Shown here: positions 1-64,000 of the stretch, piece after piece | Layout: every line of letters starts with the position of its first letter | How positions within the stretch are numbered: the first letter of the stretch is position 1 | NCBI GenBank assembly: GCA_026770025.1 | Contig: JAMXDE010000011.1 | Coordinates: forward strand, 1,674,001-1,738,000 | Source: Craspedostauros australis | Taxonomy: Eukaryota; Bacillariophyta; Bacillariophyceae; Mastogloiales; Achnanthaceae | Direction of reading: 5' to 3' | Length of the DNA: 64,000 bases | Translations under genes and position numbers: made by a program | The notes under the pieces: model-generated | Database searches by the model: none | What the model was told of the DNA's origin: nothing | The model's input: the letters and a program-made list of their open reading frames with translations, nothing else

Positions 1-131
1 GGACCACATACTCTGCCTGCTCTATCAGCTCTACCTGCTCCACTCATAGGATTGTACCACCAACAGCAACAGTCAGCAGCAGCAACAGCAACAGCAGCAG
101 TAGCAACAACATTAGCAACGACAAGAAAAGG

Positions 132-1538
132 ATGAACCACAACATGGATGCTGTCGCCAACACAAATACCAGCAGCGATCATGATCCAGACTTCAAGACT
201 TTCTGGAAACAACTCCATCAAAAAGAGCTGTCATCGAAGACTGTGTTCAATGTGCAGAGTCATCCAAGACAGCAGATCGACTGCTACAGTGTCAAACCCA
301 AGCCGATGGAACACTGGGACATGGCCATCGAAGCAGGATTCACTTTTGATGACTTGAAATCAATGGTGAAACAGCACAAGAACGTTGCTTTATCACCTCA
401 TGTTCTACTGAGCGATCCGTTCTACTGGGGCTGTGGGCAGATGCGCATTCGATCCCTGCATCTGAAATTCGACACCATTGACCAATTCGGAGAAGAAGAC
501 AAGCAAGCGATTCGCTTCATACTTCGATTGGCTGCCGAACACCCACCCAAATGTTCATTTGACCAATGCATCTGCTTGACTCAATACTTCGTGAAGATGA
601 AGCAGCTCCACGATATCCCTCTGGTGACACATCGTGTGTATTTGGATTCATGTGATCTTGTTGATTGCGACAAGCTCATGTTCAACATCTCCCAAAACTC
701 GAAATGGGTTAAGTTTAGTTTCTGCAAGCTCGCCAATGGCGGCGCTGATTTGTGCAGATGGCTGTCTCCAAACAATTGCAGCGTCACCGAAGTATGCTTT
801 TGCTGTACCCGTGTCACTTGCGATAGCTTGGCAAAGCTATTCCAGTCAAATAAGCGCATCAACAAGCTCAACATCAATTTCAATGGGAACTACAACGAAC
901 AACGAACCTACTCACAACAAGAAGTCGACCAGATCATCAAACTCCTTTCGGATGCATCACACCTGAAGAAGCTTGATATTTCCGTTTTTTGGATTGGGCC
1001 ATCGCGACAAGAGCAGATGATAATGTTCGACGCGTTGGTATCGCTTCTGGGAAACAAGGGCTTGTCATCTCTCAGTTACCATCACATTGGGACTCCTGGC
1101 ATGTTTGAAGTTCCGCCCGAGACCCTCTCGGCGCAAATGGAAGCACTTCAGCAAGCCTTGGAGCAGACTACCCAACTGACCCATCTCCGCATTTATCCAC
1201 GCCTGCCTGACGAACATGTCCATTCGTACAATGCGCTTGTTGGACGTATCTTGCGGCGAAATCATCGCAACAAGGTGAGAGCAGTGTTGTGTTCCCTTCC
1301 AACATGGTCGCGGCCACAGGCCCTGTTTGGAGAGATGCTGATGAGAACAAGCAAACATTGGGGTACAATGAATGCACTGGATCTAATGGGGACAATGGAT
1401 CCCATGAGCGAGGCTTTTGACGTTCTGCTGCAGGGCAGTGAGACATTGAAACAGGCGTGGGATGACAAGAGAGCAGATCGGCTCGTCCGAGTTGATGGTG
1501 TTTCTGCCCGCAATGCGAAAAGAAAGGCAAATCGATGA
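132..1538 (+). CDS. LRR-like protein (ribonuclease-inhibitor type), copy 1
   Basis: A 468-residue ORF without signal peptide or membrane segment. The middle part, about residues 165-300, has a 25-27-residue period: a short strand ending in Cys or Asn followed by a helix (HRVYLDSC, WVKFSFCKL, TEVCFCCT, KLNINFN, KKLDIS). This is the layout of ribonuclease-inhibitor-type leucine-rich repeats. The C-terminus is basic. A CAG/CAA-rich leader (about 60-115) precedes the ATG. Family knowledge suggests protein binding; the ligand is unknown. It is convergent with the monooxygenase, and the gene is single-exon as read. Other helical solenoids are possible, so the LRR assignment rests on periodicity. 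Confidence 0.75.
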   Translation: MNHNMDAVANTNTSSDHDPDFKTFWKQLHQKELSSKTVFNVQSHPRQQIDCYSVKPKPMEHWDMAIEAGFTFDDLKSMVKQHKNVALSPHVLLSDPFYWGCGQMRIRSLHLKFDTIDQFGEEDKQAIRFILRLAAEHPPKCSFDQCICLTQYFVKMKQLHDIPLVTHRVYLDSCDLVDCDKLMFNISQNSKWVKFSFCKLANGGADLCRWLSPNNCSVTEVCFCCTRVTCDSLAKLFQSNKRINKLNINFNGNYNEQRTYSQQEVDQIIKLLSDASHLKKLDISVFWIGPSRQEQMIMFDALVSLLGNKGLSSLSYHHIGTPGMFEVPPETLSAQMEALQQALEQTTQLTHLRIYPRLPDEHVHSYNALVGRILRRNHRNKVRAVLCSLPTWSRPQALFGEMLMRTSKHWGTMNALDLMGTMDPMSEAFDVLLQGSETLKQAWDDKRADRLVRVDGVSARNAKRKANR

Positions 1539-1860
1539 TTGATGCAATCCTGCATTGCCTTGGAGAACTCTGGTCGTTGAGAAATTAGAACAGCGCATGA
1601 AAGACAGTATTGATACTCTTGTGCATGTGAGTGTGTTGTTGTACGAGTAGGATGGAAAGGGGGGTTGATTGATTAATTGAGAGGTGTTCACTTGTGATTA
1701 TGATTGCGATTGTGATTGCGTGTTGTGGTTGACGAGAAGTATGGAATGTCTAGATCGCACGAGTATGGCTGGTCCATCAACAACAAGCGAAAGCCGTCCA
1801 CAGAACCTAGCTGCACCCACCGCGATTTCGCATCGCGGTTTCACACCGCTCTATACATTC
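1539..1860. other. Convergent spacer of the repeat unit, with a hairpin
   Basis: Spacer between the 3' ends of the LRR-like gene and the monooxygenase, repeated at 6027-6348 and 10515-10836. It has GATT-rich short repeats (1665-1725) and a perfect 8-base-pair inverted repeat with a 5-base loop at 1819-1839 (stem ACCGCGAT). I see no gene in it. Confidence 0.6.
1819..1839. repeat. Perfect inverted repeat (hairpin) in the convergent spacer
   Basis: Stem of 8 base pairs (ACCGCGAT/ATCGCGGT) around the loop TTCGC, about 21 bases beyond the monooxygenase stop. Also at 6307-6327 and 10795-10815. It could be a 3'-end or pausing element, but function is inferred only from position. Confidence 0.55.
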
Positions 1861-3407
1861 TCATCTCCTCGGAATGGCAGCATCCAGAAAGATCTTCTTC
1901 ACAACGCCCGTTTTGTCCACGATGAAGAAGAACACATCCCAGAACTTGGCCAACGGTCCCGACGAGGCCTCTAGGTATCCCAGCAGACCAGCTGTGGCCA
2001 TGATGTCCATGATGCCAGTGGTGGTAGACCATCGCTTGTCCTTGTATTCTGTCTGCAGAATATCTTCGAGGCTGTTCCCGCCATTGGCTTGTCCATCATA
2101 CTGCACATTGCATTGCCGAATGGCATTGGCCAGACAGTAGGCGTCTTGGATGGCCTGATTGGTGCCCTGTCCCAGGAACGGTAGCATGGCGTGCGCTACA
2201 TCACCGCAGACACTCAGGATGGCGACCTTGTCTGCGCAGGTGCTTCCATTGCGGTTGGGGTTGCGATTTGTGTTGGTGACCACCATCACCTTGGTCCATC
2301 GCGCAAAGGGATTGTGGAAGTAGATCCCGAACTCGAAGACATGGCCGGCATTGTCGATGAGTCGATCGATGATGGGCCTTGTGATGTGCGTGCGGATCTT
2401 GGCACCATCGATCTGCTGTCGCATCTGCTGCTGGATGCGCTCGGCCTCGGATGATACCTTCCAAGTGATGTTCTCATCATCCTTTCTGGCGGTGAGCTTG
2501 GAGAAGGGCAAGGCGTTGCGGAAGATGATGAAGCAGCTTCTGGTGTCGCGCTTGATGCCGCTGCTGGAGTTGCCGTTGTCATAGTTGCCGGTGAGGCAGA
2601 AGGCGCCGTCGCCAAAGTGTTGCTGCAAGACGGAATCTTGTGCAGTTTTGTTCATTCCGTCGTCGCTACTGCTGCTGCTACTACTATCGCTGTCCTCTTT
2701 GGCGACATCCCGGATGGCGTACCGGATGCGGATGCCAGAGTACACAAGCACCAAATTGCGTTGATTGTCTGATGGCGACCACGCATCGCCGTTGATGTAC
2801 TGCTTGACAACGCTGTTGACACCATCACAGCCCACCACCATATCGTACCAGTACGGCCCTTCTCTCGTTCCATCTTCGAATGCGAGATGGATGAACTCTC
2901 GCGCCTCCGTCTTTTGACATTCCACATTCACCACTTGCTTGCCAGATGCACGGGCGTCGTCTTCAACTCTTCCAGAAGCACCTCCTGCAACTCTCCTCGC
3001 ATGATGAAGTATGGTACGCCATGACCTCGCCGTCCTCCCGGATCAGCGCCTTTGTCGTGGCGTCACTCCACATCCATGATCATCTGTCTGAGATTGAAGT
3101 GCAGCAGCTGAAGCTCTTCGTTGGACGAGATCCAGTTGGTGGTCTTGGATCGCACGGTCGTCAACGGCAGCGCGGCATCGGCCACCGCACGCTGCAGGGA
3201 CGGAGAGATTTGCTTCAGCACCGCCATGCCGCCGTTGAGCTCCGCGCCCGCACCTGCAACAACGTCCAATTCTGGTCTTGCATCGAAGCATGTCACGTCG
3301 AAGCATGTCACGTCGAAGCATGTCACATCAATGTTGTGTGCATCGTTGCCGTTGTTGTTCTCGAAGGCATGTGCCAAGGAGAGGCCAGCGATGCCACCGC
3401 CGATCAC
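1861..3407 (-). pseudogene. FAD-dependent monooxygenase, frame-broken, copy 1
   Basis: Reads as an FAD monooxygenase of the p-hydroxybenzoate-hydroxylase/UbiH class spread over several frames. The Rossmann start (VIGGGIAGLSLAHAF) lies at 3407-3360 and that frame stops at 3063-3065. RGELQEVLLEEL lies near 2965-3000. The long frame 1861-2934 carries VGCDGVNSVV and the second FAD motif, GDVAHAMLPFLGQGTNQAIQDA. At least three frame changes are needed (around 3060, 3010 and 2955), and the GxGxxG frame has no ATG before an upstream stop. A single GT-AG intron does not reconcile the frames, since family motifs lie between the breaks. A 15-base repeat gives VTCFD three times (about 3290-3335). Confidence 0.75.
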
Positions 3408-3995
3408 AGTATTCTTCCGTTTTGGTTGGTGGTTCCCACTCCTCTCCCACTCTCATTGCTGTGGCTGCTTCTGCTTCGCTTCTGCGTTGGAGTGATGACA
3501 AGGATGGTGATGACAGTGAGTTCGTTGCCACCACCATGCACGCGATGCAGATGTCACCAATCATCCTCTTTTGATGCATCAACCACGTCGTTGGTGTCAT
3601 TGCTGCCATTGGTGCCAATGTTGTGATTCTTCTGGTTGTGGCTGTCTCTGTGGTTGCGCGATCAATGAGCGAGGAACCAAGTCAACCAGCCGACAGTGTT
3701 CGAAGTCTCTCTAGAAATAGAGAGAGAGGGAGAGACGGAGCATTGGCATGCTCTGTGAATAGATACTTGATGGCAGCGGTGATCATCATGTGAGCGTTGC
3801 GGTTGTGACGATCTGTATCAGTATTCTACGGCGATGTCTGCAGCACCACCCATGGCCATCATCATCGCCACAGAGTTCGCAATGATTAGGTGAGGCGAGA
3901 TGAGTCCTGGATACGTTTGTTGTCGATTGAAACACGAGCAGTGACACCATCTTCGTCGTCGTCATCCTCTCGACAAAACACGAGAAACGCCTCTG

Positions 3996-4285
3996 ATGTC
4001 CACGGAAGAAGTCATCGTGGTGGGCTCCTCGCGCCGCAGAGGACTCGTCACATCGTGGATCCGCTCACCGCAGTCGTTCGATGACATCCAACTGCCGAAG
4101 TACATAGTATGCATGCGTATGGCATAATGGTTGACTCCCCCAAGACCATCACAGAGGGATATGCCTCCTCATATTACACAACTATGATATCACATGAAGA
4201 GGCACAACTCCGCAGCATGACCAAGTTGGGCATCATCGAAAGTCGTATCGTGCGAGCGAGCGAGCTTGCCAGCTTCGGATCATGA
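3996..4285 (+). pseudogene. Coding-like remnant in the spacer, two overlapping small ORFs
   Basis: ORF 3996-4127 (43 residues, MSTEEVIVVGSSRRRG...) overlaps ORF 4127-4285 (52 residues, MVDSPKTITEGYASS...) through the sequence TAATG. Their amino-acid composition looks like real protein rather than random frame. The overlap suggests one former reading frame broken by a one-base shift. I do not recognise it. Repeated at 8484-8773 and 12972-13261; absent from copy 4, where homology ends earlier. Confidence 0.35.
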
Positions 4286-4427
4286 TGTGGCTGTCCACGG
4301 TCGTACTACACCATCGCATAGCATACAATACCATACCATACCAGACACAGTGGTGGAACTACGCAAGTCCACGCAGGCGTGTTGACTGACGACGCGTTGC
4401 TTTGTGATCAATGTACAGGACCATGAA

Positions 4428-4484
4428 ATGGAGGACAGCAACCTTGAGCAGATGAGCTCACAATCACCATCCAAGCGCAACTGA
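4428..4484 (+). other. Small conserved ORF upstream of the LRR-like gene
   Basis: Eighteen codons, MEDSNLEQMSSQSPSKRN, ending 135 bases before the LRR-like ATG. The diverged flank of copy 4 keeps the same ORF and stop at 13384-13440 with two residue changes (MEDIKLEQ...) and one synonymous change, although sequence just before it has diverged and changed length. It could be an upstream ORF in the leader or the last exon of an unseen gene. Also at 8916-8972. Confidence 0.45.
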
Positions 4485-4619
4485 TTTGGGACCACATACT
4501 CTGCCTGCTCTATCAGCTCTACCTGCTCCACTCATAGGATTGTACCACCAACAGCAACAGTCAGCAGCAGCAACAGCAACAGCAGCAGTAGCAACAACAT
4601 TAGCAACGACAAGAAAAGG

Positions 4620-6026
4620 ATGAACCACAACATGGATGCTGTCGCCAACACAAATACCAGCAGCGATCATGATCCAGACTTCAAGACTTTCTGGAAACAA
4701 CTCCATCAAAAAGAGCTGTCATCGAAGACTGTGTTCAATGTGCAGAGTCATCCAAGACAGCAGATCGACTGCTACAGTGTCAAACCCAAGCCGATGGAAC
4801 ACTGGGACATGGCCATCGAAGCAGGATTCACTTTTGATGACTTGAAATCAATGGTGAAACAGCACAAGAACGTTGCTTTATCACCTCATGTTCTACTGAG
4901 CGATCCGTTCTACTGGGGCTGTGGGCAGATGCGCATTCGATCCCTGCATCTGAAATTCGACACCATTGACCAATTCGGAGAAGAAGACAAGCAAGCGATT
5001 CGCTTCATACTTCGATTGGCTGCCGAACACCCACCCAAATGTTCATTTGACCAATGCATCTGCTTGACTCAATACTTCGTGAAGATGAAGCAGCTCCACG
5101 ATATCCCTCTGGTGACACATCGTGTGTATTTGGATTCATGTGATCTTGTTGATTGCGACAAGCTCATGTTCAACATCTCCCAAAACTCGAAATGGGTTAA
5201 GTTTAGTTTCTGCAAGCTCGCCAATGGCGGCGCTGATTTGTGCAGATGGCTGTCTCCAAACAATTGCAGCGTCACCGAAGTATGCTTTTGCTGTACCCGT
5301 GTCACTTGCGATAGCTTGGCAAAGCTATTCCAGTCAAATAAGCGCATCAACAAGCTCAACATCAATTTCAATGGGAACTACAACGAACAACGAACCTACT
5401 CACAACAAGAAGTCGACCAGATCATCAAACTCCTTTCGGATGCATCACACCTGAAGAAGCTTGATATTTCCGTTTTTTGGATTGGGCCATCGCGACAAGA
5501 GCAGATGATAATGTTCGACGCGTTGGTATCGCTTCTGGGAAACAAGGGCTTGTCATCTCTCAGTTACCATCACATTGGGACTCCTGGCATGTTTGAAGTT
5601 CCGCCCGAGACCCTCTCGGCGCAAATGGAAGCACTTCAGCAAGCCTTGGAGCAGACTACCCAACTGACCCATCTCCGCATTTATCCACGCCTGCCTGACG
5701 AACATGTCCATTCGTACAATGCGCTTGTTGGACGTATCTTGCGGCGAAATCATCGCAACAAGGTGAGAGCAGTGTTGTGTTCCCTTCCAACATGGTCGCG
5801 GCCACAGGCCCTGTTTGGAGAGATGCTGATGAGAACAAGCAAACATTGGGGTACAATGAATGCACTGGATCTAATGGGGACAATGGATCCCATGAGCGAG
5901 GCTTTTGACGTTCTGCTGCAGGGCAGTGAGACATTGAAACAGGCGTGGGATGACAAGAGAGCAGATCGGCTCGTCCGAGTTGATGGTGTTTCTGCCCGCA
6001 ATGCGAAAAGAAAGGCAAATCGATGA
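4620..6026 (+). CDS. LRR-like protein, copy 2
   Basis: Encodes the same 468 residues as the gene at 132, with the same leader and flanks. Here the complete upstream region is visible. A small conserved ORF ends 135 bases before the start (4428-4484), and the leader from about 4549 is built of CAA and CAG triplets. Confidence 0.75.
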   Translation: MNHNMDAVANTNTSSDHDPDFKTFWKQLHQKELSSKTVFNVQSHPRQQIDCYSVKPKPMEHWDMAIEAGFTFDDLKSMVKQHKNVALSPHVLLSDPFYWGCGQMRIRSLHLKFDTIDQFGEEDKQAIRFILRLAAEHPPKCSFDQCICLTQYFVKMKQLHDIPLVTHRVYLDSCDLVDCDKLMFNISQNSKWVKFSFCKLANGGADLCRWLSPNNCSVTEVCFCCTRVTCDSLAKLFQSNKRINKLNINFNGNYNEQRTYSQQEVDQIIKLLSDASHLKKLDISVFWIGPSRQEQMIMFDALVSLLGNKGLSSLSYHHIGTPGMFEVPPETLSAQMEALQQALEQTTQLTHLRIYPRLPDEHVHSYNALVGRILRRNHRNKVRAVLCSLPTWSRPQALFGEMLMRTSKHWGTMNALDLMGTMDPMSEAFDVLLQGSETLKQAWDDKRADRLVRVDGVSARNAKRKANR

Positions 6027-6348
6027 TTGATGCAATCCTGCATTGCCTTGGAGAACTCTGGTCGTTGAGAAATTAGAACAGCGCATGAAAGACAGTATTG
6101 ATACTCTTGTGCATGTGAGTGTGTTGTTGTACGAGTAGGATGGAAAGGGGGGTTGATTGATTAATTGAGAGGTGTTCACTTGTGATTATGATTGCGATTG
6201 TGATTGCGTGTTGTGGTTGACGAGAAGTATGGAATGTCTAGATCGCACGAGTATGGCTGGTCCATCAACAACAAGCGAAAGCCGTCCACAGAACCTAGCT
6301 GCACCCACCGCGATTTCGCATCGCGGTTTCACACCGCTCTATACATTC

Positions 6349-7895
6349 TCATCTCCTCGGAATGGCAGCATCCAGAAAGATCTTCTTCACAACGCCCGTT
6401 TTGTCCACGATGAAGAAGAACACATCCCAGAACTTGGCCAACGGTCCCGACGAGGCCTCTAGGTATCCCAGCAGACCAGCTGTGGCCATGATGTCCATGA
6501 TGCCAGTGGTGGTAGACCATCGCTTGTCCTTGTATTCTGTCTGCAGAATATCTTCGAGGCTGTTCCCGCCATTGGCTTGTCCATCATACTGCACATTGCA
6601 TTGCCGAATGGCATTGGCCAGACAGTAGGCGTCTTGGATGGCCTGATTGGTGCCCTGTCCCAGGAACGGTAGCATGGCGTGCGCTACATCACCGCAGACA
6701 CTCAGGATGGCGACCTTGTCTGCGCAGGTGCTTCCATTGCGGTTGGGGTTGCGATTTGTGTTGGTGACCACCATCACCTTGGTCCATCGCGCAAAGGGAT
6801 TGTGGAAGTAGATCCCGAACTCGAAGACATGGCCGGCATTGTCGATGAGTCGATCGATGATGGGCCTTGTGATGTGCGTGCGGATCTTGGCACCATCGAT
6901 CTGCTGTCGCATCTGCTGCTGGATGCGCTCGGCCTCGGATGATACCTTCCAAGTGATGTTCTCATCATCCTTTCTGGCGGTGAGCTTGGAGAAGGGCAAG
7001 GCGTTGCGGAAGATGATGAAGCAGCTTCTGGTGTCGCGCTTGATGCCGCTGCTGGAGTTGCCGTTGTCATAGTTGCCGGTGAGGCAGAAGGCGCCGTCGC
7101 CAAAGTGTTGCTGCAAGACGGAATCTTGTGCAGTTTTGTTCATTCCGTCGTCGCTACTGCTGCTGCTACTACTATCGCTGTCCTCTTTGGCGACATCCCG
7201 GATGGCGTACCGGATGCGGATGCCAGAGTACACAAGCACCAAATTGCGTTGATTGTCTGATGGCGACCACGCATCGCCGTTGATGTACTGCTTGACAACG
7301 CTGTTGACACCATCACAGCCCACCACCATATCGTACCAGTACGGCCCTTCTCTCGTTCCATCTTCGAATGCGAGATGGATGAACTCTCGCGCCTCCGTCT
7401 TTTGACATTCCACATTCACCACTTGCTTGCCAGATGCACGGGCGTCGTCTTCAACTCTTCCAGAAGCACCTCCTGCAACTCTCCTCGCATGATGAAGTAT
7501 GGTACGCCATGACCTCGCCGTCCTCCCGGATCAGCGCCTTTGTCGTGGCGTCACTCCACATCCATGATCATCTGTCTGAGATTGAAGTGCAGCAGCTGAA
7601 GCTCTTCGTTGGACGAGATCCAGTTGGTGGTCTTGGATCGCACGGTCGTCAACGGCAGCGCGGCATCGGCCACCGCACGCTGCAGGGACGGAGAGATTTG
7701 CTTCAGCACCGCCATGCCGCCGTTGAGCTCCGCGCCCGCACCTGCAACAACGTCCAATTCTGGTCTTGCATCGAAGCATGTCACGTCGAAGCATGTCACG
7801 TCGAAGCATGTCACATCAATGTTGTGTGCATCGTTGCCGTTGTTGTTCTCGAAGGCATGTGCCAAGGAGAGGCCAGCGATGCCACCGCCGATCAC
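6349..7895 (-). pseudogene. FAD-dependent monooxygenase, frame-broken, copy 2
   Basis: Same sequence and same frame breaks as at 1861-3407. Because every copy shares them, the breaks predate the triplication. Random sequencing error is therefore an unlikely cause unless one error was copied by the assembler. Confidence 0.75.
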
Positions 7896-9107
7896 AGTAT
7901 TCTTCCGTTTTGGTTGGTGGTTCCCACTCCTCTCCCACTCTCATTGCTGTGGCTGCTTCTGCTTCGCTTCTGCGTTGGAGTGATGACAAGGATGGTGATG
8001 ACAGTGAGTTCGTTGCCACCACCATGCACGCGATGCAGATGTCACCAATCATCCTCTTTTGATGCATCAACCACGTCGTTGGTGTCATTGCTGCCATTGG
8101 TGCCAATGTTGTGATTCTTCTGGTTGTGGCTGTCTCTGTGGTTGCGCGATCAATGAGCGAGGAACCAAGTCAACCAGCCGACAGTGTTCGAAGTCTCTCT
8201 AGAAATAGAGAGAGAGGGAGAGACGGAGCATTGGCATGCTCTGTGAATAGATACTTGATGGCAGCGGTGATCATCATGTGAGCGTTGCGGTTGTGACGAT
8301 CTGTATCAGTATTCTACGGCGATGTCTGCAGCACCACCCATGGCCATCATCATCGCCACAGAGTTCGCAATGATTAGGTGAGGCGAGATGAGTCCTGGAT
8401 ACGTTTGTTGTCGATTGAAACACGAGCAGTGACACCATCTTCGTCGTCGTCATCCTCTCGACAAAACACGAGAAACGCCTCTGATGTCCACGGAAGAAGT
8501 CATCGTGGTGGGCTCCTCGCGCCGCAGAGGACTCGTCACATCGTGGATCCGCTCACCGCAGTCGTTCGATGACATCCAACTGCCGAAGTACATAGTATGC
8601 ATGCGTATGGCATAATGGTTGACTCCCCCAAGACCATCACAGAGGGATATGCCTCCTCATATTACACAACTATGATATCACATGAAGAGGCACAACTCCG
8701 CAGCATGACCAAGTTGGGCATCATCGAAAGTCGTATCGTGCGAGCGAGCGAGCTTGCCAGCTTCGGATCATGATGTGGCTGTCCACGGTCGTACTACACC
8801 ATCGCATAGCATACAATACCATACCATACCAGACACAGTGGTGGAACTACGCAAGTCCACGCAGGCGTGTTGACTGACGACGCGTTGCTTTGTGATCAAT
8901 GTACAGGACCATGAAATGGAGGACAGCAACCTTGAGCAGATGAGCTCACAATCACCATCCAAGCGCAACTGATTTGGGACCACATACTCTGCCTGCTCTA
9001 TCAGCTCTACCTGCTCCACTCATAGGATTGTACCACCAACAGCAACAGTCAGCAGCAGCAACAGCAACAGCAGCAGTAGCAACAACATTAGCAACGACAA
9101 GAAAAGG

Positions 9108-10514
9108 ATGAACCACAACATGGATGCTGTCGCCAACACAAATACCAGCAGCGATCATGATCCAGACTTCAAGACTTTCTGGAAACAACTCCATCAAAAA
9201 GAGCTGTCATCGAAGACTGTGTTCAATGTGCAGAGTCATCCAAGACAGCAGATCGACTGCTACAGTGTCAAACCCAAGCCGATGGAACACTGGGACATGG
9301 CCATCGAAGCAGGATTCACTTTTGATGACTTGAAATCAATGGTGAAACAGCACAAGAACGTTGCTTTATCACCTCATGTTCTACTGAGCGATCCGTTCTA
9401 CTGGGGCTGTGGGCAGATGCGCATTCGATCCCTGCATCTGAAATTCGACACCATTGACCAATTCGGAGAAGAAGACAAGCAAGCGATTCGCTTCATACTT
9501 CGATTGGCTGCCGAACACCCACCCAAATGTTCATTTGACCAATGCATCTGCTTGACTCAATACTTCGTGAAGATGAAGCAGCTCCACGATATCCCTCTGG
9601 TGACACATCGTGTGTATTTGGATTCATGTGATCTTGTTGATTGCGACAAGCTCATGTTCAACATCTCCCAAAACTCGAAATGGGTTAAGTTTAGTTTCTG
9701 CAAGCTCGCCAATGGCGGCGCTGATTTGTGCAGATGGCTGTCTCCAAACAATTGCAGCGTCACCGAAGTATGCTTTTGCTGTACCCGTGTCACTTGCGAT
9801 AGCTTGGCAAAGCTATTCCAGTCAAATAAGCGCATCAACAAGCTCAACATCAATTTCAATGGGAACTACAACGAACAACGAACCTACTCACAACAAGAAG
9901 TCGACCAGATCATCAAACTCCTTTCGGATGCATCACACCTGAAGAAGCTTGATATTTCCGTTTTTTGGATTGGGCCATCGCGACAAGAGCAGATGATAAT
10001 GTTCGACGCGTTGGTATCGCTTCTGGGAAACAAGGGCTTGTCATCTCTCAGTTACCATCACATTGGGACTCCTGGCATGTTTGAAGTTCCGCCCGAGACC
10101 CTCTCGGCGCAAATGGAAGCACTTCAGCAAGCCTTGGAGCAGACTACCCAACTGACCCATCTCCGCATTTATCCACGCCTGCCTGACGAACATGTCCATT
10201 CGTACAATGCGCTTGTTGGACGTATCTTGCGGCGAAATCATCGCAACAAGGTGAGAGCAGTGTTGTGTTCCCTTCCAACATGGTCGCGGCCACAGGCCCT
10301 GTTTGGAGAGATGCTGATGAGAACAAGCAAACATTGGGGTACAATGAATGCACTGGATCTAATGGGGACAATGGATCCCATGAGCGAGGCTTTTGACGTT
10401 CTGCTGCAGGGCAGTGAGACATTGAAACAGGCGTGGGATGACAAGAGAGCAGATCGGCTCGTCCGAGTTGATGGTGTTTCTGCCCGCAATGCGAAAAGAA
10501 AGGCAAATCGATGA
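9108..10514 (+). CDS. LRR-like protein, copy 3
   Basis: Third gene with the same 468-residue product. Nothing distinguishes it from copies 1 and 2 in coding or flanking sequence. Confidence 0.75.
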   Translation: MNHNMDAVANTNTSSDHDPDFKTFWKQLHQKELSSKTVFNVQSHPRQQIDCYSVKPKPMEHWDMAIEAGFTFDDLKSMVKQHKNVALSPHVLLSDPFYWGCGQMRIRSLHLKFDTIDQFGEEDKQAIRFILRLAAEHPPKCSFDQCICLTQYFVKMKQLHDIPLVTHRVYLDSCDLVDCDKLMFNISQNSKWVKFSFCKLANGGADLCRWLSPNNCSVTEVCFCCTRVTCDSLAKLFQSNKRINKLNINFNGNYNEQRTYSQQEVDQIIKLLSDASHLKKLDISVFWIGPSRQEQMIMFDALVSLLGNKGLSSLSYHHIGTPGMFEVPPETLSAQMEALQQALEQTTQLTHLRIYPRLPDEHVHSYNALVGRILRRNHRNKVRAVLCSLPTWSRPQALFGEMLMRTSKHWGTMNALDLMGTMDPMSEAFDVLLQGSETLKQAWDDKRADRLVRVDGVSARNAKRKANR

Positions 10515-10836
10515 TTGATGCAATCCTGCATTGCCTTGGAGAACTCTGGTCGTTGAGAAATTAGAACAGCGCATGAAAGACAGTATTGATACTCTTGTGC
10601 ATGTGAGTGTGTTGTTGTACGAGTAGGATGGAAAGGGGGGTTGATTGATTAATTGAGAGGTGTTCACTTGTGATTATGATTGCGATTGTGATTGCGTGTT
10701 GTGGTTGACGAGAAGTATGGAATGTCTAGATCGCACGAGTATGGCTGGTCCATCAACAACAAGCGAAAGCCGTCCACAGAACCTAGCTGCACCCACCGCG
10801 ATTTCGCATCGCGGTTTCACACCGCTCTATACATTC

Positions 10837-12383
10837 TCATCTCCTCGGAATGGCAGCATCCAGAAAGATCTTCTTCACAACGCCCGTTTTGTCCACGATG
10901 AAGAAGAACACATCCCAGAACTTGGCCAACGGTCCCGACGAGGCCTCTAGGTATCCCAGCAGACCAGCTGTGGCCATGATGTCCATGATGCCAGTGGTGG
11001 TAGACCATCGCTTGTCCTTGTATTCTGTCTGCAGAATATCTTCGAGGCTGTTCCCGCCATTGGCTTGTCCATCATACTGCACATTGCATTGCCGAATGGC
11101 ATTGGCCAGACAGTAGGCGTCTTGGATGGCCTGATTGGTGCCCTGTCCCAGGAACGGTAGCATGGCGTGCGCTACATCACCGCAGACACTCAGGATGGCG
11201 ACCTTGTCTGCGCAGGTGCTTCCATTGCGGTTGGGGTTGCGATTTGTGTTGGTGACCACCATCACCTTGGTCCATCGCGCAAAGGGATTGTGGAAGTAGA
11301 TCCCGAACTCGAAGACATGGCCGGCATTGTCGATGAGTCGATCGATGATGGGCCTTGTGATGTGCGTGCGGATCTTGGCACCATCGATCTGCTGTCGCAT
11401 CTGCTGCTGGATGCGCTCGGCCTCGGATGATACCTTCCAAGTGATGTTCTCATCATCCTTTCTGGCGGTGAGCTTGGAGAAGGGCAAGGCGTTGCGGAAG
11501 ATGATGAAGCAGCTTCTGGTGTCGCGCTTGATGCCGCTGCTGGAGTTGCCGTTGTCATAGTTGCCGGTGAGGCAGAAGGCGCCGTCGCCAAAGTGTTGCT
11601 GCAAGACGGAATCTTGTGCAGTTTTGTTCATTCCGTCGTCGCTACTGCTGCTGCTACTACTATCGCTGTCCTCTTTGGCGACATCCCGGATGGCGTACCG
11701 GATGCGGATGCCAGAGTACACAAGCACCAAATTGCGTTGATTGTCTGATGGCGACCACGCATCGCCGTTGATGTACTGCTTGACAACGCTGTTGACACCA
11801 TCACAGCCCACCACCATATCGTACCAGTACGGCCCTTCTCTCGTTCCATCTTCGAATGCGAGATGGATGAACTCTCGCGCCTCCGTCTTTTGACATTCCA
11901 CATTCACCACTTGCTTGCCAGATGCACGGGCGTCGTCTTCAACTCTTCCAGAAGCACCTCCTGCAACTCTCCTCGCATGATGAAGTATGGTACGCCATGA
12001 CCTCGCCGTCCTCCCGGATCAGCGCCTTTGTCGTGGCGTCACTCCACATCCATGATCATCTGTCTGAGATTGAAGTGCAGCAGCTGAAGCTCTTCGTTGG
12101 ACGAGATCCAGTTGGTGGTCTTGGATCGCACGGTCGTCAACGGCAGCGCGGCATCGGCCACCGCACGCTGCAGGGACGGAGAGATTTGCTTCAGCACCGC
12201 CATGCCGCCGTTGAGCTCCGCGCCCGCACCTGCAACAACGTCCAATTCTGGTCTTGCATCGAAGCATGTCACGTCGAAGCATGTCACGTCGAAGCATGTC
12301 ACATCAATGTTGTGTGCATCGTTGCCGTTGTTGTTCTCGAAGGCATGTGCCAAGGAGAGGCCAGCGATGCCACCGCCGATCAC
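10837..12383 (-). pseudogene. FAD-dependent monooxygenase, frame-broken, copy 3
   Basis: Same sequence and frame breaks as copies 1 and 2. The longest open stretch, 10837-11910 (357 residues), could still give a C-terminal fragment with the substrate-side FAD motif, but it lacks the N-terminal dinucleotide-binding fold. Confidence 0.75.
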
Positions 12384-13383
12384 AGTATTCTTCCGTTTTG
12401 GTTGGTGGTTCCCACTCCTCTCCCACTCTCATTGCTGTGGCTGCTTCTGCTTCGCTTCTGCGTTGGAGTGATGACAAGGATGGTGATGACAGTGAGTTCG
12501 TTGCCACCACCATGCACGCGATGCAGATGTCACCAATCATCCTCTTTTGATGCATCAACCACGTCGTTGGTGTCATTGCTGCCATTGGTGCCAATGTTGT
12601 GATTCTTCTGGTTGTGGCTGTCTCTGTGGTTGCGCGATCAATGAGCGAGGAACCAAGTCAACCAGCCGACAGTGTTCGAAGTCTCTCTAGAAATAGAGAG
12701 AGAGGGAGAGACGGAGCATTGGCATGCTCTGTGAATAGATACTTGATGGCAGCGGTGATCATCATGTGAGCGTTGCGGTTGTGACGATCTGTATCAGTAT
12801 TCTACGGCGATGTCTGCAGCACCACCCATGGCCATCATCATCGCCACAGAGTTCGCAATGATTAGGTGAGGCGAGATGAGTCCTGGATACGTTTGTTGTC
12901 GATTGAAACACGAGCAGTGACACCATCTTCGTCGTCGTCATCCTCTCGACAAAACACGAGAAACGCCTCTGATGTCCACGGAAGAAGTCATCGTGGTGGG
13001 CTCCTCGCGCCGCAGAGGACTCGTCACATCGTGGATCCGCTCACCGCAGTCGTTCGATGACATCCAACTGCCGAAGTACATAGTATGCATGCGTATGGCA
13101 TAATGGTTGACTCCCCCAAGACCATCACAGAGGGATATGCCTCCTCATATTACACAACTATGATATCACATGAAGAGGCACAACTCCGCAGCATGACCAA
13201 GTTGGGCATCATCGAAAGTCGTATCGTGCGAGCGAGCGAGCTTGCCAGCTTCGGATCATGATGTGGCTGTCCACGGTCGTACTACACCATCGCATAGCAT
13301 ACAATACCATACCACACCATACACTGTGGTGGAATTGCACAAGTCCATGCAACTGCTTCATGGTCAACACGCATGATCATGAA

Positions 13384-13440
13384 ATGGAGGACATCAAGCT
13401 CGAGCAGATGAGCTCACAATCGCCATCCAAGCGCAACTGA
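13384..13440 (+). other. Small conserved ORF upstream of LRR copy 4
   Basis: Diverged counterpart of 4428-4484, with the same length and the same C-terminal peptide QMSSQSPSKRN. Here the frame stays open back to an ATG at 13258, giving 60 residues, but the extra part does not match the other copies. Confidence 0.45.
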
Positions 13441-13590
13441 TTTGGGACCACATACTCTGCCTGCTCTATCAGCTCTACCTGCTCTACTCATACGATTGTA
13501 CCACCAACAGCAACAATCAGCAGAAGCAGCAACTATCAGCAACAATCATCATCAGTAACAATCAGCAACAACAGCGACAACAACAAAAGG

Positions 13591-14910
13591 ATGAACCACA
13601 ACATGGATGCTGTCGCCAACATCAATACCAACAGCGATCATGATCCAGACTTCAAGATTTTCTGGAAAAAACTCTATGGAAAAGAGCCGTCACCGAAGAC
13701 CGTGTTCAATGTGCAGAGTTATCCAAGACAGTATTTCGGCTGCTACAGTGCCACACCCAAGCGGATGGAATACTGGGACATGGCCATCGAAGCAGGATTC
13801 ACCTTTGCTGACTTGAAATCGATGGTGAAGCAGCACAAGCACGTTGCTGTATCACCTCATGTTCTACTGAACGATTCGTTTCGCTGGGGCTACGGGCGGA
13901 TGTGCATTCGATCCCTGTATCTGGAATTCGGTCGCCATGGCCAAATCGGAGAAGAAGTCAAGCAAGTGATTCGCTTCATACTTCGATTGGCTGCCAAACA
14001 CCCACTCAAATCTTCATCCGACGAAGGCATCAGCTTGACTCATGACTTCATGAAGATGAAGCAGCTCCACGATATCCCTCTTGTGACACATCGTGTGTAT
14101 TTGTGGTCATGTGATCTTGTTGATTGCGACAAGCTCATGTTCAACATCTCACAAAACTCGAAATGGGTTGTGTTAGACAAATGTGAGCTCGCCAATGGGG
14201 GTGCTGATTTGTGCAGATGGCTGTCTCCAAACAATTGCAGCATCACCGAAGTATCCTTCGCATGCACCTTTATCACTTGTGATAACTTGGCAAAGCTATT
14301 CCAGTCAAACAAGCGCATCAACAAGCTCAACATCACATCCCTTGCGAGCTTCGGCGCCCGGGAAATCTACTCACAACAAGAAATCGACCAGATCATCAAA
14401 CTCCTTTCAGACGCATCACACCTGAAGAAGCTCAAGGTTGTCCGCATCTGGGGCAGAATATCGCGACCAGGGCAGATGATGAGGTTCGACACTTTGATAT
14501 CCCTCCTGGGAAACAAGAGCTTGTCATCTCTCACATGCTTGGACGACCCGAATCCCAACGAGTTTGAAGTTCCGCCCGAGACCCTCTCGGCACAAATGGA
14601 AGCACTTGAGAAAGCCTTGGAGCAGAATACCCAACTCACCAATCTCCACGTTTCTTCATGCACGCCTGACCAACATGTCCATTGGTGCGATGCGCTTGTT
14701 GAACGTACGTTGCGGCGAAATCATCGCAACAAGGTGAGAGCAGTTCTGTGTTCCCTTCCAACATGGTCGCGGCCACAGGCCCTGTTTGGGCAGATGGTGA
14801 TGAGAACAAGCAAACGTCGTGGTACAATGCATGCAATGGGTCCCATGGATCCCACGAACGAGACTTTCCATCTTCTGTTGCAGGGCAGTGAGATGTTGAA
14901 GCGGACATGA
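13591..14910 (+). CDS. LRR-like protein, diverged copy 4, C-terminally truncated
   Basis: A 439-residue paralogue of the gene at 132, about 72% identical by hand count. Differences fall mainly on the predicted strands: VKFSFCK versus VVLDKCE, KLNINFN versus KLNITSL, KKLDISV versus KKLKVVR. The helices that follow are nearly unchanged (LAKLFQSNKRIN, IIKLLSDASHL). The ORF ends at TGA where copies 1-3 have TGG (Gln-Ala-Trp-Asp). The downstream sequence still resembles the tail of the others, so the last ~28 residues were lost through a nonsense change. The leader is also CAA/CAG-rich but differs in length. Confidence 0.75.
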   Translation: MNHNMDAVANINTNSDHDPDFKIFWKKLYGKEPSPKTVFNVQSYPRQYFGCYSATPKRMEYWDMAIEAGFTFADLKSMVKQHKHVAVSPHVLLNDSFRWGYGRMCIRSLYLEFGRHGQIGEEVKQVIRFILRLAAKHPLKSSSDEGISLTHDFMKMKQLHDIPLVTHRVYLWSCDLVDCDKLMFNISQNSKWVVLDKCELANGGADLCRWLSPNNCSITEVSFACTFITCDNLAKLFQSNKRINKLNITSLASFGAREIYSQQEIDQIIKLLSDASHLKKLKVVRIWGRISRPGQMMRFDTLISLLGNKSLSSLTCLDDPNPNEFEVPPETLSAQMEALEKALEQNTQLTNLHVSSCTPDQHVHWCDALVERTLRRNHRNKVRAVLCSLPTWSRPQALFGQMVMRTSKRRGTMHAMGPMDPTNETFHLLLQGSEMLKRT

Positions 14911-15155
14911 GATGACAAGAGAGCGGATCGGCTCGTCCGAGTTGATGGTGCTTCTGCTTGTTATGTGGAAAAGAAAGACACATCGATGGTTGATGCGATC
15001 CGACATAGCTTTGGAATACTCTGTTCGTCGAGTAATTAGAACGTCATATGAAGATAGTATTGATACTCTGGTGCATGTGAGTGTGTTGTTGTACTACTAT
15101 GAGTAGGATGGAACAAGGGAGATGGCTGGGCGATTGTGATTGCGTGTTGTGGTTG

Positions 15156-16179
15156 GTGGCATCATCGATCTGCTGTCGCATCTGCTGCTGGATGCGCTCG
15201 GCCTCGGATGATACCTTCCAAGTGATGTTCTCATCATCCTTTCTGGCGGTGAGCTTGGAGAAGGGCAAGGCGTTGCGGAAGATGATGAAGCAGCTTCTGG
15301 TGTCGCGCTTGATGCCGCTGCTGGAGTTGCCGTTGTCATAGTTGCCGTTGTCATAGTTGCCGTTGTCATAGTTGCCGGTGAGGCAGAAGGCGCCGTTGCC
15401 AAAGTGTTGCTGCAAGACGGAATCTTGTGCAGTTTTGTTCATTCCGTCGTCGCTGCTGCTGCTGCTACTACTATCGCTGTCCTCTTTGGCGACATCCCGG
15501 ATGGCGTACCGGATGCGGATGCCAGAGTACACAAGCACCAAATTGCGTTGATTGTCTGATGGCGACCACGCATCGCCGTTGATGTACTGCTTGACAACGC
15601 TGTTGACACCATCACAGCCCACCACCATATCGTACCAGTACGGCCCTTCTCTCGTTCCATCTTCGAATGCGAGATGGATGAACTCTCCCGCCTCCGTCTT
15701 TTGACATTCCACATTCACCACTTGCTTGCCAGATGCACGGGCGTCGTCTTCAGCTCTTCCAGAAGCACCTCCTGCAACTCTCCTCGCATGATGGAGTATG
15801 GTACTCCATGACTTCGCCGTCCTCCCGGATCAGCGCCTTTGTCGTGGCGTCACTCCACATCCATGATCATCTGTCTGAGATTGAAGTGCAGCAGCTGAAG
15901 CTCTTCGTTGGACGAGATCCAGTTGGTGGTCTTGGATCGCACGGTCGTCAACGGCAGCGCGGCATCGGCCACCGCACGCTGCAGGGACGGAGAGATTTGC
16001 TTCAGCACCGCCATGCCGCCGTTGAGCTCCGCGCCCGCACCTGCAACGACGTCAAATTCTGGTCTTGCATCGAAGCACGTCACATCGAAGCATGTCACAT
16101 CAATGTTGTGTGCATCGTTACCGTTGTTGTTCTCGAAGGCATGCGCCAAGGAGAGGCCAGCGATGCCACCGCCGATCAC
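15156..16179 (-). pseudogene. FAD-dependent monooxygenase remnant, copy 4 (3' half deleted)
   Basis: N-terminal and middle parts of the same gene. The frame with VIGGGIAG starts at 16179, and the second frame runs from 15721. After the Gln-Gln-Ile-Asp stretch, homology stops at about 15156, so the second FAD motif is gone. The same frame breaks as in copies 1-3 are present. It differs from copy 1 by about 14 substitutions per kilobase (hand count) and by whole 15-base repeat units: VTCFD twice instead of three times, and DNGNY units added near 15335-15380. Confidence 0.75.
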
Positions 16180-16468
16180 GGTATTCTTCCGTTTTGGTTA
16201 GTGATTCTCATTTCCATTGCTGTTGCTGCTGCGTTGGAGTGAGGATGACAGGGATGGTGATGGCAGTGAGTTCGTCGCCACCACCATGCGCGCAATGTAG
16301 ATGACACCAATCATGCTCTTTTTTATGCATCAACGATGCCATTGCTGTCATTGCTGTGATCCTTTTGGTTGTGGCTGTCTCTGTGGTTGGGCGATCAATG
16401 AGCGAGGAACCAAGTCAAAAAGCCGGCATTGTTCCAAGTGCCTGTCTCACTCTCGAGAGGGACTCGGG

Positions 16469-17671
16469 CTATCCAACAGGTATCAACATCCACGGATCCA
16501 TCCAATGTTGCCAAATCGATTGACATTTCTGTGGCTGTGTGCTGCGTCCCTTGCGCCAATGATGGGCGAGGACATCGACGGAGGACAACTGATTGCCTCA
16601 ATGTGTCCTAGACTTGGTCATGATCAGTGTTTCCACCAAGAAATGGCTCACAGAACTTGCATTGAAATGGATCGGAAAGGTGTTGTCGAGCTCTGGAACT
16701 TGGTTGTCGGTGAACAAGACGACTGCGGGATTTGAGGCGTTTTCAATCATGGTGTAGTTCATGTTGCAGGCATCGACCCTCTCCGAGGCAGTGCAAGTCG
16801 GTGACGACAAGCACTTATTTTTGAACATGGGGGTTTTGCATGTGGCCCAGGACACGCATCCGCCATCAAGATCCCTTCGATGGACGGAGACAAAATCGCG
16901 ACCGTACTCCCATGAATCGACGTATCTCTGTGCTTCTGCTTGGAATTCCTTCTTTGGAAGAAATACCGACAGATACGGTGCAAAGTCTACCTGCAAAAAG
17001 AATGCACGTCTTCCTCTCACCCTGTTGTGGCAATTCTCGTATGTGTCATTGTAGATGAACTCCCTGCGCTTGTCAAATCCTTCAAGGTACCAAGCGGTCT
17101 ATTCCTCATCCAATGCGATGCGTCGACCCTTGCTTTCTCGGCCACTCCAAGCCAGAAGTTTTGCCAGAGAGTGAGAGAGCACGCGATTGCTGGTTTTGCC
17201 AGAGAAATCCACAAGGCAGTACGGTTGCAGTGGCATTGAAGCAGCTGGGCTTGAGATGATGGAATCAGACGCTGCCCGAGACACTTGGTGAATCTGATCG
17301 GCCTCTGCGTTTTGCGCCTGGCGGTCCATGCCGGCTGGATTCAGAAACGCGTTATCCTGTCGAGCCACATCTTGAGGTTGTTCGCTGGACAGTTGATGCA
17401 ACTTCACTTGGGCGATCAATGAGAAGCATAGTAGACAACCAAATCCCAACAAGAAACGCATGCGCTGAGTTCTGCACCAAATGGTATGGTGCCGTTGCCT
17501 GGGGTGCGCTTGTAGCGTCATCCGGCGGCGATGATGATGGTCGACTTCCATGCGCATTGTGCGGTTTCTTTGATGCCTTTCGTGATGTGTCGCTGTGGTT
17601 TGCGTGATGAATGAGAGCGTCGTGTTCCTTCGTGCATTTTGGGGGGTTCCGATCATTTTTGTACCACACAA
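16469..17671 (-). pseudogene. Fucosyltransferase-like glycosyltransferase with two in-frame stops
   Basis: One reading frame runs from 17671 to the stop at 16469-16471 (400 codons) with two internal stops: TAG near 17091 (ALDEE*TAWYLEGFD) and TGA near 16607 (TKSRTH*GNQLSSVD). Both sit where Trp (TGG) would fit. A likely start at 17461 begins MRFLLGFGCLLCFSLIAQ, a signal-anchor as in Golgi type II enzymes. The stretch FVSVHRRDLDGG resembles the HRR motif of GDP-fucose-dependent transferases; VLFTDNQVPELD and LAHHWRK follow. The rest of the frame is intact, so inactivation looks recent unless the stops are read through. Confidence 0.55.
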
Positions 17672-18128
17672 GTTTCATTTTTTCAACGAGACTCTGGCGA
17701 CGTACAGACGAACGGACGATTTGAACAGAGTGCTCGTAGACTGTGATGCACAGAATAGAGTGTTTAGAGTTGTTGCGAAGCACGTATGTGGAGTCGAGAA
17801 GAGGAGAGTATTCTACTCTCATATAATACATATAATACAAGCTCGTGCTTTCGATGTCACCTGTTCGATTCTGAATTGGTGAAGGGCCGTGGTGCTAAAC
17901 ACAGGCCACCTCAAAAGCTCACCTGTCAAAGCTTGCATCTCCTACTATATTGAGTGCCCTAAAACTTGGATTGGAGAAGTTGTTTGTTGTTTTACATATC
18001 ACAGTATTAGCACATTGGTAGCAATAGAGCAGTCTCCCTTCGGTAAGACCACTACCCCTTGGTTCGAAGTTGGATCATACGTACTCGTACTGGCATCAGT
18101 ACGGATACGGCACCTACATACTTGCACT
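17672..18128. other. Spacer with a degenerate tRNA-like stretch
   Basis: No gene seen. Around 18010-18075 the + strand has D-arm-like TTGGTAG, a run CCCTTCGGTAAGACC that recalls an anticodon arm, and GGTTCGAA like a T-loop. The arms cannot be paired into a canonical cloverleaf, so I do not call a tRNA. Confidence 0.4.
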
Positions 18129-19574
18129 TCATGGATTGATCCTCTTGACACGCAGCTTGGTTCCGATGTACTTGAATGTCATGAAGTACGAAAGCTCGCC
18201 TTCCTCCACAACCTCGAACTCGTACTTTGACAGCACCTTCGGCATCACGGAGTACATCTCCGCCTTGGCCAAAGTCTGGCCGACGCAGTTGCGGTTGCCA
18301 TGAGCGAACGTCATCATGCTCTTAAGCATGTCGTTCGTCGCGGTCTCCCAGCGCTTCGGGCTGAACTCGTCAGGGTTTTCGAACACGTGCTCACTGCGGT
18401 GCGGCAGCATGTGCGGGAGGAACACGTTGGAGCCGCTTGGAAGCTCCACCTTCGTGTTGCTGGTCTCATCGAGGAGGACGAAGTCGCGATTAAGCTTCCG
18501 GCCTGATCCCAACGCGATGACGGGGGCAATTCGGTTGGACTCGGTGATGACGTGTCTCATGCTCTCATTGGCCGCCTCAGCATCATCGCCGAGCAACGAT
18601 TTCTGCAGGTGCTTCATCGTCTCGGGATGCTTGGCCAACAACGTCACCGTGCTGGCCATGGTGTAACCCGTGGTATCGAAACCGCCAATGAGGAAAAGGA
18701 CGACGTCCGCGATCTTCTCGAGCTCAGTGTGATAGTGCGGGTTGCTGTCGATGAGCTTGATGACGGTGTTGTTGGGAGACTTGTTGGGGTTGTTCTGGTA
18801 GGCTCGCAGGATCTTTCTGCCGAATTCGGTGACGGCGTCTCCACATCGGCGGGCCTCGCGCACGGAGGGGATGAATGCTCCAAAGATCTTGCGCAGTGGG
18901 CTGAGGGACTGAGTGTAGGCGTACTCGCGGTACGCAATCAGGGAGTCGGCCGAGAACTGGTAGTACTCTTCATCGGTGGAGTTGTACTCGAAGCTGGCCT
19001 CCATGACGGAGTGGAAGACGAGCTTGGGGAACTCGTGGCCAGGATCGAAGGTCTTGTCGGTATCGGCGAGAGGCTCGAGGACCTCGTCGATGAACTTCTG
19101 CGCGTACTTGTTGCAGATGCTGTTCATGCGGCTGATCTCGCTGGATGCGAAGGCTGGCATGACACCCTTACGGAATGGCTTGCATCGTGGATCCTCAAAA
19201 GTGCGCGTGATGAGGGAGGGACACCCAACTGCGCCGTCGAACGACTTGTACAGAGCCCTGGACTTGTCCGTGGTCTTGTCCAAGAAGATCTCGCGCTGCG
19301 CTTTGGCATCACCGACGATGTACAGGCCACCTGGCATGGGGATGTTGAGCTTGAAGATAGATGCGCCGGTGGCCTTTGCCGTGTTGAGCAAGAACCATGG
19401 CGAATCGCCTCCCATCATGGATGACATGGTCTCGAACATGCCAACCTTTGCATTCGGAGGGGCATTCTTCGGTTGCGGCTTGTGGACGATGGTGTACAGC
19501 GCGAACGTGATAGCTGCGACGAGGACAGCCACGATGATGGAAGTGTCGGACATGGAAGAGATGAGGTCGCTCAT
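18129..19574 (-). CDS. Cytochrome P450 monooxygenase
   Basis: 481 residues, the usual P450 length, uninterrupted. An N-terminal membrane anchor (IIVAVLVAAITFALYTIV, about 13-30) points to the ER. Family motifs appear in order: I-helix oxygen-binding GGFDTT (about 290), ExxR as ESNR (about 345), FSPKRW in the PERF region, and the heme loop FAHGNRNCVG (423-432) with Cys430 as heme ligand. All catalytic signatures are intact. Substrate and CYP family cannot be read from the sequence. The start is the first ATG of the frame and precedes the hydrophobic anchor. Confidence 0.93.
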   Translation of the reverse strand: MSDLISSMSDTSIIVAVLVAAITFALYTIVHKPQPKNAPPNAKVGMFETMSSMMGGDSPWFLLNTAKATGASIFKLNIPMPGGLYIVGDAKAQREIFLDKTTDKSRALYKSFDGAVGCPSLITRTFEDPRCKPFRKGVMPAFASSEISRMNSICNKYAQKFIDEVLEPLADTDKTFDPGHEFPKLVFHSVMEASFEYNSTDEEYYQFSADSLIAYREYAYTQSLSPLRKIFGAFIPSVREARRCGDAVTEFGRKILRAYQNNPNKSPNNTVIKLIDSNPHYHTELEKIADVVLFLIGGFDTTGYTMASTVTLLAKHPETMKHLQKSLLGDDAEAANESMRHVITESNRIAPVIALGSGRKLNRDFVLLDETSNTKVELPSGSNVFLPHMLPHRSEHVFENPDEFSPKRWETATNDMLKSMMTFAHGNRNCVGQTLAKAEMYSVMPKVLSKYEFEVVEEGELSYFMTFKYIGTKLRVKRINP

Positions 19575-21394
19575 GGTGTCTGATGTTGTGGTGATTGTGG
19601 TTGTGTGATTTTGTGAGGGGTGGAAATCGTGACAGGAGTATTGATACTCGTGTGCGGGCGGGTGATCGTTGGCTTCGGAATGATTGCGATTGCGGATTAT
19701 GTCTTGATGAATGGAGCTGGGGATTGATTCCTTTCTCTGTACGCGTATCTACCCGCAGAAACATGCATGAGATGACGTATTCTCGAAGGTTGTGAATGCG
19801 TCAACTCGCCGATGATCATCACGACAGCGGTGCTCCCACCGATCATGATCCATCAGGCAACCAAGTCAGCTCGACTCAACGCAACGCAACTCACGTCACT
19901 ACCAAATCCAAACAGAAGTTAGACAAGGGGGTGCAAATAGGCGGAGGAGGAGGAGGAGGAGGAGGAGGAGGAGACAGAGATGGAGGGAGAGAGTACTGTG
20001 GAGGAGACAGAGATGGAGGGAGAGAGTACTGTGGAGGCCTCGAGAGAGCGAAAGTGACGATGTCGACAGTCTGGTCCATTTTCTGTGATAGCCAATCCTT
20101 TCTCGATTTGCTGGTTTGATGGACCATTCGCCTTTTGGAGCAATTTGTCTAATTTGACGCACAGAGAAATGTGTAGAAATAGCATAAGTAAATCCGGACA
20201 ATCGGGATAAATGATGGTGGCAATGGAGCAGAATGATGAGGTTGGATTGGTTCACTCACTGTGTCAGATGCATATGTGCCTTGTTTCTGTTTAGATTTGT
20301 ACCTGGTTAATGCAAAAGAGACTATGTCTGATAAATCTCAGCGTTTTCGCGCAGCTCGCGCGGCATTCACACGTCCACTTGCGCGTGACGCACTGACACA
20401 AACGACAATCTCAAAATGACGGTTCGTGTTTGGTTTGAAAGAATCGTCCATCGAAGTGCGCGTCATTTGGTGTCCAAGTGTGGCACAGGGAGCGGCGGAA
20501 TGGATGAATGAGACGCAACAATTGATGAATGCCATAACAACTGCGACGCGCAAGTGCAATCATGATGGATTCTTTTGTTGCACTGTCGAATTGACTCCAT
20601 GCGGTGACATGTTCGACATTGCCGACGTTCCCACCACCAACGACGCCGCACATGAATGAGCCTGAGTGATCAGTTGTTCATTCGTCGTCATCTTCTTCTC
20701 GTGGCTGCGTGTTGCGGAACTTGTGAAATCGCCCATCTTCCGGTGTTTGTAATTGGGTGGTCAGGAGAAGCAGGAGAAGGAGGAGAAGGACGGGGAAGGG
20801 GAGGAACACCATGAAGACCAACGACTGCGTGCCGATGTTATCGAACACGGACGGGATGGAGTTGACCTGCACTACGCAATCCATTGTCCAGATCGATGCA
20901 CATCGCAACTGTGGAGCATAGTTGCACCCCTACCAACATCGATCTTCTTTTCTCAATCAGCTTGAAAATCACGTTGGAAGAGTCGTTGATGGAATCAAAC
21001 CAATGGACAGGCTGGAGTCGCAAACGTAGCTTTGTGAGAATCTGCCTGTATGTTTGGCTGCAGATCTGCTTGTCTGTCTGTTTGAATATGTAGATACTGT
21101 AATGACAACGTCTGTCTGTTTGATATGCTCTACTTTCTTCCACGAACCATGTAGTGTTAGACTATTCTTCTCACAAATTAGGACCAAATATGTGTTACTC
21201 CGTGTGAATTACAACCACACTGAACCCGAGTATTCGATTAGCTTCTCAGGAAATGCAACACAAAACCGATCTGGCGACACGCTTCTCCATCCACGGCCGC
21301 ATCATCCAAAACTCGTATCAGGGAAGCTGTTGGCATGTGTGCATGTCTCTGTCTCTCTGCGACGTAGATGGGCAGATGGATGGACGATTGAAAG
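19575..21394. other. Gene-poor 1.8 kb between the P450 and the response regulator
   Basis: I find no convincing gene. Open frames here (for example 20426-20659 +) lack recognisable features. It holds a GGA tract and a 33-base tandem duplication (separate entry) and a second purine tract near 20760-20800. Both flanking genes are transcribed away from it, so their promoters must lie at its ends. Confidence 0.6.
19943..20036 (+). repeat. GGA microsatellite followed by a 33-base direct repeat
   Basis: About ten GGA triplets (19943-19972) lead into two perfect copies of a 33-base unit at 19971-20003 and 20004-20036 (starting GAGACAGAGATGGAGG). The strong purine bias on one strand could form triplex or quadruplex DNA; that is inference. 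Confidence 0.85.
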
Positions 21395-22501
21395 ATGACA
21401 CTCCCACCACGAACAGCGCTGTCTCGCTGTCTTCTTGCGTTGGCCGCAGCCGCAGTGTTCATTGCATCAAAGGAATCGAACGCGTTTCCTTTTCAGGCGA
21501 CGATACCGTGTATGCATCAACATGAGGAATCGTCTACGTATCCGAGATTCAAGGAGTTTCAAGTACGAAGAGGCGGCCGGCATTCCAATCGACACCGTGT
21601 GCTTTCACGCAGTCTGGAACTGGGCCAACCAACGATGACAGTGACCATGAGGATGGCATCATCGTCGCAAGATCTTCCATCGTTCAGTGCATACGACGAT
21701 GACGAAGAACGATATGAGCAGCAGTATGAGAATGAGCAACAGCAAGAGGACCAACAACACGAGGAGCACCAACGCTCCATGCATTGGGTTCTGTTGGTGG
21801 ACGACGAAGAGGCCATTCGAAAAGCCGTGGGCCAGCTACTTTACGACTGCGGGTACCAGGTCACAGCATGCGCTGATGCCTTCACCGCAATGAAAGTCGT
21901 CACGAGCCGATCCTCCTCGGATGCGGGCAATGCCAACCACAACCAACTCCCGGACTGCATCATCAGCGACGTGCGCATGCCGCAAATGGACGGCATTCAA
22001 TTCTTGCAACAAATCCGGTCGAATCCGCAATTGAATGCCATCCCCGTCGTTCTGCTGACCGCCAAGAGCATGACGCAGGATCGCATCGCGGGATACGACT
22101 ACGGTGCCGATGCGTACATCACGAAACCGTTCGATCCAGATGAGCTCATCGCCATCGTGGACAACGTCATCTATCGCAGAAGTCTGCTGAGCGGATCGGA
22201 TCTTAACGTGGAAGATCTGCAGTCAGATGTTGCGGAAATGAAGAAGCTGCTGTTGCAGCAAGGTGGCAGTGGCATCGGGAATGGGTGGGTGGAGCAGACC
22301 GACGTCTTCTTGACGGAAAACGAGCAAGCTATATTGGACTACCTGTGCGAGGGATACAGCAACAAGGAAGTTGCTGGCATGACCTACATCTCCGTGCGGA
22401 GGGTGGAGCAACTGTTGACGCAAATGTATCGCAAGACCAAAACCAAAAATCGAATGGAACTGGTTCGATGGGCGCTGTCGACGGGCAATTCGCAAGCATA
22501 G
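21395..22501 (+). CDS. Plastid-targeted NarL/Ycf29-type response regulator
   Basis: 368 residues. Residues 1-30 form a signal peptide ending SNA|FPF, the heterokont plastid cleavage context, followed by a basic Ser/Arg-rich transit region. The receiver domain (130-260) has the acidic pair Asp136/Asp137, phospho-acceptor Asp192 (SDVRMPQMDG), Thr222 (LLTAK) and Lys244 (ITKPFD), so it should be phosphorylatable. The C-terminal LuxR/NarL helix-turn-helix (306-362) contains LTENEQAILDYLCEGYSNKEVA. Ycf29 of red-lineage plastid genomes has this layout. Here the gene is nuclear, which implies transfer from the plastid or the endosymbiont, and plastid transcription is the likely target. No histidine kinase is encoded in this window. 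Confidence 0.9.
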   Translation: MTLPPRTALSRCLLALAAAAVFIASKESNAFPFQATIPCMHQHEESSTYPRFKEFQVRRGGRHSNRHRVLSRSLELGQPTMTVTMRMASSSQDLPSFSAYDDDEERYEQQYENEQQQEDQQHEEHQRSMHWVLLVDDEEAIRKAVGQLLYDCGYQVTACADAFTAMKVVTSRSSSDAGNANHNQLPDCIISDVRMPQMDGIQFLQQIRSNPQLNAIPVVLLTAKSMTQDRIAGYDYGADAYITKPFDPDELIAIVDNVIYRRSLLSGSDLNVEDLQSDVAEMKKLLLQQGGSGIGNGWVEQTDVFLTENEQAILDYLCEGYSNKEVAGMTYISVRRVEQLLTQMYRKTKTKNRMELVRWALSTGNSQA

Positions 22502-22999
22502 CGTATGGAGGAGATCGGGGTCGTTGTGCTGTCCGTGCGGATGGCGCCGCCGCTTCTTGCGGGAGTAGCTACTGCGATAGTGATCCGGAAGAAGCGACAT
22601 TGCAGACGCTGCACATGACCCTCCTCCCATTCTCTCGTGACAAACACGTGCGAGGTTTCAAATAGGCAATCGTATCAACGGCAGATCAATGCAGAGCGCA
22701 TATATTGCGCAGATCACTCTTACCTCGATGTAGCATGGTGTAATGGCCACTGCAATGCATTGCGTAGCTGCGGCGTGGCTTTCTGGACGTCGGATGTCGA
22801 TGAAGGTGGGAACGAAAATGGACGTTATTAATCCGTTAAATGACAGTTTACTCAAAACATCCACACGTCACTTTTTTGTGGTTTTGGATCTTTGTTGGCT
22901 GCGAGAGCCCTTGGCAGCCACCGGCAACACATCACCTCGTCGACAGCATTCTGTCATGATCGGCATGCCCATTGACAACCGATCCTCTTCAACAAAACC
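22502..22999. other. Intergenic, no gene seen
   Basis: About 500 bases between two + strand plastid-protein genes. I see no repeat or RNA gene. It holds the 3' end of the regulator gene and the promoter of the acetyltransferase. Confidence 0.5.
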
Positions 23000-24278
23000 A
23001 TGACATTGATGAATGACATCCGGCCATTGACCGTCGTCGCATGGTGCTGCGTTGCCTCATCGACACATGCATTCGTGAGGAGTTCCTACTTGTTTCAACC
23101 AACGTCTTCGGCCAAGACGAGCCTCAACTTGATCCCGTTGGCGTCTGTTGACGAATTTGATTCCACCTTCTTCGCATCACCGTTCGACGCACAAGGGAAC
23201 CTCGTTGACGATGGCAGCGATGACAGCGATCGCAACGATGACGACGCCGACGGGAGCAATCTTCAATACACGTTGTCCATTGTCGAAGAACAGGACCTGC
23301 CAGATCTCTCGCGGTTCGTCGTCTCATGCTTCGGTGCCGATGCGATACGCTTGAGCCAGAATATGAATGAGATGGAACGATTCCTGCTATCGCCCGCAAC
23401 GGATCTTTTGAATGGATACAGCTCCATCGTGGCATTCGCTGAAGTGCTGAGCGGCATCAAGCAGCGCACATCGCGGCGCATGCGACGTGGCAACGCAATC
23501 ACCTCGCCGTTGGCAAGTGCCGACTGTTCTGTCGACGACGCTTCGCAAGATTCATTGATTCTCGCCGTGGGACGATCGAAAGTGGGCAGCGAATGGCAGA
23601 CGGATATCATCGCGACGATCGAGCTGCGGTTGCAGGTGAGTGCAGAAAGTGTGTTGCGTTTTTCTGCGACGAAGTTCAAGTCTCTTGGTTTGGTGATCAC
23701 GCCCAGATCGATTTGGACCTCACATTCCTGCCATCCTGCTTTCACCTCAATTTGCGAATGATCATAATTTGAGTTCATCACATTCGCGCACGAATCGATG
23801 ATTTCCATCTAAGCCATGCGATGCCAAAATCCCATTCACCTTGCCGTCTCTGGATCGGCTGGAACGTCGCTTGGCATCGCTCTTGGCAGCTGATGAAGGA
23901 AACAATTCCAACAACAGCAACACAGAGAACGCAAGCAGCCTGAAGCCGTACCTCAGTAATCTATGCGTCTCCGACGAGTACCGAGGAAAGCGCATAGGAA
24001 GGGCGTTGGTGCAATGCGTGGAATACATTGCGTCCGACATTTGGTCGTACGATACAATGTACTTGCATGTCGACGAAGACAACGCCCCGGCTCTTGGGTT
24101 GTACGTGAGCGAAGGCTACGAAGATGTGGTCGGCAAACGATGGAATCCAGGTTGGGCCGGCGATGCCGTCGAGATTGGGTACTTCAAGAAGAAGCTGGAG
24201 GCTGGTGGGCGCAAGAAAATGATGGGGAGATTGGGGAAAACGGCCTCGAACAAGACGCCATGGTGGAAGCTGTCATGA
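23000..24278 (+). CDS. Plastid-targeted GNAT N-acetyltransferase (two exons)
   Basis: Join 23000-23635 and 23814-24278, 366 residues. The intron (178 bases, GTGAGT...AG, phase 0) fuses ELRLQ to PCDAKIPF. The N-terminus has a signal peptide ending THA|FVR, a heterokont plastid target. The GNAT fold shows the strand before motif A (IIATIELRLQ), motif A (YLSNLCVSDEYRGKRIGRAL) with the acetyl-CoA loop RGKRIG, and motif B (MYLHVDEDNAPALGLYVSEGYE). It is close to the plastid GNAT type known from plants and algae. The substrate (protein N-terminus or lysine) is not predictable. An acidic insert (about 65-85) is lineage-specific. Confidence 0.88.
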
Positions 24279-24726
24279 CAATTGGCGTGAACTCGTGTTG
24301 CGGCGAACGAGATGGTTGTCACCCCGTCTGCGATATCTGATGAGAGGCTTACTGTCGGCCAATGCATTGGTTATAAAGTTAAAACTGACTATTATACGAC
24401 CTACTCGGGCAAAGAATGGACGATGACTTCGAACATCCATCTGGTGCGAACCATCGCACACTCAAGCTCTGCTACACAAATTGAATCATGAATGAGGATT
24501 TCAGTCACGAGCAGTTCCCGCCAAAAACAAACGCGAAATGGACGAATGAACGAATGAACTGGCTTGGGCAACAAACGCATCCTCCTGGTGGCCGCGACCG
24601 AACCAACGCAGGGTCCCCTGCTCGTCCCCATCACAACACAAGCAGCAGAGCACAAGTAACGTAGCACAACCAGAATACGATACAACCAACCACGCACGAT
24701 CACGCACGATCACGCACGATCGCACG
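24279..24726. other. Intergenic with decamer repeats at the right end
   Basis: No gene seen. Three perfect copies of CACGCACGAT (24691-24720) run straight into the ATG of the next gene, leaving the start codon inside a partial fourth unit. Confidence 0.6.
24691..24726 (+). repeat. Decamer tandem repeat at the start of the CDP-DAG synthase gene
   Basis: CACGCACGAT three times plus a partial copy, ending at the ATG at 24727. Its position in the immediate leader means that copy-number change would alter the 5' UTR. Confidence 0.8.
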
Positions 24727-25551
24727 ATGTCCGACTTCCCACGACGCATCGCGACCGTATCCATCGGTTTTCCGATCATCTGGCTCATCCTGTCGCACAG
24801 CCTCACGGCCTGGCTCTTCTTTGGAGGCAGCCTGGCGATCGCCAGTTGGGAATGGTGCGGCTTGGTGCCATGCGATCCTCAATTGCGCGCTGCGTACACC
24901 GTGACCTGCCTGCTGCTGGCGGCGGCGTTGCCACAAGAACACTTTCTCATCGGCTTGTACGTTGCATCGGCGACGTGGTTTGGCTTTGCCAATCAGCCCC
25001 ATTGCGTGGGTGGCTTGCTGGTGTTGGTCGTGCCATTCCGGGCATGGATGCAGATGGCGAGCGTTGATTTCGGCAGCACCATCAGCCTTCTGTTGACGGT
25101 GTGGAACTGCGACACGGGCGCCCTGTTGGGTGGGCGCTTGGCGAAGAAGCTGCTGCCAGTACCATCGATGCGGTTGACCGTGCCGCGCAGCATCCAGCGG
25201 ATATCGCCGGCCAAGTCGATGGAAGGCTTTGGCGGTGGCATACTGCTGGGTTGGGCGACGGCCGTGTTTGTGATCCCCAAGCTGGCGCCGTACTTTGGGG
25301 ATACTTCGCAGACCTTCGTTCGCATTTGGATTACGAATACATTCTGGCAACGGTCCAAGTTGGGGATCGTGCTGTCGGTGCTCGGTATCTTGGGTGATTT
25401 GGTGGAGTCTTCGATCAAGCGCAACTGCGGCGTGAAGGATTCCGGGAAGCTGCTACCGGGGCATGGCGGTGTGCTGGATCGGTTCGATTCCACGTTACCG
25501 GCCGTTATGTTCTACACCGCGATCGTCATGACAGGCAAGGTCGGATGGTAG
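24727..25551 (+). CDS. cdsA: Phosphatidate cytidylyltransferase (CDP-diacylglycerol synthase), bacterial type
   Basis: 274 residues, the length of bacterial CdsA, with several membrane helices in the N-terminal half (WLILSHSLTAWLFFGG, YTVTCLLLAAAL). It makes CDP-diacylglycerol from CTP and phosphatidate for phosphatidylglycerol, cardiolipin and phosphatidylinositol synthesis. The CDS signature is complete near the C-terminus: SSIKRNCGVKDSGKLLPGHG followed by GVLDRFDS. An upstream Asp motif (WNCDTGALLGG) is present. Algae often keep this type for plastid or mitochondrial membranes, but there is no clear presequence after the first ATG, so location is open. It is intronless. Confidence 0.9.
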   Translation: MSDFPRRIATVSIGFPIIWLILSHSLTAWLFFGGSLAIASWEWCGLVPCDPQLRAAYTVTCLLLAAALPQEHFLIGLYVASATWFGFANQPHCVGGLLVLVVPFRAWMQMASVDFGSTISLLLTVWNCDTGALLGGRLAKKLLPVPSMRLTVPRSIQRISPAKSMEGFGGGILLGWATAVFVIPKLAPYFGDTSQTFVRIWITNTFWQRSKLGIVLSVLGILGDLVESSIKRNCGVKDSGKLLPGHGGVLDRFDSTLPAVMFYTAIVMTGKVGW

Positions 25552-25773
25552 GGACGAGCAACTCGTCCACGTACCATGAAGAATTCCGATAGCTGCGTTG
25601 CGTCCGTACGTATAGTGCATAGAGAGTACTTGTATGCTATCAAAACATAGACAAGAATAGAGCAAGACAGCACAATCCAGTACAAGTACACGCTAGTGCC
25701 ATACGCGCAAGAAGCACTCTCTACTCATAGCATCGTTGTATCCCAATTTTGAATTCTATGCGAATCCGTGTAA

Positions 25774-28404
25774 TTACCCGCTTCGTGACGATTGTGCAAT
25801 GGATTGGTAGGACGATGGTGCCACTTCGCAGGTCCCTTCCGTGATCAATGGACGCCGTTCGGGCGTGGCGCGCCGGCTGTCACCAAATGCTCGGAAGCAC
25901 AGCACGTTGCGAAAGGGCAGCTCCACCAGTATGGCCGCGATGTAGGCCACCGCGAAACTCAACGTCGCGATGCTGACGAAGGTCATGGCCAGACTGGAAA
26001 CTTGAAAGACCAACTTCTCGGCTTTACCCACTTGCCAAATGAGATGGATGATGGGATGGATGAGATAGGCGCCGAACGAGAGATGCGCCAACGGGGTCCA
26101 GATGCGCCAGCTCAGAATGCCGCCGACCCAGTACCCGTGTCCATCCAAACACAGCTTGATGAGCGTCGCGATGCAGAGTGACCACACGGCGCGCGATGTG
26201 CCGCTGTAGAGCAACGACAGGAAAGGACTCCACGTGGATCCGCAGGGGTCTTTGGACGGCCATTCGTAATATTGGCAGGCGCGACGCGCGTAGGCGCCCG
26301 TGACGGTGATCAACGACACCGCCGCCAAACCGGCCAAGACGAGGAGCAAGGTCAGCATCGCATTGCGTTTCGCGTGTGGCGTGCCGTTGGCGAAGATCTT
26401 GGATTCCATGAGACCAATCCACATGCCGGCCAAGTAAGCCTGCGCGCGGATGTGCGGTTTGGCGTAGCCTTCGATATCGAAGCGCGCGATGGCCGCCCCA
26501 TCGAAGGTGTTGACGCTCCAACCATTGACGTAGGTGAGGATGACGGTGGCCGAAACGGAAGATGCAAAGAGTCCTGCGACGATCTTGCGCTGCATGGGTT
26601 TGCGGCACAGCAGGAGGATCGGCACGAGCATGATGAAGAGCTGCATGTCGACGGCGAGGTACCAGGAATGGCCCAAGCACGCGTCGTCGGATGATTGATC
26701 CCACGGAATGAGGTTGTTGATGAAGAGGACGTTGGTCAGCCACATGTGATTGTGACATGGCTCAAGCAAGCTGTGCCACTGGTACCAGAAGGGCCCGCCC
26801 ACCGACCCGCAGTGCTTCGCGATGAGTATCCAGAATGCCAGGATGGCCCCATACAGCGGAAGGATACGCAAGATGCGCATGAGGGGTATGCAGACGAGGG
26901 ACGACAGCTTCTTGGCCTGCGCCTCGCGTCCTTGCATCTTGTTTTGGATCGTGAGGACGACGAGGTATCCGCTGATGCAGAAGAAGGTGTCGACGGCGAA
27001 TCTTGAGCTGAAGACGAGCTGTCCCATCATCGTCGTCGTGTAGCCATGCGGAGGGAAGACGTCGGCGGGATTCAGGAAACCCCCTCCGCTGCCGGCTTGG
27101 ATGGCCAAGCAGTGTCCGTACATGATCCAGAGGATGCTGAAGACCTTGAGGCCATCCAGACATGCTGTTTCGGGACGCTGTTTGAGGAGCTTGTTTGTGT
27201 TGTCGGCGATGTCCCAATGCACGATGATGGACGACAACGATTCCCATGATGAGGCCAAGGATCTCGCGAGGGATGAGAACATTGGTTTCGCCGACGCTGA
27301 TGATTGAATTGCATTGCCATTCGTGAGTGCTGGCGTTGTGGGGTATTTGTTCGTGATGAGGCCCTTGGTTTCCAGTGATGGTGAAAGATCGCTGCTGTCC
27401 GTGTCACTCGTTTCATCGATCACATCATCGATGGCATCATCGGCCGTGTCATCAGTGGTCGATTGCTGGTGCTTGAGAATATGGGTACTTGATGATGATG
27501 ATGATTGTGACTGGTGTGACTGCGACTGTTGCGATGACGATTGTTGTTGTTGTTGTTGTCGCTGCTGCCGTTGCACCCGCACCTGCCGTGACAACAGACA
27601 AAAGAGACAGGACACGAGAAGGAAGAGGACGTAGATCGTCGACGGAACGACATCCCACGCAGGAATGTAGGTACCACAGGTCCAACCCGTTCCCAAAAAT
27701 GAGTTGACCTCGTGAATTTTGGCAAAGATGTGATCGTATTCGTGACAGAATTCGCAGGTGTCATCGTTCGTGACGTTGGCCAGCTGGTGCAAGAAGTCGC
27801 TGGAGGCCAGGTCGTAGGCCGTGCATTCCTGCACCATGCAGACGGAGGCGAAGATGACGGACAGCGAGGGAGATGTGCCCGCGATGCAGGTCTGGTAGGG
27901 GCATTCCTGCATGTTGCCCAATCCCGGTCCTCCGTACATCCATGGCTGCGCCCATAGAGACTGAACGCCTGCAGGATGGGAGGAGGATTCCACAACCAAC
28001 GAAAAGGCGTCGGAGTTGTTGTTGTTCATGAGCTTGGACAGAGAGTCCAGACACCTCGGCGATGTGGTGGCAGGCGCACCTCCGTCGTTGAACGCTGCCG
28101 TGGACCACAGAGGCAGCGGCGCTGATGGATCGAAGTATGGGTTCGCTCCAATGCTGGGGTTGCTGCTGCTCATTGTTGCACTTGTGCTGATGCTTGTGTT
28201 CGTGGTGATGTCAGTATTCACGCTGATGCCTGAAGTCAGTCCACGACTGGTGCGTCCTCTCCGGATGCTCGATCGAAGGAGGTTGCTGTTGCTGTCGCTG
28301 TCGCTGTCGCTACCTGCATCTGCTTGTGCATCCGCATTCGTGGCCACTTGCATGCTTGTGTTTGGATCGGCGGAGCCAGCATGCGATGAGTTGGACATGG
28401 TCAT
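25774..28404 (-). CDS. Acyltransferase-3 family membrane protein, NRF-6-like
   Basis: 876 residues. The order is a low-complexity Asn/Ser N-terminus; a Cys-containing lumenal domain (about 110-240) like the NRF domain (CPYQTC, CEFCHEYDH, GWTCGTY); a membrane helix (VPSTIYVLFLLVSCLFCLL); a Gln/Ser/His-rich cytosolic loop; then the multi-pass acyltransferase-3 domain starting CLDGLKVFSILWIMYGHCLA, with RFAVDTFFCISGYLVV. The final helices end at LSFAVAYIAAILVELPFR. The His and Arg of the family's motifs (YGH, SSRF) are present. Relatives act in lipid handling or transfer acyl groups to surface glycans. The exact role is not predictable. It is intronless and unusually rich in homopolymer insertions. 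Confidence 0.85.
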   Translation of the reverse strand: MTMSNSSHAGSADPNTSMQVATNADAQADAGSDSDSDSNSNLLRSSIRRGRTSRGLTSGISVNTDITTNTSISTSATMSSSNPSIGANPYFDPSAPLPLWSTAAFNDGGAPATTSPRCLDSLSKLMNNNNSDAFSLVVESSSHPAGVQSLWAQPWMYGGPGLGNMQECPYQTCIAGTSPSLSVIFASVCMVQECTAYDLASSDFLHQLANVTNDDTCEFCHEYDHIFAKIHEVNSFLGTGWTCGTYIPAWDVVPSTIYVLFLLVSCLFCLLSRQVRVQRQQRQQQQQQSSSQQSQSHQSQSSSSSSTHILKHQQSTTDDTADDAIDDVIDETSDTDSSDLSPSLETKGLITNKYPTTPALTNGNAIQSSASAKPMFSSLARSLASSWESLSSIIVHWDIADNTNKLLKQRPETACLDGLKVFSILWIMYGHCLAIQAGSGGGFLNPADVFPPHGYTTTMMGQLVFSSRFAVDTFFCISGYLVVLTIQNKMQGREAQAKKLSSLVCIPLMRILRILPLYGAILAFWILIAKHCGSVGGPFWYQWHSLLEPCHNHMWLTNVLFINNLIPWDQSSDDACLGHSWYLAVDMQLFIMLVPILLLCRKPMQRKIVAGLFASSVSATVILTYVNGWSVNTFDGAAIARFDIEGYAKPHIRAQAYLAGMWIGLMESKIFANGTPHAKRNAMLTLLLVLAGLAAVSLITVTGAYARRACQYYEWPSKDPCGSTWSPFLSLLYSGTSRAVWSLCIATLIKLCLDGHGYWVGGILSWRIWTPLAHLSFGAYLIHPIIHLIWQVGKAEKLVFQVSSLAMTFVSIATLSFAVAYIAAILVELPFRNVLCFRAFGDSRRATPERRPLITEGTCEVAPSSYQSIAQSSRSG

Positions 28405-29991
28405 GGACTCGGAGGATGTGGTCGGAATGAATGCGAAGATGGAGGTGATGCAGCAAGGACGTCTCTGACCCAGTGTCCTTTGCCTCAGTTCGTTGCTTCA
28501 CTCCACTTCACTTCGTCTTGATTGCAATGGTGATTGCAATGGTGATGGTGATCGTGAAGTGTTGTCTGTCAGTGAAGTGTGTCAGTGATTGAGCTTTCCT
28601 TGATCGTCCCGAGTTCCGTTTCTCCCTGCTCTCTCTCTCTCTCTCTCTCTTGGTGTGTCTCTATCTAATACACCTGGACTCTCTGCTCAACTCCGTCTGT
28701 TCCTCTTGATCCTTGTGGCCTCAATTGATCAACACAGAAACCAGCGAGCCAAAAGAGCTCTTGTGCATGGATGCAGCACAAAACCAATCACAACAGCGAA
28801 CCAGGTGCGCATTTGTTCGCGAGTTGCGCGCGAAACGAGAAACTGTTCCGACGAGATAACGCACGTCACAAAGGCGAAAACACGTCGACATTGAAGTTGC
28901 TACGACGAGAAGCAAGACCATAATTACAAGTGTCTGTGCCAGCGACAAAGTCACAGTAGCACCTTCGTTGGATGCAATTCGAAACGCTCCGTTGTGCTGC
29001 TCTGCTCGTACTCTATTTGGTTTGTCTACCAAACGCTATGGCGTGAACGAAGCACCACTATCTTGCATTAGCAATAGCTTGCTTCTTTCTATGCGTGCGG
29101 TCGCTGTTGTAGTATAAAACATGTATTGGTAGTCTTTTGTCTTTAGTCATTCTGCTTCGTATTGGTATCAACACTCATGGACTCTTCACTTGCAAAGGAC
29201 ACAGACCCAATCTTCTTGGTTTGCTCTTGCCCAAGGAGGACACCACCATTGCCACTCTTGTCATTGTCATTGTCGTTGAGTACTTGTGCGACTAAAGCAG
29301 TGGGTGCAACCCTCCTCGCCATCGCACACCACAATCGTACATGCCACACTAAACCAAGTGAGAAGCTTGCGATACTCTCTATCTCAGCATACTCTGTGCA
29401 ATAGGAATAGCTAAATGTGTGAACCCAACAATGGGAACGCCATTTGGCTTCACTTTCACATTCACTTATGATTGGCAGAATCGGTGAGAAAGATGCATCA
29501 GAACCAACAGAGGCCCTCCTTGATGGATGTCGAGACAAAGGTCACAGCATCTCCGCATGTCGATGAAGCTCTTGAGAAAGTTGATGCTCCTGTGGCACGA
29601 AGTGATGCGGTGATACTCCCACAATGAGAACTCGATATCTAGTCTCATATGTAGACTTGCGTCTCCTTTATTGAATCCTGCATGACGTCGTCACACATGA
29701 TTCCCACGAACGAAGACGAAGATACGAACAAAAACACGACACAACCGACACAACGACCAACCACAACAAACGGAATCCTCTGCGTGCGACCTTCCTCGTG
29801 ACAAGCAACGCAACACACACCCGCGAACACAAACACAAACACGAGGACAACTGAACAAGAAAAGGCAAAAGAGATCCTCTGTCATTTGATCCCATTGTTG
29901 TTGCTCGAAAGATTGCCCACAATCTTTCCTCCCCCCTCTTTCGATTCTGCTGCCGCGCAACACAAGAGACAACACAAGAGACAACGCCGCC
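28405..29991. other. Divergent intergenic region with a CT microsatellite
   Basis: Separates two divergently transcribed genes. A (CT)n run lies at 28630-28650. No gene seen; the open frames on both strands are short and without features. Confidence 0.55.
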
Positions 29992-31471
29992 ATGTCGTTG
30001 ATGGCGAAGCAACAAAAGGCGAAGGCCGAGGAATTCATCAGCGCCGCAGAAAGCAAGCTGCAGAGTAAAGGATGGAGCATGTTCTCCAGCAAGGAGCGCG
30101 ATGCGGAAGATGCCGCGGAGGCCTACGAGAAGGCGGCCAACGCCTACAAGGTCGGAGGTCTGCATCAGGAGGCAGGCGATGCCTACATGAAGGCCGCCGA
30201 TCTCTACCGCACCAAGGCCAACAGTCCCACGGACGCGTCCAAGTGCATCAACAACGCTGGTAGGTCACATGGAGTGCTACGCTCTCAGCGTGCTCGCAGT
30301 CGTGCCAACATTCCCATCATCCACAATGATGGAAGGCAGTACGGGTGGAGGAGTCTTGAGCGCCATGATGATTCGCATCGATCATTGCACCATCCAAGCG
30401 AGGCATGGATAGATGGATGGATGCATGCATGCATCTTTCCAACAAAATACATGTGCAAGCACAAAGCAAGGCAAAGCACCTGGTCCGCAGAATTCCCGGT
30501 CGGCCAAATGTTCTGTCTTCTTCCACTGCACTTGCATTCGGAATTTGTGGTCGCACCCTGACGCACGTCTTTGCAGCAATGCAGGCACTACTGCGTACTA
30601 TATGGTTCACTCCATCGGTGCTCTGCCCGACTGTGTTGAGTATCTGCATGCTTGTATTCTTATTCTGGCACTGTCGTCACTGCATCGCCACGCATCTCAT
30701 TCGTGCATTTCACCTCATTCATTCGTTCATCATTTCATCGATCATGCCATCCATTACTCCACGCATCGAATATCCCTCCGCAACAACCGAGCAGCCACCA
30801 TGTACTCCAAATGCAATCCCGCTGCCGCCGTCGATACCTACAAGCAGGCCATCGCACTGTACACCGACAGCGGCCGCATCGTGCAGGCTGCCAAGCTCTC
30901 CAAGGAAGTCGCCACCATCTACGAGACTGAACAAATTGACGCTGACGGCAAGTCCTACGTCGTCCTGGCGATGGAGGCCTACGAGCAGGCATCGCAACTC
31001 TTCGAGATGGAGAACTCCAAATCGCAGGCCTCGCAATGCCTGGCCAAGATCGCCGAGCTCTGCAGCGCGGCCTTGACCCCGCCCGATTACGAACGCGCCG
31101 CGCAGATCTACGGGGACATGGGACGCCGGTGCTTGGACTCCAATCTGCTCAAGTTCAATGCCAAGGGCCATTTCTTGCATTCCATCATGTGCGTGCTGGC
31201 CCGCAACGACGCCGTGGGTGCCCAGCAGGCGCTGGCCAAGTTCCAGAGCCTCGATTACACCTTCGCGGACTCGCGCGAAGGCAAGTTCGCTGCCCAGATT
31301 GTGGAGTGCGTCGACGGCATGGACGTGGAAGGCTTTGCCACGGCGTGCTTTGAATTCGATCGCATCACCAAGTTGGATCCGTGGAAGACATCCGTTCTCA
31401 ACAATATCCGGCAGCTGATTGCGGATGATGACGGCGGCGACGACGACGATGATGATGTCGATCTCACCTAA
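29992..31471 (+). CDS. Alpha-SNAP, NSF attachment protein (two exons)
   Basis: Join 29992-30259 and 30795-31471, 314 residues, close to the ~295 of animal and yeast alpha-SNAP. It recruits the ATPase NSF to SNARE complexes after membrane fusion. The N-terminus (SLMAKQQKAKAEEFISAAE...GWSMFSSKERDAEDAAEAYEKAANAYK, given here in parts) forms the first TPR-like helices. The C-terminal end (LDPWKTSVLNNIRQLIADDD) holds the conserved leucines that stimulate NSF. The intron is long at 535 bases (GTAGGT...CAG, phase 1) and joins NNA to ATMYSKCNP. An acceptor three bases upstream (30791) would add one Ala. The acidic tail is expanded. Confidence 0.92.
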
Positions 31472-31771
31472 GCGGATTGGAATTTGGGTGTCGTGGAATA
31501 CGAGTTGTATGATGGCATTCACTCGACTCCACGCTATCCAAATTACGCCGCGTCATGAAGACGATGCAGTGCCACACGCCTCCCGTGCTGCAGTAAAGTT
31601 GAAATAACATTGAAAATAGCTCCCTCCATACTATTTTATTGCGCATGACATGCTATCACAATACTCGTCATAATAATAACACTAACGAGATGCACATTTA
31701 GTATTGCAGTTCGTTGGGTGCGGATGTGCAAAATTGGACCGTACCACAAGTTGTATCACTGTGTGCGTCAA
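31472..31771. other. Convergent intergenic, no gene seen
   Basis: Short spacer between the 3' ends of alpha-SNAP and the RING protein, AT-richer than its surroundings; it probably holds both polyadenylation sites. Confidence 0.5.
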
Positions 31772-33442
31772 CTACACGCTCTCATGCGGACGCAGATCTT
31801 CACGACACAACGGACAGCAGGTTTGCTGAGCGGGTCGATACTGCAGATGCCGTGCCCGCGCCTGCGGTGACAGGTTGGGATCCAATTGCCAATTGCCGCC
31901 GATCCATCCCACCAGACACTCCTCGTGAAAGATGTGGCCGCATTTCGTGCGCACGATGGCATCCTTGCGAACGCGCTGCCATTGTTTCGGCCGTTTCTCG
32001 TCGTCGTCTTGCGATTCCTGCGGACCGCCAAAACTGAGCAGCGGCCCCAGCAACGTCCGCGTCGCGCTGTGCGTGGAGGAATCCGACACCGTCGTCGTTG
32101 CATCGTGCTGGTCACCGTCTTCGACATCGCACAGCGCCACATCCAAGCCGTGCGCGATCGGTGCCGTCACAGGAAAGTCGCACATGCAGATGCAGCATTC
32201 TTTGGCAAATTCGATGGACTTGGATTCTGTGGGAGTCGGAGACGAAATGACGACGCAGCTGATGGAATCCTGCGATGCGTCGGAAATCAATTGAACACGT
32301 TCCAAACTGTCCAGGATTTCTGCCGTCGTGATGCCCGTGGGGTTGTTGGGTCGGAACATGGAGGAGGCGTCGTCGTGGAACCGCTGCGTCATGGAGTCCG
32401 CATCGGCCGACGCGCGGCGACGGAACCACAGGTAGATGCATGGCAGGAAGAGCAGCGGCAGGATCAACGCGAATGTGAACATCTCCAACGTGGTGACGTA
32501 GATGCTGAGCGCCTGGTAGAGGTTGGGGCAGGTCGCCTCGCACGTGTTGATGACGGGTGGTATCACGTCCGATTGCGGATCGTCATCCGCCAGCAGCATG
32601 TCGCTGTACTGGCTGTAGTACTCGCTGTCCGGCGTGAGGACATCCTCCCGACATACCTGAAGGAGGTTGACTCCGGCGTAGACGTAGAGGATACAGATGG
32701 TGTGGAAGGTCTGGTCGTAGACGCGCACGGGTATCGGACGGATGGGCCCGTCGTGCTCCCTGGTGTAGCCGAAGAGGCTCGATCGTATCTGCGCGTGCTG
32801 CGGGATGTAAATAACGAGGATCAAGGAGGCGAGGGCGTACAGATGCATGGGCTGCGAGCACGCCCTCCACATATCGATCGAGGATGCCGTGTAGAGAACC
32901 CAGAGCAAGGTGAAGGCGACGAGCGTGCCCAGCGGGACGATGGGCCACGTGATGGCGGAGAAGAGACATCGCAACCGCCGCGTGAGCGATCCGATCATGC
33001 CATCGCGTGGTGCCGGCGCGTTGCGATCCGTAGTCGTCCGCTGCGGCGTCTGATCCGCGTCCGATCGTTGTGTTTGTTCGACTCCATCGAGACCGGCATC
33101 TGGAAAGGTTTGGTGCTGACCAGTGGCGTTGGGTGGAATGAGCGTGGCCAGGACATCATCAGCGCCGTTTGAATGAGATAACTGAAGGCTGTCGTCGCTG
33201 GTGGCACCGTCGGATTCGGATAGTTGGAGACTGCCGTCGCTGGTGGTGGTGTCGGATTCGGATAGCTCAAGACTGTCATTGCTGGCGGTGACGTCTGAAT
33301 CAGATAGTTCGAGGCTGTTGTCGTTGGTGGCACCGTACATCGATCTGCTTGGCGCTTCCGAGTTCGAGTGGGATGCCATCAAGGACGTTGCGCCTGCCGA
33401 CGTTGCTGGCAACAGCCGCTGATGTTCTGTCGTGCGTGGCAT
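31772..33442 (-). CDS. Multi-pass membrane RING-H2 protein, probable E3 ubiquitin ligase
   Basis: 556 residues. The N-terminal half starts with four degenerate 16-residue repeats of the form DSLELSESDTTTS. Four membrane helices follow (for example WPIVPLGTLVAFTLLWVLYT and LEMFTFALILPLLFLPCIYLW). The C-terminal RING-H2 finger has CCICMC at about 416, KCGHIFHEECLVGW at about 501, and CCPLC at about 542, giving C-x-H-x2-H-x2-C. A loop of about 85 residues separates the first Cys pair from the rest, longer than usual. It should pass ubiquitin from an E2 to membrane-associated substrates; targets are unknown. It is intronless. Confidence 0.85.
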   Translation of the reverse strand: MPRTTEHQRLLPATSAGATSLMASHSNSEAPSRSMYGATNDNSLELSDSDVTASNDSLELSESDTTTSDGSLQLSESDGATSDDSLQLSHSNGADDVLATLIPPNATGQHQTFPDAGLDGVEQTQRSDADQTPQRTTTDRNAPAPRDGMIGSLTRRLRCLFSAITWPIVPLGTLVAFTLLWVLYTASSIDMWRACSQPMHLYALASLILVIYIPQHAQIRSSLFGYTREHDGPIRPIPVRVYDQTFHTICILYVYAGVNLLQVCREDVLTPDSEYYSQYSDMLLADDDPQSDVIPPVINTCEATCPNLYQALSIYVTTLEMFTFALILPLLFLPCIYLWFRRRASADADSMTQRFHDDASSMFRPNNPTGITTAEILDSLERVQLISDASQDSISCVVISSPTPTESKSIEFAKECCICMCDFPVTAPIAHGLDVALCDVEDGDQHDATTTVSDSSTHSATRTLLGPLLSFGGPQESQDDDEKRPKQWQRVRKDAIVRTKCGHIFHEECLVGWIGGNWQLDPNLSPQARARHLQYRPAQQTCCPLCREDLRPHESV

Positions 33443-33650
33443 GGTGGATGGTATCTACCGATGTCTCCAAGTATTATATGATCTGTATTAGTACAAGGAC
33501 GAGTACGAGTATACCCGTGTGTTGTTGGCCCAGTGTTCGGCTGATCGTATGGCACTCCTCGATGGCGTACGACTATTGGGTACGCGTATGGGTATGGAGT
33601 GTATGGGAGCAATGTGCAGACCAGAGCTTCTGATGTGCACGGAAGCGTTT

Positions 33651-33706
33651 GATGTGGCCTTGTATGTTGCCTTGTATGTTGCCTTGTATGTGGCCTTGTA
33701 TGGTGC
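33651..33706 (+). repeat. 12-base tandem repeat
   Basis: Four to five imperfect units of TATGTTGCCTTG, some with TATGTGGCCTTG. Confidence 0.8.
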
Positions 33707-33800
33707 GAGTATCTGCACGACCACTGACACAAGTCTCACGAATCTCCTGATGGTGATGGATGCAGTTGATAGGATGTTGGTTCCTTCGTTGCGACCAATC

Positions 33801-33840
33801 TGATGCAATCTGGTGCAATCTGATGCAATCTGATGGGATG
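33801..33840 (+). repeat. 10-base tandem repeat
   Basis: Four near-perfect units of TGATGCAATC, the second with TGG instead of TGA. Confidence 0.8.
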
Positions 33841-35055
33841 AGGATTGGTTGCGTCCAGGAGAAGTCCGCTGGTCAATTGGGCGATTCGACAGTGAATCAG
33901 TCGGCTGCTTCTCTGGTTCGTCGCTGAGATGATTGAATGCTGCGTTTCTCTGCGTTCTTTTGGCAGCGGAAGATGAGGATCTGTTCTGTGATCTTCTTCT
34001 CTCCGCTCTGGTGTTGCTTGGCAGCAGCTCGCGCAGTTGCTTTTGTGATGGGTTCCTCTTTCTCTTGCTCGTCTCTGTTCAACTGCCGTCCTTTCCTTCC
34101 CTCTTCTCGTTTCTTTGCTGCTGGCTCCTCAAGGCCCGTACGTGCGCGACAGAGAAGATGAGACAAGGTAAACAGGAGAGTGGTGGTTCGTTGTCCAGTG
34201 CGGCTAGTTGTCCAGTGCGACTACTTGCACGAATGCTCTCTCCGCTTGTGCTCCGCTTCCGTTGTGAGTTTCGCGATTTGTGCGTACTTCTATTTTGTCG
34301 TGTTGATGTCCACGTTGATGCCCACGTTGATGTCTGGGTGCTAATTCTGCCTCCCTTGCATTTCGTCACGTTTGCACTGTTCGTGCGGAACGATTCGCTC
34401 CATCGCTCTTCTGTTTTACGGTCTTGTTGTTCTTTTGTGCCATGCCCCATAGACTAACATAGATATTGATCATACTAAGTCTCATTTTGCTTAAATTCTG
34501 ATAATAACGTCTCCGTTACGCCAAACGTGCACAGTATTATTTGAAGACGTGCAGTTCGGTTACGCAAAGGAGTTTGAATCCATCTCACACACAAAAACAA
34601 CACGACAACAGTACTCGCAAGAGAGAACACCAAGAAACATGCATTTCAATTTCTTGATTTGAGTTGGCGGATGATTGGTTTCTTCCCACCGATTCCTCTT
34701 TTCCATCTGTTCACCCTGTGCGCTACCAAGAAGTGGTCGATCATTGTGCACATGTGACAACACACGAGACGTGACGAAACGAAATGAAACGATCCTTGCG
34801 CAAGTACCATACCATACCATACTATGAATACGTGTGCATGTATAGCATAATAGAGTACTGGCACCACACAACGCGAGGCGAAACGGGAAAAGGCGAGATC
34901 AACCAAGAAAGCACAAAGGCGCCATTGTCACACAATCCATCCTTTGCTTGGATTCCATCATCAAGTGAGACTTCAGACTTCGACCACGGCGAGAGTATCA
35001 GCAAGAACAACAGCGACGACATTGACGGCAAGAACGGCAACACCAAGGAGCGACC

Positions 35056-37279
35056 ATGATGGCAACTACTGCATCCAACTTCGCGCTGATCTTCCTCGCT
35101 GTCCATGCCATTGCTGGCATCGATGGCGCGAGAATGAGAGGCGTACATTCGCACCCCCATTCGCACAATGGACAACGAGTCCACTCGAATGTGTTTGGCG
35201 CCAAGCATGGCAATGGCAAGACCGGATCGTCCAGTCCACGACGTCGTGCCCAGGACACGGAATCCACCTATGCCAAGGGGAAAGGCAAGGGCAAAGGGAA
35301 GGGACACTGGAGAGAGACGTCGGCACCCACTGCGAATCCAACATCTCTCCCAACGATACGAACGGATGCTCCATCTTTGACACCGACCATGGCGCCAACA
35401 AGCCCGCCATCCGCGGCAACACCCACAGCAGCGCCCACGACGGCAGCGCCCACAGCAACACCAACGGCATCAACGGGAACGCCCACGACAGCAACACCAA
35501 CAAGAACACCGACGCATGCACCGAGCAAGACAACGACCACATCAGCGCCAACGGGAACGCCCACGACAGCAACACCAACAAGACCGCCAACGTCGGCACC
35601 CACCACGATGCCAAGCTTCGACTTTGGAAGTAGACTCGAAGCACCCACATCCATGCCCACGGCTGCATCAGTGTCCACTTCCAACACAGCAGAACCATCC
35701 AATCCATCGCCGGATACTCAGACGGAGGCACCCACGATGTCGCCAGGGACGGACCCAACTGAAACGGACGCGCCCACTGTCTCTCCGACAGATGTCAACG
35801 GCGGTGGCACTGACAACAGTCCAACCGCCAACCCAACAGCAACCAGTGGAGGCGACAACGACAACAGCACCACCGCAGCGCCAACACCCACGAATCCATT
35901 CAGCTCAGCCCGTAAGTCCACCAAGATGGCTGGAGTTTTCCCCATGTTGTTTCACTCAACTAGTCTCTCACATCAACCACCTACCTTTGTCGCATCGAAC
36001 GCTCTCCCTCTCTTCGCATTCTGCTTCCATCATCCAAAACCTTCCATCAACAACAACAAAACCACTAACACAACACCAATATGAACAGTGACCTGTCCAG
36101 GCCTGCCTGTCGATCGTGAGGAAGTGCTCACCTGGGAGTACTCACTCGAGATCGACACGTCCACCACCTCGCTCACTACCGAAGAAGTGCAGAGCCTGTT
36201 CGAGATCAGTCTGCTCAGCGAAATGGTAGGCCTGCTCAGCTGCGAACTACCATCGTCACGACGGAGATCGCTCGTTTCAGAGGTCGGCGTCAATGGCATC
36301 AGCTACGATCCGTCTGATCAATCGTCGACCACCAAGAGTACGTCTGCCCAATCCAGCATGTTGCTTCTTGTGTCATCTTCTACTTTCATGCGATGTCGAA
36401 TCAATCCAGCGCATCAGCTCGTCCCTCATCCTTTCCTTCTTGTCAACACACTCCACTGCATTTATCCCGCCATACTCTATCTCCTCTTCTGCTTCACCAG
36501 CATGCGCGCCGTCAGTCGATGCATCCAACACCTGCGTCGTCATCAATGGCCGGATGAACATGTACCTTGACCCAGATGCGGACTTGGCTGCTGCTGAATT
36601 CGAAGGACGCACCATCATCAAGGACACCATGGACAAGGCATCCACAGGCGTTTCGTCCACCGGTGTTGTGGATGCCACCTACCTTGGCCCGGATCTGGGC
36701 ACAGCCGATGCTGTCACGCGCGGTGGCGACGGGGGTGAAGACGTCGCCGCCAACAACGGGGTGTCGCTCGGTGCAGTCATCTTCCTCGCCCTGTCCGCCA
36801 TCGTGGTCGTCGTGGCATTCGTCGTCGGTTACGGATACCGTGGCAGACGAGGCAATCGGGAGGACCTCACGGTTGCGGCAGCATCCAACCTCTCTGCTCT
36901 CAACGAGTCCTCGTTCTCCAACCTCGATCGATCCATGCAGCGTTCCCACGAGATCGACCAAGTCGATGACCCGGATGCCGACAGCGAAAGATACCTCACA
37001 TTGCAAGCCTCCGGGTCGAGCGATGTCATGACGATGAGCGCGATCTGGGAGGAAGATGAAGACGAATCCACCGTCCAATCTCGCAACGGCCTTGTCATGT
37101 CCGACTCTGGATACACCACGGAGGAGGATTCCGTGTCGAACCACACGCGAGTGGACTACGAGAACATGAAGATGCTAGTGGATCAACCGGTGCTCGGGGC
37201 GCTCGGCATGGTCGAAGACGACGATGAAATGGATGATGCTGACATGATTTTCTCGAACGCGCCATCATCCTTGCCCTAG
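35056..37279 (+). CDS. Pro/Thr-rich type I membrane glycoprotein (three exons)
   Basis: Join 35056-35911, 36089-36337 and 36501-37279, 627 residues. Introns of 177 and 163 bases (GTAAGT and GTACGT donors) are both phase 1. The order is a signal peptide (about 1-25); a Lys-Gly run KGKGKGKGKG (about 75); about 180 residues of APT/TPT repeats, likely O-glycosylated as in cell-wall proteins; an extracytosolic domain with a few Cys (LTCPGLPVDREEV, LLSCEL, NTCVV); a membrane helix (VIFLALSAIVVVVAFVVGYG); and an acidic cytosolic tail. Joining exons 2 and 3 gives TTKTCAPSVDAS. The architecture suits a cell-surface or silica-vesicle protein, but no named family is recognised. Confidence 0.8.
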
Positions 37280-38013
37280 AAAGAAGGGAGAGGATGATCT
37301 TGCGACGCACATATTACCCCACTCGATGTACCAACTGCCGTTTACAAACTGTGGATAGATGAAATGTTCCAGAGATACGCTACTATACATGGTGTGGAAA
37401 GTGAAGATGCAGCATTCACAGGGCAGATATGATCCAATGTGGACTTTGCCCTGATACGATGGACGCTCTATCAACATATAGTACGATTACTACTCTACAT
37501 ACACAATGCCACTTTCCAAACGAGTCTCGTACGATCCTTGCACAAACCAAACCGCTTTACTGTCCTCGACGAAGGACTCATCCATGGTCTTTTCGACTTT
37601 GGATGATCTACTGATGCCTGAGCACTTCACGAAGCCACGGACACACGTCAAGGATTCGGCGATTGTCAGACGACTTGTGCACAATCCCATGGAGGTGGAG
37701 GCATTTTTCGTTCCCTCTGGAGCTCTCATCCATGGAACTCGTGATGAGTTTTACGTGCAACGCCAGAGTCCAAAATGTTGTATGTGTGTTGCCATACATT
37801 TATGTGTGTCACCTGTCTGAAGGCGAGATGATTGCGGTTGGAACAGAAAACAAGAGGATTACTTAAGCTAGCGAGCGAATGTATAACGTTCATACACGAA
37901 TGTTGTTATTATAATCAACGGAGATAGCGTGACGGTTAAATCCCTATGTGAGCGAGCCAGCCGCGACTTTTCTTGGCAAAAGCATCATGTGACTGGCAGA
38001 TTGGCAAACGCAA
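37280..38013. other. Intergenic, no convincing gene
   Basis: A 104-codon frame at 37506-37820 + has no recognisable features and no conserved support, so I leave it out. No repeats seen. Confidence 0.45.
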
Positions 38014-39018
38014 ATGTCTGTTGCGGTGTTGTCACAAAGTGGAACGCTTCGCACAAGCAGCCATAAAACGAGGAACGCCATCGTGAGAAAGGCAGACAAG
38101 AAGGAAGGAACGATGCTGAAGCTGACACCAGAACAACGTCTCGAACGCAAGCGGCAGGCCGCGAGGGTCCGGCAGCAACGATGCCGCGCAAGGAAACGCC
38201 AGGCCCTGAAGGATGAACGCCGGAAGTTGGGGGAAGGCAAGATGTTCAACAATCCGCTGATAGTCTCCAAGCCCAAAGCGGTGACGCCGGAACGCAGGAC
38301 GGTGACGGACACCAAGATGCAGGCGTCAATGATCACACCCAGCAAACCCATCGTCAAGGCGATATCCTTCGACTCGCACAGATCACCCGAGGACCAGCCG
38401 TACTCCCCGCGCTCGGCCATGCACCCACCGTACATGATGTCGCATCCCATGCCACCCAAGTTCCATCCGACTTACTACCAACCCATCCCGTCGGATCCGC
38501 ACCAGAGGCAGCACCATCGCCACCGCCATCATCAGCAGCGCCAGCAACCACATCATCGCCAGCCACCTCAGTCGCACTATCTGCCTCATCATCGCGCACA
38601 GCAGCACCAGCTTGAGCACCAGCTGGATGAGAAGGACCGCAAGCCCGTCATCACAAGGAGCGTATCACAGGAAAGCAACGGAGAATCCAACGGAAGCGCT
38701 GACGCCAAGGCTCAATCCGAAGAAGCGGCGGCTATTGAGGCCATGCTCTCCCTCAAAGCATCACCCACTCAAGGATCTCCATCTCCCAAACAGGAGGAAC
38801 CCACGCCCCACCATCACGTCACAACCCACCTCCCACCTAAGCCATACCCCACATGGAACGTGCCACCGCACTACGGATACAGCAACAACAGCAGTAGCAG
38901 CAGCAGCCCCCGCCACGGTTACACGTACCCCAAGCACGCCAGCGGGTATCGATATCCTCCTCACATGCGCACGTACGCCTACGATGGATACCATCGACGT
39001 GCACCATGCCCGTACTAG
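38014..39018 (+). CDS. Basic-region DNA-binding protein, bZIP-like without a leucine zipper
   Basis: 334 residues. At about residues 42-65 it has a strongly basic helix (RLERKRQAARVRQQRCRARK) that resembles a bZIP basic region. No heptad of leucines follows, and the usual Asn is absent. A His/Gln/Pro-rich middle (150-210) and a short predicted helix EAAAIEAMLSLK (about 245) follow, then a Tyr/Pro-rich tail. I take it to be a nuclear regulator of a heterokont-specific type. An internal Met at 38113 (MLKLTPEQRLERK) is an alternative start just before the basic region. It is intronless. Confidence 0.7.
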   Translation: MSVAVLSQSGTLRTSSHKTRNAIVRKADKKEGTMLKLTPEQRLERKRQAARVRQQRCRARKRQALKDERRKLGEGKMFNNPLIVSKPKAVTPERRTVTDTKMQASMITPSKPIVKAISFDSHRSPEDQPYSPRSAMHPPYMMSHPMPPKFHPTYYQPIPSDPHQRQHHRHRHHQQRQQPHHRQPPQSHYLPHHRAQQHQLEHQLDEKDRKPVITRSVSQESNGESNGSADAKAQSEEAAAIEAMLSLKASPTQGSPSPKQEEPTPHHHVTTHLPPKPYPTWNVPPHYGYSNNSSSSSSPRHGYTYPKHASGYRYPPHMRTYAYDGYHRRAPCPY

Positions 39019-39780
39019 AGCGATTCTGGGATGGGGGAACAGCAATCGAACGACGCGTGTGAATAAATGTGGTGTGCAGAGCTAGCAATACATGGTAGGA
39101 GTAGGAACAATGTGATACAAACTGGAGTAAATGGATAATGAGCAAAGTAGTGTAATACGTCCTTGCTCGAGTGAATGTTTGTATCCGTAGCATCATAGGA
39201 GACTCACGAGTGAATTCAAGTTTGCTTACTTCAAGTCTCTGTTGGTGCGCTTGTGTTCTTTCATGCCTCGTCGGCGACGTCCGTTGTGTTGTTCTGCGTT
39301 CTCGACACTCACCTCAGCAAGAAGTCTCCATTTCGATGTGATGAGGTAATCGTTGCATTCGTAAAACAGTCGCGCATCTCCACCAAAGAGGACACCTCAA
39401 ATTTCGGTCCCTGCTGGTCGCCAACAATTGCCCAACAGACCTGTCGCCAACGACTCTATGCACGAAGGCGGCAGAATTGACAAGAAGAATGCGGTGAGGC
39501 AGATTGCGGGACTTGAGAGAGAAAGAGTGAATAAAATTACGACGAGTAATAGTAGTGCTACGCACAGTCCTCGGAATATTTCAACAGTACGCGTGAAACA
39601 GGCTTGGGAAAGGTGATTTATTTGCAACACGAAGGTCGAGTGCAATACTCGACGAGCTAGAGTACTCAAGAAGCACTCTATGGTACGCGTATGGTACGAG
39701 TATGCAGAATGGAGCCGAGAGAGTGCGTGTTGGTGCACTCCAATCCAAACTCCATCCAACTCGACTCAGCTCTCTACTCT
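39019..39780. other. Convergent intergenic, no gene seen
   Basis: About 760 bases between two 3' ends, without clear repeats or RNA genes. Confidence 0.45.
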
Positions 39781-41302
39781 CTAGTTGGTAGCGAATCGAA
39801 TCTTTCGAAGCGCCGCCTTCATGGCGTCCACGCGATCGTTCTTGACGTTGAATTCCTCCGCACGCTTGAGTCGTTTCTTGAGCTCCTCTTCCGACAGTTC
39901 CTCAAATGGATTGGATGCCTTGTCGCTGTCCATTCTTTGACGCTTGCTTGATCGTGTGTTGGAATTGCCACCGGAAAGATTGTTCTTGCCGCCCCGTGCA
40001 TTCGCCCCCTTCTGTGTCACGACCGGTATGCCGAAACGTTGCGCCCGCAATCGCTTCTTCTCTTCGAATGTCATTGTGCTGCCCTTGGTGGCAGGCTTTG
40101 GTGCGACAGGATCCGCCTTCTTCTCGGGAGAAGCCTCCTTCTTGACGGGAGTGACTGCTGCTGGGGCTGCCGCCGCTTCTGGCTTGGCCTCTTCTTCTCC
40201 GTCAGCTGGCTTGTCATCATCGGCAGCAGCTTCCTCCTCCTCCTCCTTCTCTTCCTTGGTATCTACTGCGTCCTTGGGTTCTTCCTTCTTGATGGCAGCA
40301 GCGTCGCTGCTCGCGTCCGTTGTCTCAGCGGCCTTCTTTGTGGGCGTGGTCGATGCAGCACCACCAGCCAGGTCAAGTCCGAATTCTTCTTCGTCCAGCC
40401 GGGCTTGCAATCGTATGACGAGCTCCATCTTCTTGCCTGCCGTTGACAGTCCTTTCTTCTGCAGCTCCGCACGGAGCTCCGTCACTGTTCGTTCGGTGAG
40501 TGCAATATAGTGTAGAGTAAAACATTGGCAGTGTGTGAATGCCGAGTGATGGTGTGGAATGGGATGTCGCATGCATTATCAATATTGTGAAAGCATGATG
40601 CGTAGGGCAGAGTATCCCAAAGCAACAAGGGTACGGATTGACGCGATAGGATAGTTCCAACCAGGGTGGCCACGAGGTGTGAGTTGTATTGAGGAATTGG
40701 CGATGTTGCGTGATATGACACGGGATAGAGTCGCGTAGCACGGTATGATACGATGTGATATGATAGAATGATGTGATACGATGCACGAGCAAAGAGAGTG
40801 GAGGCTTCATCCGGTGCCCTTGTCGATGTAGTAATCGTTGGAATTGTTCCATTCCATTCCGTTCCATTCATCCATTGAGTTGGGCATGATCGTATCATAC
40901 AATACTCGTACGTGCGTTTGGTGCATGAAGTATTGGTACGTATGGTATGAGGATGGCATTCTTCGTGGTCGTTGAATATGGAATAGTCAAGGCGTCAAGG
41001 CAGCACTCGAGGATGACACGATTGTGTGGTTGATGACCGCCTCGTCTTGCCTATGAGGAATGGGAATGGACTGCGCTTGTTTCCTTGCTTTGCCTCTTTC
41101 TCTTTCTCTTCGCATTGCCTCACATGGCCTCACATCGTAGCGTAGCGCAGTGCAGTGCATCATACGTAGTGCATCGCACAGAGTCGCGCGGGTGGGTTTT
41201 GCCCGTTGATTCAGATGTTCGCCATTTTGATTCGATGACGATTTGATTCGTTCGTGTAATACTCTATCCCGCACCTTTCATCTTGTTGAGTTCCCCTGCC
41301 AT
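39781..41302 (-). CDS. SAP-domain nucleic-acid-binding protein, SARNP/Tho1-like (two exons)
   Basis: Complement of join 39781-40484 and 41275-41302, 243 residues. Exon 1 is only nine codons plus one base (MAGELNKMK); the intron is 790 bases (GTGCGG...AG, phase 1) and joins it to VTELRAELQKKGLSTAGKKM, making a complete SAP helix-extended-helix domain at residues 10-44. An acidic/Lys linker follows, then a C-terminal part (MTFEEKKRLRAQRFGIPVV and FEELSEEELKKRLKRAEEFN) like SARNP/CIP29 and yeast Tho1, which act in mRNP assembly and export. Without exon 1 no ATG precedes the SAP domain, which supports the join. Confidence 0.82.
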
Positions 41303-41813
41303 CTTGACGGCTTCTGTTGGTGCTTTTGAGTTGTCGTTTGCGTGATTACTGCTCTTGCTTTGTCTTCTTTGACATTGCTATGGTGTGGTGGAGTGGAGTG
41401 GAGTGGAGTGGAGCGGAGTAATTGTAATAGTCAAAGTGGCTTGTGTTTGTCTTGGATTCAAACGATGATGGTGGAGGGATGCGGGCTGTCGTCAATTTCT
41501 TGTGTGTCCTGTCTTCGCCGTTCTCCACAGTGGTGCTGGGTTGTGCTGTTGGCCTGTATTTTTGGTGTCGTGTCGTTGCGTTGCGTCGTCATGGTCATTT
41601 TCATTCTCCACAAAGGACGACGTACAGACCATCCCATGAGTCACGAATCAATATGAGTCACGATGATCCAACTCGCGAAAAGGAAACAACACAAATTCAA
41701 AAATCTGGAAAATCCATCCACTCCTCTCACTTCTTTCCCCACCATCGCACAAATGTAGCAACAAGAAGGTCGATGCCGTGGCTAGTCAGCAGTGACAAGG
41801 TGTTCCTGGCCAC
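41303..41813. other. Divergent intergenic with a pentamer repeat
   Basis: Promoter region shared by the SAP and ORC5 genes. A GGAGT pentamer repeat of about six units lies at 41390-41419. No gene seen. Confidence 0.55.
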
Positions 41814-44486
41814 ATGACATCAACCCCACCACAAGCGACGATGGAGGAATCGGGGGTCCAAGGTTCACAGCAACAAGACAAGAGCCTGCATCCTCAGCCG
41901 CAGCCGCAGCAGCAGAACATGAACGCCGACAAAGCACCAGTCACGCCAAGTGGTCCAAATGGTCCAAATGGCGCAAACGACCAAGACCCCGACCATGACG
42001 ATAACGATGCGGAACAAGATGCATCGTCGGTGGAAGATGAGGATGAAGTCCAGCAACCCGACACGTTGCGTCAACGCAGAATGAAGAACATCCAGCGAAA
42101 TCGGGCATTCCTTGCTGATCTCAACACGCGATTTGATGCTGCTCCTGCGTCGGCTCACTCCAACGATGGCAACAGCATTCCAACAGCCAAAAGGAAGATT
42201 GACGATGTCGCACAATCGAATGTCAAGAAGACGCGGACAGATCTGAACGCGAGTGCGTCGAATCAACATCACGATGATGATCAAGCACAACATCAAGCAC
42301 AACACGGCGTGCAATCGTCAAGTGAACTCGGACAGCCAGGTGTCACCACCGAATCCTCGGCTCAACGATTGCGAAGAGAAATCAAACGAATAAGAGATCG
42401 GTATCCGCATAGATCGTTTCAGATACGGACCTTGGCCAGTCAATTCAGCAGTGCCGTCGCGGCTGCGCAAGTCACTCGAAATAACTTCCATTCGACAACG
42501 CAACATGAGCAGCAGAAGCAGCAGCAAGAGAACCAGCTACCACAGAGCCACTCTGCGAAACGACCGAGAGTCTTCGTGCCACCGCCAGTCTTCGTCATCG
42601 GCCCACCCTGCACGGGCAAGACGAGCTTGGTACGTGATGTCGTGGCTTCGATTCAGAGCGCGTCGTCGCATCAGAATCTTGCTGCATCATCTAAGGATTC
42701 CACCTTGGGCGTTGGATCTGCGTACGTCAATTGCGCAACGGTGGAGCCGAGAGGTAGCGATCGAGTGCTCAAACTCATCCACAGACAGCTCATTGATTCT
42801 TGTACTGCACTGCCTGAACTTCGGCAGGGAAGAAGCGAGGTCAGACTCGCAAAATCCGAACCTCCAGCTCACGCTGGTCCTGGCAATTCAGAGGACCCGC
42901 AGTCGGCTCAGAGTACCAACCGAAGCAACGGCGACAATGGCAACAGCGAAACAGACCATGGTGTCGTCAAAGATCACAAACCCTCCTCACAACAATCCAG
43001 CGTTCTTCGTTCCACAAAGCAATCGTTGGGTGGTGGCAGCACCGGCATGAACAACAGGACCAGCATCCATACCCATACCCGCGTCGCAGATGGCGGCGGT
43101 CGCATATCGACTGCACGGTGTGGTAGAGATCTGAAACCCTACTTCCAGCAAACATGCGGATTTGTCATCTTGGACAATGCCGAACGCTTGCTGTCGCTAT
43201 CCACGAGCCGTCGTTCCAACCTTCTCGCGGAACTCCTTCTCCTGCCCAAGGACGCAGTCCTCAATCTCACCATCATCGTCATCACCAGAAATTGCATCTT
43301 GGATCACTCCAGTACGTCCAGTGTTGGTGTTGTGCTTGCTTTGCATGTGGTGCATACTGCTTCATTATCACCATTCTCCCACACATGATGCTCACAAACT
43401 GTATCCCACCATACTTCTTCGCCATCTGCAGGTCTGAATAACATTGTTTCCGGCGACAAGTATGGTACGACACTGAACGGTGCCAGCCATCCAGCCAAGG
43501 TATATTTCTCTGCGTATTCCGAAAGTGCAACATTCCAGCAGGTGAGTTGTGTTGATCCGATGCGTACCGGAGCCTTGCTCGTCGTGTGGTGTAATGATGA
43601 GCAACTGAGTTCAAACACAAATGCAAATGCAACTTGCCGTGATTCTCACATGTCAATCCCCATACGTACTCGCACCAAACACAAGCAGATCTTGAGTGTG
43701 CCGGAAGTGTCCCGTCTCGTGTTTGGTGCCGTCATCCCCCACAAATCAGATCAGCAGGGATTGTCACAACGCAGCATGATGCGATCATACCTCAACATCC
43801 TGTGCCAAGGATTGCTGGGGTTCACGAAGAACCTGTCGGATTTCATCTATCTTGGCAGGAAGCTGTGGCCAGTGTACAACCAATCTTCGGATCTGCAAAT
43901 GAAATCGTCGGCAGATCCTCTCGATTGGAACGCGAAGATACGTGCGGTGCTGGACAAACGATTCCTGGTGACCCTGCAACGCGAAATCCATCCAAAGAAG
44001 CCGAAGCTAGAAGCAACCCGAGGCACGCAGGCGTACGAGTACGTAGATCATCTGCAAGTCGCGGCATACATCTGCCAAAACAATCGGCCCGAAGATGACG
44101 CCCATTTCTTCTCCCACAACCGCAGCACGCAACGGCGCAAGAGCAGCTCCGACATCATCGGCAGCACCACGACCGATGACCACGAGATCGGCCGCAAGGA
44201 GTTGAAGAAGCTGCGACCGCGTCCATTCTCGTTGGAACGCATGCTGGCCGTGTTTGTGAGTCTCGTCCGGTTGCATGCCGCTTGCGATGACACGACGGGC
44301 GACAGCCTGGAATCGCCGGCACTGTATGAGACGCTGGGGACTCTGCGCGATTTGGGCGTCTTGCAAGATGCGAGTTCCGGGACATTGAACATGATGCAAC
44401 CCAAGTATTGGTGCATGCTGTCATTGGAGCAGGCGGAGATGCATGCCGAGCGGGCTGGCATCGATTTGCCCAAGTTTTTGATATGA
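41814..44486 (+). CDS. ORC5: Origin recognition complex subunit 5 (three exons)
   Basis: Join 41814-43311, 43432-43541 and 43689-44486, 801 residues against about 435-480 in animals and yeast. The excess is a ~250-residue Gln/Asp-rich N-terminus and a Ser/Asn-rich insertion in the ATPase domain. Walker A is VIGPPCTGKTSL (about 261-272) and Walker B is GFVILDNAERLL. The C-terminal region has LQVAAYICQNNRPEDDAHFF and RPRPFSLERMLAVFVSLV, the ORC5 pattern before the winged-helix end. Intron 1 is 120 bases (phase 1). Intron 2 is 147 bases (phase 0), stop-free and a multiple of three, so its retention would not break the frame. It acts in the nucleus, loading MCM helicase with ORC1-6. Confidence 0.82.
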
Positions 44487-44830
44487 GACTCCCGCTCCAC
44501 ATGTGATGCGATGTATTGCATTTAGTCGATTGGGTTGGGTTGAATCGAACGGCATGGTTAGAATATGATAGGAAAACGAATACTTGCGCCACTATTGTGC
44601 GAGTATGGTATTCTACTAAATATTGGACTGTGGCGCCCGGACATATGTGTAAATGCAAAAATATTATATTGTATGAAGCATATGTCTCTTGCCGTGTTGC
44701 TGTTGCGGTGGAATGTGTACTGGTGGATCACCATCAACAGCAGCCGGCTAATAACGATAATGAGGGAGAGAGAGACAGGTCGGCACCTGTCTCATCTCGT
44801 CTAATGCAAGCCAGAGCCAAGTGCGATCCC
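44487..44830. other. Convergent intergenic, no gene seen
   Basis: Short spacer between the ORC5 stop and the 3' end of the next gene. Confidence 0.45.
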
Positions 44831-45442
44831 TCAATGGTCCTTCCCCCGCAACTGCATGCCGGCCTCGAATGTCTGCACCTCCTCCTCGATCCGCTTGGCC
44901 TCCTGCCTTGCCTTGCGCCTCGATGCTGTGGTGGTGTCATGATACACGTCCGCAATTTGGTCCGGGTTGTTCTCCTCGTACATGAACTGGTACTGCTGCT
45001 CCTGCATGACGGTGTCGACGGCACGCACGCGGTTCATCTTCTTCTCCTGCCGTCCCGCGCCGTACATCTGTGTCAACCCCAGCGTCGTGGTGTTGATGTT
45101 GTCGCTGTCCCGCCTGCCCTGCTTGATGCGTTGCACGGTATCCCTCAGCTCCTGCTTGCGCAGGTAGAATTCTTCCGTGTCGCCCCAGACGGCGAAGATC
45201 TCATCGGGCGTGTAGCACTGGCTGACGCGGGAAATGCGCTGGACCTGTTCGATGGAGTTGCGAGAATGGAATCGAACGCCCTTCGGTTTGATGGGCGGCA
45301 TGTCGACGTCTTGCGGGCAATCCATTGCCGGGCTGCTGTTGACCATGAGTCGGTCGAACTCGTCGTTGGGGATGTCTGATTGGTGGTGTCGTGGAGCCGA
45401 GGATGTTGGGACGAAGGGTGGCACTGGGATTGCTGTGTTCAT
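44831..45442 (-). CDS. Small conserved-looking protein of unknown function
   Basis: 203 residues, intronless. No signal peptide or membrane helix. After a disordered Pro/Ser start comes GVRFHSRNSIEQVQRI, then CYTPDEIFAVWGDTEEFYLRK, a helical stretch, and a Lys/Arg/Glu-rich C-terminal coiled coil (SRRKARQEAKRIEEEVQTFE). Small proteins with an Asp-Glu-Ile/Leu-Trp segment like this are common in diatoms, but I cannot assign a function. Codon use and composition support a real gene. Confidence 0.7.
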   Translation of the reverse strand: MNTAIPVPPFVPTSSAPRHHQSDIPNDEFDRLMVNSSPAMDCPQDVDMPPIKPKGVRFHSRNSIEQVQRISRVSQCYTPDEIFAVWGDTEEFYLRKQELRDTVQRIKQGRRDSDNINTTTLGLTQMYGAGRQEKKMNRVRAVDTVMQEQQYQFMYEENNPDQIADVYHDTTTASRRKARQEAKRIEEEVQTFEAGMQLRGKDH

Positions 45443-47283
45443 TTCAGTCTGTTGGACAATGGCGATGGGTGGATGATCTGATGTCTGATGTGTGCGTATT
45501 GCGTATTGTGTGTTGTGAACTTGATGTGGTTCGTCACAAAGGGCTCCAGAGTAGGGTATTCTACGTCAAGCGTTTCTTCTGCAGAAGGAGGATCGATGGA
45601 TTGTCAGTGAAGAGAGAGAGAGAGAGAGAGAGGGAGGTAGAGAGAGTGGAGATACCAGAGTGGCAGACAGATTTCTGTGTGAGCTGGCTGCGTTGCCTCG
45701 ATCAGAGCCCTACTCTCTGGCGGTCCTCGTACCCGTGCTCGTGCTCGTGTTCGTGGTCGTACACACACTCCGCAACGATACGAGTCGGGAACGTGCGCGG
45801 AACTGATCTCAAGGATTTTGGCGGACGGTACGCAGGCAGGTGTGGGGGTTCTGATTGAAGGCGTCGTTGCCACCATGGGAACGTTGGTGGCACGGAGTTG
45901 GGCTTCTCGGCGCAGCGAGACGGTGTCACCTGACGGGTACAGACATGCCACGCTCTGTCCTGCGAGGTACGTCTATCTCACACGAGAACAGTCCGAGCAA
46001 CGACTACGAATGTGGCAGATCGCATCCTCACATGGATCTCCAACAACAATCCCACATGTGTCGAGGTCTGCACTCACCAAGACTTCTGCGCTGATAGTGC
46101 TTATCATACGGTTACGGATACAGATGCACCATGAAATGAGGAGCTTCCTCTTGGTGTCTGGATTGTATGGTATCCAGATTGGACGAATGGTGGATGTCTG
46201 ACTCCTGTGCTGCTCGGTTTCTGCTGCTATTTTGGTTCAGCACATCACTATCACACGCAAAGAGGTCTGCTCTCTCTTGTTCTCCTCTCTCTGTGCTGTG
46301 TGCGAAGCTTCACAACTTGCTTCGTTTTGTCTCGTTCGCGGTTTTGACGCGCGTGATTGGGATGTAGTCTGCGTGTCTGCTTGGGCGTCCAACTGAGATT
46401 TCGCATTGTTCCTCGCGAAACGAACTTCAAGGAGGACACAGACCACAAACAAACGCCTCCATGGCGAATCAAGAGTGCTCAGCGATGATGCTCGACAAGT
46501 CGGCTTTCCCTCTTTGTAGCTGCGGCTGTTGCCCAGAGAGGGGGAGAGAGTTCACAACATCATCCACCCAACATGAAACATCCAAAAAGGTGTCCACACA
46601 CACACAATAGGAAAAACATGCAGACACGACTTGGCAAGAGGTTGCTTGGATGGATGATCGTGTTGATTCTCCTCGCTCCGCGATCTCTACCGTTGAATGT
46701 CACACCTCTACATACCCATTCATAGACGTTGGAACACATCAGGAGAACAGGAAACAAACTATATATCTCATAACTGTCTTTTGATTCCGGTCACGAATTA
46801 ATACAAAGGCTCATAAATATAAACAATTATAATATTGACTTAGCTTCCAAGAAAGAAAAGAACATTTGCCGAATTCGCCAAACACAAGAAAGAACATCAG
46901 ATCCATCAGCCAGCCAACCAACCGACAAGGATGATGATGCGGATCTTGATTGGCACCGGCCGTCTGCGGAAGTCGCGTTTGTTGACGTTTCCCGTACTGC
47001 ACTGTTGTTGCCACATCCTCCACGACACTCCACAACTGCCGCCGTATCCGAAAGAAGAATTCTCATTGATTGTGGCTGCCGTTGACAGAGTGGAGACAGG
47101 AGAGGCCGCTCTTGATGCATCATTGGCATACTACATGACGAGAACAACCAAACAGTGTGCGAAAACGCAAGTCGGCAGAGAGGTCAGACAAAGCAAGAGA
47201 GAACTATCCGCATCATCGAGTAGAAAGAACGAGACGACGATAGAGACATCGAACGAAGAAGCATCATACAGCAATCGAAGACA
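45443..47283. other. Gene-poor 1.8 kb with a GA microsatellite
   Basis: A (GA)n run lies at about 45609-45632. The open frames present are short and featureless. It lies between a - gene and a + gene and must hold both promoters. Confidence 0.5.
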
Positions 47284-47880
47284 ATGATGATCAATATGGC
47301 ACGGCAGCAAAGAGAAGGATGCACTGCGTTCCGCATCAGCGCACCGACGATCCTCATCATGCTCGCTATGGCTTGCCAGTACTGCGACATGACGGTTGAA
47401 GCATTCTCACCGTCCCAATGCATCGCATCAAGGACAAGAGCATCGCACAGGCGCCATCGCTCCTTCTCTGCCACTTGCATAGGAATGGCCAAAGACGAAG
47501 AACAGGACGACGCCAAAACGAATGACAGAGACGATGGCGGCAGCAATGACACCTTCCAAGCCGAATTCCAACAACGCGCCGTCGAGGTCACCCGAGACTC
47601 GTTGGAACGGCAGAACACGCAGTCCTTCCTGAAACGCCGACCCCGCAAGCTGCCCTACTCCGATGCGCGGCGGTGGGTGCAGGCCAATCTGGGTGCCGCG
47701 ACGCAGGAGGAGTTCGATGACATGGTGGCCAATGGCAACCTACGCACACCCTACATTCCCAAGCGACCGGAAGAGTACTACACGTCGACGCGGGAATGGA
47801 TCTCGTGGCATCATTTCTTGACGAACGACTCCAAATTGGCAGCGTTCGTTGTCAAACCTCAGACGGGCGTGTTTGACTGA
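47284..47880 (+). CDS. Small plastid-targeted protein with an algal repeat motif
   Basis: 198 residues. The signal peptide (about 15-40, ISAPTILIMLAMACQYCDMTVEA) is followed by FSPSQ, giving the heterokont plastid cleavage EA|FSP, then an Arg/Ser transit region and an acidic linker. The C-terminal domain, LPYSDARRWVQANLG...IPKRPEEYY...WISWHHFL, matches a module that occurs as tandem repeats in many algal proteins (LPxxxARxxV...IPxxPxxxYxxxWxSWxxFLG); here there is one copy. Function unknown; the stroma is the predicted site. The first ATG of the frame is used, but a later Met (MARQQ, 47296) is possible. Confidence 0.8.
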   Translation: MMINMARQQREGCTAFRISAPTILIMLAMACQYCDMTVEAFSPSQCIASRTRASHRRHRSFSATCIGMAKDEEQDDAKTNDRDDGGSNDTFQAEFQQRAVEVTRDSLERQNTQSFLKRRPRKLPYSDARRWVQANLGAATQEEFDDMVANGNLRTPYIPKRPEEYYTSTREWISWHHFLTNDSKLAAFVVKPQTGVFD

Positions 47881-49203
47881 CGCATGCGGCAATCATGGTG
47901 AAGGTGGTGGCCATGGCGGTGGCCATGGCGGTGGAGGTCGGATCCATGGAAATAGAACTCCAATGAAGATGGGCACATGATGTGATGAAGATCATATAAT
48001 ATCATGTCTTTTGATTTCTTCCAAATGCATCACACCAGTAGTGGATAATAGCAATTGTAACGCACCATGCTTTACCCTCACGGAGTAGAGTAGAGTAGAG
48101 CAGACTGGAGTAGACTGGAGTGCTCCATTTCGTTTTGCACTCGTTGGCACAGATGAACCTTTAACAGCATCAAATGGGGCCTCCAAGACGCCTGGACAAT
48201 GTTACAATTGGTGCCATTGGCGAAGGAGCACTATCTATTCTATGTAGTGCAGTGCCACCAAGAATCACCACACGGCTTGTGACACAACATCCCTCGCGGA
48301 ATCATGATGTCAGAGGCTCCCCTCCAGCGTCAGTTCGCAAGTGGGGATGTTTTGTTCGATCGTGATTCGTGGACTGGTGCCTCTTTCGTGAGAGTCGCAC
48401 AAAATCAAAGAACATCGAGATCGCTCACTCACCAGAGAAGGAAGTTCTCAATCTTGGATGAGCACGCGAAAGTTCTCAAAAATATGTGGACTTTGGAAGC
48501 TCGGTCAAGTTATGAATGAATTGTATATTATACTGCATGGTTTGAACGATGACGACATTCAACATAAGACCAGAATTTAATAGGTATAATGTGTAATTGC
48601 CGTACATTTTGACACGATCCTGACACATGCTGACAGGCCCTTCTCCTTCTGCACAACCCAGAACAGAAACAAGACACCTCACACAAAACCAAGAGGCGCG
48701 AAAACTGAACGAGGCGATGACTTTGCGTGCCTGCATCTGGCACATCATTATCTTTTGACTTCGAAGGAACACACCTCACCTCATCGCATCTCTGCTCATC
48801 TCACATTGCTTCAATTGAACACACTCAAACTCAAGCCAAGAGAGCCAAAGAAAGGCAAAGAGAAGCTCGGATCCTGGAACAGAACACTGAGAATCCAGAA
48901 GGTGGGTCATTCGATTGATTTGGGACGCATGGAAATTGGAACAAATCGAAGCAACGACCATGGCGATGCTGTCAAGGAATCCATCCTATTGCAAAGCCCT
49001 GCGGTTGCCGTCTCGTCCACCGCGCAAAGGACATCATCTGTGAAGAGGAGTACTCGAAGTCTGACTCACTTGAAATCGATGCCGTCGTCTGCTTCTTGTT
49101 GATTCTTGGTGGTATCGTCATTGTTTTGCGCCTCCACACATCACCGACCAACTAACAACCTCCACTCCATTACTCCACTTCTTTCTTTGGGTTACTGGAT
49201 TGT
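47881..49203. other. Intergenic 1.3 kb, possible unplaced exon
   Basis: Short GGTGGCCATGGC repeats at 47910-47941 and GAGTA-type repeats at 48085-48122. A coding-like frame at 48929-49102 (MEIGTNRSNDHGDAVKES...) may be a 5' exon of the membrane-protein gene downstream, because a CTCACAG acceptor-like site lies at about 49214-49220 just before its hydrophobic start. I could not find a convincing donor. Confidence 0.4.
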
Positions 49204-51003
49204 TTGATTGCGCACTCACAGGTTCACATCAACAACAGCATGACGAAATCAACCTTCATCTTCCATCGCAGAGAATGGGTCATCTTCGCTCTCCTCACCA
49301 TCGGTCTTCTCGTCGCTCGCCAGAAAACGGCGGGCGAATCGGCCAAGCAGATGAAAAGGAAGAAGAATCCTGCTGAATACACCCAGTATCGGCTGCGCGA
49401 TATCGACCCAGTCGGATACCGTCACAAAAGCGACGACCCCCACACAGATGGCAACCTCTTTGCCAACGAAGACAACGTGTATCGCATGCAGAACGAGCTG
49501 CTCAAGGACTACTGCACGCCCACCGCCAAGGCGCTCTGCTGGCAGAAGCTCTCCATCTTCAGCGCGCCATGCGGATTCAGTAACTCCGCGCCGCACGATC
49601 CTGCATTCTCATCCTTCATGCACCCCTTCCTGACCGATCCGTCCAACTGTCGGTTCACCTTCTGGATCGACGAGAAGCTGCCTCAGGACAAGTACGAACA
49701 CGAGAAGGAGCACAGGAATGACGCTCTCCGCCATTTTGTGCGCAACATGATCGAAGAGCTCTACCTCTTCAGCAGAGAGTACAAGTGGATCACAGAGGAG
49801 AATGCGAAGGACAATGGCAAGCCAATCTTCCACATGAAACAGACAAACGACATTCAGCATCTGTTTCGCCTCGTCGTGCAGTCGGTCGAGGAATACTTGA
49901 GCAACAAAGACACCATGACGATCCACACCTCGCACGATCCACACCAGATGATCATCCGATTGCATTCCAAGCAGTATGATGACACGGACGCGAATCCCAT
50001 CAACACTGCCGAAGTCCAGATGTCGGGTCGCCATCTGTGGCTTTACACCGAAGTTTGGGATTTGGTGGCTGAAGTCATTCGGGAATACCAGTCTTGCGCC
50101 GCTTCGTCTGCTTCCGAAAGCGGCGACGAAGTCGAAACAAACAGAATCATCAATGACTGCCTCGCGACTGATTCCAAGTTGCTGGATAGCTTCCAGTCCA
50201 ATCCTCATGAGTATGACCATGCCTTCCGCAACGATTTCATCTACCTATTGGACTTCGCAGCGAAGCACAGGCACGAAGATGAATACGGCCATCGCCACCA
50301 CAGCGGCCGTGAACACACGAAGCTCGAGCATGACTATCCCACCATCGCAGAGGTTCATATGGTGAGCAATTGTCTTTGGGGCTACTATGAAGAAGAGAAG
50401 ATCGTCGATCCCATGTGCGGCGTGGCCATGGAACATGCCGCGATTCGCATCGAACAGCTGGCAGTGGCATCCCACGAGGAGACGTACGAAAAAGAAAAGA
50501 GAAAGTATCACGCCGCACATGACTGGTACTGTCAATGGAGCATCGCATTCTGCGTGGTCTGCAACATCCTCATCCTCTCCGTCCATCTCAACGAATGGGC
50601 CAAGGACAGAGGATTCTTCTCCGTATCGTCCTCCGCCCTCAACAGCGCAGGTGGCGGGGGCCCGAAGCTACCTGCCATGGTGACGCTGCAGGTCCGACGC
50701 CTCCTGCTTCTCCACATCATCGTCACCATCGCTGGATGGTGCGCGTTCTACATCCATTACAGCGAGAGCGAGGACACGAATTGGCCAGAGTACTCGGTGA
50801 TGTCCGATCGCGTTCCCACTCACATCTACATCAACACATGCCTCTGGTCGGCGATGACGTTAGTCGCGTCGTACCTGCTGGCACTTTCCACGGACCTTCG
50901 TGAGAACAACTCCGCATCCACACGTCGACCATCTTTCATGTTCGGTCAGCCAGCAGCTCTTGGCTACGAGTTGGCAGTGATGGAGGCGGACCCCGAGAGT
51001 TGA
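49204..51003 (+). CDS. Membrane protein of unknown function
   Basis: 599 residues from 49204, or 587 from the Met at 49240, which better fits the N-terminal anchor REWVIFALLTIGLLVARQ. A large hydrophilic domain follows (about 45-440) with paired Cys (DYCTPTAKALCW, APCGF, SNCRF, MCGVAMEH). Three membrane helices close the protein (WSIAFCVVCNILILSVHL, LLLLHIIVTIAGWCAFYI, WSAMTLVASYLLALS). I do not recognise the family. The layout suggests a lumenal or extracellular domain held by four helices. Upstream sequence may add an exon. Confidence 0.75.
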   Translation: MIAHSQVHINNSMTKSTFIFHRREWVIFALLTIGLLVARQKTAGESAKQMKRKKNPAEYTQYRLRDIDPVGYRHKSDDPHTDGNLFANEDNVYRMQNELLKDYCTPTAKALCWQKLSIFSAPCGFSNSAPHDPAFSSFMHPFLTDPSNCRFTFWIDEKLPQDKYEHEKEHRNDALRHFVRNMIEELYLFSREYKWITEENAKDNGKPIFHMKQTNDIQHLFRLVVQSVEEYLSNKDTMTIHTSHDPHQMIIRLHSKQYDDTDANPINTAEVQMSGRHLWLYTEVWDLVAEVIREYQSCAASSASESGDEVETNRIINDCLATDSKLLDSFQSNPHEYDHAFRNDFIYLLDFAAKHRHEDEYGHRHHSGREHTKLEHDYPTIAEVHMVSNCLWGYYEEEKIVDPMCGVAMEHAAIRIEQLAVASHEETYEKEKRKYHAAHDWYCQWSIAFCVVCNILILSVHLNEWAKDRGFFSVSSSALNSAGGGGPKLPAMVTLQVRRLLLLHIIVTIAGWCAFYIHYSESEDTNWPEYSVMSDRVPTHIYINTCLWSAMTLVASYLLALSTDLRENNSASTRRPSFMFGQPAALGYELAVMEADPES

Positions 51004-51386
51004 ATGCATTCCGCCAATGCATGAGCAAACACGATTTTGCGTGAACATCTCTCGACTGTTCCAGCAACAGTTTTACATAATACTTCCATACACTCCATAC
51101 TTCGTACTCTCAGGAGTACTCGTGCCATACGTACAAGAAAGCAACAACGCTGCCACAAAAATGCATAGAGTAAACATAAGCACCTTACCAATAGAAAGCC
51201 ATCGAGCAAACGAATGAACGAACGAAAAGTCTATCATACTCGCCCATCACATCTCTCTATTTTCCGTTCGTCTATTCATGCAGGCATGCATTCATCTCGT
51301 ATGTTGCTGTTCTTTCCTCCCCCTGAAACTGACGCAAGTACCCTGCCACAGAAGCTGCCAATGGACATTTTGCAGCATCATTCGAA
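51004..51386. other. Convergent intergenic, no gene seen
   Basis: Spacer between the membrane-protein stop and the 3' end of the PI3-kinase gene; no repeats noticed. Confidence 0.45.
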
Positions 51387-54300
51387 TCACCGCCGTGCCA
51401 CAGCGATGGAGTGGAAGACATCCATCACGCGCGGCGCAAGGGCTGTGAGACTGTCGTTAATCAGCTTCAAAAAGAAACGTTCCGCCTTTTCGTCTGTAAG
51501 ATCCAATTGGAATCGTTCCTCCACGCGAGCAATCACACCGTCGGGATCGGCCGTTGGGTTATTGGACAGATCTTCAATGCCAGCATCGCTCATGAGATGC
51601 AGCAGGTTCAGGACGAGACCGGCGCTTTTGCGCAACGCGTTGAAGGCTTGGCAGGACAGGGAGCAGAACTGGCGGTATTCCACAGAATCCAAACCGCCCA
51701 TGCCTTCCACCATCTCTCGGGTGAGACGGAAGGGAGGGGGTAACGGTTTCGGGTCTCTTCCGAACATGAATCCAAAGTCGATGTGGAAGAAGCGTCCGGT
51801 CGTCGTGATGAGGATGTTTTCCAAGTGCCGGTCACCCACGCCCAGCAGGTACGTAATGACGCAATACCCCGCGCAGCTCCGCACGTAGGCGGACATCACG
51901 TCAGGCCGGACGTCGTACTTGGCACCCGCTTGCGGGGCGCAAGTCTTGAAGAATTGCAGGATGGAGTTGTTGTGCTTCGCCAAGATGGCCGCGACGGGGA
52001 TGGAGTCGTTCACAAAGTCTACCAATCCGGACGTTTGCGACGTTGCGATGATGGAGTACGGGGTGAGACACAGATCGAGCGTGGCTCGTTTCAAGAGGCC
52101 GTCCATGAGCTGGATCATCATGATCACCAGCTGGTCTTGGCGCAGATCATCTCCCGTCTTCACGATCACCTTGTACCGCTTCGGCAGGCTCTTGGAGGCG
52201 ACTTGCTCTGCCGCCACATCCTGCTTGTTGGAAATGGTGGAGGTGGACGCAGACACGACGTTGAACTCGAGAAGGGCGGGGTACAGCGCGGACTTGAACA
52301 TCTTGGCGTTGCTCGATTGGACTCCGTTGACGATCAGATCTGGCGCTGATGGCAGCGGGAACGGCTCCCGTTTGGAATCTGGATCGAAGCTGCCCTCCTC
52401 CAGCAATTTGATGAGATTCGCCTCCTTGGCATCCTTCTTGCCTCTCGTATCGCGACCGGCAAGCTGAGCGTCCATGATCCCGGAAATGAAGACATCCTGA
52501 TTGGTGAGGACATCCCACATGGACAGTTTGGTCCTGTGCGAGCCGGTCCTCCCGGTCGCCTTGCTGCTGGCGTTGCCTTCCGCGCCGACCAATGTGACGC
52601 CGAGTTTCGACACAGAATTGACGATCGATTTCAGCGAAGACTTCACCTTGTCGCCACGTGCATCGTGCTGATGCGTCCTCGCTGCCCTGTGCGCCGCGTC
52701 CATTGCATCCGGGCCATTCGCTCCCATGACATTGCAGGGTGTCTGCGAGAGTTTTTGTTGCAGTTCCGCAAACACCTCTCTGTACCGTGCTCCGTACGCC
52801 GCGTCCTGCAATTCGACCTTGAGGTACCAGTACAGATAATTGGCCAATTGGAGGTTCTTGGATGCGCGGTCGATCAAGAAAGTTCCCAACGACGTCGCCG
52901 GGGTGTTGTTGGCTCCCGCCGGAATGGCGTTGCCCGCAGCATTGCCGCTGCTGTTGGTGTCTTGCTGATTCTCGAACTTCAACGCCTGCACCAGCTGCAA
53001 CAGGTAGAGCCGCAGCTCGTCGTCGGGCGCCGAGGCCAAGGTGTCGATCGCGTAGGCACGGACAAGGTTGGTCTGGTACGCCACCTGCTTGCCGAGAAGC
53101 TTGAGCGCATCCGTGACTTCGATCGGACTCCTCATGCGCCACTGCTCAAGAAGCTCGGCGGCCTGAACCACCTCCCCCTCGACCGTCCAATCCACGGCGA
53201 GCAGAAACTTGGTGAGGGCCCGGCGGTTCTCCACCAGACTGAATCTGAATCGCCAAAGCAAATCCTTCTCCTCTCTCGTCGGGTGGTGCGACGGCGAGGC
53301 GATGATGGCGGCAAGCTGATCCCGCTGCATACGATCTGGCTTCAACGCCGGATCCACCATGCCGCGTAGGAGATCGTGCGCCAGCGCGCGGTATTTGTCC
53401 TCGAAGACGTTGCCATCGTGATAGTCCAAAAACGGCACCATGTCGAGCGGCGAAAAGTGGTGATGGTTGGATGACGCATCGTTCATCATGTCCCGCTGCT
53501 GGGATTGGGCCCGGTTGTTCTCAAATTCCAACGATGACACGTTGCCTGACACGCCCTGGCTGGACAATGCGTAGAACGTCTCCTCGTGCATGATTGGGAC
53601 AGCGAAGTTGGGCAGCTCCACAACGAGGCAAGATGGGGACCGCTGGTCCGCGTAGTCTGCGGTGGTGATGGCATTCTGGAGTATGTCATCGCAGTGCTTC
53701 GTCGATATCTTGTCGAGCCACGGCACTGCTGGAATCTGGCCGACGACCACCTTGTTCGTCGCCGACGGTGGCTGATCCTGCAGACGGTTGATGCGGTCGA
53801 GAATCAGGGTCGCCTCCCATACCTCGTCGGGCGTGTCCTGCTTGGACTCCTGGCCTGCAGTAGACGCCGCCGGATGGGCGTGACTTGCTGTGTGGCCTTG
53901 GTTGGACGAGTAGCGATCGTCACGGCTTTGCAGCACACCCTCCGCATCATGGAGCGGAGTGAAATCCAACTTTTGGAGCCCCGATTTGAGCCGCCCAAAT
54001 TCGTCGAACAATCTCATGGAGACCTCATGGAGCTGCGACAGCAAGCATCAATGGAGTAGAGTGTGTTGTTGTTGTTGTTGGATTGTACAGTAAGCACGAG
54101 TATGCATACAGTAGATGTTGGTGAGGGATGTACGTCAGTATAGTGGAGGGCAGGGAGAGCAGGGAGAACAGCAAGGCACAGGCAAGAGCTTCCCACGAAC
54201 CGCGGCAACTTACCAAGCAATCCGCAACACCCAAAACCTGAAAGTTGAGGTAAGTATCGCGCGGCAGATCTCTCCAACGCAACGGGATCTGAATGGCTTC

Positions 54301-54804
54301 GTTCCATTCGCAGCAATGCGTGAAGCTGGCAACGCAGGGCCGCAGGGCGTCCATGCTGCCCTTTGGACGCATCGTCGACGTGGAGGTGAACGTGGGCACG
54401 GGCACGAGAGGCACGCCTGCTGCGCCGTGCACGCTGACGCGGACCTTCCAATCATCGATGTCCCACTGCGGCGCAGGCACAGCGGCATCGAGGCCGTCAT
54501 CGTCTTTTCCCAAGAGGGCCGACCGCACAACAACGACGACGTGCGACGTTTGGGAGACCGAAACGTGCGGCATCCATGTGGCGTTCATCCAGCGGTTGTC
54601 ATGCTTGTTGCTGTGGACGACGCGTCGCGCCATCTTGGACTGCTGCTTGGCTGCGGTGCTGCTCAGGCCGGATTGCTTGTGGGTCGAGCGTGGTGGGACG
54701 TTGTGAGGGTCCAGTGGAAGGCAGCCCTTGGTGTCGTTGGATTCGCTGGGTTCTTCCAGAATAGTCAAGCAGGGCAGAATAGCAGAGCAGACAGAGCAGA
54801 GCAT
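51387..54804 (-). CDS. VPS34: Class III phosphatidylinositol 3-kinase (two exons)
   Basis: Complement of join 51387-54032 and 54214-54804, 1,078 residues (810-890 is usual). It makes PI3P for endosomal sorting and autophagy. Exon 1 gives the C2 domain, ending EWNEAIQIPLRWRDLPRDTYL. A 181-base intron (GTAAGT...CAG, phase 0) leads to VSMRLFDEFGRLKSGLQKL, the hallmark that follows the Vps34 C2 domain. Then come the helical PIK domain and the kinase: VIVKTGDDLRQDQ, the catalytic loop GDRHLENILI (about 930) and the Mg-binding DFG (about 949), all intact. The C-terminal membrane-binding helix ends in SIAVARR. Extra length comes from disordered inserts in the helical domain and a longer N-terminus; the start codon is the least certain point. 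Confidence 0.92.
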
Positions 54805-55451
54805 CGCATTGTGTTGTGATCTTCATTTGCGTGCTGATCGTGTCACCTCCCACGGTTCTTGATTTCCATCCACGATGCGTTTAGTCGTGGATTCGTTCAC
54901 GATGCAAGAAGAGAGGACACATTTTACGCTATACCCAGCCAAGACAGCTTTCGCCTCCATCCATGCCACAGATTCCCATCTCAACAATGACGTCAATGTC
55001 TGTTTCCTTGCTGGAGGCAAGGTTGGCGCACATAGTACTCCTGCCACCTTGCATGAAGACAAAGGAAGGGCATCCTGCGATAGAAATGACGGAAACACTT
55101 GGGACGTAACCCCGAAACACATTCTCAGCGCAGGTTACGTGCTTCTCATTACCATGCTCTGTTACGTTTACTATGAAGTACATACGGCATGAGAAGATGC
55201 CGAATTGGAGGAGGAGACGTGAAAAGGGACAACCGCATCTGACGCAAGGCGATCGTCGCGGATATCCCGTATGTGACATTGTAGGTACACTCCTCTGGTC
55301 ATCCGACGAAGTGTCTCTGAACATATCTGCTTAGGTCGCCACGGTTGCGACGTTGCCGGCGTGCGTTCTACTTCGTTTCGGCATGCACATTGGACAGTGA
55401 TCTGAACAGCTGTGAGCTTGTTGATACTTCAAAGTGCGGCAGTCGCCGTGC
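54805..55451. other. Intergenic, no convincing gene
   Basis: A 105-codon + frame at 54875-55192 has no family features. The region separates the PI3-kinase promoter from the 3' end of the next - strand gene. Confidence 0.45.
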
Positions 55452-58400
55452 TTAGAACCCGCCAAATGGCTGCTGTCCATAGGATTGCTGTTGTATCGGC
55501 GGCGGCATTTGCTGTCCGTAGGGTGGTTGCTGCTGCTGCTGCTGCATTTGTTGGCCATACATCTGCTGCTGCTGTTGCTGCTGCGGCGGGTAACCCGGAG
55601 CACCCTGTTGTGGGTATTGCTGCTGGAATCCACCAAAGGATTGCTGCTGCATCGCTGGTGGCTGCTGCTGTCCGTACTGTTGTTGTCCGTACTGCTGCTG
55701 CACGGGTGGTGGCATCTGCTGTCCTCCCCCGTTCATCATCGATGGTGGCTGTTGGCCGTACTGCTGCTGCATGGGTGGCGCCATCTGTTGTCCCCCGCCA
55801 TTCATCATCGATGGTGGTTGCTGCGGCGGCAGGCTTCTTTGGCTTTGCTGCGACATTGTAGTTGAGGCCATGCCATACTGAGCGCCGTAGCCTCCGTAGT
55901 TGCCTTGGGTTTGATTGCTCGACAAGACCAACGCGTTCGACTTCATGACCTCCTTCTTTTGGCCAGAGGACTGTTCCAACAAAGAAGCGGTATGGTGCAC
56001 AACACAATACAGTACGTCGAATCAAAATTGTGGCAACATAACATTTCAGAATAAGAGACATGTGGCAATGCATTGGTGTGGTATGGACGAAGGAAACAAA
56101 ATGATACGAATTTGCGAAATGGTGAGTCAATGCGTTCATTTCCAGAAGTATCAACAAGAGCAAACTTCGAACGAGTCCTTGTGCCGGGTCAAAGTTTTGC
56201 ACAAGGAATGCGTCACGTTACGTACATCGCTCTTCTTGGCCCGGATATCTGCCAAGGATGCCGTGTTGTTTTTGGCTGCGGCAGGTGGATCATCGAATGG
56301 GTTCTTGACAGAAGACTGTGTGTCTTGCATCAACGAGAAGGAATCCAGGTTGGCCAATTTCGCGTATGCCTGATCTGCCATCGATCCGTTTTGGGTGCCT
56401 GGCGTGGGAGCGACCAGATCCGGTGCTCCTCCAGCCAAAGTCGACATGGTGAGAGCTGGGTTGGAGCTTGGTGCCGGTGCGCTCTCAGGTGGCTGCGAGA
56501 ATTGGAGGCCACCTTGCACAGGGGCTGGTGCAGGTGCAGGAGGGGCTGGTTGGAATCCGAATGCTGCGGCAGATGGATCGACTGCAGGCGCTGGTGCCGG
56601 TGCTGGCATTGCCGCTGGCATGGAAGCTGGTGGCTGCTGTGGAGCAAAGGTGTTGGGGGCAGATTCTGCCACGCCAAAAGGACCTGGCGAGGCAAATCCC
56701 AAGCTGGAAGTGGTGGTGTTTGGGGTGAACCCCGGCTGTGGCGCAGTGACGGACTTTGGCGTGGTGAGGAAATTGGAGGCCGGCGCGGCAGTCGGAGGTG
56801 GGACTCGCAGGGAAGCTGGCTGTGGTGGAGCCTGGGTTTGAACTGGTGCCGGAGCAGCGAAGCTACCGAACGGATTCTCTGGTGCGACTGCCGGAGCTGG
56901 TGCTGGAGCTGGCATTGGGGCCGGTGGTTGCGCAAAGCCGTTCATCTGGCCATTCATCTGTGCATAGTTCTGGGCTGGTGCAGCTGGTGGCTGTGGTGGT
57001 GCTTGACCAAACGGCGCCTGAGCCTGCTGTGGCTGTGGTGGCACAACATTGGCATACGGATTGGATGTTGGAGCTGGCACGATGGCGCCCGCAGCACCGG
57101 CGTGGGCGGTTGGTGGATAAGCGATTGCTGTTGCCATCGGGGGCGGTGCGGAGTAGGCAGTAGAGTCGAAGCTGGGTGTTGGTGCGATTGCCTGAGGAGC
57201 GCCGAACGGGCCGCTAAACGATTGCATGGCACCACCCGCTGCTGGAGGCGGTGCGCCATACATGTTGTTGTCGAGTGTCGCGACTGCTGTGGCGGTCGCC
57301 ATTGCCGGTGGGCTGCGAATGTAGGAGGGGAACCAATCACAAATAAAATAGAGCATGGTGGAATGTTTGGACAACAATGAGGATGACGGAGGGCGCCGAA
57401 GCGAATGGAAGGAATTGGAGAAAGCGTGAGGGATGATGTGACGAACAATGCCATGTTGACAGCAACGACGACACGACGATTCTGACGTGTATCCAATTGC
57501 ATCGGGTTTGGCGCTCCCAAGTTTCTTCATGTCCACCTCGTCGAACCAGGCAAGATCTCAAGTGTGCATTTTCAATTGACGTACCCAGTGGCTGCAGGGG
57601 CACCAAAGTCCAGCAACAGATCACCGCCACCGGACGGAGGTGGTGCAGATTGGACCGACGCTGCGGAGGACGGTGCCGCTGCTGGTGGACGTGCTTCGAC
57701 CAGCGAGTTTTTGATCGCCTCCTGCAAGTACAACTCCTCTTCATCTGGGTTGTGAGGAGCCTCGAGGGAGGCGATGCCGGTGGCGCTGCGGGTGCTGGCA
57801 GGACCACCGGAGCGGAAGCCAGACCCGCGATCGGCCATGGATGGTGGAGAGCGCGGCGATCGTGCCCGTGGGTCGTTTGGTGCGAGGCCCAAGCGGAAGA
57901 CCTTGGGGAATGAGAAGAAGCTCTGACCGTCGACGAAGAAGTCGTACTGACGGAATCCTGGCGTTGGCGACAAGGGCGGAGATGCGTGCGCGATGATCTT
58001 GAGCACATGGTTGCCGCGCATGGTCCAGCTGAATTCAAAAATGTTGTTGCGGCTGTTGGAATAGTGGATCTCCCTGCCATCCGACAACACCAGTCGCTTT
58101 CCCGATGTCAAACTCCACACGATGGTGACATCATGCTCTTCTCCACGGCATGCTGTCCCGGTTAGGCCGTTGGCCAGGGCCTGTGGATCCGCAAAGCCAA
58201 AACGCCTGTGGTATCATCGAGATCAGCGAAGGTGTGTGGGGACCGCCACATCATTTTCCGATTTGTGATGTTATGAGCACGAGTATTGGCATTCGTCAAC
58301 ATGGATCAGAGCCACCGAGGTCGTCAATTTTCCAATCGGTCAATGCATCGACCGATGGATTCATGAAGGAGCCGACGAAGAAACCCGCGAATGAAGGAAT

Positions 58401-59111
58401 GGTGTTGATTGATTGATTGATTGTTGCAGCCACAGTGGATGATCCAAAATGTCGCACGCGACGAGCATAGCATTGTTGGCATGTGGAGCATCATGATCAT
58501 CATGGTCACGTCGGACAATGATATCGAGACGGCAAGGCGGTTTCCATTGCGGGTGTTGATGGGAAGAACAGGCCGATCGAAGCATCATGGCATTGCACGA
58601 TGGATCCAAACAGAAGATATCACAGCACAGAGTGAGGAAATGTGTGGTGTGGGTTGAGGTGGTATAGGCACAAAGCATCGCATCGCATACAAACGATACG
58701 ACACGATAAGATACGTTGCAATACGATGCGCCCACACATGGATCCCTGACTGCCAAAATGTTGAAATTGTTGGCCGACATTCCTGGTAAAAACATCCCCT
58801 CCTGTTGGTTGTGGCTGCAGCCCGCGCCCCTCGGGAAAAGATTCTGCCGAGCTGCATCTCCCAATTGGATTGGCAAGCAGGTGTGAAGTGGGATGAAAGA
58901 GGTGCGAAATATGAAGCTAAAGATGCAGAGAAGTGCGAGCTGACAGCGATCACCGCCTGCTCGCATCCCGACAACTTCGCCCCGATTCTTCCCTCTCCAT
59001 TGCGCAGCCGCGCGAGACGTACCAGCGAACGCGGCGTTTGGTGCTGGCGATCCGCTTGCCAGAAGCCACCGCTGTGAAGTCGATCTGGTAGACGTGAATG
59101 TTGCGCGCCAT
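55452..59111 (-). CDS. FAIM-like domain protein with UIM and NPF/proline-rich tail (four exons)
   Basis: Complement of join 55452-55970, 56226-57312, 57585-58205 and 59023-59111, 771 residues; introns are 255, 272 and 817 bases, donors GTACGT. Exon 1 (MARNIHVYQIDFTAVASGKR, ending RVRW) joins phase 2 to RFGFADPQAL. Residues about 52-136 form a beta-rich domain (HDVTIVWS, TSGKRLVLSDGREIHY, FEFSWTMRGNHVLKI, YDFFVDGQSFFSFPKV) resembling Fas apoptotic inhibitory molecule (FAIM1). A ubiquitin-interacting motif follows (EEELYLQEAIKNSLVEA, about 185-201), then DLLLDF, and a long Pro/Ala/Gln tail with two NPF motifs (ENPFGSF, KNPFDDPP). The tail recalls epsin-type endocytic adaptors. The FAIM link is my inference from pattern. 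Confidence 0.8.
58206..59022 (-). other. Long first intron of the FAIM-like gene
   Basis: 817-base intron with GTACGT donor and ACAG acceptor. It contains GATT repeats (58406-58423). No gene seen inside it on either strand. Confidence 0.7.
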
Positions 59112-59966
59112 CGTCGCTCGTTGCTCTGTTCGACGGTTGGTGGAGGCTCAAGTTAGTTGATGGCTCGATTGGTTGGTTGGGTCCTCGATGAATGAATCGA
59201 GAGATGTGAGGGAGGAGAAGCAAGGAGGAGGCAAAACAATGGACGAGGTGCTTGTGTATTGTGTCCGCACCATGCGATCCGAACGATGTTGTTCCCTCTC
59301 TCTGCCGCTCACGGAGGATGGTACTGCTCGGCACCGGTTCCCACCCACGACAAGCGTTCGTGCACAATTGTACGCGACAACACCTCCTTGTGGGAGTCAT
59401 TCGACGAATGTTCGGCGCCGTTCGGTCACTTCCGTGTGAAGCGCTGCGCATTTGAAAATGTCGAAAAATGCAAATGGCAGTCTTCCGAGTCACGTAAACG
59501 AACCACCACCAAAAAAGTCGCATCTTTCGTTTCCCAATCTTGTTTCATGTGTGAATCCCGGTTGCACATGAACCGTCCATGCGTCGGCGGTGTGACATCA
59601 AACCCAAAGATACAAACGACAGCCTTTGAAGGATTCGCCAAGGTGTCAATCAATCCACGACGTGATTGTTCCGCAAGGGGCGTCTGGCACTTCCACGGTG
59701 GCAGTTGTGGCTGCGATCTCGGTGAGGGATTCAACGAGCACGACCTCTGCCATTGCCTTCCGCAGTCCTCACAGTTCCCACGCGCACGTACCTGGAGGTG
59801 CTCGTGTCTTGCTTCCGCTTCCATTGTCCACACAATGCTTCCACTCGCAGAACCATCCTAGACGAGCGCGTGACAAGATATCATTTTAATAGATGAGAGA
59901 AGATCAAGTGCAGATAATACTATCCGAGAATCTTGTCCTCATTGTGAGAGGAGGCGTAATATCTAT
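59112..59966. other. Divergent intergenic, no convincing gene
   Basis: About 850 bases between the - strand FAIM-like gene and a + gene. Open frames on both strands lack recognisable features. Confidence 0.45.
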
Positions 59967-61727
59967 ATGATGCACCATTGCAGCATGGGAGGACGTGATG
60001 GCATTCCATCGCAATCATGCATCATGGCATTGAGTGAGGACGTCCCAACACGCAGCAAGTGTTGCGCCAAGATGCATCACAGTGACAAGTGCCAACCGAT
60101 ACGAGGCCGAAAGCGGAGGCTCTTCACGGTGGCATCGGTGGCGATACTGGTGTCTCATATTCCATCATGCGATGGTGGACGACCGCATCAGCACAGATCC
60201 TTCATGTACCAAGGTCGTCCAGCCGCCACAGTGGCCGCACCTCAGTTGGCACAATCACACTCTTCCTGGTCCCCAGTCGCAAGCACGCGATCCATGTTCT
60301 CGAAGCAAGGTGGCACGCTGGCATCGCTCAGCCCCGCCAACGTGTTCCAATCCGTCATGGATCGCTGGAACTCGGCATGGGGCTCGGGTGAGGGAGCTGG
60401 CGGTGGCGAATCAAATGCATCCAACATGCGGACGGGTGAGGATGGTGCCAAGTCGGAGCATGTGGACGGAACCGTCCTTTACAGATTCTACGGACGATCG
60501 CGCACGAGATCCGATGCGGCATCCGTGCCGCTCATATTTCTCGGATCCAACGTGGATCACTTTCAGCGCGTCGGTCGCCTCATGGCATCCAGGGGGTTCA
60601 GCGTCATGGCCTGCGAACAGATCAAGGATTCCTCGTCTCGTGATCAATCAACTCGCACGTCTCCACAGCAACACCAGCAGCAGCAGCAGCAGAGCCAACA
60701 GCAAATTGTATCAACCACAGGCCGAATCGCGGCACCGCCCCCACGCGGTAGCGACGGATCCGCGGAGTCCGACCAAAACATCGTCGCCAGAATACTCAAG
60801 GAGCTGCGTTGGAATCAGGTCATTCTCGTGGGGTTCGACGATGAGGCCATTGTTGCGATTGAAAGCGCGTTGCAGCTGGCACCCGATGCTGTCGTCGGTC
60901 TCATCCTCAGTGGTGATCTCGTGAAATCTGATCGGTTGGCACGCGACAGAGGCTTTCCGGTTCTCGACTCCTTCCTACGCAGGACATTGCGATGTCCCTT
61001 CATCATCATATGGGACGGGGACACGCCACCCGCGTTGCCCATCGCCGCATCCACAACCGGCGCAAATCAACTGCGTTCCGATGATCCCAATCCCGATCGG
61101 CGTCTCATTCACGGCTCTTCGCCACACAGAACGCAATCCGAACAATTCACATGGATCCTCACGCGCTTCATCGAAGAAAAGATCTCCAAGGATCATCGCA
61201 ACACATCGCTGTCGCCCAAATCTCCGCCCGCCCCGTTGGATCGATTCTTTGCCACGCTACCGTTCGGTATTGATGCTCTCGTGACGGAGGAGGGGCGTAT
61301 CGTGATTGGACGGGCCATGGCGACGGCCATCTTCTACATTGCTGTGATGCGGATACTAGTGGTACAATACGGCTTGCTTTCATCCGGCATCGCCACGATC
61401 AAATCGCGCTACGACTCATTCGATGCATTGCGCAAACGCGTCTTTCAGGTCGTCAAGAATTTCATTCTCAATTTCGGATACTTGCCCCGCTTATTTCGAA
61501 TCCGAAGGGCGTCAGACGACGAGGACGAAGAGCAATCACCGCCCCAGCAAGACAAGGCGGACGGCGGTGATGCTGACGCAGATGCTAAAGATGATACGGA
61601 CGCGGATGATGCAGAGCCATCTGAATCCAATGACATGGAAGAGTACGACAGCGACAATGAAGAGAAGGAACAAGAAGAACAACGAAACTTCCGACCACGA
61701 TTCTTTCTGGATCATGTCATTGCTTAG
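59967..61727 (+). CDS. Alpha/beta-hydrolase-like protein without a serine nucleophile
   Basis: 586 residues. A hydrophobic segment RRLFTVASVAILVSHIPS (about 50-67) follows a hydrophilic start, suggesting a signal anchor; a start at 60072 (MHHSDKCQPIRG) would make it a clearer signal peptide. The middle has the strand order of an alpha/beta hydrolase: VPLIFLGSNVDHFQRVGRLM, then VILVGFDDEAIVAIESALQL at the nucleophile elbow, with DD in place of GxSxG, then VVGLILSGDL and CPFIIIWDGDTPP. Gln/Ser inserts interrupt it. A membrane helix (ATAIFYIAVMRILVVQYG) and an acidic tail end it. If the fold call is right it is probably not a hydrolase. Confidence 0.65.
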   Translation: MMHHCSMGGRDGIPSQSCIMALSEDVPTRSKCCAKMHHSDKCQPIRGRKRRLFTVASVAILVSHIPSCDGGRPHQHRSFMYQGRPAATVAAPQLAQSHSSWSPVASTRSMFSKQGGTLASLSPANVFQSVMDRWNSAWGSGEGAGGGESNASNMRTGEDGAKSEHVDGTVLYRFYGRSRTRSDAASVPLIFLGSNVDHFQRVGRLMASRGFSVMACEQIKDSSSRDQSTRTSPQQHQQQQQQSQQQIVSTTGRIAAPPPRGSDGSAESDQNIVARILKELRWNQVILVGFDDEAIVAIESALQLAPDAVVGLILSGDLVKSDRLARDRGFPVLDSFLRRTLRCPFIIIWDGDTPPALPIAASTTGANQLRSDDPNPDRRLIHGSSPHRTQSEQFTWILTRFIEEKISKDHRNTSLSPKSPPAPLDRFFATLPFGIDALVTEEGRIVIGRAMATAIFYIAVMRILVVQYGLLSSGIATIKSRYDSFDALRKRVFQVVKNFILNFGYLPRLFRIRRASDDEDEEQSPPQQDKADGGDADADAKDDTDADDAEPSESNDMEEYDSDNEEKEQEEQRNFRPRFFLDHVIA

Positions 61728-61799
61728 GATCGTTCTGTCACTGCCACAATTACCTAAGTTTGTTTGTGTATGTTATTTGGTGGTTTGTTTACTCTGTGT

Positions 61800-63248
61800 T
61801 CATTTGGTACTGCCACCCAATTTTGACGTGTGTCCCGAGAAGGCGGTGAAGTCATCCACCATGCTGGTACCATCCGACTGAATGCTAAATTCATCCCCGT
61901 TGTCGGCTACCCGTCGGCCCTTCCAGGAGAAAGATGTTGCAGACTTGGCGGAGGGTCGGCCGGAGAATCCTGATGATGACGACCCGATTGTGCGAGTGCC
62001 GTACGGGTGGCGGAATCGTCCGCTCAGATCCTCATGAGCGTAGCCGGAGTTGCCTGTCTGCTCGATGGCGGAAATGTCGGTGCCGAAGGGGGCCGGCGTG
62101 ATGGGCGATATCAAGTCGTTGCGCTTGGAGTTGTCAACGCCCAGGTCGATGCTTGGGAGGTCGAGGTGGAGGTTGGAGACGCTGACGAAGCTGGCGCTCG
62201 CTTTCGACGTGTCGGCAACCTGAACCGGGTTGGAGGTGTAGAGACTCGTGTCGTGGGACATGAAGGACTGCGATGGAGTTGGTCCACGGTTGCTGGATCG
62301 AACTGGAGCACCCGCCGCTGGGTTCTGGTTGCGTCGTGCATTCTGCTTGAACAGGCTCGTGCGGATATTGTGTGGATTGATGCGATTGACTCTGTATGCG
62401 CTGGGCTTGTTGCGGGCCGCATTCTTGCTGGCAGCTGCGGCGGTTGGCTTAGCGGAGTGCATTCTTGGACTGCCTTCGCCGGATGATTCCGAGCGGGTTG
62501 GAGCCAGCTCGAGAGACTTGGGCATGATGTTGCGTTCCACATCGTAATCCTCATTGTCGTCCTGATCGTCGTAGTCGTCGCCTAGGTACAGGTATCGGGC
62601 GAGGAACATGAAGAAGATGCAGAGTGTACCACCTCCGAGGATGGCTCCGACGTACATGATCAGACGTACTGTTTCCTCGTCCTTCCAGAACTTGTCAGAC
62701 TCGTCGCCGTCACCGTCGCCGCTTTTCTTGCCCGACTTCGAAACTTCATCTTCGCCAGTTTTCGTCACCTGCTGTTGGTCCACTTCGATGATGATGTGCG
62801 TAAGACTTTCCATGAAGGGCGACTTCGAGTTCTCCAGAATCATGTCCACGTAGATCTGTTGGTTGGAGCCGCGGAATGCATTCACGAGAAGATCGTTGAT
62901 GAAGTCCTCCGTGGGCTTGGTGTCAGAGTTGAAAAAGAGCAACCCGTCGAACTCCAACGTCGTAATGAAGCTGCCATCCAGTCCGTGAATACCGAAGGAA
63001 TCAACCGAAAGCGCAGAATGAGAGAAGACGCTCCCATCTCTATCGGTCGAGTAGTACGCGGTGAAGTACTGATCCAGGAAGGACGTGGTTGTTGAGAGAA
63101 TCTCGGAAAGCAGAATGCTGTTGTCCGACTTCACCTCGGATCGGAGCTGCATGATGATCTTGCTCAACTCCACTTGTCCTCCCAAGGCGGCATCAAAGTT
63201 GGTGGCCATCAGGCAGACGCAGAGCATCGCCTTGAGAATCGTTTTCAT
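61800..63248 (-). CDS. Type I membrane protein with cytosolic Ser-rich tail
   Basis: 482 residues from the Met at 63248, chosen because MKTILKAMLCVCLMATNFDAALG is then a normal signal peptide; the frame stays open to an ATG at 63347 (515 residues). The extracytosolic part (about 25-200) is without Cys and has strand-rich segments (FITTLEFDGLLFFNS, LTHIIIEVD). The membrane helix is RLIMYVGAILGGGTLCIFFMFL. The tail is disordered, Ser/Asn-rich and ends in FSIQSDGTSMVDDFTAFSG. Family unknown; the layout parallels the protein at 35056. Confidence 0.72.
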   Translation of the reverse strand: MKTILKAMLCVCLMATNFDAALGGQVELSKIIMQLRSEVKSDNSILLSEILSTTTSFLDQYFTAYYSTDRDGSVFSHSALSVDSFGIHGLDGSFITTLEFDGLLFFNSDTKPTEDFINDLLVNAFRGSNQQIYVDMILENSKSPFMESLTHIIIEVDQQQVTKTGEDEVSKSGKKSGDGDGDESDKFWKDEETVRLIMYVGAILGGGTLCIFFMFLARYLYLGDDYDDQDDNEDYDVERNIMPKSLELAPTRSESSGEGSPRMHSAKPTAAAASKNAARNKPSAYRVNRINPHNIRTSLFKQNARRNQNPAAGAPVRSSNRGPTPSQSFMSHDTSLYTSNPVQVADTSKASASFVSVSNLHLDLPSIDLGVDNSKRNDLISPITPAPFGTDISAIEQTGNSGYAHEDLSGRFRHPYGTRTIGSSSSGFSGRPSAKSATSFSWKGRRVADNGDEFSIQSDGTSMVDDFTAFSGHTSKLGGSTK

Positions 63249-64000
63249 TGTTGTCACCGCCATCGTTGTCGGTTCGTTTGCCTCGGTTGCGTTCGGTTGC
63301 GTTTGGTCTTCTGTATCGGGTGTTGCTTGTTGCCGTCGTTGTTCCAATGATCGTAGTGTGGATCAATGCAGTGCTAGTCTCTGTCAGTCTTGTGGTGGTC
63401 GGTGGCTTGGTTGGTTGGTTGGTTGGTTGGTTGGATGGAGAGTTGTTTCAGTTCGTTTTGTGATATGATGATGTGCTGATGTGAAGGTTGGATGAGCTGA
63501 GATGAGATGGTGTGAGATGATGAGCGGAGTCGGAATGAGAGGAGTTGCAGAGGATACAGCAGAGGGGAAGTTGATGCGTCTCCTTGTTGCTGTTGCTGCT
63601 GTTGTTGTCGTCGTTGTCTCTGTTTTCTTTCTGCTGATGATGTTCATCGATGTGGTGGCACTTCACAAGTGAGTTGCCAAGGTGGGGCCATACAATCGTC
63701 TGGCTGCCATCTTTGGACTCGTCGTCACTTGCGTCGTTGTTGATGTGATGCTATTGTTGTGAATGCCGTTGTGATCGTTGTTATCATTACTTTCGGTGTT
63801 ATCATCGATCTCGTTGTTGGTGGTGGTGTGGCCGTTACTGTTGACGAAAGTTGTGGAGTGTTGTTGGCAGGTCTTCGTTGCACAGAAAACGGTGGTGCTT
63901 GTCGCAACTCCACAACGAACAATTTTTGAAATGTGAGTGTCTCAAACGAAGTTTCTCCACCACCAAAGTAACGGTCATATTTTGGTTCGCTTTGCGTAGT
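63249..64000. other. Window end, no gene identified
   Basis: 5' region of the - strand membrane-protein gene. It contains a TTGG tetramer repeat (63407-63434) and GTT/GTC-rich low-complexity sequence up to the window end. No gene seen. Confidence 0.5.
63407..63434 (+). repeat. TTGG tetranucleotide repeat
   Basis: Seven tandem TTGG units upstream of the membrane-protein gene. Confidence 0.85.

Follow-up and report, generated by a model that had tools for sequence, protein, structure and literature searches.

Little is known about the means by which unicellular algae detect viruses, bacteria and parasites. The window analysed here, a stretch of 64,000 nucleotides from Craspedostauros australis (contig JAMXDE010000011.1, positions 1,674,001 to 1,738,000), raises a specific form of this question: does the variation among its LRR paralogues reflect selection on a recognition surface? 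An initial annotation, made from the letters of the window, had described LRR copies that differ at predicted strand positions and had suggested a recognition-gene cluster in an alga. The algal origin is borne out by 61 chlorophyll-binding-family matches in the genome and by one light-harvesting protein, whose best solved relatives are the multi-domain LHCI chains of 9vfj, followed by fucoxanthin chlorophyll a/c protein, LI818 clade.

Tandem units and the fourth LRR copy

The four LRR genes of the window lie on the forward strand, and all four open reading frames were recovered where they had been annotated. Copies 1, 2 and 3 (132-1538, 4620-6026 and 9108-10514) encode an identical protein of 468 residues, and copy 4 (13591-14910) encodes 439 residues that are 72% identical to copy 1 and end at an earlier stop. 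A single open frame encodes the LRR protein, whose LRR region (residues 105-360) occupies 444-1211 in copy 1, where it holds nine LxLxx strand motifs, and 13903-14670 in copy 4. Copies 1 to 3 are carried by three head-to-tail, forward-strand 4488-bp units spanning 1-13444 (1-4488, 4489-8976 and 8977-13444); unit 1 equals unit 2, and unit 3 deviates only in its last ~130 bp, from about 13315. A FAD-monooxygenase-like gene lies on the reverse strand at 1861-3407, tail-to-tail with LRR copy 1, in two pieces (1861-2934, which matches PF01494, and 3063-3407); a stop codon and a change of frame, or possibly an intron, break up its reading frame. The same gene recurs on the reverse strand at 6349-7895 and 10837-12383, and a remnant shortened on its 3' side is found beside LRR copy 4 (15044-16179, reverse strand, in pieces 15044-15721 and 15850-16179). 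Most FAD genes linked to LRR family members appear decayed.

When the copy 4 unit was compared with copy 3 in 150-column windows, a junction was located at 15085-15157, with identity of 74-89% on the LRR side and 99% on the FAD side and with about 600 bp of copy 3 absent between the two. From 15157 to 15741, the FAD remnant shows 4 mismatches to FAD copy 3 in 555 aligned bases. Since LRR copy 4 lies at a typical family distance (dS 0.20 from copy 1, against 0.22 for a typical family member), yet part of the adjoining FAD remnant is 99% identical, the unit is a mosaic, in which copy 4 is no recent duplicate but a long-standing member of the family that adjoins a young flank. With copies 1 to 3 identical as well, the idea of a cluster whose members diverged once they had been duplicated in tandem is not supported in that form.

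Within the window, the comparison is of one sequence (copies 1 to 3) against copy 4. The two differ at 122 of 439 aligned residues, in agreement with an earlier hand count of about 120, and by predicted secondary structure the differences fall on 22 of the 47 residues in strands, 20 of the 120 in helices and 41 of the 124 in loops (strand versus helix, Fisher p = 1.2e-4). The reported clustering in strands was thereby confirmed for this pair, and it is stronger across the whole family. The helices, described as almost unchanged, are better called conserved; likewise the repeat length was given as about 26 residues, and we found repeat starts spaced 22-38 residues apart. The nine motifs start at residues 109, 147, 169, 193, 221, 246, 281, 314 and 352. 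We defined positions +1, +3 and +4 of each LxLxx motif as exposed (27 positions) and positions 0 and +2 as buried (18 positions); the motif starts were set on the LxLxx pattern once the entropy profile was known, and hence not blindly. Copies 1 and 4 differ at 21 of the 27 exposed and 4 of the 18 buried positions. A conserved C or T at the sixth motif position is confined to repeats 3-5.

Variation and selection across the family

Genome-wide, at least 91 single-frame LRR paralogues are present on 17 contigs, a lower bound given by the 91 of 125 first-look candidates that were scored. Head-to-tail arrays of uniform orientation, 25 in all, hold 78 of them, and 13 are singletons. Removal of identical sequences left 85 distinct ones, copies 1-3 counting as one; some family genes near the ends of contigs C13 and C35 are also identical. 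Stop codons were masked as X or as gaps in the alignments. The reading frames of the family are kept open: all 85 genes are stop-free against an expectation of 0.95, a count to be read with the choice of candidates by similarity, which favours intact copies. Searches of IMG/VR and of GTDB contigs gave 27 and 30 pattern matches, respectively, none of which was confirmed as a viral or prokaryotic relative.

Family entropy reached 2.32 bits at exposed positions, 0.37 at buried positions and 0.82 elsewhere. Hypervariable positions, defined by an entropy of at least 2 bits, made up 19 of 47 strand, 1 of 120 helix (p = 2e-11) and 19 of 124 loop residues. Signatures and the codon model were computed on 82 sequences, three short rows having been removed. 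These 82 genes carry 80 distinct 27-residue exposed signatures, and their mean pairwise difference is 69% at exposed, 13% at buried and 27% at other positions.

Selection was measured on 42 disjoint pairs, drawn with pairs of dS < 0.01 left out. Exposed codons gave a pN/pS of 1.64 (1.40-1.93), buried codons 0.53 and helices 0.60, and exposed pN over whole-gene pS was 2.39 (2.17-2.64); the whole-gene dN/dS is near 0.8 (pairwise medians). The effect is weaker in the 14 closest pairs, where exposed pN/pS was 1.18 on the same codons and 1.96 against whole-gene pS. Exposed pN was 0.434, whereas sets of 27 positions picked at random 10,000 times within residues 101-380 had a mean of 0.161 and a maximum of 0.277. 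Across 21 frame shifts of the position set, pN and entropy both peaked unshifted, but pN/pS did not (1.47 unshifted, versus 1.61 at shift -2 and 1.39 at shift -3).

A codon grid on the 82 sequences agreed with these counts. Allowing the nonsynonymous above the synonymous rate gained 843 in 2dlnL on one tree, and 262, 129 and 394 when three segments were each given a separate tree. At the exposed sites alpha averaged 1.31 and beta 4.46, with a posterior above 0.95 at 19 of 27; two of the 27 look purifying. The grid called 108 sites, 88 of them outside the motif sets, a count that is overstated because the site model assumes a tree while copies exchange sequence. Replacement thus exceeds the synonymous rate at the presumed ligand-facing strand positions, with constraint elsewhere, and diversifying selection on these positions, as the initial annotation had proposed, is supported; mapped on predicted secondary structure, dN/dS did not fall below 1 there.

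The family tree is star-like, with 74% of its length terminal. For third positions less than 50 bp apart, mean r2 was 0.050 against a permuted maximum of 0.043, and the rank correlation of r2 with distance was -0.041, inside the shuffled range (minimum -0.059). A tract scan, from which 89 of 3321 pairs were left out because their variable sites were more than 85% identical, revealed significant identical tracts by an approximate formula in 12 of 3232 pairs; the median length was 138.5 bp, and 6 of the 12 lay within a single contig. Copies thus do exchange sequence, with some conversion tracts. Rampant recombination as the source of the low linkage was considered and tempered by the star-like tree, the unexceptional distance correlation and the small number of tracts.

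Predicted fold and proposed function

An AF2 model built from two sequences (pLDDT 60) placed strands at eight of the nine LxLxx motifs, alternating with helices, and positions 0 and +2 of the motifs are conserved. Foldseek on this low-confidence model ranked LRR proteins first (E 1.1e-4, TMq 0.43); the three matches below E 0.001 were NOD2 (two chains) and a chain of the mouse SCMC complex, followed by NLRC4 and leiomodin LRRs and, at lower ranks, by many unrelated barrels. Curated LRR profiles stayed below their cut-off (best 13.3 bits for copy 1 against a cut-off of 27; no LRR match for copy 4), and no Pfam family passed its cut-off in the two LRR proteins scanned. A profile and Pfam scan covered 55 of the 91 members (36 left out). 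The LRR model matched most often, R13L1/DRL21, was reached by twelve of the 55 at E <= 0.1, with a best E of 0.012. NB-ARC/NACHT and F-box gave no match at E <= 0.1 in these 55, although an unrecognised F-box-like fold is possible; ROC or COR gave none in the same members, and their profile found no solved relative by sequence at E <= 0.1. The whole genome has only 2 NB-ARC matches, neither at LRR-family loci, and a link between NB-ARC and the family was rejected. By hydropathy only, a hydrophobic N-terminus was not found (highest 10-residue value in the first 40 residues, 0.71); over 19 residues the family maximum of 1.85 exceeds the usual membrane-span level and the median is 0.98.

The best reading of these data is probably that of a germline-encoded, soluble, intracellular LRR-only recognition family under diversifying selection. 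In each copy a conserved N-terminal region of ~100 residues would be followed by some nine repeats folded into a short RI-type LRR arc, and the LxLxx motif would place the exposed positions on the concave side of the arc. Helices and buried core would be held while selection drives apart the outward-facing strand residues and neighbouring loops, and the copies would in this way present different binding surfaces from what may be one concave face. The likeliest ligands would be fast-changing molecules inside the cell, for example virus, bacterial or parasite proteins, and the conserved N-terminal and helical side may contact a shared downstream partner; the proteins may thereby serve as immune receptors. 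Copies would spread by tandem duplication of the LRR-plus-passenger unit, movement between arrays and occasional ectopic gene conversion, with the passenger FAD gene decaying in most places. A differing presumed binding surface on a constant scaffold is what is expected of proteins recognising a changing enemy or partner. More tentatively, the family may amount to a standing repertoire of about 80 distinct binding faces in a unicellular alga, an antibody-like innate system lacking nucleotide-binding or kinase domains, which turnover of the arrays and ectopic conversion would maintain together with strong positive selection acting on a single face of the protein. In either case it provides named genes and a named set of 27 positions on a mapped hypervariable surface.

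Alternative explanations and related systems

The selection evidence would fit equally well a non-immune form of recognition, such as the sensing of mating partners or of self versus non-self, or a repertoire of substrate adaptors that, like the expanded F-box/LRR families of nematodes and plants, would choose endogenous or foreign proteins for degradation. Skp2 is among the matched LRR folds (Foldseek E 0.007 on the weak AF2 model), and the portion of the Pseudo-nitzschia multistriata account that we drew on places two LRR receptor-like kinases among 11 sex-regulated genes with Ka:Ks > 1 (PMC5485032). We nevertheless regard such a role as unlikely, given that none of the 55 members scanned has an F-box match, that the hydrophobic N-terminus of a surface receptor was not found and that 85 distinct sequences per genome would seem beyond the need of a mating system. 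Less likely again is relaxed constraint alone, in which the exposed residues of decaying duplicates drift while folding holds the core. The whole-gene dN/dS, the decayed look of most linked FAD genes and the modest exposed ratio in the closest pairs are in its favour; however, the interval of the pooled exposed pN/pS excludes 1, the helices, which are partly surface too, remain at 0.60, and open frames far exceed expectation. Counting without transition bias tends, moreover, to understate pN/pS.

We attach very little probability to targeted mutagenesis, by which a DGR-like or deaminase-like process would write the variable codons. Hypervariable codons in residues 101-380 do end in a pyrimidine in 72% of cases versus ~52% of other codons, variation is greatest at the first two codon positions (diversity at exposed codon positions 1, 2 and 3 of 0.455, 0.449 and 0.316), and pS is higher at exposed codons (0.295 versus 0.185). 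Yet synonymous diversity at conserved codons is 0.169 and 0.182 at one and two codons from a hypervariable one (20 and 9 codons) and similar farther away (0.111 at 3-4, 0.174 at 5-8 and 0.147 beyond), which makes local hypermutation unlikely because diversity is not raised beside hypervariable codons. At residues 194, 252 and 315 the largely invariant third base is G or A, and an A-targeted writer would alter A; on these two grounds DGR-like local hypermutation was rejected. It is just as improbable that copies 1 and 4 differ merely through an error of assembly or alignment: the identical LRR copies 1-3 and C13/C35-end genes could be unmerged haplotypes or assembly repeats, but the pattern rests on the 85 distinct sequences, and copy 4 contains segments common to many family members elsewhere.

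The reading as an intracellular recognition family finds counterparts in several known systems. LRR domains of plant and animal NLRs have hypervariable exposed strand positions and clustered genes, as does the family described here on its predicted LRR arc, and NOD2 and NLRC4 are among its nearest solved folds; unlike NLRs, it has no NB-ARC match in the 55 members. The variable lymphocyte receptors of jawless fish share an LRR-based recognition module with strand-face diversity. They arise by somatic assembly and are presented extracellularly, and so differ from the present family, which is encoded as whole genes with no hydrophobic N-terminus found. F-box/LRR substrate adaptors, expanded in nematodes and plants, are intracellular and pair a variable substrate face with a constant partner side. 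The family resembles them in size, in its predicted variable face and in its presumed constant partner side, but lacks an F-box match in the members scanned.

Among algae, tandem-duplicated LRR genes are also found in the diatom Seminavis robusta, where LRR-containing proteins are among the main tandem duplicates; the likeness is by description only, and selection on strand positions, seen here, is not among what the consulted part of that account reports (PMC7335047). Brown-algal ROCO (LRR-ROC-COR) candidate immune receptors are described, in the part of the source used, as carrying sites under positive selection on the concave face formed by their strands (PMC11378527), and so resemble the present family as an algal, LRR-based and proposed recognition repertoire with positive selection at presumed concave strand positions. 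In the 55 members scanned, the family differs from them in having no ROC-COR match. If the proposed reading is true, LRR faces can diversify in proteins that lack the NB-ARC, kinase or ROC-COR parts with which they are combined in plants, animals and brown algae. The ROCO genes are further described as having one exon per repeat and diversifying by exon shuffling, in contrast to the LRRs in one open frame, whole-gene copies, mostly in head-to-tail arrays, and some conversion of the family reported here.

LRR units of the window and the origin of copy 4

Within the genome of Craspedostauros australis (74.8 Mb in 90 contigs), the window spans 1674001-1738000 of contig C9, and its first 13444 positions hold three head-to-tail units of 4488 bp, which a divergent fourth unit adjoins. 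Units 1 and 2 are identical, and unit 3 deviates only in its last ~130 bp, giving a whole-unit match of 99.2%. Each unit carries a plus-strand LRR gene (copy 1, 132-1538; copy 2, 4620-6026; copy 3, 9108-10514; copy 4, 13591-14910), placed tail-to-tail with a minus-strand FAD-monooxygenase-like gene (1861-3407, 6349-7895, 10837-12383 and 15044-16179; PF01494, 33.3 bits). In the latter a stop and a change of frame break up the reading frame, where an intron is possible. The next recognised gene past the array is a cytochrome P450 match in a 480-aa minus-strand ORF (18129-19574). At 21395-22501 the plus strand encodes a 368-aa protein that combines a response-regulator receiver domain with a LuxR-type HTH. 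Its N-terminal start, hydrophobic and followed by ...NAFPF, looks like a signal for targeting to a secondary plastid, and the protein may resemble a nuclear-encoded Ycf29-like regulator.

The initial annotation relied on tandem duplication of the cluster, and this tandem origin needs correction. Copies 1 and 4 differ by a dS of 0.20 and a dN of 0.16, with family medians of 0.223 and 0.181. On the FAD side, the copy 4 unit matches copy 3 between 15157 and 15741 at 551 of 555 aligned bases, plus 45 gap columns; past 15741 the identity runs 97.3, 100, 95.6 and 89%, and is lost after ~16434. The change in identity is sharp and falls near 15085-15157, where the fourth unit lacks ~600 bp present in copy 3. 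Since an LRR dS near the family median adjoins a nearly identical FAD side across this sharp change, copy 4 is best read, from its sequence, as a mosaic in which an old LRR gene is joined to a young flank. The cluster would then not simply have diversified in place. When copies 1 and 4 were each compared with the family in 12 segments, the closest paralogue mostly changed from segment to segment.

The LRR family in the genome

A tblastn search of the genome, in which 91 of 125 first-look candidates were scored, found at least 91 LRR matches, with identities of 67-100%. Sixty-nine are stop-free; among the 22 others the first stop falls at residues 428-452 of the respective protein in 19, near the end of copy 4, and at residues 375, 375 and 392 in three, with none of the 91 bearing a stop before residue 375. 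Behind the first stop of those 19 matches, copy 4 included, similar sequence runs on as a variable C-terminal tail. The family is spread over 17 contigs, as 78 genes in 25 arrays of single internal orientation and 13 singletons. Because five sets of sequences are identical, the number of distinct ones is 85. In two of the sets, genes close to the end of contig C13 are linked with genes close to the end of contig C35, possibly as unmerged haplotypes or as a segmental duplication near chromosome ends; the identical genes stand in matching order near 1841165-1850946 of C13 and 654122-663901 of C35.

A FAD-like piece lies tail-to-tail within 3.2 kb of 62 of the 91 LRR genes. The genome holds 114 FAD-like matches, many of them pieces of one gene, and only four, three in this window, are stop-free and span at least query residues 2-356, although six-frame matching would also break up an intron-bearing gene. 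In most places the FAD-monooxygenase-like genes beside LRR genes appear broken or fragmentary.

With the N-terminal 105 residues as query, 105 matches were obtained, including further partial copies as well as more distant relatives at C25:255286 (L106) and C35:618325 (L108) and, more weakly, C2:77591 (L107). These three have long open frames, look LRR-like by eye and share the N-terminal motif WD.AIE.GF.F; L106 and L107 sit on contigs without any of the 91 genes. They could root the family.

Evidence for diversifying selection at strand-motif positions

The ~120 differences proposed between copies 1 and 4 proved to be 122 of 439 aligned residues, and the four strand segments cited for them are present in the alignment; repeat starts are spaced 22-38 residues rather than ~26. 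By AF2-predicted secondary structure, the differences affect 22/47 strand, 20/120 helix and 41/124 loop residues. In the nine LxLxx motifs, whose starts were set after inspection of the entropy profile and hence not blindly, exposed positions (+1, +3 and +4 after the first L) differ at 21 of 27 and buried ones (0/+2) at 4 of 18. The pattern of variable strands and conserved helices is real and general across the family. Mean entropy is 2.32 bits at exposed, 0.37 at buried and 0.82 at other positions. Over 21 frame shifts, entropy and pN peaked at the unshifted frame (pN 0.434; one residue off, 0.208 and 0.236), and when 27 positions were drawn at random 10,000 times, pN never exceeded 0.277. 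The all-pairs pN/pS at exposed positions was 1.47. Shifts of -2 and -3 gave comparable ratios (1.61 and 1.39), and pN/pS by itself therefore fails to identify the frame.

Diversifying selection at these positions, as the initial annotation suggested, is well supported. For 42 disjoint nearest pairs, exposed codons gave a pN/pS of 1.64 [1.40-1.93] and buried codons one of 0.53 [0.39-0.71]; the value was 0.60 [0.54-0.67] for helices and, for all codons outside the exposed and buried sets, 0.80 [0.75-0.86]. In a codon-rate grid of 82 sequences, permitting nonsynonymous to exceed synonymous rates gained a 2dlnL of 843 (262, 129 and 394 for three segments with their own trees). Exposed sites had mean synonymous and nonsynonymous rates of 1.31 and 4.46; 19 of 27 had a posterior above 0.95 and two looked purifying. 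The grid additionally flagged 88 of 395 other sites and one of 18 buried, a count probably inflated by exchange between the copies; a significant identical tract occurred in 12 of 3232 pairs, and third-position linkage was slightly raised below 50 bp, with the overall distance trend inside shuffled values. For the 14 closest pairs, the ratio at exposed sites came to 1.18 with pS from the same codons and to 1.96 with whole-gene pS; taken alone, these youngest changes do not decide for selection.

A local peak of mutation would raise synonymous diversity around hypervariable codons, and none was seen at the flanking conserved codons, where that diversity was 0.169 and 0.182 at one and two codons' distance and 0.111, 0.174 and 0.147 at 3-4, 5-8 and at least 9. 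At the exposed codons themselves pS was higher (0.295 vs 0.185), a count that multiply changed codons may inflate and that lowers the exposed pN/pS. Nor does surface exposure alone explain the pattern, as the helices are partly surface yet conserved. With each gene's substitutions placed randomly over 370 codons, 0.95 of 85 genes would be expected stop-free; all 85 lack a stop in the first 350 codons, with the reservation that similarity search favours intact copies.

Predicted fold and known LRR families

AF2 modelling with the two window sequences gave low confidence (pLDDT 51.5 overall and 59.8 over residues 100-410), but placed strands on eight of the nine motifs. Three Foldseek matches had an E below 0.001, two of them chains of NOD2 and the third from a mouse SCMC complex; NLRC4, leiomodin/tropomodulin and Skp2 LRRs came next, with unrelated barrel enzymes lower. 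That the exposed positions would form a single concave face is expected from the motif and general LRR knowledge. Hydropathy over 10 residues reached at most 0.71 in the first 40 residues, and the 19-residue maximum, with a median of 0.98 across the family, went up to 1.85. A soluble, intracellular protein is probable.

By description, the brown-algal ROCO family comes closest as a precedent. There, selected positions are reported on the LRR concave side, each repeat is a separate exon and an immune role is proposed (PMC11378527). Both families have selected strand-face positions, the concave face here being predicted from the motif. Also compared by description were Seminavis robusta, with tandem LRR genes (PMC7335047), Nitzschia putrida, with secreted proteins that contain LRRs (PMC9054022), and Pseudo-nitzschia multistriata, where Ka:Ks exceeds 1 for two LRR receptor-like kinases (PMC5485032). 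None of the listed open-access titles and abstract beginnings, a set that covers few subscription papers, describes a microalgal family consisting of LRRs only in this way. The family falls among the LRR recognition families whose face is hypervariable, and its putative use is most likely an immune one.
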